Below are positions 1-37,703 of a stretch of 37,703 nucleotides of DNA, one piece after another. The DNA is taken from NCBI GenBank assembly GCA_013044035.1, contig JABEVE010000089.1, positions 1-37,703 of the forward strand. The letters run 5' to 3'. Made by a program: the position numbers and the translations under genes. Below the pieces are notes generated by a model. It ran no database searches and was not told the origin of the DNA. It saw only the letters and a list, made by a program, of their open reading frames with translations. Every line of letters starts with the position of its first letter. Position 1 is the first letter of the stretch. The DNA is from Burkholderiales bacterium. Its GTDB lineage: Bacteria > Pseudomonadota > Gammaproteobacteria > Burkholderiales > Burkholderiaceae_C.

Positions 1-126
1 ACTGTAGAAACCCGACCGCAAAACGCACCCCGGCGGCGTGCGTCAACCGCTCACGATCGTTGTCGCTGAGCGATCAAGGTAATTGTCGGCCGCCACACGG
101 GCAAGTCACACAGCATCGCCAACATC

Positions 127-3100
127 GTGTGTCACTTCCTGGCCCAGGGTAAGCGGGTGTTGGTGACTTCGAAAGGAGAGACCGCACTCTCCGTTCTGCG
201 CGAAAAGCTGCCTGAGCGCGTCCAGCCTTTGAGCGTGGCGCTGCTGTCCGATGAGCGTGACGGCATGCGGCAGTTCGAGCACGCCATCCACACCATCTCG
301 TCGACCGTCTCCGACTTGCGTCCGGCCCAGGTGGAAGAGCACATTGCAGGGCTGTCCGCAGCACTGACCCGTCTTCACGGCCAAATTCATATGGTCGACC
401 AGCAAATCACCAGCTACGCGTCGCAGCACCTGGAGCCCGTGAGATTCCAGGGCAAGGAGGTCATGCCCAATGAGCTCGCGAAACAGGTGGTGGAGCAAGC
501 CGATGCACATGGCTGGTTCGAGGACAACCTTGAGTCCTCACCCGGGGGCCCGGTGCCGATTGGCGAACCTGAGATGCGTGAGCTTCGGGCGGCCCGCATC
601 AAGGCCGCTGAGCACCTTCGCCACTTGCACGACGACCTGCCTGCAAACGACAGCTTGCCCACGTGGGACGCGTTGCGTGAGGTGCACCGCGCGCTGGTGC
701 GTGCCAAGACAATCGATACGCAGGTCCAGATGGGCGATGTCCTGCCCTTGCGGGACACAGCGCCTGTCACCCTTGATAGTTTGCGGGACTTGCAGCAGTG
801 GATGCACGTACGGCAAACGACGGTGGACCGTCTGCACCGGGCGACGCAAGCATGGCTGCCTCGCTTTGAAGGGAGATTGCGCCGGCTTCCCGAGTCCGAC
901 CTGCCGCTCATGCGCGCCTTACGCCAAGAGACCCTCAAACTGGCGGAATTGGAGAGCCAGCGCAAGACGTTTGTCGCCGAGGCGGTCGACGTCCCTTCCG
1001 ATTCGCACAGCTGCGACGACCTGCGTGAGGCGCTGGACCGGCTAACGCAAGGAAAGTCCGCCTTCTTTTTGCCCTTTGGCAAAGCCGAGGCGCGCAAAGT
1101 TATCGAGGCCTGCAAGGTCCAGGGCGCAGCGCCCGCATCGGCGCTGGCATGGTCGCAGGTCGCGGCTGTTTTGAATTGGCGGGACGACGCGCGGCAAGCG
1201 CTTGCGCGGTGGGCGTCCGTTGGCGCGGAGTTTGGAATCACGCCGCCGGAAGACCGCTTTATCGAACAGCGTGTTCGCCAGGCTGCAGAGGATGGGCAAC
1301 TGATTCTGACCTTGACCGACCTGGTTTTCCGGACCGAGCCGGAGTGGCCCGAGCGGCTGCAGAAGACCTTTACGGACCATGCGCACGCCCTAGACTTGCT
1401 GAACGAGGACCAGCGCAAATCGGTCGAGGAAAGTGTGTCAGCACACCTAGAGCGCCAGCGCCTGGACTCAGCAACCATGCTTGTGCAAGACCTGCAGACC
1501 AAGCTGCAGGCACACAGCGGTCTGCTGTCCGACAGCGTCCGGGAGTTCCTCGATATGCATCTGGGGAGCATTGACGCCGAAGAGACGAAACTTCAGGAGA
1601 ACTGGGTCGGCTTGCAGCGCAAGCTGCTGAAGCTCAACGGTCTGCAACCTGCGTTTGGCGTCATCCAGCGTGTCACCCAGGCGCTGCGCGACGCCGGGGC
1701 GGAGAAGTGGAGCAGCAAGCTGTGCGGCGTCCCCGTCAAGGGCGAAGCTGACCCGTTGACGCCAGCAACTTGGATGGATGCCTGGGAGTGGCGGCAGGCC
1801 CGCGACTTCCTGGAGCGCATCGACAAGCACCATCAACTGCACACCCTGTTTGCCAAGCGCAAGGACATGTCCAACACCTTGGTCAAGACCTACCAGGACC
1901 TGGTGGCCGAGAAGACCTGGCTTGGGGTGTACAACAACTCGCCCGACAGGGTCCGTCAGGCCCTGCAGGCCTACATGAACGCGGTCCACGCCATGGGCAA
2001 GGGCACCGGTGTGCGCGCCGTGCGCTTCCGCAAGGACGCACGCGATGCCATGTCGCGGGCCTATCTGGCCGTGCCTTGCTGGGTCCTGCCACACTGGCGC
2101 GTCTCGGAAACGCTGCCGGCGGAGATGGGGCTGTTCGACTTGGTCATCATCGACGAGGCGTCCCAGTCTGACATCAGCGCCTTGCCCTGCCTGCTGCGTG
2201 CCAAAAAGGTGCTGGTCGTGGGCGACCACAAGCAGGTGTCACCGTCTGCGGTCGGCACGGCGGAAGGCCAAATCAGGGACCTGGTACACCGCTTTTTGTC
2301 CCGGCAGCCACATGGCTCGGAAATGACGCCTGATAAGTCCATCTACGACCTGGCCCGCGTGGTCTTCGCTGGCAATGCCGTGATGCTCAAGGAGCATTTC
2401 CGTAGCGTGCCGGCCATCATCGAATACAGCAACCGCGAGTTCTACCAGGGCAGCATCCGTCCCTTGCGTGTGCCCAAAGCCAATGAACGCCTGGACCCAC
2501 CGCTCATCGATGTCTTCGTCCAGGGTGGGCGCCGGGAGGGCGACATCAACAAGGCGGAAGCCCAAGCCATCCTTGACGACATCGAGGCAATTGTTGAGGA
2601 CCCGGCGATGGTCGGTCGAACTGTCGGTGTCGTGACCCTCGTTGGGACCAAACAAGCCAAGCACATCCACGACCTGCTGCATCAGCGCATCGCGCCGGCC
2701 GACATCGTCAACCGCGAAATCGTCGTCGGGCCGCCACCGGTGTTCCAGGGGCGCGAGCGTGACATCATGCTGGTGTCTCTTGTGCTGGGGCCTGCCGACC
2801 GTGCCACCGCAGACCGACTGGACATGCAGCAGCGCTACAACGTGGCCCTTTCCCGCGCGCGCGACCGCATGATGCTCTATCGGTCCGTGCAGCCGGGACA
2901 TTTCCGGGAGGACACACTGACGGGCAAGCTGCTGCAGCACTTTCAGCATCCGTTCCAGCGAGACGTCCAGAAGACCGCACAGCTGCGCGAGCGTTGCGAT
3001 TCTCCGTTCGAATGCGAAGTCTTCGACGAACTGACCCAGCGCGGCTATCGCGTCGAACCCCAAGTGGCCTGCGGCGGATTTTTTATCGACATGGTGGTCG

Positions 3101-3405
3101 AAGGTGCAGAGGGCCGGCGCTTGGCCGTCGAGTGCGACGGCGACCAGTATCACGGTCCGGGGAAGTGGGTTGACGACATGCGTCGCCAGCGCATCCTGGA
3201 GCGCGCGGGGTGGACTTTCTGGCGCAGCTTTGCTTCCAGCTTCGTTCGACAACGTGAGGCGGTCTTGGAGGACCTGCTGAAGACGCTGAACGACCTGGGC
3301 ATCGAGCCGGTCGGAGCCGAATCGGTGGCCTCCTCCTTCTGGGTGCAGCATCGCGAGGTGGACCCGTTCCGGGTGCTGGATGAATCGGAAGAGGAGGCCG
3401 CGTAG
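127..3405 (+). CDS. SF1 helicase fused to a Vsr/DUF559-type nuclease, N-terminally broken
   Basis: A 1092-aa C-terminal portion of a large DNA helicase-nuclease. A GTG at 127 is only the first usable start. The same frame upstream reads VIVG-RHTGKS, a Walker A box (normally GPPGTGKS) with bases missing, and then meets a stop at 67-69, so the gene head is truncated or carries indels. Visible motifs are Walker B DEASQ at residues 676-680 with GDHKQ after it, EHFRS, FQGRERD and RYNVALSRARDR at about 903 (UvrD/Upf1-like C-terminal lobe). The C-terminus has a PD-(D/E)xK fold with D988, then E1002-C-D1004 and a downstream Q (VECDGDQYH), typical of Vsr/DUF559/MTES_1575 nucleases. Proteins with this order are often found in defence islands; a role in anti-phage defence is inferred. 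Functional status is doubtful because of the 5' lesion. Confidence 0.8.
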   Translation: MCHFLAQGKRVLVTSKGETALSVLREKLPERVQPLSVALLSDERDGMRQFEHAIHTISSTVSDLRPAQVEEHIAGLSAALTRLHGQIHMVDQQITSYASQHLEPVRFQGKEVMPNELAKQVVEQADAHGWFEDNLESSPGGPVPIGEPEMRELRAARIKAAEHLRHLHDDLPANDSLPTWDALREVHRALVRAKTIDTQVQMGDVLPLRDTAPVTLDSLRDLQQWMHVRQTTVDRLHRATQAWLPRFEGRLRRLPESDLPLMRALRQETLKLAELESQRKTFVAEAVDVPSDSHSCDDLREALDRLTQGKSAFFLPFGKAEARKVIEACKVQGAAPASALAWSQVAAVLNWRDDARQALARWASVGAEFGITPPEDRFIEQRVRQAAEDGQLILTLTDLVFRTEPEWPERLQKTFTDHAHALDLLNEDQRKSVEESVSAHLERQRLDSATMLVQDLQTKLQAHSGLLSDSVREFLDMHLGSIDAEETKLQENWVGLQRKLLKLNGLQPAFGVIQRVTQALRDAGAEKWSSKLCGVPVKGEADPLTPATWMDAWEWRQARDFLERIDKHHQLHTLFAKRKDMSNTLVKTYQDLVAEKTWLGVYNNSPDRVRQALQAYMNAVHAMGKGTGVRAVRFRKDARDAMSRAYLAVPCWVLPHWRVSETLPAEMGLFDLVIIDEASQSDISALPCLLRAKKVLVVGDHKQVSPSAVGTAEGQIRDLVHRFLSRQPHGSEMTPDKSIYDLARVVFAGNAVMLKEHFRSVPAIIEYSNREFYQGSIRPLRVPKANERLDPPLIDVFVQGGRREGDINKAEAQAILDDIEAIVEDPAMVGRTVGVVTLVGTKQAKHIHDLLHQRIAPADIVNREIVVGPPPVFQGRERDIMLVSLVLGPADRATADRLDMQQRYNVALSRARDRMMLYRSVQPGHFREDTLTGKLLQHFQHPFQRDVQKTAQLRERCDSPFECEVFDELTQRGYRVEPQVACGGFFIDMVVEGAEGRRLAVECDGDQYHGPGKWVDDMRRQRILERAGWTFWRSFASSFVRQREAVLEDLLKTLNDLGIEPVGAESVASSFWVQHREVDPFRVLDESEEEAA

Positions 3406-3675
3406 CGGGTGCGGGGTGCGGACGGTCCAGCTAAAAACTCGGCCCTACACAGGGGCACGCCGCAGATGCGCCCCCTGACACCTGCCGGATGGACGCTGGG
3501 AGCACGCGTACTGGCGCCAAGTGACGCGGCGCGTGGTGTCGCTGAGGTCATCACGCACGGTAACCCGGCGGCGCTCTCACCATTGTCCGGAACGCGACAT
3601 AAGGAGCCTGGCCCAGGAGCTCCGCATGTCCCACCAGGACGAGACTATTGGCCGCCCCGCGTCGGGACAAAGACG

Positions 3676-4467
3676 TTACACATCCAGCAGGCACGCCCAC
3701 TGAAACGCCGGGTTCTCGAACTCGAGCTGCCTCACGTCATCCACGCTCCGCCGGTTCATCGGATAGCCCCGAGGATTCGCAACCACTCGACAGCCGCCCA
3801 CGGCATAGTCGAACGAGTCGTGCACGTGGCCGTGTAGCCAGAGGTTGGCCTTGGAAACAACGTCATCGAGTTCGCTGACGAAGCCCGCGTTCAAAGGGTC
3901 GCCCAGGTAGCGTGGATGCACCGATTTCGCACTCGGTCCGTGGTGTGTAACGACCACAGTCCTGCCCGCATAGGGCAAGGCGAGTTGGTCTTCAAGCCAG
4001 CGGCGCGACTGTTCGTGGTCGCTCAGCGCCATCCCGGGCGTGAACGCCTCGGCACCGACACGAATCGCAGAGTGGTCGCGGAGCCGGGAGCCGGCCACAT
4101 CCATGAGCGCGCGCTGCGTTCGGTTTGCGTGCAGTCGGTAGTCTGTCCACAACGTTGCGCCGAGAAACCGAACGCCGCCGAATTCCAAAACGCCGTTGTC
4201 CAGCACCGTGACCGACGTTCCGCGCGCGGCGTGCTGGAGCCGCTCACGCATCGTGGGCCAGTCGGTACCATAGTACTCATGATTGCCTGGAACATAGACA
4301 ACCGGGACCGGCCAATTGGCGAACAGCTTGACTCCAAGTAAGTCATTTGCGACGTCGCCCGCGAGCACGAGCAGGTCCGCGTCGAAGGCTGGCCGAATCA
4401 AGGTCTCGTTGGGGAATTGGCGAGCGAGAAACTCGAGATGGAGGTCGGAGGCGAGCTGAATCTTCAT
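3676..4467 (-). CDS. calcineurin-like metallophosphoesterase
   Basis: A 263-aa cytoplasmic phosphoesterase. All signature blocks are visible: D8-L-H10 in SDLH, GDV with D38, GNHE at 61-64, THHGPS and LHGHVH near the C-terminus, which bind the dinuclear metal centre. The ATG at 4467 starts exactly at MKIQLASDLH, where the fold begins, and has AAGAGA upstream; the 26-residue upstream extension in the same frame is not protein-like. Substrate cannot be told from sequence. It stands alone between the helicase-nuclease and a hairpin-rich gene-free stretch, with no operon partner. Confidence 0.85.
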   Translation of the reverse strand: MKIQLASDLHLEFLARQFPNETLIRPAFDADLLVLAGDVANDLLGVKLFANWPVPVVYVPGNHEYYGTDWPTMRERLQHAARGTSVTVLDNGVLEFGGVRFLGATLWTDYRLHANRTQRALMDVAGSRLRDHSAIRVGAEAFTPGMALSDHEQSRRWLEDQLALPYAGRTVVVTHHGPSAKSVHPRYLGDPLNAGFVSELDDVVSKANLWLHGHVHDSFDYAVGGCRVVANPRGYPMNRRSVDDVRQLEFENPAFQWACLLDV

Positions 4468-4675
4468 GGTTCTCTTGTAACGCTGAACTGCACGAAACGG
4501 TGCACAGTGGACAGCGTGGCAACACAGAGCATCACCAGGTGACACCTGTTTGGTGTCCCTGCTGGCATGCGCACCGATGCATCTGGGCGCACCCTCACCA
4601 TCGACAAGGACGTCATCTCACAGGCCCAGCCCGATGGCCCCACACGATTGCTCTCGATAGGAGCAGCGGGAGGAC

Positions 4676-5212
4676 GGCTCGGCGTCCAGCCGAGTGCCTG
4701 GGCAGCGCATCTGCTGCGTGCAAGGGTCACAGTGCTCTCGACGGCGCTGCAATGGAAGGAGAGTTGCTCGCGACCGGGCCCGCCAGAGGCGGTGCGAAAC
4801 CGCCGCCGGCCCAGCGCAGCAGCCCTTGGCAAAGAGGGCGCCGCATCGCGGCGCTGCCTGCGGCCGGGGTCCCCACGGTTCATCGACGGACGAAGGACGG
4901 CAGGTCTTCACTCGGTCGGTGAGACGGCATCCCCGAGGACACTGGATGCGACCGTGGCTTACCCCGATGAGACAGGTGCATGAACTGCGGGGCAAGCCGC
5001 GATGGAACGGCTGCTGAACGCACAGTTGCGCCGTCCCCGGCTCACAGCGGCCTCGGCAATACGTCCATCGGGACGGCGGCGGTTTCGCACCGGCGAAGCC
5101 GGGCGGATGGACATGTGGCCTTGCAGGACGTCGCGACGAAAACGTGAGCGACGCGCGCCCCAAGCGCGCGAGGCAGTCTGCGGGGATGACACCCATTGCC
5201 CCCTGCCCGCAG
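4676..5212 (+). other. hairpin-dense gene-free region 1 (structured RNA or single-strand origin candidate)
   Basis: Between the phosphoesterase start (4467) and the relaxation-type gene at 5384 I see no credible gene but many perfect hairpins. CTCGGC-GTCCA-GCCGAG lies at 4678-4694; GGCGGT/ACCGCC with a GCGAA loop at 4788-4804, nested in GGGCC/GGCCC (4776-4780/4808-4812); a 7-bp stem with an ATC loop at 4838-4854; CGTCC/GGACG at 5062-5075; CCGGC-GAA-GCCGG at 5090-5102; a 7-bp stem with a CCCAA loop at 5152-5170; CTGCGGG/CCCGCAG at 5178-5184/5206-5212. An 18-bp perfect inverted repeat, GGTGCGAAACCGCCGCCG at 4791-4808 and its complement at 5074-5091, can close a domain of about 265 nt, competing with some local hairpins. 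The strand of function is unknown; + is assigned because the next gene is on +. Confidence 0.5.
4791..5091. repeat. 18-bp perfect long-range inverted repeat
   Basis: Arms at 4791-4808 and 5074-5091 are exact reverse complements over 18 bp, 265 bp apart, in non-coding DNA. They could pair as a closing helix of the hairpin-rich region. Confidence 0.8.
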
Positions 5213-5383
5213 GCGGCCGTGCGTGAAATCCTCGACCAACCAACATCTGCACGACGGGGCGTGGTGGGCTGGCTATTAGGACGTGATGGCGCGGTCATCT
5301 CTACACGAGACATGCCGCCGCTGCCGTGACGAGACCAATCGCTGGACAGCGGCCCCGAAAACCCCATCGACGGAGCCCCAGCC

Positions 5384-6670
5384 ATGCCAACAACACAACC
5401 GAAGGTGCGCCCACCTGCGCCACGCGACACCAAACCAATGACCCCAGGCACGCCACCTCCAGTGTCACGTGACGCCAGTAGCCGCATCACTGGTGGCACT
5501 GACACCTGCGTAACTGCTGTAACGCGTAACCGTGTAACCAACGAGGCCGAGGTCGGCGATACGGTGGTTACACCGTTACACGGTTACGACGACCAACGCA
5601 CAGAAGCCCCATCGCGCGGTCTGACCGCCAGGGCATCGAGCTTGCATTTGCGCGACGCCATCTACGAGCGCTCGCTTTTGCTCGCAAACAGGTTCAGGGT
5701 CATCCGGACCATCGACGTTGCCGCCGCTTGCTTTCCAGAGCGCCCTTTCAAAGCCTCACTCACAGCGGCCCAGCGGGCCGTGCGTGGCATGGTCAAACGC
5801 GGGCTCCTGCGGCGGTACCGCACGGACCGATTCCAGACTGTGTATGGTCTCACGCAACCCGGCGTGGACTGGCTCGGCGAGCATGGCCACGACGCGGCAT
5901 CGTCGGTGCGTCGCGTAAGTGACATGACAAATCCCGCGCACCGCCTGTGGTCCCAATTCCTCGTGGTTTGCAGCTGGGCGCGAGGCCTCCGCGCGGTCAC
6001 AGAATCCGAGCTCCTGCATGACCTCAATGCCAACGCCAAAGCCGCTGCCGGCGGTGGGAGCAAGACTGTCCAGGGTTATCTGACGGTCAACGTCCACCGC
6101 CGCGGCGCCTCTGTCCGCAAGCATTTGCGCCCAGACGCCGTCGCGTTCGATGTGGAGGGGCAAGGTGTCACCTGGTTCGAGGTTGACCGCAGCAAACGAG
6201 GCTCCGACCGGCAAGCGGACCTCGCGGCGCTGGTCAGCGCGATTGGCAACAAGACGGCCGACGGCAAGGTGCTCAGGCGGGTTGTCGTCATGTGCAAATC
6301 CGAGCGCATTGAACGTGACGCGCTACGCGTCGTCGAGCAGCTCGCTGCAGCCTGCAATCAGCTTGTGCTGACAGAAGGACGCCGGCACATTCGGCGGCAG
6401 AGCGAGGGCGTCTATGAAGTCATGGCGGCAATTCCGGCCAAGCGCCAGGACGGCCGAACCGCACTGATAGACGAGGAGGTCGGGCACGTCATCGTTCAGA
6501 TGCTGCCGACGTGGCTACCCAAAGTGAGGATTGACGCCAGCAACACGTTCAGCCTCGATGGTTGGTTCTGCGACAACTACCTGCCGTACAGGCGACCGGC
6601 GAATCTGAGCATTTGGCGAGTGCCCGAGTCACCGCTCGTGCCGGCAGACGATGAAGATGACGATGATTGA
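5384..6670 (+). CDS. replication-relaxation family protein (winged helix plus nuclease-like core)
   Basis: A 428-aa protein. The first 85 residues or so are Pro/Thr/Val-rich and look disordered. A winged-helix part follows (IRTIDVAAACF, then LTAAQRAVRGMVKRGLL and YGLTQPGVDWL). The core contains RPDAV with P250-D251, then WFEVD with E266 and D268, and K271. This layout matches Replic_Relax proteins of mobile elements and resembles a PD-(D/E)xK arrangement (nuclease activity is inference). The C-terminus is acidic. ATG 5384 has GGAG about 10 nt upstream. The 5' coding part overlaps inverted GTAAC repeat clusters, so it doubles as a protein-binding site or the true start is further downstream. 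It heads a block with SSB, HTH and P4-type helicase, pointing to replication or mobilisation of element A. Confidence 0.65.
   Translation: MPTTQPKVRPPAPRDTKPMTPGTPPPVSRDASSRITGGTDTCVTAVTRNRVTNEAEVGDTVVTPLHGYDDQRTEAPSRGLTARASSLHLRDAIYERSLLLANRFRVIRTIDVAAACFPERPFKASLTAAQRAVRGMVKRGLLRRYRTDRFQTVYGLTQPGVDWLGEHGHDAASSVRRVSDMTNPAHRLWSQFLVVCSWARGLRAVTESELLHDLNANAKAAAGGGSKTVQGYLTVNVHRRGASVRKHLRPDAVAFDVEGQGVTWFEVDRSKRGSDRQADLAALVSAIGNKTADGKVLRRVVVMCKSERIERDALRVVEQLAAACNQLVLTEGRRHIRRQSEGVYEVMAAIPAKRQDGRTALIDEEVGHVIVQMLPTWLPKVRIDASNTFSLDGWFCDNYLPYRRPANLSIWRVPESPLVPADDEDDDD
5510..5587. repeat. inverted clusters of 8-bp-spaced GTAAC repeats (iteron/operator-like)
   Basis: GTAAC occurs at 5510, 5519, 5526 and 5534 on the + strand, and GTTAC (its complement) at 5567, 5575 and 5583. 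The inner units are exactly 8 bp apart. The two clusters face each other across about 28 bp. The same arrangement recurs at 16154-16216. Repeated sites at one helical phase suggest cooperative binding by a replication initiator, partition protein or repressor. Confidence 0.6.
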
Positions 6671-6725
6671 CCTGTCGCTATACGAAGGGATGGCATCTGC
6701 CATCTCCATTCGAATAGGACAAAAC

Positions 6726-7067
6726 ATGCAAGTTTTCGGAAACGTCGCGACCGCGCCGGAGCGCAAGCAGAGCAAGACCAGCGGCAAGCCTTACTGGGAA
6801 TTTCGCCTTTGCGAGTCACAGCGTGGCGTGGACAAAGACCCGGCCTGGTACACCGTGCGCAGAATGGGGACGGAGAATCCTCAACTCGACAAGGGCGATT
6901 TCGTCAAAATCACCGGCAAGCTGAAGGCAGATTTCTACCTCTCACGCGAGGGCAAGCCCACCGGGACGCTGCTCATCATCGCCTTCGAGGCAAGCAAGCT
7001 TGCCCGCAAAGCCAGTGCGTTGGCAGCAGAGCAGGCCGCGGCGCACGAAGCCGAGCATGCCGACTGA
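6726..7067 (+). CDS. ssb: single-stranded DNA-binding protein
   Basis: A 113-aa OB-fold protein: MQVFGNVATAPERKQ, then PYWEFRLCES, DFVKITGKL and TLLIIAFEASKL follow the SSB strand pattern. The C-terminus is short and alanine-rich and lacks the usual acidic DDDIPF tail, so it may not recruit the host SSB partners. ATG 6726 is chosen because AGGA lies at 6716-6719 and the OB-fold begins there; the 25-residue upstream extension has no SSB character. It follows the relaxation-type gene by 55 bp and is closed by a strong terminator, so it probably belongs to the same transcript and protects single-stranded DNA during element replication. Confidence 0.8.
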   Translation: MQVFGNVATAPERKQSKTSGKPYWEFRLCESQRGVDKDPAWYTVRRMGTENPQLDKGDFVKITGKLKADFYLSREGKPTGTLLIIAFEASKLARKASALAAEQAAAHEAEHAD

Positions 7068-7083
7068 CCTTCATTGATTCCAG

Positions 7084-7110
7084 AGCCCCCGATACCGGGG
7101 GCTTTTTTCT
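7084..7110 (+). terminator. Rho-independent terminator after ssb
   Basis: AGCCCCC-GATACC-GGGGGCT forms a perfect 7-bp stem, followed by a run of T (7103-7108). It lies 16 bp after the ssb stop. Confidence 0.9.
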
Positions 7111-7316
7111 TGGGCTGATGGAAAAACCTTCCGCCCCGGACGCGCCAAAGCACCTATTGGCGGCATGGGGCGTGCCGAAGAGGGTGGAGGACGGCAGGTG
7201 GATAAAAGCACTGCCTAGACGTGCCAACTGAAGCCGATTGGCGGTATTCAGCTGGCACGAAGGGCCCCGGTCGGTCGACGTGTCGTGTCATCACTTGACC
7301 GGATGGAGCCCCAAAA

Positions 7317-7529
7317 ATGGACATTCAACAGTTGCTCGACCTGGACGAACTGGCGCAGATGTTGCGACGCAGCCCAAAATCCATCCGAGAAGACCTTCGC
7401 CGTAACCCAGACGCCGTCCCGCCGCGACTGATGCTTCCCGGCACGAAGTTGCTGAGGTGGCGCGCCGTGGATGTCGAGGCGTGGCTCACACAATACGAGC
7501 CGGCCGCGACGAACGGGAGGCTGCAATGA
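7317..7529 (+). CDS. small AlpA/excisionase-like helix-turn-helix protein
   Basis: A 70-aa protein with LDELAQMLRRSPKSIREDL, the helix-turn-helix of the HTH_17/AlpA/MerR-like group, followed by LPGTKLLRWRAVDVEAWL, the usual wing ending in a 'W-x-x-x-[DE]-V-x-x-W' helix. ATG 7317 has GGAG upstream. Its stop overlaps the start of the P4-type helicase gene by ATGA, so the two are translationally coupled. Proteins of this type act as excisionase or transcription activator in P4-like elements; which applies here is not decidable. Confidence 0.75.
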   Translation: MDIQQLLDLDELAQMLRRSPKSIREDLRRNPDAVPPRLMLPGTKLLRWRAVDVEAWLTQYEPAATNGRLQ

Positions 7530-8806
7530 CGCGCCGCGCATTCCAGCCCCACCTCTACGCCAGCCACGCCGTCACGACCGGTGGCACCGCCTCGGACTCG
7601 AACCTTCTCTATCAGTGGACGGGCACACACTGGTCTCCCGTTGACGAAGAGGAAGCCGAGCGTGATGCATACGCGTGGCTCGTCGCGCAGGACCCGGCAT
7701 GGGCGAGCGCAGAAAACGCCCGCAAAGCGGTTCGCGCCGCATGTCTTTTCTCCCCACGCCTACCCAAACTCACCCAAGAGGTCGTCGTGCCAACGACATC
7801 GGGGTACGTTCACCTCGAGGGTACAAAGCTGGTCCTGAAAGCCGCAGACCCGCGCCTCGGTCTGACGCACTGCCTCGATTGCCCCTACGAACCAAGCGGG
7901 GCGGTGCCCGAGCGATTTCAGCGCTTCCTGCTGCGTACGCTCCCCGACGCCGAGGTGCGCGCCAGAGTCCAGGAATACATCGGTTACACCCTGCTCGCCG
8001 ATGCGCGTTACCAGCGAGCCCAGTTCTGGCTCGGCGAGGGGGCCAATGGAAAAGGCGCGTTAGCGAACATCGTTCAGGCCCTGCACGGTCGCATCGCGGC
8101 CATGGCACTCGACCAACTCGCGGGCTTCCACCTGTCGGTCCTCGTTGGTGCGAGCCTCGTCTATGTCGATGAGGTGCCCCGCAAACCCATCGATGAGCAA
8201 CGGCTCAAATCGATGATTGCGGGCGAGCGCATCCCTGTCGACCGCAAGTACAGGGAGCCGCTGAGCATCCACGTGCGCGGAAAGTGGCTGGTTCTGGGCA
8301 ACCACCTGCCGGCCATCACCGACCACAGCACCGGCTTCTGGCGGCGCTGGGATGTGGTCCCGTTCAGCGTCACGATTCCTGAGCGCGAGCGTGACCCGTT
8401 GCTGGCGCCGACCATCATTCGCGAGGAGTTGTCCGGAGTGCTGCGCTGGGCTCTCGATGGACTGGTGCGGCTGCAGACCCGCCGGGGCTTTGACCCGGCC
8501 TTGCCGGCGGCCATGGCCAGCATGCTGCATGAGGCGAAAGCCGACACCAACTCGGTGGTTGCCTGGCTCGATGACCGGGGCATTGGGCTTCAGTCGATGT
8601 GTGACACGCTGAAGGAGCACGTGTTCGAGGACTATCGGCGTTGGTGCGCCGCCAGTGCCATGCGCGAGGTCAGCGTGGTCCAGTTCTGGAAGCGCATGAG
8701 GGAACATTTTCCGGAGCTGACGGAGGCTCGTGTGCGACTGGGAGACGAGCAGCGGCGGGTTTGCAACGTCGAGGTTGCAGCACCGCTCGATGGCATCCCT
8801 CGATGA
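7526..8806 (+). CDS. P4/D5-type superfamily 3 helicase (phage/plasmid primase family)
   Basis: A 426-aa replicative helicase. Walker A GEGANGKG at residues 170-177 (K176) and Walker B with VDE at 214-216, followed by VLGNHLP and FWRRWDVVPF, identify the SF3 helicase of the P4 alpha/D5 family. It is shorter than P4 alpha (777 aa) and lacks a catalytic primase domain at the N-terminus, so it should only unwind DNA. ATG 7526 overlaps the previous stop by ATGA; the longer frame to 7457 lies in the HTH gene and is ignored. A terminator follows. Together with SSB and the relaxation-type protein it forms a replication block. Confidence 0.85.
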   Translation: MTRRAFQPHLYASHAVTTGGTASDSNLLYQWTGTHWSPVDEEEAERDAYAWLVAQDPAWASAENARKAVRAACLFSPRLPKLTQEVVVPTTSGYVHLEGTKLVLKAADPRLGLTHCLDCPYEPSGAVPERFQRFLLRTLPDAEVRARVQEYIGYTLLADARYQRAQFWLGEGANGKGALANIVQALHGRIAAMALDQLAGFHLSVLVGASLVYVDEVPRKPIDEQRLKSMIAGERIPVDRKYREPLSIHVRGKWLVLGNHLPAITDHSTGFWRRWDVVPFSVTIPERERDPLLAPTIIREELSGVLRWALDGLVRLQTRRGFDPALPAAMASMLHEAKADTNSVVAWLDDRGIGLQSMCDTLKEHVFEDYRRWCAASAMREVSVVQFWKRMREHFPELTEARVRLGDEQRRVCNVEVAAPLDGIPR

Positions 8807-8842
8807 GCCGGTCAGGGCCTTGAGGTGCTCTGAGGTTCGCGG

Positions 8843-8868
8843 CCCTGGGTATTTCCAGGGTCATTTTT
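8843..8868 (+). terminator. Rho-independent terminator after the P4-type helicase
   Basis: CCCTGG-GTATTT-CCAGGG stem (8843-8860) followed by TCATTTTT. Confidence 0.85.
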
Positions 8869-9205
8869 CACGCGGCACAGACCATGACCGCCGAGGCTGT
8901 GCTGTTGTGCCGGGTGTGCTGGGTGAAATGAGAAAAGAGTTTGGGCTGAGCGGTGCTATTACCTTTTTATTTTTCTCACGAAAGTTTGCATATCTACCTG
9001 ACACACTCGGCACAGTTACAGTTTTCATCACTCAAAACAACCACATACAGCATGTGCCGGGTGCGCCTTTGACCCGGCAACATCCGGCACAGCCAAGGCA
9101 GCCACTCGGCGCTCATGGCTCTGACTCGAGCAGCTCATGCCTTTCACAATGCCCTGATACTGCAAATCAATGCGTCATCTGAGCCAGCGTTAGACCGACT
9201 TTTTC
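8869..9205. other. gene-free stretch
   Basis: No credible ORF. The middle (8940-9050) is AT-richer than its surroundings. The motif GTGCCGGGTG occurs twice (about 8909 and 9054), and GCCGGGT/ACCCGGC can form a 7-bp stem at about 9056-9078. It may hold the border between element genes and the umuC remnant. No function assigned. Confidence 0.3.
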
Positions 9206-9909
9206 TCATCGAGCTAGCACCACCGACAGCTCCTTTCACGAGTTTGTGTAGACCGCGAAAGGCGCTGCCGCCGCATTCCCCACTTCGGACAGGGCGCCAT
9301 GGACGAAACCCGGACCGTTCCTCGTCCCCATCTGGCGTTGATGCTGTCCATCGTTTCTATCAGCACTTTTGATTTCTCTCGGCCATGTTCTTGGTCTGGG
9401 TCAAACTGCCCTCTTTGGCCCCGATTTTCGGGCTTCAGCTCGCTGAGCATCATCCCGGCCTTCTGGTAGTCGAATCCTGGGTGGTAAAGCTGGTCGAGCA
9501 GCGCTGCTGAGTGCTGAAAACCACCACCCGCGTATCGCTGCTCGGGTTGTGCATCGGAACGGTCAGGGTGCGGCTGTATTGCGGCGCATCTCGGAACGGA
9601 TTGGTGTGGATAAAGACGGTCACAGCGCCAGCGATGTCGCGCTGCGTTAGGCAGCACATCGCTGGCACAGCTGAGATAAGCGGCGAGCGCCTCATGCAAC
9701 TCTTGGCGGCCTTGGATGTACCGGCCGAAGTGGCGACTGCACATGATTTGCTGCTTTGGCGGAGTGACCTCCTCGAGAGCTAAGCGGGACATCCCTTGCA
9801 GTTCACGGACGGTTCTCACCAGGATGACCGAAGGCCTGCGCCCGATAGTTGCGGCATCATCACGGCGAAGGTTCTCGACCGATTTGATGCCCTGCGCTTG
9901 CAGATGGGT
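9206..9909 (-). pseudogene. umuC: umuC (DNA polymerase V catalytic subunit) 3' remnant, frameshifted and cut by the IS
   Basis: Antisense reading gives the C-terminal half of UmuC: LQAQGIKSVENL, RTVRELQGMSRLALEEV, KQQIMCSRHFG, then after a frameshift VTVFIHTNPFRDAPQYSRTL, back in the first frame DYQKAGMMLSEL, and ETMDSINARWGRGTVRVS. At least three frame changes are needed to follow the homology (around 9630, around 9510 and in the last 25 codons). The IS3-family element begins exactly where the reading should continue upstream, and only a trace of the preceding sequence may survive at 11230-11270. The N-terminal polymerase palm is absent, so no functional polymerase can be made. UmuC is an error-prone translesion polymerase often carried by mobile elements. 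Confidence 0.85.
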
Positions 9910-9959
9910 TGAACCGCCCCGGGATTTGAGGAGGCTCCAACCTTTGAGAAGATGGAGCC

Positions 9960-10285
9960 ACGAACAAGACGAACAAGTTTTCCCCTGAAGTCCGTGAGCG
10001 CGCGGTACGCTTGGGTAGCAGGAGCACCGCGGCGAGTACCCCTCGCTGTGGGCCGCAGTCGAATCCATGGTCCCCAAGATTGGCTGCGTGCCACAAACGC
10101 TGCTGGAGTGGGTCAAGCGCGAGGAAGTCGATACAGGCCAGCGTGACGGCCTGACGAGCAGCGAGCGTGAACGCCTCAAACAACTCGAGCGCGAGAACAA
10201 GGAATTGCGCCGGGCCAATGACATCCTCAAAGCGGCGAGTGCTTTTTTCGCCCAGGCGGAGCTCGACCGCCGTTTGAAGAGTTGA
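9960..10285 (+). pseudogene. IS3-family transposase orfA, frameshifted and without ATG
   Basis: The reading NKTNKFSPEVRERAVRL begins at 9960 with ACG where related elements have ATG. Near 10011-10020 two extra bases shift the frame, after which it resumes as [16 protein letters not shown] (from 10067) and runs to the stop at 10283-10285, ending [13 protein letters not shown]. The HTH and leucine-zipper parts are therefore split. T-TTT-TTC at 10243-10249 is the slippery heptamer for the -1 frameshift that normally joins orfA to orfB. With these lesions this copy probably cannot make OrfA or the OrfAB transposase. Confidence 0.85.
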
Positions 10286-11187
10286 AGCGATTCATCGACC
10301 AGCACCGCCCCATGCACGGGGTCGAGCCCATCTGCAAAGTGCTGCAGATGGCCCCGTCGTGTGACTGGCGCCATGCCGCGCGTCATCGCAACCCCGAGTT
10401 GCGCAGCGCCCGTGCTCAGCGCGACGATGCGCTGGCTGCCGACATCCAGCGTGTGTGGCACGCCAACTGGCAGGTGTATGGAGCTGACAAGGTTTGGTTG
10501 CCGATGAACCGCGAGGGCAACCGGGTGGCGCGCTGCACGGTCGAGCGGCTGATGAAACGCCTGGGGCTGCAGGGTGCGCGGCGGGGCAAGAAGGTGCGAA
10601 CCACGGTACCCGACACTTGCGCGCCATGTCCACAGGACCACGTCAACCGGGTGTTCAAAGCCGAGCGGCCCAACCAGCTCTGGGTGTCGGACTTCACCTA
10701 TGTGAGCACCTGGCAAGGCTGGCTGTACGTGGCCTTCGTCATCGACGTGTTTGCCCGACGCATCGTTGGCTGGCGGGTGAGCACATCCATGCAGACCGAT
10801 TTCGTGATGGACGCGCTGGAGCAGGCTTTGTACGCGCGTCGGCCCGCTGCCAATGCCTTGGTCCACCATTCGGACAGAGGCGTGCAATACGTCAGCGTCA
10901 AGTACACCGAACGCTTGGCGCAGGCAGGCATCCAGCCCTCAGTGGGCAGCAAAGGAGACTCCTATGACAACGCCCTGGCGGAGACCATCAACGGGCTGTA
11001 CAAGGCCGAATTGATTCACCGCCGCGGCCCCTGGAAAACCAGGGAATCCGTCGAACTGGCCACCCTGCAATGGGTGCACTGGTTCAACCACACCCGACTG
11101 CTCAAACCGATTGGGGGTATCCCTCCGGCAGAAGCTGAGGCAAACTACTGGCGGCAACAAGCCAGTCAACACGCCATTCCGGCATGA
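10282..11187 (+). CDS. IS3-family transposase OrfB (DDE integrase core)
   Basis: 301 aa; the frame is -1 relative to orfA, as in IS3 elements that use programmed frameshifting. The rve catalytic core is complete: D137 (WVSDFTYV), D198 (HHSDRG) and E234 (LAETING), with 35 residues between the last two. The HTH_21-like N-terminal part ([19 protein letters not shown]) is present. TTG 10282 is only the first start codon of the open frame; natural production is by fusion to OrfA. Cleavage and strand transfer are its role, but it needs OrfA for DNA recognition, which is broken here. Confidence 0.9.
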
Positions 11188-11306
11188 CTTAAACCAACTA
11201 GCCTCCTCAAAACCCGGGGCGGTTCAGGTCAATCAGGGTTCCACTCCGTAGCCTTCTCAAGCATTGATGTGGGTGCCAAGCGTCGAGAGGTAAAGCAACA
11301 AAGGGG

Positions 11307-12167
11307 CTATCCGTCGCCGTTCTCGTACGCCTTAGCCCGCTCGACCCATTCCTTGGCCAGCGCCGGCAGGCGCTCCACGACCTCGTAGCCGAATAGAACT
11401 TCGTCGACGTAGCCCATGTGGAGCATGTCGATGATGCGGCACAGGTAGCTGCGGCCTTTGACCCACCAAGTGAAGTGCGCATCTAGTGCCAGCATATGGT
11501 CGACATGCCAACCAGTGTGCTCCCGCATCTCCTCAAGCTCCAGGCCATCCAGTAGAGTCTCATAGACGCCATCAGCGACTCGGCTGCCGAAGGTGGTCGT
11601 GTAGTAGTACTCTTTGATTTCCCACAAGGCCACAGGGTTTACAACGCCAGGCAACGCACCGTCAACGCGACGGGACAGTGTACGAAGTGGCCTCGAATTT
11701 CTTGTGAACGTGGTCAACTGGCCAGGGTTTGGATTGAAGCCGTCTAACCCTGTCACGCTCTCGACAATCATGTTGACGAGGCCGGTGAGGTAGGCGACCT
11801 TCCTCATGTCGCCAGACTGCTTGTTCATCGTGGCCGCCAGCTTTGGCTTCAACTGGGCTTTGAGTTCGTTGTACACCTGCTCGGCGCGCTTCGCATCCAT
11901 CAGACGTGGCTGCACGAAGTTGTTCAACTGGTCAGCGCGGTAGGCAAAGTAGCCACACAGTTTGGCGCCTGCATCCGTGACCTGCCCGTTGCTAACCAAG
12001 TGTGCGCTGGAGAGCCTCAGCTTTTTGAAGGCTGCGACAATACCCGCTGTGTCAAGGGTTTTGATGTTGCGCGTCTTGCGGTCTGTGTAGCCTTGAGCCT
12101 CAGAGAGGGTGCGAACATGGGCCCAAAAGCCCTTGTCTAACCCGACAAATGCTTTGTTTGGTCTCAA
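11307..12167 (-). CDS. putative type II restriction endonuclease
   Basis: 286 aa. It is called mainly from context: it is divergent from, and only 16 bp away from, a DNA adenine methyltransferase. A plausible PD-(D/E)xK catalytic centre is visible: D169 in RRVDGALPG and E183-I-K185 in ALWEIKEYYY, with E136 upstream. The rest is helical without a family I can name, and the recognition site is unknown. The start must be TTG at 12167, because a stop lies just upstream in frame (12174-12176) and no ATG follows nearby. GGGAG 7-9 nt upstream supports TTG. A weak start on the nuclease fits delayed expression relative to the methylase (inference). Confidence 0.65.
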   Translation of the reverse strand: MRPNKAFVGLDKGFWAHVRTLSEAQGYTDRKTRNIKTLDTAGIVAAFKKLRLSSAHLVSNGQVTDAGAKLCGYFAYRADQLNNFVQPRLMDAKRAEQVYNELKAQLKPKLAATMNKQSGDMRKVAYLTGLVNMIVESVTGLDGFNPNPGQLTTFTRNSRPLRTLSRRVDGALPGVVNPVALWEIKEYYYTTTFGSRVADGVYETLLDGLELEEMREHTGWHVDHMLALDAHFTWWVKGRSYLCRIIDMLHMGYVDEVLFGYEVVERLPALAKEWVERAKAYENGDG

Positions 12168-12183
12168 AGAGGTCTACTCCCAT

Positions 12184-13095
12184 ATGTTGAACGCCGAAGA
12201 ATTTATGCAGGCTCGATTGTTCGACAACGCCTGTATTTTGCCTGCAAAGTCAAGCGCGCCACCGCTGAAGGGGCAGCTGCTGAAGTGGATTGGAAATAAA
12301 CAAAAGTTCGCCGTCGAAATCTGCCAACACTTCCCCAAACAGTTCGGAACCTACTTTGAACCCTTCGTTGGCTCGGGCGCCGTGCTCGCCACGCTGGCAC
12401 CGCAGGCGGCCATCGCAGGTGATGTATTCAAACCGCTGGTCGAAATTTGGCAACAGCTGCACGACGACGTTGAGGCGCTCATTCGCTGGTACGCCGAACG
12501 GTATGCGCTCATCGAGAAACTGGGGAAAGAAGCGGCTTACCAGTACGTCAAGGGCAATTACAACGCCAAGGGTGCCAATGGTGGAGACCTACTCTTCCTA
12601 AGCCGTGTCTGCTATGGCGGTGTGGTGCGGTTCCGCAAAGACGGCCACATGAGCACGCCGTGCGGTCCACACAATCCGATGCCAGTCCAGAACTTCGCCG
12701 AGCGTGCGCGTATCTGGGCAGCACGCACCAAGGGGGCTCATTTCTTGCATGCAGACTTCGAAGAGACTGTGAAAACAGCCAAGGCAGGGGACTTGGTCTA
12801 CTGTGACCCCCCCTATTTTGACAGCCAAACCATCCTGTACGGAGCGCAGACGTTCAGCGTAGAGCGTCTGTTCCGCTCGGTTGCCGACCTCAAGGCACGA
12901 GGCGTGGCGGTGGCAGTCAGCTTGGATGGTACGAAGAAGAGCGGAAAACACACCGTAGAACTGCCAATCCCAGAGGGGCTCTTCGAGCGGGAGGTCTACG
13001 TCCAACTTGGCTCTTCTATGCTCAAGCGCTATCAGTTGAGGGGCCAGACCGCCGAGGACCACCACGTGGCAGACAGACTTTTGTTGACGTACTGA
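12184..13095 (+). CDS. D12-class DNA N6-adenine methyltransferase (Dam/DpnM-like)
   Basis: 303 aa. KGQLLKWIGNKQKF and FEPFVGSGAV (residues about 59-67, SAM-binding motif I) with DPPY at 208-211 (motif IV) in the order of the alpha-group amino-methyltransferases identify a D12-class N6-adenine methylase. ATG 12184 has AGAGG upstream; the longer frame from GTG 12109 would overlap the nuclease gene by 59 bp and adds no conserved sequence. Its partner is the divergent endonuclease gene. It would protect element and host DNA at the partner's site. A Dam-like orphan role is less likely given the neighbour. Confidence 0.88.
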   Translation: MLNAEEFMQARLFDNACILPAKSSAPPLKGQLLKWIGNKQKFAVEICQHFPKQFGTYFEPFVGSGAVLATLAPQAAIAGDVFKPLVEIWQQLHDDVEALIRWYAERYALIEKLGKEAAYQYVKGNYNAKGANGGDLLFLSRVCYGGVVRFRKDGHMSTPCGPHNPMPVQNFAERARIWAARTKGAHFLHADFEETVKTAKAGDLVYCDPPYFDSQTILYGAQTFSVERLFRSVADLKARGVAVAVSLDGTKKSGKHTVELPIPEGLFEREVYVQLGSSMLKRYQLRGQTAEDHHVADRLLLTY

Positions 13096-13103
13096 CAAAG
13101 TAC

Positions 13104-13121
13104 CCCCGGCAAATGCCGGGG
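13104..13121. terminator. hairpin between the methyltransferase gene and a convergent small gene
   Basis: CCCCGGCA-AA-TGCCGGGG is a perfect 8-bp stem, 8 bp after the methyltransferase stop, between convergent genes. No T tract follows on either strand, so termination is only probable. Confidence 0.45.
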
Positions 13122-13134
13122 TGAGATGAACAAA

Positions 13135-13347
13135 TTAGTCGAACAGTGGAAGCATCTGGGCTGCCAGGACCTGCAGGGCAGCAAGTCGCGCTTCATGTGT
13201 TCTGAGTATGTTCTGCATGTCCACCTGAGTGCAAAGGTCGAAGACTTTCTGCTCGGTGAACCCAGCGTCTAGCTGGTGCAGGTGGGCCTGCAGGATTAGT
13301 TGAAGGCAAAGCTGTAGGTGCTCGCCGAGGGGACCGGTTCTTTCCAT
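13135..13347 (-). CDS. hypothetical 70-aa helical protein
   Basis: MERTGPLGEHLQLCLQLIL... through a glutamine- and leucine-rich amphipathic sequence to LPLFD. ATG 13347 has AAAGGT 5-10 nt upstream, better than the longer frame to 13476. It is convergent with the methyltransferase gene. No family recognised; size and position would allow a controller or accessory protein of the restriction system, but no HTH is visible. Confidence 0.5.
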   Translation of the reverse strand: MERTGPLGEHLQLCLQLILQAHLHQLDAGFTEQKVFDLCTQVDMQNILRTHEARLAALQVLAAQMLPLFD

Positions 13348-13819
13348 GAATGACCTTTTGTCGTTGTGACACAAGGTGTAGCGAAGTAGAACCCACATCA
13401 AGCAAATCAGCACACAGTTACGTGGCAGCACCGTCTTTATGTCATGCCTGGACACCCGCAACCACACTCGCCGCATAATTTTTTGCGGGCAGATGACGAG
13501 CGAAACGACGCCAGGGATGGTACCTATGTCTATGACGCTCTAAATTGCCACGGCCCGACATTGATGGCATATTTCACGTCGCCATCATTGCATGCTGCGA
13601 GTTCTGCCACTGCCCAGCCACCATGCTGACCGACCGCATCGCGGAAATCAAACCTGACCCCGGCGACATGGAAGGCGATGTGCTTCAACGCATCCACCGT
13701 GGGCTGGAGGGGGAGCCCCCTGTGTTGATGCCAAAGAAGCGGGGTGGGTGGTGATGAGGCTGGCGGAGCGGTTGGGGCAGGGCGCCTTGGCGGTTCTATC
13801 GGACGTTCAATTGAGGCGT
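13348..13819. other. gene-poor stretch with only weak short ORFs
   Basis: Short + strand frames exist (43 aa from ATG 13623 ending at 13754, then 31 aa from ATG 13754), but none has convincing protein character or a good ribosome site. They may be remnants of a decayed gene. Confidence 0.3.
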
Positions 13820-13918
13820 GCTTACTCAGAAAACGGTAAGTAGCGCGACAGCACAGCGAGGTTTCATAAGGCTTCCAGGCACTTTTTTGTCGCCTTACTT
13901 GCTGACGCCTGAGTAAGC
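13820..13918. repeat. symmetrical two-step inverted repeat, 99 bp
   Basis: Outer arms GCTTACTCAG (13820-13829) and its exact complement (13909-13918), then an 8-bp spacer on both sides, then inner arms AAGTAGCGCGACA (13838-13850) and a complement matching 11 of 13 (13888-13900), with a 37-bp centre. The left side contains CTCAGAAAACGG, also found in ends of Tn3-family elements. It could be a MITE, a recombination site or paired transposon ends. Confidence 0.7.
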
Positions 13919-13979
13919 CGAGAGTGCAAATGCCTCAAGCTACTGCAAAGGGCGGCTTGATAACTTGTACGCCGATAGC

Positions 13980-14017
13980 CAATAAAGAAGGGGGTGCGAT
14001 GTCGCCATCGCACCCCC
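13980..14017 (-). terminator. Rho-independent terminator after the AAA ATPase gene
   Basis: A perfect 12-bp stem GGGGGTGCGATG/CATCGCACCCCC (13990-14017) with a 4-nt loop. On the minus strand it is followed by TTCTTTATT. It lies 14 bp downstream of the ATPase stop. Confidence 0.85.
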
Positions 14018-14031
14018 GTGGAAATCAGACC

Positions 14032-15843
14032 TTACACCACCGTTTCGACCTCAGCCTGCTGCGCCCGCTCCGGCGTTTCCGGAAATTCGTAGACCTCCGG
14101 CGTCGGCATCTCGAGCAATTCGGCGGGCATGTCCAGCAGGACCACCCGTTGCGACACGCGAGCAACCTTCTGGACGCCCGCTTCGGCGCCTGGCAGGCGC
14201 ATCAGCACGTCCTTCCAGCCACCCAGGACCCAGTCGGTGCGCTGCATCAGGCGACGCATCCCGTCGTGCTTTGCAGAGCTGCACACGGCCAACTTCCACT
14301 GGCCGCTGCCAGCGACCCAAACCGGCCTGATGCCGAACTCTTCCAGCTGCTGAACCAGCTGCAGCCGATTCGACGGCTCCCCGTGCAGGATGTGCAGGAG
14401 AGCGTCCCGAATCGTCACATGGGTCGTCGTCCGCGCACTACCGTTGGCATCGAAAATGGCAACCTTGCGGTCGAGAATCCAACCCAGACACAATTCGGCG
14501 TCGCGCTCCACCGCGACCTCCTGGGGCGCCTTGAGTTGCAGTTGCTCAACGAGCTCCTGCAACGCAACAGCGGCGGGCGCCGCGTTGTGGGTCAACGTCA
14601 CATAGCCTGCCAACAAGGTCACGTACATTTTTGCCGTTCGCGCTTCGTACCCCATGCCAAGCAGCATGGGCGTCAGGGCCTCCATCGTTTGCAGCATGAT
14701 GGGCCACCGCTTGAGCAGCAAAACCTTGATACGGGCACCCAGGGCGCGAACCTCATCGGCGTTGTCATGCTGCAGCAGCGCGTTGCAGTGCGTCCTGGAG
14801 CGCTCGGGCAGCGCATCCAGAAAGACGCGAATGGCCCGGTTTGCGGTGGCCGCGTTGAGGTCCGGCAGGCCAATACCGACAAGCACGGCCCCCGTCGGCG
14901 CGTTGAACTTGCGTAACTTGCCACCGATGACACGCGCGATGTTTTGCTCATCCTTTTCATCGAAACCGATGCGCAGGTTTTCGCTGATGGCGTCAAAGGC
15001 GCGCAGGTTCCGGGCGGTACCTTCGACCTCGTCGAGCAGTAACGCTGCGGTCCTGTTCTCCAAATCGTAGAGAACCTGGGCAACGGCGGGGACGCCATCG
15101 CGACGAATGGCCTGGGGGCCGAGCAGCCTGGCCAACAGACCGATGAGCGTGGACTTGCCGGACCCCCGTTCTGCCGTGAGGGCCAGAATCGGGTGGCACT
15201 CCAGTGCCGAGCCGTACATGGCCATGGTCAGCCATCCGACCAGCACGACGACGTCGGACACCTTTTTCGTCCCGAAGGACTTGAAGGCGTCGACCAGTCG
15301 TGCCACGTCGGCATCGCTGGCGGCGGGCGTGGAGGCGGTGAATCCCAGGGATGCACCGCCTTCATACACCGGCCCCGTTTTGCCGGGCTCGACCGACACG
15401 GCTCTGCCGTCGGCCATGCGCACGTTGTCACCGTAGTGGACGATGAGCTCACGGCCGTCACGGTAGAGCCCTGGGCCACGAACGCGCCCGAAGTCAAATA
15501 GCCCCAAGGCGTCGCAGCCTTCGCTGATGGCTGCGGTCAACCGACTCGCAACTTCGACCTCCTTCTTGAGTTTGGGGTCATAAATCCTGCAGAACTTGCG
15601 CGCCTCTTGGCCGAGTTTGACCACGAGTCTTTTCAGGTTCATGTCTTCTGCGCGCAGAATTTCGAGGCGTCCGGTTTTCTCGGACTGCACGATGTAACTG
15701 CCGTCGCTGCCGTATCCAACAGGCTTCCAGCCGCCTCCGGGACGCGTGAGCCTCGAAATCATCGAAGTGAAGTCCGTGCCAGTCTCTGGAATTGGAGTGG
15801 ACGACTTAACGATACTCTTGCTAAAAAAGCTCAAAATAGCCAT
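14032..15843 (-). CDS. AAA-type ATPase of a mobile element, replication or packaging role unknown
   Basis: 603 aa. Walker A ERGSGKST at 225-232 (K230) and Walker B LLLDEVEG with D271-E272 are clear; a conserved N lies further on. The N-terminal 170 residues are mixed and of no family I recognise; the C-terminal part ends in an acidic, Pro/Glu-rich tail. The general plan resembles helicase-like ATPases of phage/plasmid primase operons, but no primase motif is seen. ATG 15843 begins a hydrophobic MAILSFF; the leader is an A/C-rich stretch without Shine-Dalgarno. A perfect 9-bp hairpin lies 24 bp upstream and paired GTAAC clusters 310 bp upstream, so regulation by a repeat-binding protein is plausible. 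It is transcribed alone and ends at a strong terminator. Confidence 0.6.
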   Translation of the reverse strand: MAILSFFSKSIVKSSTPIPETGTDFTSMISRLTRPGGGWKPVGYGSDGSYIVQSEKTGRLEILRAEDMNLKRLVVKLGQEARKFCRIYDPKLKKEVEVASRLTAAISEGCDALGLFDFGRVRGPGLYRDGRELIVHYGDNVRMADGRAVSVEPGKTGPVYEGGASLGFTASTPAASDADVARLVDAFKSFGTKKVSDVVVLVGWLTMAMYGSALECHPILALTAERGSGKSTLIGLLARLLGPQAIRRDGVPAVAQVLYDLENRTAALLLDEVEGTARNLRAFDAISENLRIGFDEKDEQNIARVIGGKLRKFNAPTGAVLVGIGLPDLNAATANRAIRVFLDALPERSRTHCNALLQHDNADEVRALGARIKVLLLKRWPIMLQTMEALTPMLLGMGYEARTAKMYVTLLAGYVTLTHNAAPAAVALQELVEQLQLKAPQEVAVERDAELCLGWILDRKVAIFDANGSARTTTHVTIRDALLHILHGEPSNRLQLVQQLEEFGIRPVWVAGSGQWKLAVCSSAKHDGMRRLMQRTDWVLGGWKDVLMRLPGAEAGVQKVARVSQRVVLLDMPAELLEMPTPEVYEFPETPERAQQAEVETVV

Positions 15844-15866
15844 GTTTTTGTTTTGTTTTGTTGTTA

Positions 15867-15890
15867 GCCCTGCCGAAACGCCGGCAGGGC
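15867..15890. promoter_or_regulatory. 9-bp perfect hairpin upstream of the ATPase gene
   Basis: GCCCTGCCG at 15867-15875 and CGGCAGGGC at 15882-15890 form a perfect stem with a 6-nt loop. There is no T tract, so it is more likely a leader structure or operator than a terminator. Confidence 0.4.
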
Positions 15891-16402
15891 GGGTTGTCCA
15901 AAAAAAGCACGCTGACCGAAACCGGTCACCAGGGACAAAAGGTGCAAATGCGTCTGCGCGCTCCGCGAAGGAGCTGCAGCGCGATGCGGAACCGTCGGTG
16001 CGGTTCATGGGAATGGGCCATCTCCCAAGGGAGGGCCCCCTGGCTTGGCGTACTGCACTTCGCCTGCAGGATGCAGGGTCGGGTGATGTGGTGCTGTCTG
16101 TTAAAGAACAGTCAGGCGGCCATGCCGCCGTGCATTGGTCACGGTGTAGCGCCGTAACCGTGTAACCGTGTACCGCCGGGCGAGAAGGCCCGCGCGGTAC
16201 GGCGTTACACCGTTACGGGGCGCTGCACCCCAACGCGATGCCAGAATAAATCCGAGCACGCATCATGCGGAAGTGCATGCGCACGCGCGGCCACACATAT
16301 TCCGCAAAAGCGTGAATTTTTCACACCCGGGACCGGATGCCCACGCAGCATCCAACTGTCCTGCCTACACGGTGCTCCCTTCAACTTCGAACAGGATGCA
16401 CC
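15891..16402. other. gene-free control region between divergent ATPase and HTH genes
   Basis: No supported ORF. It contains the palindrome TGACCGAAACCGGTCA (about 15912-15927), other short GC stems, and the inverted GTAAC clusters listed separately. Position between divergent genes suggests promoters for both and possibly an origin. Confidence 0.45.
16154..16216. repeat. second inverted GTAAC cluster (iteron/operator-like)
   Basis: GTAACCGT repeats at 16154 and 16162, followed 8 bp later by GTACC (16170). Facing them are GTAC (16197), GTTAC (16204) and GTTAC (16212). Units are 8 bp apart as at 5510-5587. The central 24 bp is itself GC-palindromic. Confidence 0.6.
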
Positions 16403-16804
16403 ATGACCATGACCCCTTCCGACCCTCTGCTGAGCAAATCCGCCGTGGCGCAACGGCTGAACTGCAGCGAGCGCACGCTCGAGCGCCTGGCACGCAAAGC
16501 GCAATTCGCCCCGCCCCTGCGCCACGGCAAGGAAGCGCTGTGGTTTGAATCTGTGGTGGAACATTGGCTTGCCCGCCAGCGGGAGCAGCAACTGGCGTGG
16601 TCGCCTCCCGGGGCGTTGCCGTCGATGCCCCGGGTGTCCAAGCTGCAAGAGTCCAAGCCCCAGGGGGCGGCTGCATCAATGCTGCTGGCGGTGGCTGACC
16701 CGCGTGTGGACCCGGCGCCCAGCGAGCCGACGGCATCGTCGACCAAGAGGCCCGCACCCCGCCCCGCCTCGAGGCGGCCCCACCACGGCTCCGGCTTACG
16801 TTAA
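16403..16804 (+). CDS. HTH_17-like DNA-binding protein with proline-rich tail
   Basis: 133 aa. LLSKSAVAQRLNCSERTLERLARKAQFAPP is a helix-turn-helix of the AlpA/MerR-like group, followed by LWFESVVEHWLA. From residue 75 on, the chain is Pro/Ala/Ser-rich and ends in basic residues, probably disordered. ATG 16403 has AGGA 8 nt upstream. It lies between the GTAAC repeat cluster and the convergent integrase gene; it is a candidate binder of those repeats or an excisionase (inference). Confidence 0.65.
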   Translation: MTMTPSDPLLSKSAVAQRLNCSERTLERLARKAQFAPPLRHGKEALWFESVVEHWLARQREQQLAWSPPGALPSMPRVSKLQESKPQGAAASMLLAVADPRVDPAPSEPTASSTKRPAPRPASRRPHHGSGLR

Positions 16805-16849
16805 GCGCCGGAGCGCCCACCAAGCTTCACCCGGCATTGCCCCGAGAAA

Positions 16850-16890
16850 CCAAGCCCCCGGCGGATATCACACGTCGGGGGCTTGGTTTT
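16850..16890. terminator. bidirectional terminator between HTH and integrase genes
   Basis: CCAAGCCCCCG (16850-16860) pairs with CGGGGGCTTGG (16876-16886). TTTT follows on + and TTTCTC follows on the minus strand. It sits between convergent genes. Confidence 0.85.
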
Positions 16891-16905
16891 CCCAAACGCG
16901 CCGTC

Positions 16906-18309
16906 TCAGGCAACGCGGCGGCCTACGCGGTGGAGCCAGACCACGTTTCCAGTGGTCGACACATTGCCCTCCGGTTGGAGGGGCGGACGCGGCTGCAGCG
17001 CAGCCGCCTCCTCGGCAAGTGGCACCCGCGCCGGCTCGGGCGGATGAACCGCCGACCCCGGGGCTTCGGCCCCCGGCTCCTCGTCCCGCTGGCTCTTGCG
17101 TCGGCGCGGGTGCTTCTTGAGGCCTCGGGGGTCATACACGGGCGGCAAGATGGCGCTCCCGAAGCCGCCGTCACCGTCCAGGCGGTCCAGTTCGTCGACC
17201 ACGTCCTGGTCCGCCAAATTGATGTAGTGCTCGGCCATGCGCGTGGACGTGTGCCCGAGCAGTTCCTTGATGACCATCGCACTGGCGCCCCGGCGCGCGT
17301 AGTACGTGGGGGCGTAATGCCGCAGGTCCCGAAACTGCAGCTTAGGCACCCCAGCCTTGATACGCACGCCGTCCCAGGCTTTGGCCACAGCGTTGGAGCT
17401 CATCGTGAACACCCGGCTGGCGTCGAGCCGCGGCACGCGCCCCAGGATGCTCAGGCTTCGCTGGCTCAACGGAACGACGGTCCACCGCCCTTTGGCGGAC
17501 GCTTCGGCACAACGCCGCTCGACGTCAATGTTTTCCCAGCGCAGGCTCAGCAGGCTGGCCTTGCGCAGCGCCGAACTCAGCGCCAACTCGACGATGGGCC
17601 AGACCTGGGGATTGTCGCACCCGGCCAGCGCGGCGATGAGCGCATCCATCTGCGCTGCGCTGATGTTGACGAAACGCCGTTTCGACTTGCCCAGGCGCAC
17701 GCCGATACAGGGGTTTTCAAAGTGCCGCCACTTCCACGTTTCGATGGCCTTGTTGAAAGTGTGCTTGAGCAGCGCCACCTCCTTCTGGACGGTGCTCTCG
17801 CTGAGGCCGTCGGCCTGCATGGTGGCCTTGAGCAGTTCGATGTCCGCCGTGGTGATGTCCTTGCACAGCTTGGCACCCAGTTGCGCAATCAACGCGTAGG
17901 TGCGCGCGGACTGCGCGCGCCGACGCTCGAGATAGGCGCTCCACCCCTGAGGCACCTCGGGCGCCTGCGGCTGCGTGCGCAGGTAGCGCCGGCCTTCACT
18001 GTCCACCTCGACGGCGAGGGCCGGCAGTCCGGCTGCGCGCACGTAGTGATTGAGGCGGGTGATTTCCGCAGCGTAGCCGCCCTTGACCAGGGTGTAGAGC
18101 TTGGCGTACTCCACCAGCAAGGCGCCCAGGCGTACCTGGCCGGGCCCGCCGAAGGCCGGGGCCTGGGTGGCATCGGCCTTGGCCTGCTCCTGGGTCATCC
18201 AGTCCTGCGCTTCCTTTTGCTTCCCGAAGCTTTTGCGCGTGGTGCGCCCATCAGGCAGACGGACCTCGGCGTGCCAGCCGTTGCGACCGGTGATACGAAA
18301 GGGCTTCAT
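16906..18309 (-). CDS. int: tyrosine recombinase / integrase
   Basis: 467 aa. An N-terminal arm-binding-like part (GRNGWHAEVRLPDGR), a core-binding SAM-like domain (about 125-205) and a catalytic domain with R249 (SALRKASL), K274, R330 (FRDLRH), H353 (LGHTSTRM) and the nucleophile Y362 (EHYINL) are visible. The HxxR histidine is replaced by R327, a less common variant. Residues 380-467 form a Pro/Glu/Arg-rich extension absent from most integrases. It would integrate and excise element A. No tRNA target or direct-repeat att pair could be seen. An inverted repeat lies 70-110 bp upstream and may be an operator or att arm. Confidence 0.88.
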   Translation of the reverse strand: MKPFRITGRNGWHAEVRLPDGRTTRKSFGKQKEAQDWMTQEQAKADATQAPAFGGPGQVRLGALLVEYAKLYTLVKGGYAAEITRLNHYVRAAGLPALAVEVDSEGRRYLRTQPQAPEVPQGWSAYLERRRAQSARTYALIAQLGAKLCKDITTADIELLKATMQADGLSESTVQKEVALLKHTFNKAIETWKWRHFENPCIGVRLGKSKRRFVNISAAQMDALIAALAGCDNPQVWPIVELALSSALRKASLLSLRWENIDVERRCAEASAKGRWTVVPLSQRSLSILGRVPRLDASRVFTMSSNAVAKAWDGVRIKAGVPKLQFRDLRHYAPTYYARRGASAMVIKELLGHTSTRMAEHYINLADQDVVDELDRLDGDGGFGSAILPPVYDPRGLKKHPRRRKSQRDEEPGAEAPGSAVHPPEPARVPLAEEAAALQPRPPLQPEGNVSTTGNVVWLHRVGRRVA

Positions 18310-18378
18310 CGCGCACTTCCCCGCAGTGTGGTGGGGAGAGACGGGACCCGAGGGGCCCGCGCGGTATTACGGTGTTCC

Positions 18379-18419
18379 TTCATGACAAGTCCTTTTGTTG
18401 GTTGGGGACTTGGCGTGAA
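18379..18419. repeat. 14-bp inverted repeat upstream of integrase
   Basis: TTCATGACAAGTCC (18379-18392) and GGACTTGGCGTGAA (18406-18419) match as inverted repeats in 12 of 14 positions with a T/G-rich 13-bp centre. Candidate operator or recombinase arm site. Confidence 0.5.
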
Positions 18420-18571
18420 GCAATCGCGTTTAGATGTCAGCGTCGGCCGCCGCATGCGAGGTCAGGAACAACCCCGCAGTCGTGGCTGGCGCGCGACATC
18501 GCGCGACGCTGGCCGACGGGATGGCACTGACAGAGTCACTGACATCCGCCCGAAATCGGACCCGAAAAAGC

Positions 18572-18610
18572 ATCAAGGCCCGACAGCTAGCGCTGTAAGG
18601 CCTTGATTTT
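18572..18610 (+). terminator. terminator-like hairpin
   Basis: ATCAAGGCC (18572-18580) pairs perfectly with GGCCTTGAT (18599-18607), followed by TTTT. The complementary strand also ends in a T run after GC, so it may act both ways. No gene directly precedes it on +. Confidence 0.55.
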
Positions 18611-18836
18611 CCTCTGTGTTTGGTGGCTCGCCGAGACGGACAGACTTGAGAACTGGGAAATAGCGCTGGACCTTTGAGAGTCGTTGCAGAGGGTTGTGCG
18701 TGATTGCGGGGCCGGCCCGTCGCCAACTGCCCTTCTGAAGCGTCTAGCGCACAGCCTCGTGCTTTTCGCTGAGCATGTGTGTTGGGCACGCGAGGTGAAC
18801 AACTCACATCGGCTGCGGCAGAGGCGGGCGTTTACC

Positions 18837-19244
18837 TCACTGGCAAATCTGCTGCCAGCGACCATCCACGCAACCGCCCACGCGGCACCCAAGCGCAGGT
18901 AGCGGGGGCAGCCCACAACTCATGGTGGGAGATTGGTTGCAGATCTCCTGCCAGCGCCCATCTACGCACGCGCCAATCGTGCAGCCGGGGTCAGGCAGCG
19001 GCGGAAGCCCGCAGCTCATAGTGGGTGCTTGATCGCATACCTGTTGCCATTGCCCGTCGACGCAAGCACCTACGTGGCAGCCCATCTGTGGCAGTGGCGG
19101 TATCCCGCACGTCATGTAGCCAGAGGTCGGCCCATTCGGGATAGGAGGGATCGGCGGAATCTGTATCGGGGCGATCTGCGCTAAAGCCGCCTGCGCGGCG
19201 AGCACCCCTACGCCGAGTAGAGAAAGGTGAAGACATCGCTTCAT
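18837..19244 (-). CDS. secreted protein with three 32-residue cysteine repeats
   Basis: 135 aa. MKRCLHLSLLGVGVLAAQAALAQ is a clear Sec signal peptide with cleavage after ALA or LAQ. A short Pro/Ile-rich spacer precedes three tandem copies of a unit reading CG[IL]PPLP..GC..G[AG]CVDG[QR]WQ.[IV]C, with period 32 residues (96 bp) and four cysteines per unit; the last copy ends at the stop. The product is probably periplasmic or extracellular with disulfide-bonded modules. AAGGGG lies about 8 nt before ATG 19244. No family recognised. It is not part of an operon. Confidence 0.75.
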   Translation of the reverse strand: MKRCLHLSLLGVGVLAAQAALAQIAPIQIPPIPPIPNGPTSGYMTCGIPPLPQMGCHVGACVDGQWQQVCDQAPTMSCGLPPLPDPGCTIGACVDGRWQEICNQSPTMSCGLPPLPALGCRVGGCVDGRWQQICQ

Positions 19245-19487
19245 AGGCCGGCCCCTTCGCTCATTGCGCGGATCTTAGCTGGTGTTACGGCCCCAAGCTG
19301 CTGCGGAGCTGCAGATAGCGTGTCGCCCTTGCGGGTCGGAGGAAGTCAAAGATTACCTAGATGCTAGCTTCCGCTGCCATTTTGAGATCGCCTGCAATAT
19401 TCAAGGCCCATATACTCACGCGCTCTACTCGACTTCCCCAAGAGAGCCAAAATCTACCCGAAATATAAGATTTAAATCGCCGAATGA

Positions 19488-19757
19488 CTATTTTCTATTA
19501 AATATGGGGTGCAAAATCTTCTCATAATCCCGCGAGAGGGCGGTGATCAGCGAGAAGCCAGTGATCTGCCACAGATATTCGGCGATCGAACCATGCCTTG
19601 TAATCATGGACGTCAATATTGATGCAATTAATCCGAACAGAGCTGTCCATCCGAAAATTGCAGTAACCACCTCCCAACGCCTTGATCCATGCGTCCCGCC
19701 CAGCAAATTCGCAGCGAGAATTATAAGCGCAGGAATTACTTGACTCAAGATATCCAT
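19488..19757 (-). CDS. small membrane protein, hypothetical
   Basis: 89 aa with three likely membrane segments: VIPALIILAANLLGG, VVTAIFGWTALFGLIASILT and ITGFSLITAL. ATG 19757 has GGAG 11 nt upstream. Base composition is clearly AT-richer than the flanking elements, indicating separate acquisition. Function unknown. Confidence 0.6.
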   Translation of the reverse strand: MDILSQVIPALIILAANLLGGTHGSRRWEVVTAIFGWTALFGLIASILTSMITRHGSIAEYLWQITGFSLITALSRDYEKILHPIFNRK

Positions 19758-20040
19758 GGTTTCGTATGCTCCCCCGCTGATCGGCTACACTGAAAAACGA
19801 GACTTCCGCCTCTGCGCGGAAGAGAGCGGTGAGGAAGTCGAGCTTCACGGAGACCCAGATCCGGGCGATCCTTGGCGAAGGGAAGGTAGATCTTCCGGTG
19901 ACGGAGGAGTACCGTAGGCACGGCATCAGCACGTAGGGGCCACTCCTTCACCACGCGCCACGTCTGGTCTTGCGGCTTTCGAGGATAGCGTGCAAAATCG
20001 GCGCATTGAATAACATCGGCAGTTCCTTCATGGGGGACTT

Positions 20041-20445
20041 ATGAGTGGCGACAGAACACTTCAGAACGAAAATCACGAATTTCAAAGAAAACTAGAACAA
20101 GAGAGGCGACTTCATGACTACGCGGTTCAATCCACAAAACTCCTAATTACTTTGAATTCCGGCTCAGCGCTAGCCGTTCTCGCATTTACTCAAGCGTTGA
20201 TTGCAAAACAAATATTCAGCAACTACAAATATTTCGCTCTATCAGCAATTCTGGTATACATTTCGGGCGCCGGGGCCGGGGCAATTTCGCTGCTCGTTAG
20301 AGGGCAGAGAGAACTGCACAGCTCAACGAAAAGCCGTTATCTACGAAGGTGGGAAAACGCTTACATCGGCCTTTATGGATGGGCTACCGCCTCATTCGTG
20401 ATAGGGTCGCTCGTCAGCATCGTCGGAATTCTTTGTAGATTTTAA
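20041..20445 (+). CDS. membrane protein with N-terminal coiled coil, hypothetical
   Basis: 134 aa. The first 35 residues are charged and helical (NHEFQRKLEQERRLHDYAV). Membrane segments follow: LLITLNSGSALAVLAFTQAL, ALSAILVYISGAGAGAISLLV and ATASFVIGSLVSIVGILC. GGGGGA precedes ATG 20041. AT-rich like its neighbours. The plan resembles small membrane effectors of phage-defence cassettes, but no known family is recognised. Confidence 0.65.
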   Translation: MSGDRTLQNENHEFQRKLEQERRLHDYAVQSTKLLITLNSGSALAVLAFTQALIAKQIFSNYKYFALSAILVYISGAGAGAISLLVRGQRELHSSTKSRYLRRWENAYIGLYGWATASFVIGSLVSIVGILCRF

Positions 20446-20521
20446 TAAGAAACCCTTCACCCTATGCAGCGGGGCGCTGGCCGTGTCTCCGATTGCGGCT
20501 GGGGTGCGCTGACCAGCGGCG

Positions 20522-20662
20522 ATGGCGCGCTTGGGACTCGGATTGATCGGCGATCCGGTCAACAAGACCAAATCGTTGGTGCTGACCGAGGAGGGACTGC
20601 GCGAGTCCGAGCGCCTCTTCAGGCAAAACTTCGAACGCTCGCGGCCCCGCAAGCAATCATGA
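20522..20662 (+). pseudogene. DUF6429-family remnant
   Basis: IGDPVNKTKSLVLTEEGLRESERLF followed by a short basic tail matches the C-terminal half of the DUF6429 family as I remember it. The upstream part appears in another frame (GWGALTS, about 20500-20520), so the gene is frameshifted and its N-terminus lost. Confidence 0.5.
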
Positions 20663-20713
20663 AACGAACTTCCAACTCACGACACTAGCCAGGGTTTCCC
20701 ACGGCGATGGCGC

Positions 20714-21058
20714 TCAATTTACTTTGCAGGGAAAGGCTTCTTTCATGGCGAGCCAAATCAGCGTATCCGGGGGCAACTCCCAGATCTTTGCATTATTTTT
20801 CAAGTAGTTTAAAGTAATCTGCACCTCTTGCCCAACAGTAACGCCCTGCGGAAAATCGCATTTCAGGCGGACAGAGGTGTAGTTAAAATAACTATTGGCA
20901 GCCCCAGCCACGTAACCCTGCCAAAACTGATAATTTGGGTCGCGCATGCTCTGCAGAGAATAGTACAAATCAGTTGTTGTGATGGCATTATTCGCGTTCG
21001 CAACGACTGGCGCGCAAACCAAAACACCCAACGCAAGAGTTAAAATTAGCTTTTTCAT
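20714..21058 (-). CDS. Rap1a/Tai family immunity-like secreted protein
   Basis: 114 aa. MKKLILTLALGVLVCAPVVANA is a signal peptide, so the protein is periplasmic. The mature part carries YVAGAANSYF, then C..PQGVTVGQEVQITLNYL and AMKEAFPC, the layout of the Rap1a/Tai family (type VI secretion amidase immunity proteins), which has two conserved cysteines. GGGG precedes ATG 21058. No effector gene is adjacent, so it may be an orphan immunity gene or a relative with another role. Confidence 0.7.
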   Translation of the reverse strand: MKKLILTLALGVLVCAPVVANANNAITTTDLYYSLQSMRDPNYQFWQGYVAGAANSYFNYTSVRLKCDFPQGVTVGQEVQITLNYLKNNAKIWELPPDTLIWLAMKEAFPCKVN

Positions 21059-21176
21059 ACCCCCGATCCTGCGTAAACATCATTTCCCTGGAGAGCCTGT
21101 GGGCACATTTGGGCCACACGTAGCAGCATTCCTCCTTTGCAACCAAAATTGTACGCTCCGCAACTCAATCATTTAG

Positions 21177-21590
21177 GTTCAACTTGAAGTCGTCGCCGCT
21201 CGACCTCCGATTGCTTCTGCATTTTACCGCTCAGGCAGGGGTTATTGCACGCTGAAACTGCATGCCAAGAGTACGACCCAGAGCCACCGGGCGGCGGTGT
21301 ACTTCGTGGACCCCGTGGTGCGCGAGGGGCTGACGCTCGAGCGAGCGCTGCACAAGGCCAAGGAGGAGAGACAAGCTCCTGAAGCCGCGGGCTGGAACCC
21401 GGCCGCATTGGACCAGGCTGCGCTCGACGGCTTGAGGAACGGCGCGTTCGAGGACAGTGAAGAAGAAGAAGGCGAAGCCGTGGTAGAGGAGTTCTACTCC
21501 GCGGCGCCAGCACAGCCGACCACGACGCTGGCAGACAAGCTCGCGGCCGGCCGCCAATATTCGAGCCGAACCCTCGCGGGAGCGCTGTGA
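21177..21590 (+). CDS. fragment of an unrecognised gene (C-terminal part)
   Basis: The open frame from the stop at 21174 reads YRSGRGYCTLKLHAKSTT, AAVYFVDPVVREGLTLERAL, a Glu-rich stretch and LAAGRQYSSRTLAGAL. GTG 21297 is the only ordinary start, yet protein-like sequence extends upstream to about 21215, so this looks like the 3' end of a larger gene cut at the element border. No family assigned. Confidence 0.4.
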   Translation, partial: VQLEVVAARPPIASAFYRSGRGYCTLKLHAKSTTQSHRAAVYFVDPVVREGLTLERALHKAKEERQAPEAAGWNPAALDQAALDGLRNGAFEDSEEEEGEAVVEEFYSAAPAQPTTTLADKLAAGRQYSSRTLAGAL

Positions 21591-21608
21591 GGCTTGAGAG
21601 CCGCAGAG

Positions 21609-22098
21609 GGCGGTTGGGGGAGCCAGCGCCATAGGCGCTGGGGGTGGGCGCGTCCAGCGCCTACCCGCCCGAGGCCGACAGGCCGAGCGGCCGGGGGAGC
21701 CGGTGGCGTGCGAGCTTACGCAGCGGCGAAGCCGGCGGCGGGCGTCCAGCCCGACGACCTGCCGCGCGTCAGCGGCGGCAGGCTGCGAAGCGAGAGGCGG
21801 CCCAAGCCGCCGGTAGCCACCGGGGGCGCAAGCCCCCGTCCCCAACCGCCGCAGGCGCGGGGCACCTCGGTTCCAGGTGCGGCGTCCAGCCGCAGGTCGA
21901 AGACCCGACCGTAGCGCGTAGCGCGCAGGGAAGCCGCAGAAGCGGGGTGCCCCGCGCTTGCGCGGGGGACGGCCCGAGCCCGCGCAAGCGGGCGCTGGAG
22001 CGCGCAGCGCGAAAGGCAAGGAGAAGCGGCGATTGCGGGCGTCCAGCCCGCAAAACAAGGCGTGCGGCCCTAGCCGCCGAGCGCAGCGAGAGCCTTGT
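21609..22098 (+). other. hairpin-dense gene-free region 2 (structured RNA or single-strand origin candidate)
   Basis: About 490 nt without a credible gene. A long-range helix GGCGGTTGGGG (21609-21619) with 21840-21850 closes a first domain holding these hairpins: 21623-21641 (8 bp), 21643-21665 (9 bp, loop GTCCA), 21739-21753 (loop GTCCA), 21758-21782 (7 bp), 21796-21811 (loop CCAA) and 21821-21838 (7 bp, loop GCAA). The second half has hairpins at 21862-21880, 21878-21894 (loop GTCCA), 21895-21905, 21950-21967 (7 bp, loop CTTG), 21978-21993 (6 bp, loop GCAA) and 22033-22053 (8 bp, loop GTCCA), and a closing ACAAGGC/GCCTTGT helix (22055-22061/22092-22098) around GCGGC-CCTA-GCCGC. GNRA and CUUG loops on + suggest RNA from this strand. 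Confidence 0.55.
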
Positions 22099-22166
22099 GG
22101 TCGGCGTTTCGACGCGCAGGCCAACCCGGCCGAAGATATTGTTTTCGACGGCGCACTGTGGGGGAT

Positions 22167-22200
22167 GTCTTGCGCGGCGTCTTGTTCGCCACCGCAAGAC
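22167..22200 (+). promoter_or_regulatory. nested hairpin in the leader of the relaxation-like gene
   Basis: GTCTTGCG (22167-22174) pairs with CGCAAGAC (22193-22200), with GGCG/CGCC (22176-22179/22187-22190) inside. It ends 22 nt before the start codon of the next gene and could control translation. Confidence 0.4.
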
Positions 22201-22222
22201 CCACCACAAGGAAACCGTCAAG

Positions 22223-23068
22223 ATGAAACATCTGGAACACCCCTTGGGCGATCCGCCCAAGCGCAGCTACACCCCGGAGCAGCAGCAGGCCCTGCAGCGG
22301 CAGGCCGAGCGCGCGCGCAGCGCAGCGGCGGCCTCTGGCATTTCTCCCCGCCAGGCGCGCTTGAACAAGGTCCGCGCCGCTCTCCTCCTGACCTACCGCT
22401 GGCAATTCACGTCGCCGGCCCTGCTGGACACCCATGTCCAAGGGCGGTCCGGCCTCGCACGGGATTTGACCCGTGGCCAGGCGCTCGATGAGCACCCGGT
22501 CCCCGGTCCTGGCCGGATGCTCGACCTGCCGGCCTCGGTGGTCACGCTGGCCCCGCTCGGGCTCGAGTGGCTCGAGCCCACTTTGGACGAGCCCCTCGAT
22601 TACGCCGCAGAGGTGCCTTGGCACCAGTTGCGGCATGACCTGACCGTGCAGCGCATGACCCTTGGCGCGCTTCGTAGCGAGAAAATCACGGCCTACCGTA
22701 CCCCGTTGGAGATCGCGGCGAAAAGCGTGCGGGGGCGCAAACAGCCGGACGCGGTGTGGATGTTGTCCAGCGGGGACCGAGCGGCCTTCGAGCTCGAATT
22801 GACCGTCAAAAAGGGGCGTGAATTCGACGAAACCTGCCGCGCCATCATCGAAGCGCTGGACCGTGCCAAACCTGATGCGTACGACCGGTTCGTGCTCGCC
22901 AGCCCCAGCCGGGCCATCCTGACCCGGTACCGCCAAGCATTGCGCGCAGGCGCCAGTATCCAACTCTGGGAACGAAACGACCAGCGCCAGTGGCGGAAGG
23001 CAGAGGGATTCCTACAGATTCCGGACTGGGTGGCCGGGCGCATCCTGCTCCAGGAGGTGGCACTGTGA
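22223..23068 (+). CDS. replication-relaxation-like protein (winged helix plus PD...ExE...K core)
   Basis: 281 aa. A basic, Gln/Ala-rich N-terminus precedes a helical winged-helix-like part (ARLNKVRAALLLTYRWQF; VVTLAPLGLEWL). The core has QPDAVW with P175-D176, then AFELELTVKKG with E190, E192 and K196, the same plan as the protein at 5384-6670. These features fit Replic_Relax-type proteins of mobile elements; nuclease-like geometry is inferred only from the acidic/lysine pattern. ATG 22223 has AAGGA 10 nt upstream. The frame is open upstream to 21644, but that part is the hairpin array and not protein-like. The stop overlaps the next start (GTGA). Confidence 0.6.
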   Translation: MKHLEHPLGDPPKRSYTPEQQQALQRQAERARSAAAASGISPRQARLNKVRAALLLTYRWQFTSPALLDTHVQGRSGLARDLTRGQALDEHPVPGPGRMLDLPASVVTLAPLGLEWLEPTLDEPLDYAAEVPWHQLRHDLTVQRMTLGALRSEKITAYRTPLEIAAKSVRGRKQPDAVWMLSSGDRAAFELELTVKKGREFDETCRAIIEALDRAKPDAYDRFVLASPSRAILTRYRQALRAGASIQLWERNDQRQWRKAEGFLQIPDWVAGRILLQEVAL

Positions 23069-23763
23069 AATCCCCTCTCCTCTGTCTCCTTGTCGCCGGC
23101 ACCATGCTGCTGAGCGCTTGCGGCCCGGACCTCCAGCAGCAAGTGGACACCCTGCAGCAGACCAACGCCGCGCTGTACTCGGAAAACCTGAACCTGCGCG
23201 CCCAGATCGCTGGCTACAACCGGGCGCAAGCTCTCGCCGAAGCGAAAGCCAAGGGTGTGGAACAGGCCAGGATCCAAGCTGGCCAACGACTCGCAACGGT
23301 CGCGCCTGCCTGTGACATCGTGCCCTTCGCGTGCTCCGCGTCGTTCAGGCGCGAAGCCGATTTTGCGGCGGCGCATTTCCCTGCAGACCCGCCCCTTGCC
23401 ATTGCTTGGACGCTGGTCACCGCCGCGGTGCTGCTGGCACTCGTGGTCGGCTCCCTCAATGTCTTGTGGGGCTTCTATGCACGCTCGTGGCGCCCGGAAT
23501 TGGATCGTGCACGGGCTGCACGCGAAATCCTGGCGACGGCCGACACGCGGCGCGCCGAGGTCGAGCGCATGTGCGACGCCATGGACGAGCTGGTCGCACA
23601 GGAACGGCGGCGGCTTCAGTTGCTGCAGGAGAAGACCGCTGCCGCAGGCGCTGGCTTGGAGGATGTGGGGCGGCAGGTGGTGGCTGCACGGTCCGAACTG
23701 GCCAGGCTGCATGTGGAATGCGAGCACATGCGCAGCGTGCGCGATGCCCTCTCGGGCTTGTGA
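23065..23763 (+). CDS. coiled-coil membrane lipoprotein, hypothetical
   Basis: 232 aa. Signal peptide with lipobox LLSAC (lipidated Cys about residue 18). A short coiled coil (LQQQVDTLQQTNAALYSENL) lies on the outer side. A membrane segment IAWTLVTAAVLLALVVGSLNV follows at about 110-130, then a long C-terminal coiled coil rich in Arg/Glu. GTG 23065 overlaps the previous stop and has AGGAGG 7 nt upstream, so it is translationally coupled to the relaxation-like gene. The lipobox plus internal transmembrane helix is unusual. A role in the envelope during element transfer is only a guess. Confidence 0.65.
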   Translation: MKSPLLCLLVAGTMLLSACGPDLQQQVDTLQQTNAALYSENLNLRAQIAGYNRAQALAEAKAKGVEQARIQAGQRLATVAPACDIVPFACSASFRREADFAAAHFPADPPLAIAWTLVTAAVLLALVVGSLNVLWGFYARSWRPELDRARAAREILATADTRRAEVERMCDAMDELVAQERRRLQLLQEKTAAAGAGLEDVGRQVVAARSELARLHVECEHMRSVRDALSGL

Positions 23764-24050
23764 CTTCCTCCGCCGGCAATAACTTGGCACGCCACGGCCT
23801 ACAGCCCACAGAGCCGATTCCTTGGGCACTTTCTTTCCTCTTTGTGGAGGAAAGTGCAATCCATTGGTTGCGGCAACCTGGGTGGCTCAGACGGGTCCGC
23901 GCCCCCGTCCACCACGGCCGACGCGAATGCCCATCGCGAGGGCCGTCCCCTGGCCAGCCCTCCCGCTGTGCAGCCCCTTCGCCTCGTCCGCCTGAATACC
24001 TACTCTGCAAAAAGGCGCGATTTTGTTTTTGTTGGCGGTCTGTGCAGAGG

Positions 24051-24248
24051 ATGGAAAGAAAGACCACCAACCGGCAGGCCCGCTCCCAGCGCGTTCGCCG
24101 ACCCCCTGCGATCGATGGCATTGCGGTAGATTTCCCCTTCGACGATCTGGCCCCGCCGAGCGCGAAGGAGATTGCCCTGGTGTTCGGCATCCTGCCGGAC
24201 ATCCTCGACGATCTGCTGGTCGCCCCCGAAGCCCCCAAGGAGGACTGA
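24051..24248 (+). CDS. 65-aa protein upstream of the serine recombinase
   Basis: The N-terminus is strongly basic (MERKTTNRQARSQRVRRPP) and the C-terminus acidic (DILDDLLVAPEAPKED). AGAGG precedes ATG 24051. It stops 2 bp before the recombinase start, and its last codons contain that gene's AGGAGG ribosome site, so the two are one operon. Size and linkage would fit a recombination directionality factor; no family is recognised. Confidence 0.55.
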   Translation: MERKTTNRQARSQRVRRPPAIDGIAVDFPFDDLAPPSAKEIALVFGILPDILDDLLVAPEAPKED

Positions 24249-24250
24249 GC

Positions 24251-25945
24251 ATGGCCGTTGCCCTGTACGCGCGCGTTTCCACAGTGCGTCAAGCCGAGAA
24301 GGATCTCTCGATCCCCGATCAGCTCAGACAGATGCGCGCGTGGTGCGAACGCAATGGTCACGCCGTGGGCCGCGAGTACGTCGAACCCGGGGCGTCCGCG
24401 ACCGACGATCGCCGAGCCGTGTTCCAGCAGATGATCGCCGAGGCCACGGCGAAGCACGCGCCCTATGACGCGATCATCGTGCACAGCCTCTCGCGCTTCT
24501 TTCGCGACGCGATCGAGCTTGGGCTCTACGAGCGCACGCTCAAGAAATCCGGGGTTCGCTTGATCTCCATCACCCAGCCCACCAGCGATGATGCGATGGG
24601 GGAGATGATTCGGCGCATTTTTTCGACCTTCGACGAATACCAAAGCAAGGAAAACGGCAAGCACACCTTGCGCGCCATGCAGGAAAACGCCCGCCAGGGC
24701 TTCTTCAATGGCTCCCGAACCCCCTTCGGCTACCAGGCTGTCGAGGTCGACAACAGCACGGGCAAGGCCGGAAAAAAGAAGCGCCTAGCCCTCGAGGAAG
24801 ATGAGGCGTCCCTCGTCCGAACGGTGTTCCACCTGTACGAAAACGGCTTGCACGGCCAGGACATGGGCTCCAAGCAGATCGCGACCTACTTCAATGAGCG
24901 CGGCACGCTCCTGCGCGGCGCGAAGTGGACACGCACTCGCGTCCACGCGATGCTCTGCGACACCACCTACAAGGGCCAGTACGTCTTCAACAAGACCTCC
25001 AACCGCACCAAGTCGCGCAAGGCCCCAGAGGACTGGATCATCGTCGAGGTACCTCCGATCGTGTCACCGCAGACCTTCGAGGCCGTCACCGCCAAGCGGC
25101 ATGAACGTGCGCCGACGGCGACGCCGCCACGCGTCCTGAACTCTCCGACGCTGCTGACGGGACTGCTCAAATGCGCTGTCTGTGGGGCCGGCATGACCTT
25201 GATGACTGGCAAGTACGGGAAGTACCGCTACTACAAATGCAATACCCGAATAGGGCAGCATGCCAAGGCATGCACCACGCCGGCCGTCCCGATGGACAAG
25301 CTGGACACGCTCGTACTGTCCGCTCTGGCCGACAAGGTCCTGACGCCGGAGCGCCTGAAGGCCATGCTCAAGGAACTGAAACAGCAATTCGAGCTGTCGC
25401 GGAGCAAGCACGGCGAGGTCCTGCGTGCCATGCAGAAGGAACTGAGCGAATTGGAAACGGCCCTCAACCGCCTCTACGTGGCCATCGAGAAGGGGTTGAC
25501 TCCGATGGACGACATGCTCGGGCAGCGTGTCCAGGACCTCAGGAACCGGCGGGAATCCGTGCTCGGGGAGATGGCACGCTCCCAGGCGACCGAAGCGTCA
25601 CCTCTGTCGGCTCTGAGCAACGCTCAGTTGACTGCCTTCGCCACGAGCATGCGTTCGCGCCTGCTCGACCGCTCCACCAGCTTCCCGAAACGCTACCTGC
25701 AGACCCTCGTGTCGGAGATCACCTTCGACGGCGAGAAGGTCCGTATGCAGGGGCGAAAGGCCGCTGCGCTGGAAGCCGCGACGGGCAAAAAAATGGGTAC
25801 CTATGACAAGGTACCCATTTTTAGCCATGGTTGGCTCGGCAAATACCAGTCGTCGAAGCCAGCGACGAGCAAGCTCCGCGCCCACTGCGCCAACTTGCTG
25901 CCTGCTTCGGCCATGGCAAGCGTGTTGGCCATGCCATCGCAGTAG
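24251..25945 (+). CDS. large serine recombinase (integrase)
   Basis: 564 aa. The resolvase domain begins ALYARVST with nucleophile S10, then SLSRFFRD and a DEYQSKENGKHT helix. The recombinase domain follows (FGYQAV to NKTSNRTKSR, about 155-260). A zinc ribbon has C308, C311, C330 and C341, and a coiled coil lies at 375-450. AGGAGG precedes ATG 24251. The frame passes through the terminator palindrome at 25789-25822 (reading KKMGTYDKVPIF) and ends 145 bp inside the antisense of the DUF1566 gene, so the last 40-45 residues may be foreign sequence joined at an attachment site. It would integrate element B, or the prophage. Confidence 0.9.
   Translation: MAVALYARVSTVRQAEKDLSIPDQLRQMRAWCERNGHAVGREYVEPGASATDDRRAVFQQMIAEATAKHAPYDAIIVHSLSRFFRDAIELGLYERTLKKSGVRLISITQPTSDDAMGEMIRRIFSTFDEYQSKENGKHTLRAMQENARQGFFNGSRTPFGYQAVEVDNSTGKAGKKKRLALEEDEASLVRTVFHLYENGLHGQDMGSKQIATYFNERGTLLRGAKWTRTRVHAMLCDTTYKGQYVFNKTSNRTKSRKAPEDWIIVEVPPIVSPQTFEAVTAKRHERAPTATPPRVLNSPTLLTGLLKCAVCGAGMTLMTGKYGKYRYYKCNTRIGQHAKACTTPAVPMDKLDTLVLSALADKVLTPERLKAMLKELKQQFELSRSKHGEVLRAMQKELSELETALNRLYVAIEKGLTPMDDMLGQRVQDLRNRRESVLGEMARSQATEASPLSALSNAQLTAFATSMRSRLLDRSTSFPKRYLQTLVSEITFDGEKVRMQGRKAAALEAATGKKMGTYDKVPIFSHGWLGKYQSSKPATSKLRAHCANLLPASAMASVLAMPSQ
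25789..25822. terminator. bidirectional terminator palindrome at the 3' end of the recombinase
   Basis: AAAAATGGGTACC (25789-25801) and GGTACCCATTTTT (25810-25822) form a perfect 13-bp stem with an 8-nt loop and T tracts on both strands. It encodes KMGT in both the recombinase and the opposite DUF1566 frame. Confidence 0.85.
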
Positions 25946-26127
25946 CTCAAGGCGCCGGCGACGAACTTGTTCGAGCCGTTCCAGGCGATGTTGTCGGGTT
26001 CGCCGTCAGCCTTCGGGGCGACGATCAGAGCAAAAGGCTGTTCGCCGGCGCGAATGTGGCCAGCGTAGAAACCACCGTCCAGGGCTGTTCCGATGATGGG
26101 AAGGATTTCTGCAGTTGAGGGTTTCAT
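25801..26127 (-). CDS. DUF1566-type phage protein, C-terminally truncated
   Basis: 108 aa: GGFYAGHIRAGEQPFALIVAP, ALSYCDGMANT, AMAEAGSKLAQWARSL and GFDDWYLPS match the N-terminal half of phage DUF1566/Lcl-type proteins. Normally a long segment (RDELELLY...) follows WYLPS. Here it is replaced by QPWLKMGTLS and a stop inside the terminator palindrome. AAGGA precedes ATG 26127. It is the last gene of the leftward phage operon. The truncation marks a junction with the recombinase-bearing element. Confidence 0.7.
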   Translation of the reverse strand: MKPSTAEILPIIGTALDGGFYAGHIRAGEQPFALIVAPKADGEPDNIAWNGSNKFVAGALSYCDGMANTLAMAEAGSKLAQWARSLLVAGFDDWYLPSQPWLKMGTLS

Positions 26128-26161
26128 GATGGTCCTTGGGAGGTTGAAGATCGGTGTTGCC

Positions 26162-26638
26162 TTAGGGGTTGCACCCATTTCCGACACTGCCTTTGTCCGC
26201 AGGATCGGTGAAATCACGCCAGTGCACCCAACCGCGCTCTGGGCAGTGAAACCCCCAGTGACGCAACCGTGGTCCGGTAATGAACAACGTTGTGCACGGC
26301 CCGGCGTGCAGCTCGATGCGGTGTGCAGATCTGGGGCCGCGCAGCACGACGTCGCCGGCATTGCGCACCGTTTGGCAGTGAATGCCGCCGGCGGGGATGG
26401 TATGCTCGGTGTAGCTGCCGTCCAGGAGCAGGCTCGCGTTGACCCACGGATGGTCGTGCAGCGCGCGGTCGTCGTCTGAACGCAGGAACAGGTGCAGGTA
26501 GATGTTGAACAGCGGGTTGCGCGCGATGACGTGCCATCTGAGCAGATAGGGGTTGTCGTGGCCACCGATGACCACGTCGGGCCACCGGCTCTTCATGATG
26601 GCTGCGGCGCGGGAAAGGATGCGTGTGCGGACTGTCAT
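26162..26638 (-). CDS. phage cupin-like protein
   Basis: 158 aa. LHLFLRSDDDRALHDHPWVN, IPAGGIHCQTV, GDVVLRG and HRIELH give a double-stranded beta-helix (cupin) pattern with several histidines that could hold a metal. ATG 26638 overlaps the preceding gene's stop by ATGA. Known from phage early regions as a conserved protein; no reaction can be assigned. Confidence 0.6.
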   Translation of the reverse strand: MTVRTRILSRAAAIMKSRWPDVVIGGHDNPYLLRWHVIARNPLFNIYLHLFLRSDDDRALHDHPWVNASLLLDGSYTEHTIPAGGIHCQTVRNAGDVVLRGPRSAHRIELHAGPCTTLFITGPRLRHWGFHCPERGWVHWRDFTDPADKGSVGNGCNP

Positions 26639-27069
26639 GCTGTTGCTCGCCTCTGTTGGCGCCACTGCGCGCCCAACCTGCGCTGTGCGCGTTCCATTTC
26701 GCTCAGCGCGACGTTTTCGATTTGTACGCTGTGCACGAACACCGCGTCGTCAATTGCGGTGAGTTCTGGTCCCCGCGCGACGTAGCGTCCGCCGGTTCTC
26801 TCCATCCTGGCCAGGATGGCGGCGAGCGCATCGATGGCCGTCGCGAAAGTATCTGCATGATCACGCGCCAGGCCATGCGCGCGCAGTTCGTCCGCGATGA
26901 GAAGGGCTTGCGTCAGGCGGTCGAACTGGTCGCGTGTGGCGTGGCCCTCACGCAGCGCGGTCAGCGCCGCAGTATTGCCAGCCACAATCGCCGCGCGTTG
27001 CTCGGGTGGCAGCTTGCAAGCGCCCTCGATGGCGTAGGCCACTGGGTTGAGGAGGATGGGACGGCTCAT
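26635..27069 (-). CDS. phage hypothetical protein, helical
   Basis: 144 aa, mostly alpha-helical and alanine-rich: AIVAGNTAALTALREGHAT and IADELRAHGLARDHADTF, ending in a very basic tail (RRLGAQWRQQRRATA) that may bind nucleic acid. Start and stop overlap the neighbours by ATGA on both sides. No family function recognised. Confidence 0.65.
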   Translation of the reverse strand: MSRPILLNPVAYAIEGACKLPPEQRAAIVAGNTAALTALREGHATRDQFDRLTQALLIADELRAHGLARDHADTFATAIDALAAILARMERTGGRYVARGPELTAIDDAVFVHSVQIENVALSEMERAQRRLGAQWRQQRRATA

Positions 27070-27671
27070 GATCTGCCTCGATGCGTATGTACCGTGGTGT
27101 CCCATTGCATCCAGATGGCATCTTCGGCATCGGCGGCAGACGTATAGCCTGCGCCCCCGACAACGTCGCCACCTGCGTCATCGATGCTCCACCGCCATTG
27201 ACCCGACGCGCATCGCTGCACATAGGCAACCATGCCCTCTACCTGCGCGACAAGATGGCGCGGCTCCGTTTTCTCGGGAGGCGTGCGCAAGGCCAGCTCC
27301 AGCCGCGCCAGCGCGTTCCAGGCGGTATGCGCTGCGTGCGGCAGCCCTGTGCCTGCATCATGTATTTCGCCGCAGTGTTCATCCAGTAGATGGCGCCCGA
27401 GCGCGGCGGTATAGCGCCGCTGTCCGTCAGACACCCGCAGCCAGCCGTGATCTGTGTACTTTGCCGCTCCGGCGGTTGCCACCTCCGCCACGGCGCGCAG
27501 CGCGCGGGGGAAGTCCGCGAGCAGGAGGTCCATGCGCACCTTGCCGGCGTCGAGTTTGGCGCCGGCCTGCTTCCGGCCAATGCCGTGAGGGTCGCGTTCG
27601 AGGTCCTCGGCAATGGCGCCGCGCGGCAACGGCCGTGGTTTCGTGGTGATGTCATCGTTTTGCATGTTCAT
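27066..27671 (-). CDS. phage dATP/dGTP diphosphohydrolase-like protein (DUF5664 type)
   Basis: 201 aa. GRKQAGAKLDAGKVRMDLLL, VAEVATAGAAKY, GWLRVSDGQRRYTAALGRHL, TGLPHAAHTAWNALARLEL are the blocks of the phage DUF5664 family, annotated as MazG-like dATP/dGTP diphosphohydrolase. It would trim host or phage dNTP pools. ATG 27671 overlaps the previous stop by ATGA; ATG 27665 has better spacing to GAGG and is an equal choice. The C-terminal 50 residues are variable. Confidence 0.75.
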   Translation of the reverse strand: MNMQNDDITTKPRPLPRGAIAEDLERDPHGIGRKQAGAKLDAGKVRMDLLLADFPRALRAVAEVATAGAAKYTDHGWLRVSDGQRRYTAALGRHLLDEHCGEIHDAGTGLPHAAHTAWNALARLELALRTPPEKTEPRHLVAQVEGMVAYVQRCASGQWRWSIDDAGGDVVGGAGYTSAADAEDAIWMQWDTTVHTHRGRS

Positions 27672-27856
27672 CCTCGTGCAGTGATGCGTTCCCAGATCCC
27701 GTCCAGGGTCTCTGTCTGTTTCATGGTCAGCCCCGCGCCAGCGTCCAGCCTGGTGCGGATGGATTCAACGAAGCCGCGCTCCCATTCGGTCAGGCGCGAT
27801 TCGCGCAGTTCGCAATCGCGTACCAGCACCATGTATTCGTCAGTCCAGTGGGCCAT
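27668..27856 (-). CDS. small phage protein, hypothetical
   Basis: 62 aa: ESRLTEWERGFVESI and LTMKQTETLDGIWERITARG, a two-helix protein of a type common in phage early operons. Its stop overlaps the next start by ATGA. The Shine-Dalgarno (GGGA) is weak. Confidence 0.65.
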   Translation of the reverse strand: MAHWTDEYMVLVRDCELRESRLTEWERGFVESIRTRLDAGAGLTMKQTETLDGIWERITARG

Positions 27857-27881
27857 GATGGATTCCCGGGTGCGCGTTGCT

Positions 27882-28736
27882 TTATTCCGGGCTTCCGAGC
27901 AGGAGCGGCAGCGCGCAACCCTCCTCGATGCAGGCCCAGGTCTCGCGGAACGCGGCTTCGATCACCTTGTGCGGCCGCACGAGTTCGTACCAAAGGGACA
28001 GTGCGCTGCCATTCGTGCGGTAGCGCAGACGAGCTTCCAGCTCACGTGGGGCCTCGTTTTCGAAGACGGGAATCGAGAGCGTGATGTGCTCGGGAACACG
28101 CACGGTGCCGCCCGTGTTGTCGGTCTTCCAGACCAGGTTGTGGCTGCCATCCTGCAGCCGCTGCGCGCTGACGAAATGACCGGCCTGCGCAGCCTCGAAA
28201 TTGAGAGCGGTTTCCAGCAGCTCGGCACCCGATGGCGCGATGACATCGGGCAGGTTGTCCTGCATGTGTTCGGCGAACTGGAGCTGGGTCATGGCCTTGC
28301 GATTCTGACCCGTCCAGGTTTTCCACTCATGGCTGGCAGGGAGCGTGAACTCGGCGCGGAACGACCTCCAGTCGGCCTGCGCGTCAACGTGCTTGGGGTT
28401 TCCCACATCGAGGTCCGAGGCATGCAAGTAGTCATCGAATACACACAGGAAACGCGCTGGTTCCATGGACGCATAAACGGTGCTGCGCGGCGCCTTGTGC
28501 GCATTGACGTAGCGCACGAACGAGGTTGCGTCGCGCAGCTTGACATTGGCAATCGGTCGCTTCGGCCGCGCGATGTCGGGGAGTTGTTCGATGCGGTATC
28601 CATTGGGCACCACCGCGAAGGGAGTGCCGTCCTGGGTGGGGTTGTGGATTGCGGTGCCCAGCGCGCGTCCGGCGGCAAGCAGGGCACCTGCATTCGTTGC
28701 ATCGTTGATGGGTTGGGATTCGATGGATGTGGCCAT
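27882..28736 (-). CDS. DUF2303 family phage protein
   Basis: 284 aa. LPDIARPKRPIANVKLRD, SFVRYVNAHK, CVFDDYLHA, WRSFRAEFTLPASHEWKTW, FAEHMQDNLPDV and SIPVFENEAP are in the order found in DUF2303 proteins of temperate phages of proteobacteria. Function is unknown, but the family accompanies recombination or replication genes in early operons. ATG 28736 has a GA-rich leader. Confidence 0.85.
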   Translation of the reverse strand: MATSIESQPINDATNAGALLAAGRALGTAIHNPTQDGTPFAVVPNGYRIEQLPDIARPKRPIANVKLRDATSFVRYVNAHKAPRSTVYASMEPARFLCVFDDYLHASDLDVGNPKHVDAQADWRSFRAEFTLPASHEWKTWTGQNRKAMTQLQFAEHMQDNLPDVIAPSGAELLETALNFEAAQAGHFVSAQRLQDGSHNLVWKTDNTGGTVRVPEHITLSIPVFENEAPRELEARLRYRTNGSALSLWYELVRPHKVIEAAFRETWACIEEGCALPLLLGSPE

Positions 28737-28772
28737 GGGCTTTCTCTCGTGGCAAGGTTTAAGGGTTGGGGT

Positions 28773-29114
28773 TCAGATCGTTGCGCGTGCTGCACCGGCG
28801 TCGCCGGCCAGGGTGATGCCAGGCAGGCTTTCCTGTCGCGGATGGTTGCGCTGCAGATTGCCCTCCGGGGTGGCGAACAGCACGGTGCCGCTGGTTTCGA
28901 TGCACGGTTTCTTCAGGTCCAGGCGGTCCGTGACGACGACGGCGCCCTCTGAGGTACCCTTGAAGGGCTTGACCTCGAGCTTGAGCGTCAGCGAGCCACC
29001 TTTGCCGGTGGTCTCGACGGCGAGGACGAGTTCCTGGAACTTCTCGGCGAGGTCGTCGATCACGGCGCCTGCGCGCACGTCGCGCAGGGTGTCGAAGAAT
29101 GGTTTACGGGCCAT
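28773..29114 (-). CDS. conserved phage early protein
   Basis: 113 aa: FFDTLRDVRAGAVIDDLAEK, LKLEVKPFKG and NLQRNHPRQESLPGI are conserved blocks seen next to DUF2303 genes in phages. AAGGAG lies 8 nt before ATG 29114. Function not known. Confidence 0.75.
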   Translation of the reverse strand: MARKPFFDTLRDVRAGAVIDDLAEKFQELVLAVETTGKGGSLTLKLEVKPFKGTSEGAVVVTDRLDLKKPCIETSGTVLFATPEGNLQRNHPRQESLPGITLAGDAGAARATI

Positions 29115-29148
29115 AGCGTGGTCTCCTTGTGAATGGGGGAAGGGTTGG

Positions 29149-29367
29149 TCAGCCGTCGCGGTCGCCGGCCGCGATGCGCTTGAAGTCTGGCCGCTCGCGG
29201 TAGCGTTGCATGCGTGTGTCGGCGATGCGCTGCAGCGACCACCAGGCGTCTGCGACGGCGCGGCGCAACGTGGTGCGGGCGGGGTCGAGTACGGCGGCGG
29301 GGTTGCGTAGGTGCAGGCGCCTGGCGGCAGCGAGCAGCTCGGCATCAGTTAGTGGCGGGTAGGTCAT
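29149..29367 (-). CDS. small phage protein, hypothetical
   Basis: 72 aa, helical: LTDAELLAAARRLHLRNPAA, TTLRRAVADAWWSLQRIAD. Located in the leftward operon with the correct orientation and short spacing. No family. Confidence 0.55.
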   Translation of the reverse strand: MTYPPLTDAELLAAARRLHLRNPAAVLDPARTTLRRAVADAWWSLQRIADTRMQRYRERPDFKRIAAGDRDG

Positions 29368-29376
29368 GGAGGCTGC

Positions 29377-29541
29377 TCACGCAAGGACCGACCACGCGAC
29401 CGCCAGCAGCCCGACGGCCAGGACGGTCCACAAAATGATGTGGTGATGGCGCGGCGTGCGGTAGCAGGTGATGGCGCAGGCGCTGGTGGCATCGGGGCCA
29501 AAGGCCTCGTTCATCGTTCGCGGGAATCGGCCCTTGTTCAT
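29377..29541 (-). CDS. 54-aa single-span membrane protein
   Basis: A polar N-terminus, then IILWTVLAVGLLAVAWSVLA at the C-terminus. ATG 29541 overlaps the stop of the preceding gene by ATGA, which supports it as a real gene despite its size. Confidence 0.55.
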   Translation of the reverse strand: MNKGRFPRTMNEAFGPDATSACAITCYRTPRHHHIILWTVLAVGLLAVAWSVLA

Positions 29542-29774
29542 CGCATCACCCCGGCGCCCAATAGCACCACGATGGCGACAATGCCAACCACGCTGGCGCG
29601 CAAAATCACCTTGTCCCACCACTCAGCGCGGCGCTTGTGCTCGCGCCACTCGGCAGCGCGCCAAGTGATCACCTCTAGTTGCCGCGCCGTGTCGGGCATA
29701 TCGTGCAATTGCAGTTGATCGGCGCGAGCGTGCGCGGCTTCGATTTCGGCGTGTGTCAGTGGGGAAATGTTCAT
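29538..29774 (-). CDS. 78-aa single-span membrane protein
   Basis: Charged N-terminal helices (AEIEAAHARADQLQLHDMP) followed by VILRASVVGIVAIVVLLGAG as a C-terminal anchor. GGAG 8 nt before ATG 29774. Confidence 0.6.
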   Translation of the reverse strand: MNISPLTHAEIEAAHARADQLQLHDMPDTARQLEVITWRAAEWREHKRRAEWWDKVILRASVVGIVAIVVLLGAGVMR

Positions 29775-29775
29775 G

Positions 29776-30199
29776 TCAATATCTCCAGGCTGAAATGGCG
29801 ATATAGGCCAGTAGCCACCACACAACGCCGCTGAAAGCCCCCCCCCGTGGCCCCGGTGCTGATCAGCAGCCAGTCGAGGCGCTGATACCAGGGCAGCGCG
29901 TTGGCGGGAAAGCCACCAGCGTCCTCAAATCCCTCACCCTCGCCGTGGAGTTCGTGAGGGTTGTGGACAGCGGCGCTCCGCTGACCGCCGAGGCCATTCA
30001 CGGGATCAACCGGCAGACGCACCAGTTGGCCGCAGAACTCGCCGCTTTGGAGCAGTGGCGCGGTTGACTGCGCATGCGCCCATTGGCCCTCGGGGTGAGA
30101 TCTGTAGCCGGTGAACGGGGAGCCGCTCAGGCTGTCTGGACGATCGGCCCAAGCCTTCGGGGGCTGTGTGTTGGGGGGGATGATGGTGACTTCTGGCAT
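29776..30199 (-). pseudogene. first gene of the leftward phage operon, frameshifted at a nine-C run
   Basis: From ATG 30199 the frame reads MPEVTIIPPNTQPPKAWADR to DWLLISTGATGG. It then meets nine C (29838-29846 on +). With one base fewer it continues FSGVVWWLLAYIAISAWRY and stops at 29776, a convincing membrane tail. As written it ends in a non-hydrophobic sequence at 29771. Either a sequencing or assembly indel or a real frameshift. The middle part is weakly protein-like. It starts 23-24 nt after the expected start of the PL-like promoter transcript. Confidence 0.5.
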
Positions 30200-30212
30200 C
30201 GCTGACTCCGTG

Positions 30213-30260
30213 ATTTAACTGCGAGTGAATTACACCCTAAGTTAAGTGAGGTGTCAACTG
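30213..30260 (-). promoter_or_regulatory. PL-like promoter with repressor operators for the leftward operon
   Basis: On the minus strand TTGACA (complement of 30252-30257), 17 bp, TGTAAT (complement of 30229-30234), giving a start near 30222. The 18-bp sequence ATTCACTCGCAGTTAAAT (complement of 30213-30230) covers the end of the -10 box and the start site, and CAGTTGACAC (30251-30260) covers the -35. Both recur at the PR-like promoter. Confidence 0.75.
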
Positions 30261-30287
30261 GTATTTAATTTAGACGCTTGACGCGAA

Positions 30288-30309
30288 CATACACAACAGA
30301 TGTGTTATG
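30288..30309 (+). promoter_or_regulatory. near-palindrome upstream of hicA
   Basis: CATACACA (30288-30295 region) and TGTGTTATG (30301-30309) are near inverted repeats with a 5-bp centre, 9 bp before the hicA start. It overlaps the expected promoter and is a likely HicB/HicAB operator. Confidence 0.45.
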
Positions 30310-30317
30310 CTTCCAGC

Positions 30318-30500
30318 ATGAACTCGAACGAATTCAAGCGGTGGCTCGCCAAGCAGGGCGCGACGTTTCAGCCCGGCAGAGGGTCACACTTGAAGGTGTT
30401 CTTGAACGGGCGGCAGTCGGTGCTACCCATGCATGCGGCCGAGTTGAAGACAGGCACCGTTCAGGCCGTCAAGAAACAACTTGGCCTCAAGGAGAAATGA
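30318..30500 (+). CDS. hicA: HicA toxin (mRNA interferase)
   Basis: 60 aa. FKRWLAKQGATF and GRGSHLKVF with catalytic H24, then LKTGTVQAVKKQLGL, define the HicA double-stranded-RNA-binding-like fold that cleaves mRNA in the cytoplasm when free of HicB. It is followed immediately by hicB, whose AAGGAG lies in the last codons of hicA. In a prophage control region it may serve stability or exclusion of other phages. Confidence 0.9.
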   Translation: MNSNEFKRWLAKQGATFQPGRGSHLKVFLNGRQSVLPMHAAELKTGTVQAVKKQLGLKEK

Positions 30501-30502
30501 CG

Positions 30503-30928
30503 ATGGAAGGGTTCAACTATCCAGTGGTGCTGGAGCCACAAGCCGAGGGCGGTTTCATGGCCACTTTTCCGGACGTGCCGGAGGCGATTACGCAGGGGGA
30601 AGACGAGGACGAAGCGCTTCTGGTCGCTGTGGACGCGCTGGAGACCGCGCTCTCGTTCTACGTGGAGGCGCGCAGGCCGCTGCCTGTGCCCAGCAGGCCG
30701 CACCAGGGACAGCCGACGGTCAGCCCGTCAGCGCTGGAATGCGCCAAGCTCGGGGTCTACCGCGCGATGATGGAGCAGGGGATCAAGAAGGCCGAACTGG
30801 CGCGCCGGCTGGGGTGGCATATGCCCCAGGTAGATCGGCTGTTCGACCTGCGGCATGCCTCACGCCTGGAGCAGATCGAGGCTGCCGCGCGGGCGCTCGG
30901 GCGGCATTTAGAGGTGCGCGTCGCCTGA
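30503..30928 (+). CDS. hicB: HicB antitoxin
   Basis: 141 aa. FNYPVVLEPQAEGGFMATFPDVPEAITQGEDEDEAL is the HicB RNase H-like fold that masks HicA. The C-terminal part (AELARRLGWHMPQVDRLFDL) is an XRE-like helix-turn-helix for autoregulation. ATG 30503 is preferred because AAGGAG (30489-30494) is 9 nt away. ATG 30497, overlapping the hicA stop by ATGA, is the alternative. Confidence 0.9.
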   Translation: MEGFNYPVVLEPQAEGGFMATFPDVPEAITQGEDEDEALLVAVDALETALSFYVEARRPLPVPSRPHQGQPTVSPSALECAKLGVYRAMMEQGIKKAELARRLGWHMPQVDRLFDLRHASRLEQIEAAARALGRHLEVRVA

Positions 30929-30942
30929 TATTCCGGCGTTAT

Positions 30943-31446
30943 TTATTGAGAGCGTGCCGGGAGGGCCGCTCCTACCGTGGGGATCATCGACATGGTCGTG
31001 CGGCCAGCAATTCCCTTGATGAAGGATGCCGCAAGTGGCTTATCTTTGGCATCCACGATGTCGGAGAGCCGCGCGAAGGTGCAGACAGGAAAGCTGGTAG
31101 CGCCCAGCTGCACGCTCGGGTCGAGACCATTCGCAGTCATGCGGGTGCACACATAGGCATACGCGCCATCTACTTCCAGCACGCCGACGGGTGTAGGCGT
31201 TCCGCTCAGAGAGCCGACAAAATTTGGCTCACAATTTCCCTTCTTCGTATCGGCGTTGAAACCGCGTTGCATATAGGCATTCATCGGTGTCTTCTGGTTG
31301 CCGAGGTTATTGGCCTCCGACAGAAAACCCACTGCGTCACAGGTCCATGCTGTGGGTGCGAGATACAAAGTTGTCGCGGAGGCTTCCACCCAAATCGCGC
31401 CACAGGTGAGCAATGCAACTGCTACGTCGCGTCCTCTGATTCGCAT
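30943..31446 (-). CDS. secreted protein, hypothetical (prophage cargo)
   Basis: 167 aa. MRIRGRDVAVALLTCGAIWVEASA is a probable signal peptide. The mature part has cysteine pairs (TAWTCDAVGF, KKGNCEP, AYVCTRM, FPVCTFARL) consistent with a disulfide-bonded periplasmic or secreted protein. GGAGAAG precedes ATG 31446. It lies just downstream of the repressor gene in the same direction, 33 bp away, so it is probably expressed in the lysogen as conversion cargo. No family recognised. Confidence 0.65.
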   Translation of the reverse strand: MRIRGRDVAVALLTCGAIWVEASATTLYLAPTAWTCDAVGFLSEANNLGNQKTPMNAYMQRGFNADTKKGNCEPNFVGSLSGTPTPVGVLEVDGAYAYVCTRMTANGLDPSVQLGATSFPVCTFARLSDIVDAKDKPLAASFIKGIAGRTTMSMIPTVGAALPARSQ

Positions 31447-31479
31447 TTTCTTCTCCGTTGTTCGGCATATTGCCGCAAG

Positions 31480-31962
31480 TCATGCACTGTGGCCAGATTT
31501 TTTAATGTCATGCCGCAATGAGCTTTCTTCATCAAGTATTCGCCGTGCCTTTTTGAGCAAATAATCCACCTCGTCTGGCCCGAGTTCTTGGACAACCCGG
31601 CAAAGCTCAGCGATCTTGAGATCCTCGCTACGTAAGGGGGCAGCATGATGAAAAACGTCATCTCTGTCTGCCACGAAGGCAGCCGCTGGCGGCGAAGCCG
31701 AGAGATAAGGGGCTGCGCTTGTCGAGCTTACAACCTTCACCCATTTCCCTTCACAGGCATCAAGCAACGTGTCTCCGCTGACTTTGAGAAGCTCGCGAAG
31801 CCGCGAAACCTGCTTGCGCTTTAGATCACCACCCTTCATCCATTTCGATACCGCTGCAGGCGAAAGGCCAGTTTCGACCGCCAGCCAGTTCTGGGTTTTC
31901 CCGAGGTCGTCGAGGCGCTTCTCGATCAGTGACCCGAGGGGGGAGTTTTGTTTTTTCACCAT
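31480..31962 (-). CDS. CI-like phage repressor (XRE HTH), no peptidase domain
   Basis: 160 aa. IEKRLDDLGKTQNWLAVETG LSPAAVSKWMKGG at about 14-45 is an XRE helix-turn-helix. The C-terminal half has no S24/LexA-like Ser-Lys motif or Ala-Gly cleavage site and ends in a helical segment (ELGPDEVDYLLKKARRIL), probably for oligomerisation. Induction would then need an antirepressor or another signal rather than RecA-promoted self-cleavage (inference). ATG 31962 is chosen over an upstream frame that runs into the operator region. It is divergent from the Cro-like gene. Confidence 0.8.
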   Translation of the reverse strand: MVKKQNSPLGSLIEKRLDDLGKTQNWLAVETGLSPAAVSKWMKGGDLKRKQVSRLRELLKVSGDTLLDACEGKWVKVVSSTSAAPYLSASPPAAAFVADRDDVFHHAAPLRSEDLKIAELCRVVQELGPDEVDYLLKKARRILDEESSLRHDIKKSGHSA

Positions 31963-32005
31963 CGGTTGATTGTCGTTGTCTGAACGGCTTGTTGCAAGAA
32001 ACTGA

Positions 32006-32037
32006 CAGTTGACACTTGGATTCACTGGCAGTTAAAT
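32006..32037 (+). promoter_or_regulatory. PR-like promoter with repressor operators
   Basis: TTGACA (32009-32014), 17 bp, TTAAAT (32032-32037). CAGTTGACAC (32006-32015) and ATTCACTGGCAGTTAAAT (32020-32037) are nearly identical to the two sites at the PL-like promoter. Expected start near 32044, 2 nt before the Cro-like ATG. Confidence 0.75.
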
Positions 32038-32045
32038 TGCTGGTC

Positions 32046-32312
32046 ATGACCGGAATCTCTCTCGCTGCATCCAACATCGGCGGCCCGTCGCGGCTGGCGG
32101 TTTGCCTTGGCGTGTCACCCCAAGCGGTGTCCAAGTGGCTCGCGGCCGCCGAACCGCCTCTCGAACGATGCGTGCGCATCGAGCGCGAGACGAGGGTTTC
32201 GCGCCGCGATCTGCGCCCCCGCGACTGGGGCGACATCTGGCCCGAGCTGATCGATGCCGAACACCCGTGGCCGCCGGTTGCGCCCGATACCACCACGCAG
32301 GAGGGGGTTTGA
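32046..32312 (+). CDS. Cro/YdaS-like DNA-binding protein
   Basis: 88 aa. SNIGGPSRLAVCLGVSPQAVSKWLAAAEPP is the helix-turn-helix of YdaS/Cro-type proteins. ATG 32046 is almost at the predicted transcription start, so the mRNA is probably leaderless; no Shine-Dalgarno exists. First gene of the rightward operon and divergent from the CI-like gene, as Cro is in lambdoid phages. Confidence 0.8.
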   Translation: MTGISLAASNIGGPSRLAVCLGVSPQAVSKWLAAAEPPLERCVRIERETRVSRRDLRPRDWGDIWPELIDAEHPWPPVAPDTTTQEGV

Positions 32313-32313
32313 T

Positions 32314-32625
32314 ATGCCCAAGCTCGCGCACCCTCGCATTGCCCCTCGAGGGTGGTTGGACCCGGAAAAAGAACGCGAGGCCGCAAGCATGGCGCTCGAT
32401 GCAGCGCTTAGGCCGTCGCGGCCTTCACCCACCGCTCGAAATCGTCGAACGATCTCAGGATGGCTTCGGGAACTGGCCTGGGTTCTCCGGCGATGCGTAG
32501 TGTGTCGACGACATGCAATGCCATGTCGGCAAACTCGTCTCGGTCCATCAGACGCTCCGCAAGCCGAAGCACAAGTCCCCTCAGAACCAAAATCTGAGCA
32601 AAAGAATAAGCGGGCTCGTTCATGA
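32314..32625 (+). CDS. small phage protein, hypothetical
   Basis: 103 aa as open. Only the first 35 residues (MPKLAHPRIAPRGW, DPEKEREAASMALDAAL) look protein-like; the remainder is basic and antisense to the 32408-32650 gene. A strong AGGAGG lies 8 nt before ATG 32314 at the end of the Cro-like gene. A frameshift near 32405 could have extended it. Confidence 0.45.
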   Translation: MPKLAHPRIAPRGWLDPEKEREAASMALDAALRPSRPSPTARNRRTISGWLRELAWVLRRCVVCRRHAMPCRQTRLGPSDAPQAEAQVPSEPKSEQKNKRARS

Positions 32626-32650
32626 GCCTGTTCTGCGAGTTGTTGTCCAT
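32408..32650 (-). CDS. 80-aa protein antisense within the rightward operon
   Basis: MNEPAYSFAQILVLRGLVLR, LAERLMDRDEFADMAL, VVDTLRIAGEPRPVPEAIL and FDDFERWVKAA form convincing amphipathic helices. GGAAGGGG lies before ATG 32650. It opposes the surrounding operon and overlaps the 3' part of the 32314 frame, so only one of the two is likely real over 32408-32625. Confidence 0.5.
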   Translation of the reverse strand: MDNNSQNRLMNEPAYSFAQILVLRGLVLRLAERLMDRDEFADMALHVVDTLRIAGEPRPVPEAILRSFDDFERWVKAATA

Positions 32651-32838
32651 GCGCGCCCCTTCCGGCTCGGTAGCTGTAGCAAGCCCCGATTCTCGCCGGA
32701 AGTGCGGCGCGCGCCCCGTTGTCTCCGTTGCCTGCCAGGGCAACTTTCCCGGGCCATCCGGCCTGGGCTTTTCTTTTCTGCGTTTGCGTATCCATGGGCT
32801 CCATTGTTTGGTGCCGGTTTGATAACTGGAGATAAGCG

Positions 32839-33204
32839 ATGAAATCAAGCGTTATCACCAGCCCCCATCAGCTCACCCTCGAGCTCGAGCCGGGCCTCGC
32901 TGAGCGCTACCGCTCCCTGCGGGACTGCATTGCCACGGGTGTCTACCAGCGCGGGCTCAAGCGCGTGGCCATCGACTTGGACATGGCGCCCAGCAATCTG
33001 AGCGTGCAATTGTCCGAAGACCCCAGCCGGCATTTCAGCGTGGACAGCCTGGAGCGCTACCTCGAGGCCACGGGCGACATGACTCCGCTGGAATACCTGA
33101 TCTCGCGCTTCTACGCCCCTGACAAGCGCGATGCGGCGATGCAGGAAGTCAAGCGCCTGCATCAGCAGTTGCAGCAAGCCATGCAACAAGCCGGGATCGT
33201 CTGA
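32839..33204 (+). CDS. phage CII-like regulatory protein
   Basis: 121 aa. LELEPGLAERYRSLRDCIAT, VYQRGLKRVAIDLDMAPSNL, QLSEDPSRHFSVDSLERYLE match a CII-like HTH family common after cro in beta- and gammaproteobacterial phages. The C-terminus is Gln-rich and coiled coil-like, suited to tetramers. GGAGA precedes ATG 32839. Confidence 0.75.
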   Translation: MKSSVITSPHQLTLELEPGLAERYRSLRDCIATGVYQRGLKRVAIDLDMAPSNLSVQLSEDPSRHFSVDSLERYLEATGDMTPLEYLISRFYAPDKRDAAMQEVKRLHQQLQQAMQQAGIV

Positions 33205-33206
33205 TC

Positions 33207-33509
33207 GTGGCGCGCCCACTTGGCATCGTACGGCTGGCTCTGAAGTTGGCCGCAGCCGAAGAGCCTGGCACCGTGCGCGACCTGGCCGAGCGCACACAGG
33301 TTGGGTTTGCTGCGGCACATTGCACCGTCAAGAACATGGCACGCAAGGGCGAACTCGTCGTTGTTGGGTTACGCGACGTGCCTTGGCGCGCCGCGCCGGT
33401 TCAGGTCTATGGCGTCGGGCAGCAGCCCAGAGAGGCCGTATCCAAACAGGCGGTAAGCCACCTTCCTGCCGTTGAGCTGCAGCAGGTTCTGCAGCGCATG
33501 TGGCGTTAG
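33207..33509 (+). CDS. winged-helix phage protein
   Basis: 100 aa. VRDLAERTQVGFAAAHCTVK NMARKGELVVVG is a winged-helix DNA-binding motif; the tail ends in a Gln-rich helix. GTG 33207 follows the CII-like stop by 2 bp. Likely a replication or regulatory accessory; no exact family. Confidence 0.6.
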   Translation: MARPLGIVRLALKLAAAEEPGTVRDLAERTQVGFAAAHCTVKNMARKGELVVVGLRDVPWRAAPVQVYGVGQQPREAVSKQAVSHLPAVELQQVLQRMWR

Positions 33510-33563
33510 CGCCCCATGCGCACAAGCTTGATGGCAAGAACAGAACGCGGGGGGCGGGACTGA

Positions 33564-36038
33564 GTGAAGCAAGGAACGGATTTCGCGTCCCTGGCCGGCG
33601 CGCTGTTGCACCAGGCGGATGGGCTGCTGGCGCAATGGTTGCCTGGTGGCGTGGTGCGCGGGCATGAGTATGTGTGCGCGAGCATTGCCGGGGGGGCAGG
33701 GCGCAGCCTTTCGGTGAACCTCAAGACCGGTCAGTGGGCCGACTTTTCTGCGGACCTCAAGGGTGGCGATCTCATCAGCCTGTATGGTGCCATTCATGGC
33801 CTGAACAACGGGCAGGCCGCACGCGAGCTGGCCGCGCAGTTGGGCTTTGATTCGTCCATCCCTGCGCCGCCGCCTGGGCTCACCCCAGGCCACGCTGCAG
33901 CCAAGCGCAAAAGCATGTGGCGCCCCGTGGTACCGGTGCCAGAGCACGCGCCACCCCCCGACTTCAAGCATTGGCATTACACCGCTCCCCACGCCACATG
34001 GGCCTACCGGCGAGACGGGGTGCTGTATGGCCACGTTGTGCGTTTCACCACCGGCGATGGCGGCAAGGAAGTGCTGCCGCTGACGTGGTGCGTGGACGAA
34101 GGCGACAACCGCGGCACCATGCGCTGGCACTGGAAGCAGTGGGAAGAACCTCGACCGCTTTACCTGGCGGCCGGGGCTTTGCGTGGATTACCCGTGGTGC
34201 TGGTGGAGGGCGAAAAATGCGCCCAGGCCGGCCATGCGCTGTTGGGCGACGTGTTCGACTTTGTGAGTTGGCCTGGTGGCAGCAAAGCCTGGAACAAGTG
34301 TGATTGGTCTTGGCTTGCAGGGGCCACCGTGATGCTGTGGCCCGATGCCGACAGCAAGCGTGTGCCACTGACCCCAGCCGAGCGGGATGGCGGCACAGAC
34401 CCCGAATCTAAGCCCTACTTTCCGGCGCGCAAACAGCCCGGCATGGCGGCCATGGTGGGCATTGGGACCATCTTGCAGGCCACGCAGCGGTGCAGCGTGA
34501 CCATCTGCCCGATTCCCGCACCAGGTCAGGTTGCGGATGGATGGGACATTGCCGACGCCATTGTCGAGGGTTGGGATGCTGCCCGGGTGCGGGCATTCCT
34601 TGAATCCGCCAAGCCGTTCGTCGTCGACGATGGCGCAGCGGCGCGTGATGTAGGCCAAGCTCGCGCCAGCTCTTCTGGCCTAGCGACCGCTGGCGCGGGC
34701 CACGATGACCGCGCTTGGCGAGCCCATTTGTTGACGAACGACAAGGGCGCTATCAAGGCCGTGCGCGAGAACGTGGTGCTCGCAATGGAGGGGCTACCCC
34801 AGATCGGCGTTGCTGGCGCTTCAGGTGGCGGCGGGGTGATTGGCTTCAACGAGTTCACCAACGACGTCATCAAGTTGCGCGATGCACCTTGGAACAGCCC
34901 CGCTGGGGCCTGGAGCGAAGTGGACGAACTGAAGATGGGCGAGTGGCTGGTGCGCCACCACCACATGCCCAGCATGCCACGCGGCGCACTGGAGGAGTCT
35001 GTGCGCGTCATTGCCTTCAACAACCGGTTTCACCCGGTACGGCAGTATCTCCAGGGTTTGCGGTGGGACGGCGTGGCGCGACTGGAAACCTGGTTGATGC
35101 GCGCCTGCATGGACGAGGATGAATGGGATATCCAGCGCAACCGATTGCATGCTTACCTGGCGCGGGTGGGAACCTGGTTCATTCAGGGGATGTGCGCGCG
35201 GGTGATGCAGCCCGGCGTGAAGTTTGACTGGATGCTCATTCTCGAAGGGCGGCAGGGCATGCGCAAGAGCACCCTTTTGCACACGCTGGCTGGCGACTAT
35301 TTTGCAGATACCGGTCTTGTGTTGGGTGACAAGGATTCCTACCAGCAGCTGCAGGGAAGGTGGCTCTATGAGTTTGCCGAGCTGGACAGCTTTGGCAAAG
35401 CGGAGGTCACGAAGATCAAGAGCTTTGTGGCGAGCGCCAGCGATTACTTCCGCGCCAGCTTCGACCGCCGCGCGCGCGACTATCCGCGGCAGGTCGTCTT
35501 CGGCGGCAGTACGAACGAGGACCACTACCTCACCGATCCCACCGGAAACCGGCGGTTTTGGCCTGTGCGCGTGGAGAAGGTGGTCGACATCGACTGGGTG
35601 TCCAGCGTGCGTGACCAGTTGTTCGCCGAGGCGATGGTGCGCGTGGCGAAGGGCAAGCGCATGTACCCGTCGCCGGATGAGGAGCGCGATCTGTTCGAGC
35701 CGCAGCAGCAGTTGCGCGCCGTGGAGAACGCCATTGAGGTGTCCATCGGACGCTACTTCTACGACAACACGGATGGCCAGATCATCAGCGAGACCACACT
35801 CGTAGAGCTGCTGGGCAAGATCGGCATCGGCGTGGAAAAGCTGGGGCCTGGCAGGTATCACGAAAAACAAGCCGCCGCGGCACTGCGGCGCCTAGGGTGG
35901 GAGGAAGGCCGCTCCAGCAGACCGGGGCGACCCCGTGTGTATCGCCGGCCTGGTGCCGGGGAAGCGGGTGCGTCATTGCGCAACGGGCCAACGCGGGCCC
36001 AAGAACCTGAGGGGGCCGAGAGTGACTGCCCGTTCTGA
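33564..36038 (+). CDS. VapE-type phage primase-helicase
   Basis: 824 aa. The N-terminal 100 residues are primase-like (SLSVNLKTGQWADFSADLKG). A TOPRIM-like strand is VVLVEGEKCA with E215, then WPDADSK. The C-terminal domain is VapE/SF3-like: Walker A EGRQGMRKST with K568, FAELDSFGKAEVTKIKSFVA, YFRASFDRRARDYPRQVVF and PTGNRRFWPV. It should initiate phage DNA replication by priming and unwinding. GTG 33564 is the only start near the fold, with a poor G-rich site upstream. The last 70 residues are variable and Arg/Pro-rich. Confidence 0.85.
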   Translation: MKQGTDFASLAGALLHQADGLLAQWLPGGVVRGHEYVCASIAGGAGRSLSVNLKTGQWADFSADLKGGDLISLYGAIHGLNNGQAARELAAQLGFDSSIPAPPPGLTPGHAAAKRKSMWRPVVPVPEHAPPPDFKHWHYTAPHATWAYRRDGVLYGHVVRFTTGDGGKEVLPLTWCVDEGDNRGTMRWHWKQWEEPRPLYLAAGALRGLPVVLVEGEKCAQAGHALLGDVFDFVSWPGGSKAWNKCDWSWLAGATVMLWPDADSKRVPLTPAERDGGTDPESKPYFPARKQPGMAAMVGIGTILQATQRCSVTICPIPAPGQVADGWDIADAIVEGWDAARVRAFLESAKPFVVDDGAAARDVGQARASSSGLATAGAGHDDRAWRAHLLTNDKGAIKAVRENVVLAMEGLPQIGVAGASGGGGVIGFNEFTNDVIKLRDAPWNSPAGAWSEVDELKMGEWLVRHHHMPSMPRGALEESVRVIAFNNRFHPVRQYLQGLRWDGVARLETWLMRACMDEDEWDIQRNRLHAYLARVGTWFIQGMCARVMQPGVKFDWMLILEGRQGMRKSTLLHTLAGDYFADTGLVLGDKDSYQQLQGRWLYEFAELDSFGKAEVTKIKSFVASASDYFRASFDRRARDYPRQVVFGGSTNEDHYLTDPTGNRRFWPVRVEKVVDIDWVSSVRDQLFAEAMVRVAKGKRMYPSPDEERDLFEPQQQLRAVENAIEVSIGRYFYDNTDGQIISETTLVELLGKIGIGVEKLGPGRYHEKQAAAALRRLGWEEGRSSRPGRPRVYRRPGAGEAGASLRNGPTRAQEPEGAESDCPF

Positions 36039-36329
36039 CCAGCGAACGCGTGGCGACGCGGAAAAGGTCGGGGCAGTCCAGGTGATTGCCATGTAGCGCC
36101 GCGCTCGTCAGGACGGCTTGCGCTGTCCTTCTGTCCGTGTGTCCGCGAGAAATCAGTGAGGCCACAGAAAACACACTGCTCCTGCAGTGCATTTCTGGGC
36201 AGCATGGGAGGGCGCTCGTACTTAAGCGGCCACATGTCCATGCAAAAGCGTGGGCGGGCGTGAGCGCATGCGCACACCCATGCAGGTAACCCTGCATCTG
36301 TATACGTCTCCTATAAAAGTCACGGACAC
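36039..36329. other. gene-free stretch with a 7-bp palindrome
   Basis: No ORF supported. ATGCAGG-TAAC-CCTGCAT (36280-36297) is a perfect palindrome 33 bp before the next gene, followed by TATACG and TATAAA tracts that could be a promoter. Probably a regulatory site or replication origin downstream of vapE. Confidence 0.4.
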
Positions 36330-36647
36330 ATGGACAAGAAAACGGAAGTGAAGAAGTTGGACTGGGGCTGGATGGCCCAGCACATGCCCGGCGTTGTGAC
36401 TTTGGTGCAAGAGCGCAAAGCGCAGATGGGATCGGCCCACGTCAACCTGTGCTGGAAGCACGGTGTGCTGCTGTGTGAACCTGGGTGGTTTTATGCGAGG
36501 GAAGGGAGTGTTTCTGTGGGCGTGCCGTTTTTCGGCGCCGAAATGGACGATCTGTTGCGCCAGTTTGGCAGTTGGGATGCAGCCAGGAGCGCACCGCTTC
36601 TGGTGTTGAAAGCGTTGGACTCGGGAGGGAGTAATGGCAAAGATTGA
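36330..36647 (+). CDS. small phage protein, hypothetical
   Basis: 105 aa: GWMAQHMPGVVTLVQERKAQ, VNLCWKHGVLLCEPGWFYAR and VPFFGAEMDDLLRQF. It overlaps the Q-like gene by 14 bp. Common position between vapE and the antiterminator in related phages; function unknown. Confidence 0.65.
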   Translation: MDKKTEVKKLDWGWMAQHMPGVVTLVQERKAQMGSAHVNLCWKHGVLLCEPGWFYAREGSVSVGVPFFGAEMDDLLRQFGSWDAARSAPLLVLKALDSGGSNGKD

Positions 36648-37116
36648 ATGGGTCGAGCAGCATCTGGAGAATTGGGCGCGCTGGAGCGCGGAGCGGGCGG
36701 ATGGCGCTTTGGGCTTTCCCCGCGCCTCGGCGTTCACGCGCGCACCAGGCGCACCGCGCCATGCGGAGAGCAGGAACAGCATCCCGGTGAACGGCCTTGA
36801 CGCTGCAACCACGGAACGCGCGGTGCAGGCGCTGCGCTTCGTCAAGGGCAGCTTGCATGCGGTTGTGATTCAGCATTACATCCATGACCTCGACGGCGCA
36901 ACACTTGGGCAGCGCATGGGCGGGATTGGCCCGCGCCGGGCGTATCAGCTTGTGGAAGAGGCGCACTTCGAACTGGCGAAGTGGTTTGCGATGCACCGCG
37001 GAGTGGCACAAGTGGGAGCCGTGCATTTGCGTGCAACCAATACTGCGCCACGATCCAACCCGTTTTACTCCCTTGAAGACTGTCGGAGAATCGTGCCCGA
37101 CCATGATTCGACTTGA
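36634..37116 (+). CDS. phage Q-like antitermination protein (DUF1133-type)
   Basis: 160 aa. IEWVEQHLENWARWSAER at the N-terminus and HAVVIQHYIHDLDGATLGQR, RRAYQLVEEAHFELAKWF are the pattern of Q-like late regulators of temperate phages (sigma-4-like helix-turn-helix). It sits at the end of the replication block, as Q does. The assignment to antitermination is by family and position. Confidence 0.65.
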   Translation: MAKIEWVEQHLENWARWSAERADGALGFPRASAFTRAPGAPRHAESRNSIPVNGLDAATTERAVQALRFVKGSLHAVVIQHYIHDLDGATLGQRMGGIGPRRAYQLVEEAHFELAKWFAMHRGVAQVGAVHLRATNTAPRSNPFYSLEDCRRIVPDHDST

Positions 37117-37663
37117 TATTCGATCCGATCTTCGCGCCGTTCAGCAGCAGCTGGATCGGCTGCGTGCTGGCTTGCGAGATCGCGTGATTTCCGCCGCGAT
37201 CAATAAGACAGCAGACAAAGCCAAAGCTGAGATGAAGCGGCAGATCACATCCGAGTTTGCCATCAAGGCTTCTGACGTCGGGTCACAAACCCGTGTTCAA
37301 CGCGCATCTGCTAAGAACTTGCAGGTGTTCGCCACACTGGAAGCGTTCGGCAAACGCCGTGGAAAACGGAGTCGCAATGTTGCTCTGTTTCGTGCTCGTC
37401 AAACAAAACAAGGTGTGACGGTACAAATCAAGAAATCAGGTGGACGCAAAATCATCAAGCATGCATGGATTGGTAATCAAGGACGAACGGTGTTCATGCG
37501 TGATGGAAAACAACGATTGCCAATTAAGCCTGTTGAAACGATCGATGTTCCACAGATGTTCAACACCAAGCGCATCAACGCTGCGGTCATCGCGAAAATC
37601 AACAAAGACTTTCCAGTCGAACTCGCGCGCGCGTTCAAGGCACTCACACGGAGGGGGCAGTGA
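37103..37663 (+). CDS. phage minor tail protein Z-like (GPZ)
   Basis: 186 aa. LRAVQQQLDRLRAGLRDRVI SAAINKTADKAKAEMKRQI is the start of the prophage minor tail protein Z family, followed by SEFAIKASDV and a basic middle. ATG 37103 overlaps the Q-like stop by 14 bp. Its base composition is clearly AT-richer than the preceding genes, indicating a recombination junction. Finding a tail gene directly after Q with no lysis, terminase or head genes is unusual. Confidence 0.75.
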   Translation: MIRLDIRSDLRAVQQQLDRLRAGLRDRVISAAINKTADKAKAEMKRQITSEFAIKASDVGSQTRVQRASAKNLQVFATLEAFGKRRGKRSRNVALFRARQTKQGVTVQIKKSGGRKIIKHAWIGNQGRTVFMRDGKQRLPIKPVETIDVPQMFNTKRINAAVIAKINKDFPVELARAFKALTRRGQ

Positions 37664-37703
37664 CCATCGCCGTCCCACCCCCCACCCCTGCGGGTCCTTC
37701 CCC
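37660..37703 (+). CDS. start of a further phage gene, cut by the window end
   Basis: GTG 37660 overlaps the previous stop by GTGA and has GGAGG 4-9 nt upstream. Only 14 codons are visible (VTIAVPPPTPAGPS), too few for identification. Confidence 0.4.
   Translation, partial: MTIAVPPPTPAGPS

Follow-up and report, generated by a model that had tools for sequence, protein, structure and literature searches.

A conserved strand-specific hairpin array beside a MobC-like gene: a candidate part of the transfer origin of a Burkholderiales mobile element

What is a stretch of about 500 bases, crowded with hairpins, doing directly upstream of a relaxation-like gene in a Burkholderiales genome? The array, hereafter element B, lies on a contig of 37,703 bases (C34, hereafter the window) of a 3.7-Mb draft genome. 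A sequence-only reading had described it as a two-domain set of hairpins in the size class of large ornate bacterial RNAs, and had proposed a companion array, element A, around 4676–5212. We find that element B is a real, conserved and strand-specific fold. Our favoured reading, held with modest confidence, is that it forms the structured part of the transfer origin (oriT) of a small mobile element, integrative and mobilizable, whose relaxase is of MOB_C (MobC/TraX) type, and acts there as single-stranded DNA.

A conserved, strand-specific fold

The plus strand of 21590–22150 folds at −350.2 kcal/mol with RNA parameters, giving a z score of −7.04 that none of 100 shuffles equalled; the minus strand reaches z −3.35 against its shuffles. 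Element B contains 13 non-overlapping hairpins with Watson-Crick stems of at least five pairs, compared with a shuffle mean of 4.8, and none of 500 shuffles reached 13. Its most distinctive loop is GCGTCCAGC, a word that includes the closing bases: four copies lie in element B and seven in the window, where 0.88 are expected and none of 100 shuffles reached seven. The fold proposed from the letters thus stands up to shuffling, and the loops named there, GCAA twice and CTTG once, can be seen by eye.

Both long-range helices described in that reading exist: the 11-bp helix (Table 1) and the 7-bp helix, 22055–22061/22092–22098, are exact complements. The 7-bp helix is part of a conserved, covarying helix (P-b). 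The 11-bp helix by itself is within chance, since inverted repeats of 11 nt with arms at least 200 apart arose in 66 of 500 shuffles, and no counterpart was seen when relatives were searched by eye. The division into two domains is therefore doubtful; the conserved long helix of the array is P4, not the 11-bp helix.

Table 1. Coordinates of element B, its parts and neighbouring features in the window
Feature	Position	Strand	Remarks
Integrative mobilizable element carrying the array	18624–25837	.	TGGCTC at both ends; 7214 nt identical to JAKAFK010000107.1
Whole folded array, element B (5' limit approximate)	21599–22119	+	Fold z, hairpin excess, covariation of 3' domain
11-bp helix of the sequence-only reading, 5' arm	21609–21619	+	Partner 21840–21850; exact complement, chance-level
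11-bp helix of the sequence-only reading, 3' arm	21840–21850	+	Partner 21609–21619
GTCCA-loop hairpin no. 1	21642–21666	+	
GGGGGAGCC motif preceding helix P5	21693–21701	+	Same place before P5 in relatives
P5 helix, 5' arm	21702–21707	+	Partner 21816–21821; own partner beats median foreign partner in 21 of 22 arrays
GTCCA-loop hairpin no. 2, 5-bp stem	21739–21753	+	
P5 helix, 3' arm	21816–21821	+	Partner 21702–21707
GGGGGC-GCAA-GCCCCC hairpin	21822–21837	+	Three-base loop in many relatives
Long helix P4, 5' arm	21850–21873	+	Partner 21939–21962; inverted repeat I1, 24 nt, 88%
GTCCA-loop hairpin no. 3, within P4	21878–21894	+	
Long helix P4, 3' arm	21939–21962	+	Own partner best in 18 of 21 arrays
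3' domain, model R1	22015–22119	+	99.1 bits, the window being an R1 training sequence; covariation
Helix P-a, 5' arm	22024–22032	+	Partner 22101–22109; 9 of 9 pairs with two-sided changes
GTCCA-loop hairpin no. 4, 3' domain	22033–22053	+	
Helix P-b, 5' arm	22056–22061	+	Partner 22092–22097; 7 of 7 pairs with two-sided changes; most of the earlier 7-bp helix
Hairpin GCGGC-CCTA-GCCGC	22064–22077	+	
Helix P-b, 3' arm	22092–22097	+	Partner 22056–22061
Helix P-a, 3' arm	22101–22109	+	Partner 22024–22032
GCGCAG tail, common to many relatives	22114–22119	+	
MobC (MOB_C relaxase)-like gene, 281 aa	22223–23068	+	Predicted winged helix and PD-(D/E)XK-like residues
Lipoprotein, coiled coils and membrane helix, lipobox LLSAC	23065–23763	+	Overlaps mobC stop; read by eye
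Large serine recombinase, right end of element	24023–25945	+	PF00239, PF07508, PF13408; open frame crosses element end

Relatives of the array preserve its pairing. The 3' domain recurs in other Burkholderiales with altered stems that still pair. In ten such domains (alignment A2, on which our search model R1 rests), pairing is kept in 88.0% of cells, two-sided changes occur at 26 of 31 pairs and the covariation score is 0.677; covariation, whose absence would have counted against the earlier reading, is thus present. Moving the partner by 1–3 columns left 39.0–46.1% of cells paired and scores of 0.107–0.213, and none of five measures was reached by any of 500 shuffles. The 34 model matches of alignment A3, which include L127, L108 and a second, weak match in L123, gave 90.7% pairing, two-sided changes in 29 of 31 pairs and a score of 0.730, values biased towards the model to which that alignment was fitted. 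Alignment A1 holds 13 sequences; C36, G013 and the Sulfuriferula array were excluded from A2 and R1 for poor alignment. Helix P-a of the window pairs one column off relative to the majority of the alignment.

Helices P5 and P4 lie outside R1; for these, the pairing energy of a 5' arm with its own partner was compared with that for foreign partners. For P5, whose two anchors were found in 22 of 32 arrays, own arms paired at −15.1 and foreign arms at −9.6 kcal/mol; for P4, with L120 left out for an empty segment, the values were −72.5 and −47.3. Distant arrays have little sequence in common and, by eye, a common architecture: GGGGGAGCC motifs, a hairpin and then a very long helix enclosing a GTNCA hairpin, and last the 3' domain. 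Its parts, likewise by eye, are a closing helix, a GTNCA hairpin and another helix, within which stand one hairpin with a CCTA loop and one short hairpin. GCGCAG mostly follows the 3' domain in these arrays, again by eye.

The plus strand is the more stable one in all 32 arrays compared, under RNA and DNA parameters alike, and the helices of A3 contain 43 G-T against 10 A-C mispairs, a ratio to be read knowing that the model itself favours G-U. Together these asymmetries suggest that one strand acts single-stranded.

Element A fared differently. Region 4600–5300 folds just weakly better than shuffles (z −2.18, one of 20 as good) and has no significant R1 match (13.6 bits, E 0.53), so the model does not support it as a second copy of element B. 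It contains one GTCCA hairpin, and a second MobC-like gene follows it at 5384–6670 (+), with an E-value of 4.4e-13 at first inclusion.

The neighbouring gene and the element that carries it

From the end of the 7-bp helix at 22098 it is 125 nt, as first described, to the start of the next gene at 22223, and profile matches relate its product to relaxation proteins, in agreement with the original description. A MobC-family profile built stepwise from trimmed domains served to find such genes. Of 23 family proteins, NF041423 ('MobC family replication-relaxation protein') matches 15 at E ≤ 0.1 (best 4.4e-79) and PF13814 (Replic_Relax) matches four (best 2.7e-7). The window protein itself reaches NF041423 at E 8.5e-6 with 25.2 bits, against a curated cut-off of 200, and matches nothing in Pfam at E ≤ 0.1; by its sequence it appears to be a distant member of the MobC family. 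Residues H138, D176 and E190 are invariant in the 23 members, and Q143, E192 and K196 are also invariant in the 16 members of alignment A5. A structural model of the window protein (pLDDT 89; a single-sequence model at pLDDT 39.8 was discarded) finds PD-(D/E)XK nucleases and MarR-type winged helices among its best Foldseek matches, none with E ≤ 0.001 and with TM-scores of at most 0.43. MOB_C relaxases are described as related to PD-(D/E)XK enzymes, and two sources state that no covalent relaxase-DNA intermediate was observed for the MOB_C relaxases studied (PMC12857230, PMC9299015). The neighbour is likely a MOB_C relaxase-like gene, encoding a DNA-transfer enzyme.

Several searches traced the pair of array and gene through other genomes. 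The downstream protein found a match in five of 100 genomes, the window's own among them; in one (G052) the match has a hairpin array immediately before it, and the contig, of 5079 bases and with ends that look by eye like repeats of one another, is probably a small plasmid. Array-DNA searches led to further arrays adjoining relatives of the same gene. Against 199 related genomes, element B DNA matched 101 at E ≤ 0.01, many of the matches being short and GC-rich; ten DNA-match places were read, nine from this search and G012 from another, and three of them (L072, L074, L077) had none of the array hairpins searched for. In plasmids and phages, a nucleotide search with element B gave no match at E 1e-5 or 1e-3; relaxing the threshold to E 1 brought up 28 plasmid records, whose matches were short and unconvincing.

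R1 was applied more widely. At E ≤ 0.001 per genome, the genomes with a match numbered 13 among 399 in the family, 15 among 399 in the order and two among 369 in the class, the last two being the window's own genome and G233, both counted in the family and order figures too. Contig C36 of the window's own genome and G013, neither of them in the training set, score 32.4 and 38.4 bits. The Thiothrix unzii plasmid pTunz3 carries an array scoring 83.8 bits as a training sequence, and SGTM_pl1 of Sulfuriferula nivalis carries one recognised by eye that scores just 14.9 bits; both plasmids are typed non-mobilizable.

A mobC-like gene accompanies the array in 27 of the 33 loci tabulated, some of which had been found through the protein itself. 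Twenty loci fetched with flanks around R1 matches (L110–L129; G1089 was left out and C36 had been fetched earlier) were none of them found via the protein, and two (L115, L121) were also matched by array DNA. Fourteen of these twenty have a mobC-like gene, counting a fragment in L113, two with weak first E-values (L119, 1.8e-4; L120, 2.3e-5) and two whose gene lies about 2.9 and 3.4 kb away (L122, L129). No mobC gene was found in the other six (L114, L116, L117, L118, L121, L127). L127 looks, by eye, like a coding false positive of R1 and was excluded from the P5, strand-stability and loop-count comparisons. Type IV secretion genes occur in several loci: a VirD4/TraG-type coupling protein in L026 and L129, TrbL in L128 and TraN in L123.

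The array belongs to a mobile element. JAKAFK010000107.1 is identical to the window over the 7,214 bases listed in Table 1, with different flanks on both sides, and its genome (G196) belongs to another family of the same order by the whole-genome set. In JAKAFK010000107.1 the right-hand TGGCTC is the 3' end of an intact tRNA-Asn. Between the ends lie the array, the mobC-like gene, the lipoprotein gene and a large serine recombinase. Present at two sites and carrying a recombinase and a relaxase-like gene, this is an integrative mobilizable element whose transfer is predicted; both assemblies are draft metagenomes and a binning error is possible, though the flanks differ.

Other features of the region were recorded alongside. 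The second gene after the array encodes a lipoprotein with a membrane helix in five loci (the window, L027, L028, L080, L126); most of the five have coiled coils, and they are alike in architecture by eye with no detectable sequence similarity, and the searches made with the window's copy detected no sequence relatives. A Rap1a immunity-like protein (PF18602) is encoded within the element at 20714–21058 (−). Just outside its left end lies a tyrosine integrase, 16906–18309 (−), so islands may be stacked here. Further upstream are an ALIL pseudoknot (RF01497, 113 bits) at 10240–10356 (+), a frameshift signal of IS3-family transposases, and a helicase-nuclease protein with a REase_MTES_1575 domain at 127–3405 (+) that is possibly defence-related. 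A circular form was considered for L002, a 7.6-kb contig, and rejected, its ends having no overlap of 20–127 bases.

RNA or single-stranded DNA

Which nucleic acid folds? We compared loop types with two RNA families and one phage region. In 26 arrays with 387 predicted hairpins, GNA triloops number 62 (16%), GTNCA 50, CCNA 43, GNRA 12 (3%) and UNCG 0; L113, L114, L116, L117, L118 and L121 (low scores, no complete mobC) were left out together with L127. In 29 RNase P genes of related genomes (298 loops; a 30th at a contig edge was left out), 100 loops are GNRA (34%) and two are GNA (1%), and in 21 of 28 tmRNA genes (210 loops; the other seven at contig edges) 17 are GNRA (8%) and none GNA. In DNA, mini-hairpins with a GNA or GNNA loop are unusually stable (PMC4686876), and GCA and GTA triloops are present in the intergenic region of filamentous phage f1. 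Array loops are thus unlike those of RNase P RNA or tmRNA and resemble those of stable DNA hairpins, which indirectly favours single-stranded DNA.

Fold energies were tried as a second discriminator. The z score for 14 of the 26 arrays was −8.1 with DNA and −6.9 with RNA parameters, compared with −2.65 and −3.51 in 14 of the 29 RNase P genes (20 shuffles each). The f1 single-stranded-DNA control went the opposite way (−5.5 with DNA, −8.4 with RNA), and we rejected the measure.

The main rival to the oriT reading is a large structured non-coding RNA that the mobilization locus would transcribe and that MobC-dependent transfer would require, just as SGI1 requires its sgm-sRNA; we rate this as possible though rather unlikely. 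The strong plus-strand fold, its covarying secondary structure and some G-U pairs are what such an RNA would show, and SGI1 supplies a precedent, an essential self-encoded sRNA between mpsA and oriT (PMC9299015). Against it, a simple consensus scan of 21000–22400 found no sigma-70-like promoter and no intrinsic terminator (other promoter types lie outside that scan), and the loops, with GNRA rare, UNCG absent and GNA triloops common, differ from those of both RNA families. Nor is a known RNA family involved: Rfam has no family for element B at gathering score and nothing near that score in 21500–22230, and in the window ALIL alone reaches threshold. What holds of the earlier reading is the structure itself: large and ornate, specific to one strand, covarying, and placed ahead of a relaxation-like gene. 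Its assignment to the large ornate bacterial RNAs is weakened by the scan, the loops and the mobilization module around the array. OLE, GOLLD, ROOL and HEARO are RNAs of that class; element B is like them in size and hairpin number and unlike them in having no Rfam match, in loops unlike the RNA controls and in sitting by a relaxase-like gene.

Three further explanations weigh less. A cis-regulatory leader of the mobC operon, acting by attenuation or translational control, would suit the 21 of 27 loci in which array and gene share a strand with the array 106–445 nt before the conserved part of the gene. Orientation differs between groups, however: the other six have the two on opposite strands, five of them converging (L026, L030, L122, L123, L128) and L129 having the array upstream of a VirD4-type gene followed by mobC. 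The 3' end of the array points towards the gene in 26 of 27 loci, L129 being the exception. The array is therefore not in general a mobC leader, and with the array of a CloDF13-like plasmid (below) also on the opposite strand and six loci with no mobC gene found, we consider this improbable. We give as little weight to a single-stranded DNA promoter or priming site of the leading region, of Frpo/ssi type and used in the recipient. Strand-specific folded DNA near a transfer origin fits it, Frpo being a folded single-stranded promoter, but there are no sites with a −35/−10-like pair in 21000–22400 by simple consensus, the array is longer than the 50–350 bp regions searched for Frpo in PMC11541004, and conserved loops have no role in that model. 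Least probable is a gathering of GC-rich repetitive palindromes (REP/BIME- or MITE-like) by chance or transposition. Several short direct and inverted repeats do occur within element B; against this, different helices recur in conserved order with covariation, the array recurs beside mobC, and a search of the window's own genome with element B finds B alone at E ≤ 0.001. Covariation and the slid controls rule out chance palindromes.

A candidate transfer origin for MOB_C elements

The oriT reading draws further support from plasmids. Searches with MobC proteins of the C36 type matched 1198 plasmid records and those with the L129 type 1211, largely from Klebsiella, with many annotated mobC among the matches listed. 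In the CloDF13-like plasmid NZ_CP082022.1 (L196), 480 bases starting about 106 bases upstream of mobB fold at z −11.3 on the strand opposite mobB-mobC and at z −6.4 on the other (60 shuffles per strand). The predicted fold of 700 bases has three GTCCA loops, one GTTCA, three CCCA, one GCAA and no GNA triloop, and a long helix encloses one GTCCA hairpin. A strict count with stems of at least five pairs leaves two GTNCA hairpins (reached by 0 of 300 shuffles) and one CCNA hairpin (as many in 32 of 300). R1 gives this plasmid a weak match (15.5 bits, E 0.0089 in 12.5 kb), and in five fetched MobC regions no match bettered E 0.5; on pXBB1-9 and pEMB3, parts of an array can be made out by eye. In the pMET1 paper a putative oriT is assigned to the region upstream of mobB, and the arrangement oriT-mobB-mobC is compared with CloDF13 (PMC2262945). 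Our reading gains support from finding an array of this kind ahead of mobB, the place assigned to oriT in such modules, and the order in L129 of array, VirD4-type gene and mobC, with the array on the other strand, supports the comparison with CloDF13.

That comparison has limits. The window element shares with the CloDF13 module a MobC-family protein and, judged by one CloDF13-like plasmid, an array that combines a long helix with GTNCA and CCCA loops. It differs in showing no mobB by mobC, having a lipoprotein gene and a serine recombinase instead, and in a MobC below the NF041423 cut-off. The MOB_C relaxase TraX of pAD1 is similar in its PD-(D/E)XK relationship and in that no covalent intermediate was observed; unlike the system here, TraX binds five direct repeats about 70–120 bp from nic, and a large fold is not mentioned in the accessible text (PMC12857230). 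The mob region of SGI1 likewise has a structured nucleic acid adjoining an atypical relaxase gene and needed for mobilization, but with a tyrosine-recombinase-like MpsA and a proven RNA, the sgm-sRNA (PMC9299015).

The f1 intergenic region resembles the array in that several hundred bases fold on one strand, GCA and GTA triloops included, and differs in architecture and function. Its own function lies in phage replication and packaging.

Arrays sit beside mob genes on mobile elements, as a MOB_C oriT would. We infer that element B is the oriT itself and acts as single-stranded DNA. MobC would open the DNA, leaving the plus strand of element B single-stranded, and this strand would fold into the conserved hairpin set, grouped about a single long helix and carrying the fixed loops GTNCA, CCNA and GNA. 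On the transferred (or retained) strand the fold may then be recognised by MobC, by the coupling protein or by replication proteins. Because the accessible MOB_C literature reports no covalent MobC-DNA intermediate, we speculate that the fold could mark and hold that strand. A bolder version, possible but in our estimate doubtful, is that a large ornate single-stranded DNA of about 500 nt, found from Burkholderiales elements to CloDF13-like plasmids, replaces the missing covalent link in MOB_C conjugation by marking, holding or re-circularising the transferred strand.

MOB_C relaxases are related to restriction enzymes, and no covalent intermediate has been observed for those studied; a conserved folded strand beside their genes is a concrete candidate for what marks the strand and lets it be rejoined, and the parts of the array can be removed one by one. 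A search model of the R1 type may reveal mobilizable elements missed by MOB typing; four plasmids with the array or a mobC gene are typed non-mobilizable. Should the array act as RNA, it would represent a large structured RNA family with no Rfam match and a second case of RNA tied to mobilization. Among the titles and abstract openings listed in literature searches that mostly did not reach subscription journals, none reports such a fold for MOB_C origins, which does not in itself prove novelty.

Individual loci add variety. L113 and L114 (G361) are two similar arrays about 42 kb apart on one chromosome, one adjoining a MobC fragment and the other with none found. L117 and L118 (G481, G340) have arrays near-identical by eye with no mobC found, the L117 copy adjoining an MmeI-type restriction gene. 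L121 (G066), at 3331–3406 and 4053–4129, has an array with no mobC found and, some 650 bases away, a tRNA-Asn, which is also the kind of tRNA at the site of the window element in JAKAFK010000107.1. On pEMB3 (L133) a partial array at about 2260–2420, minus strand, stands between a beta-lactamase gene and a MobC-like gene. In L073, L075, L076 and L070, direct CCACTGGAT-like words and an inverted copy can be seen by eye between array and mobC, and these are possible candidate protein-binding sites.
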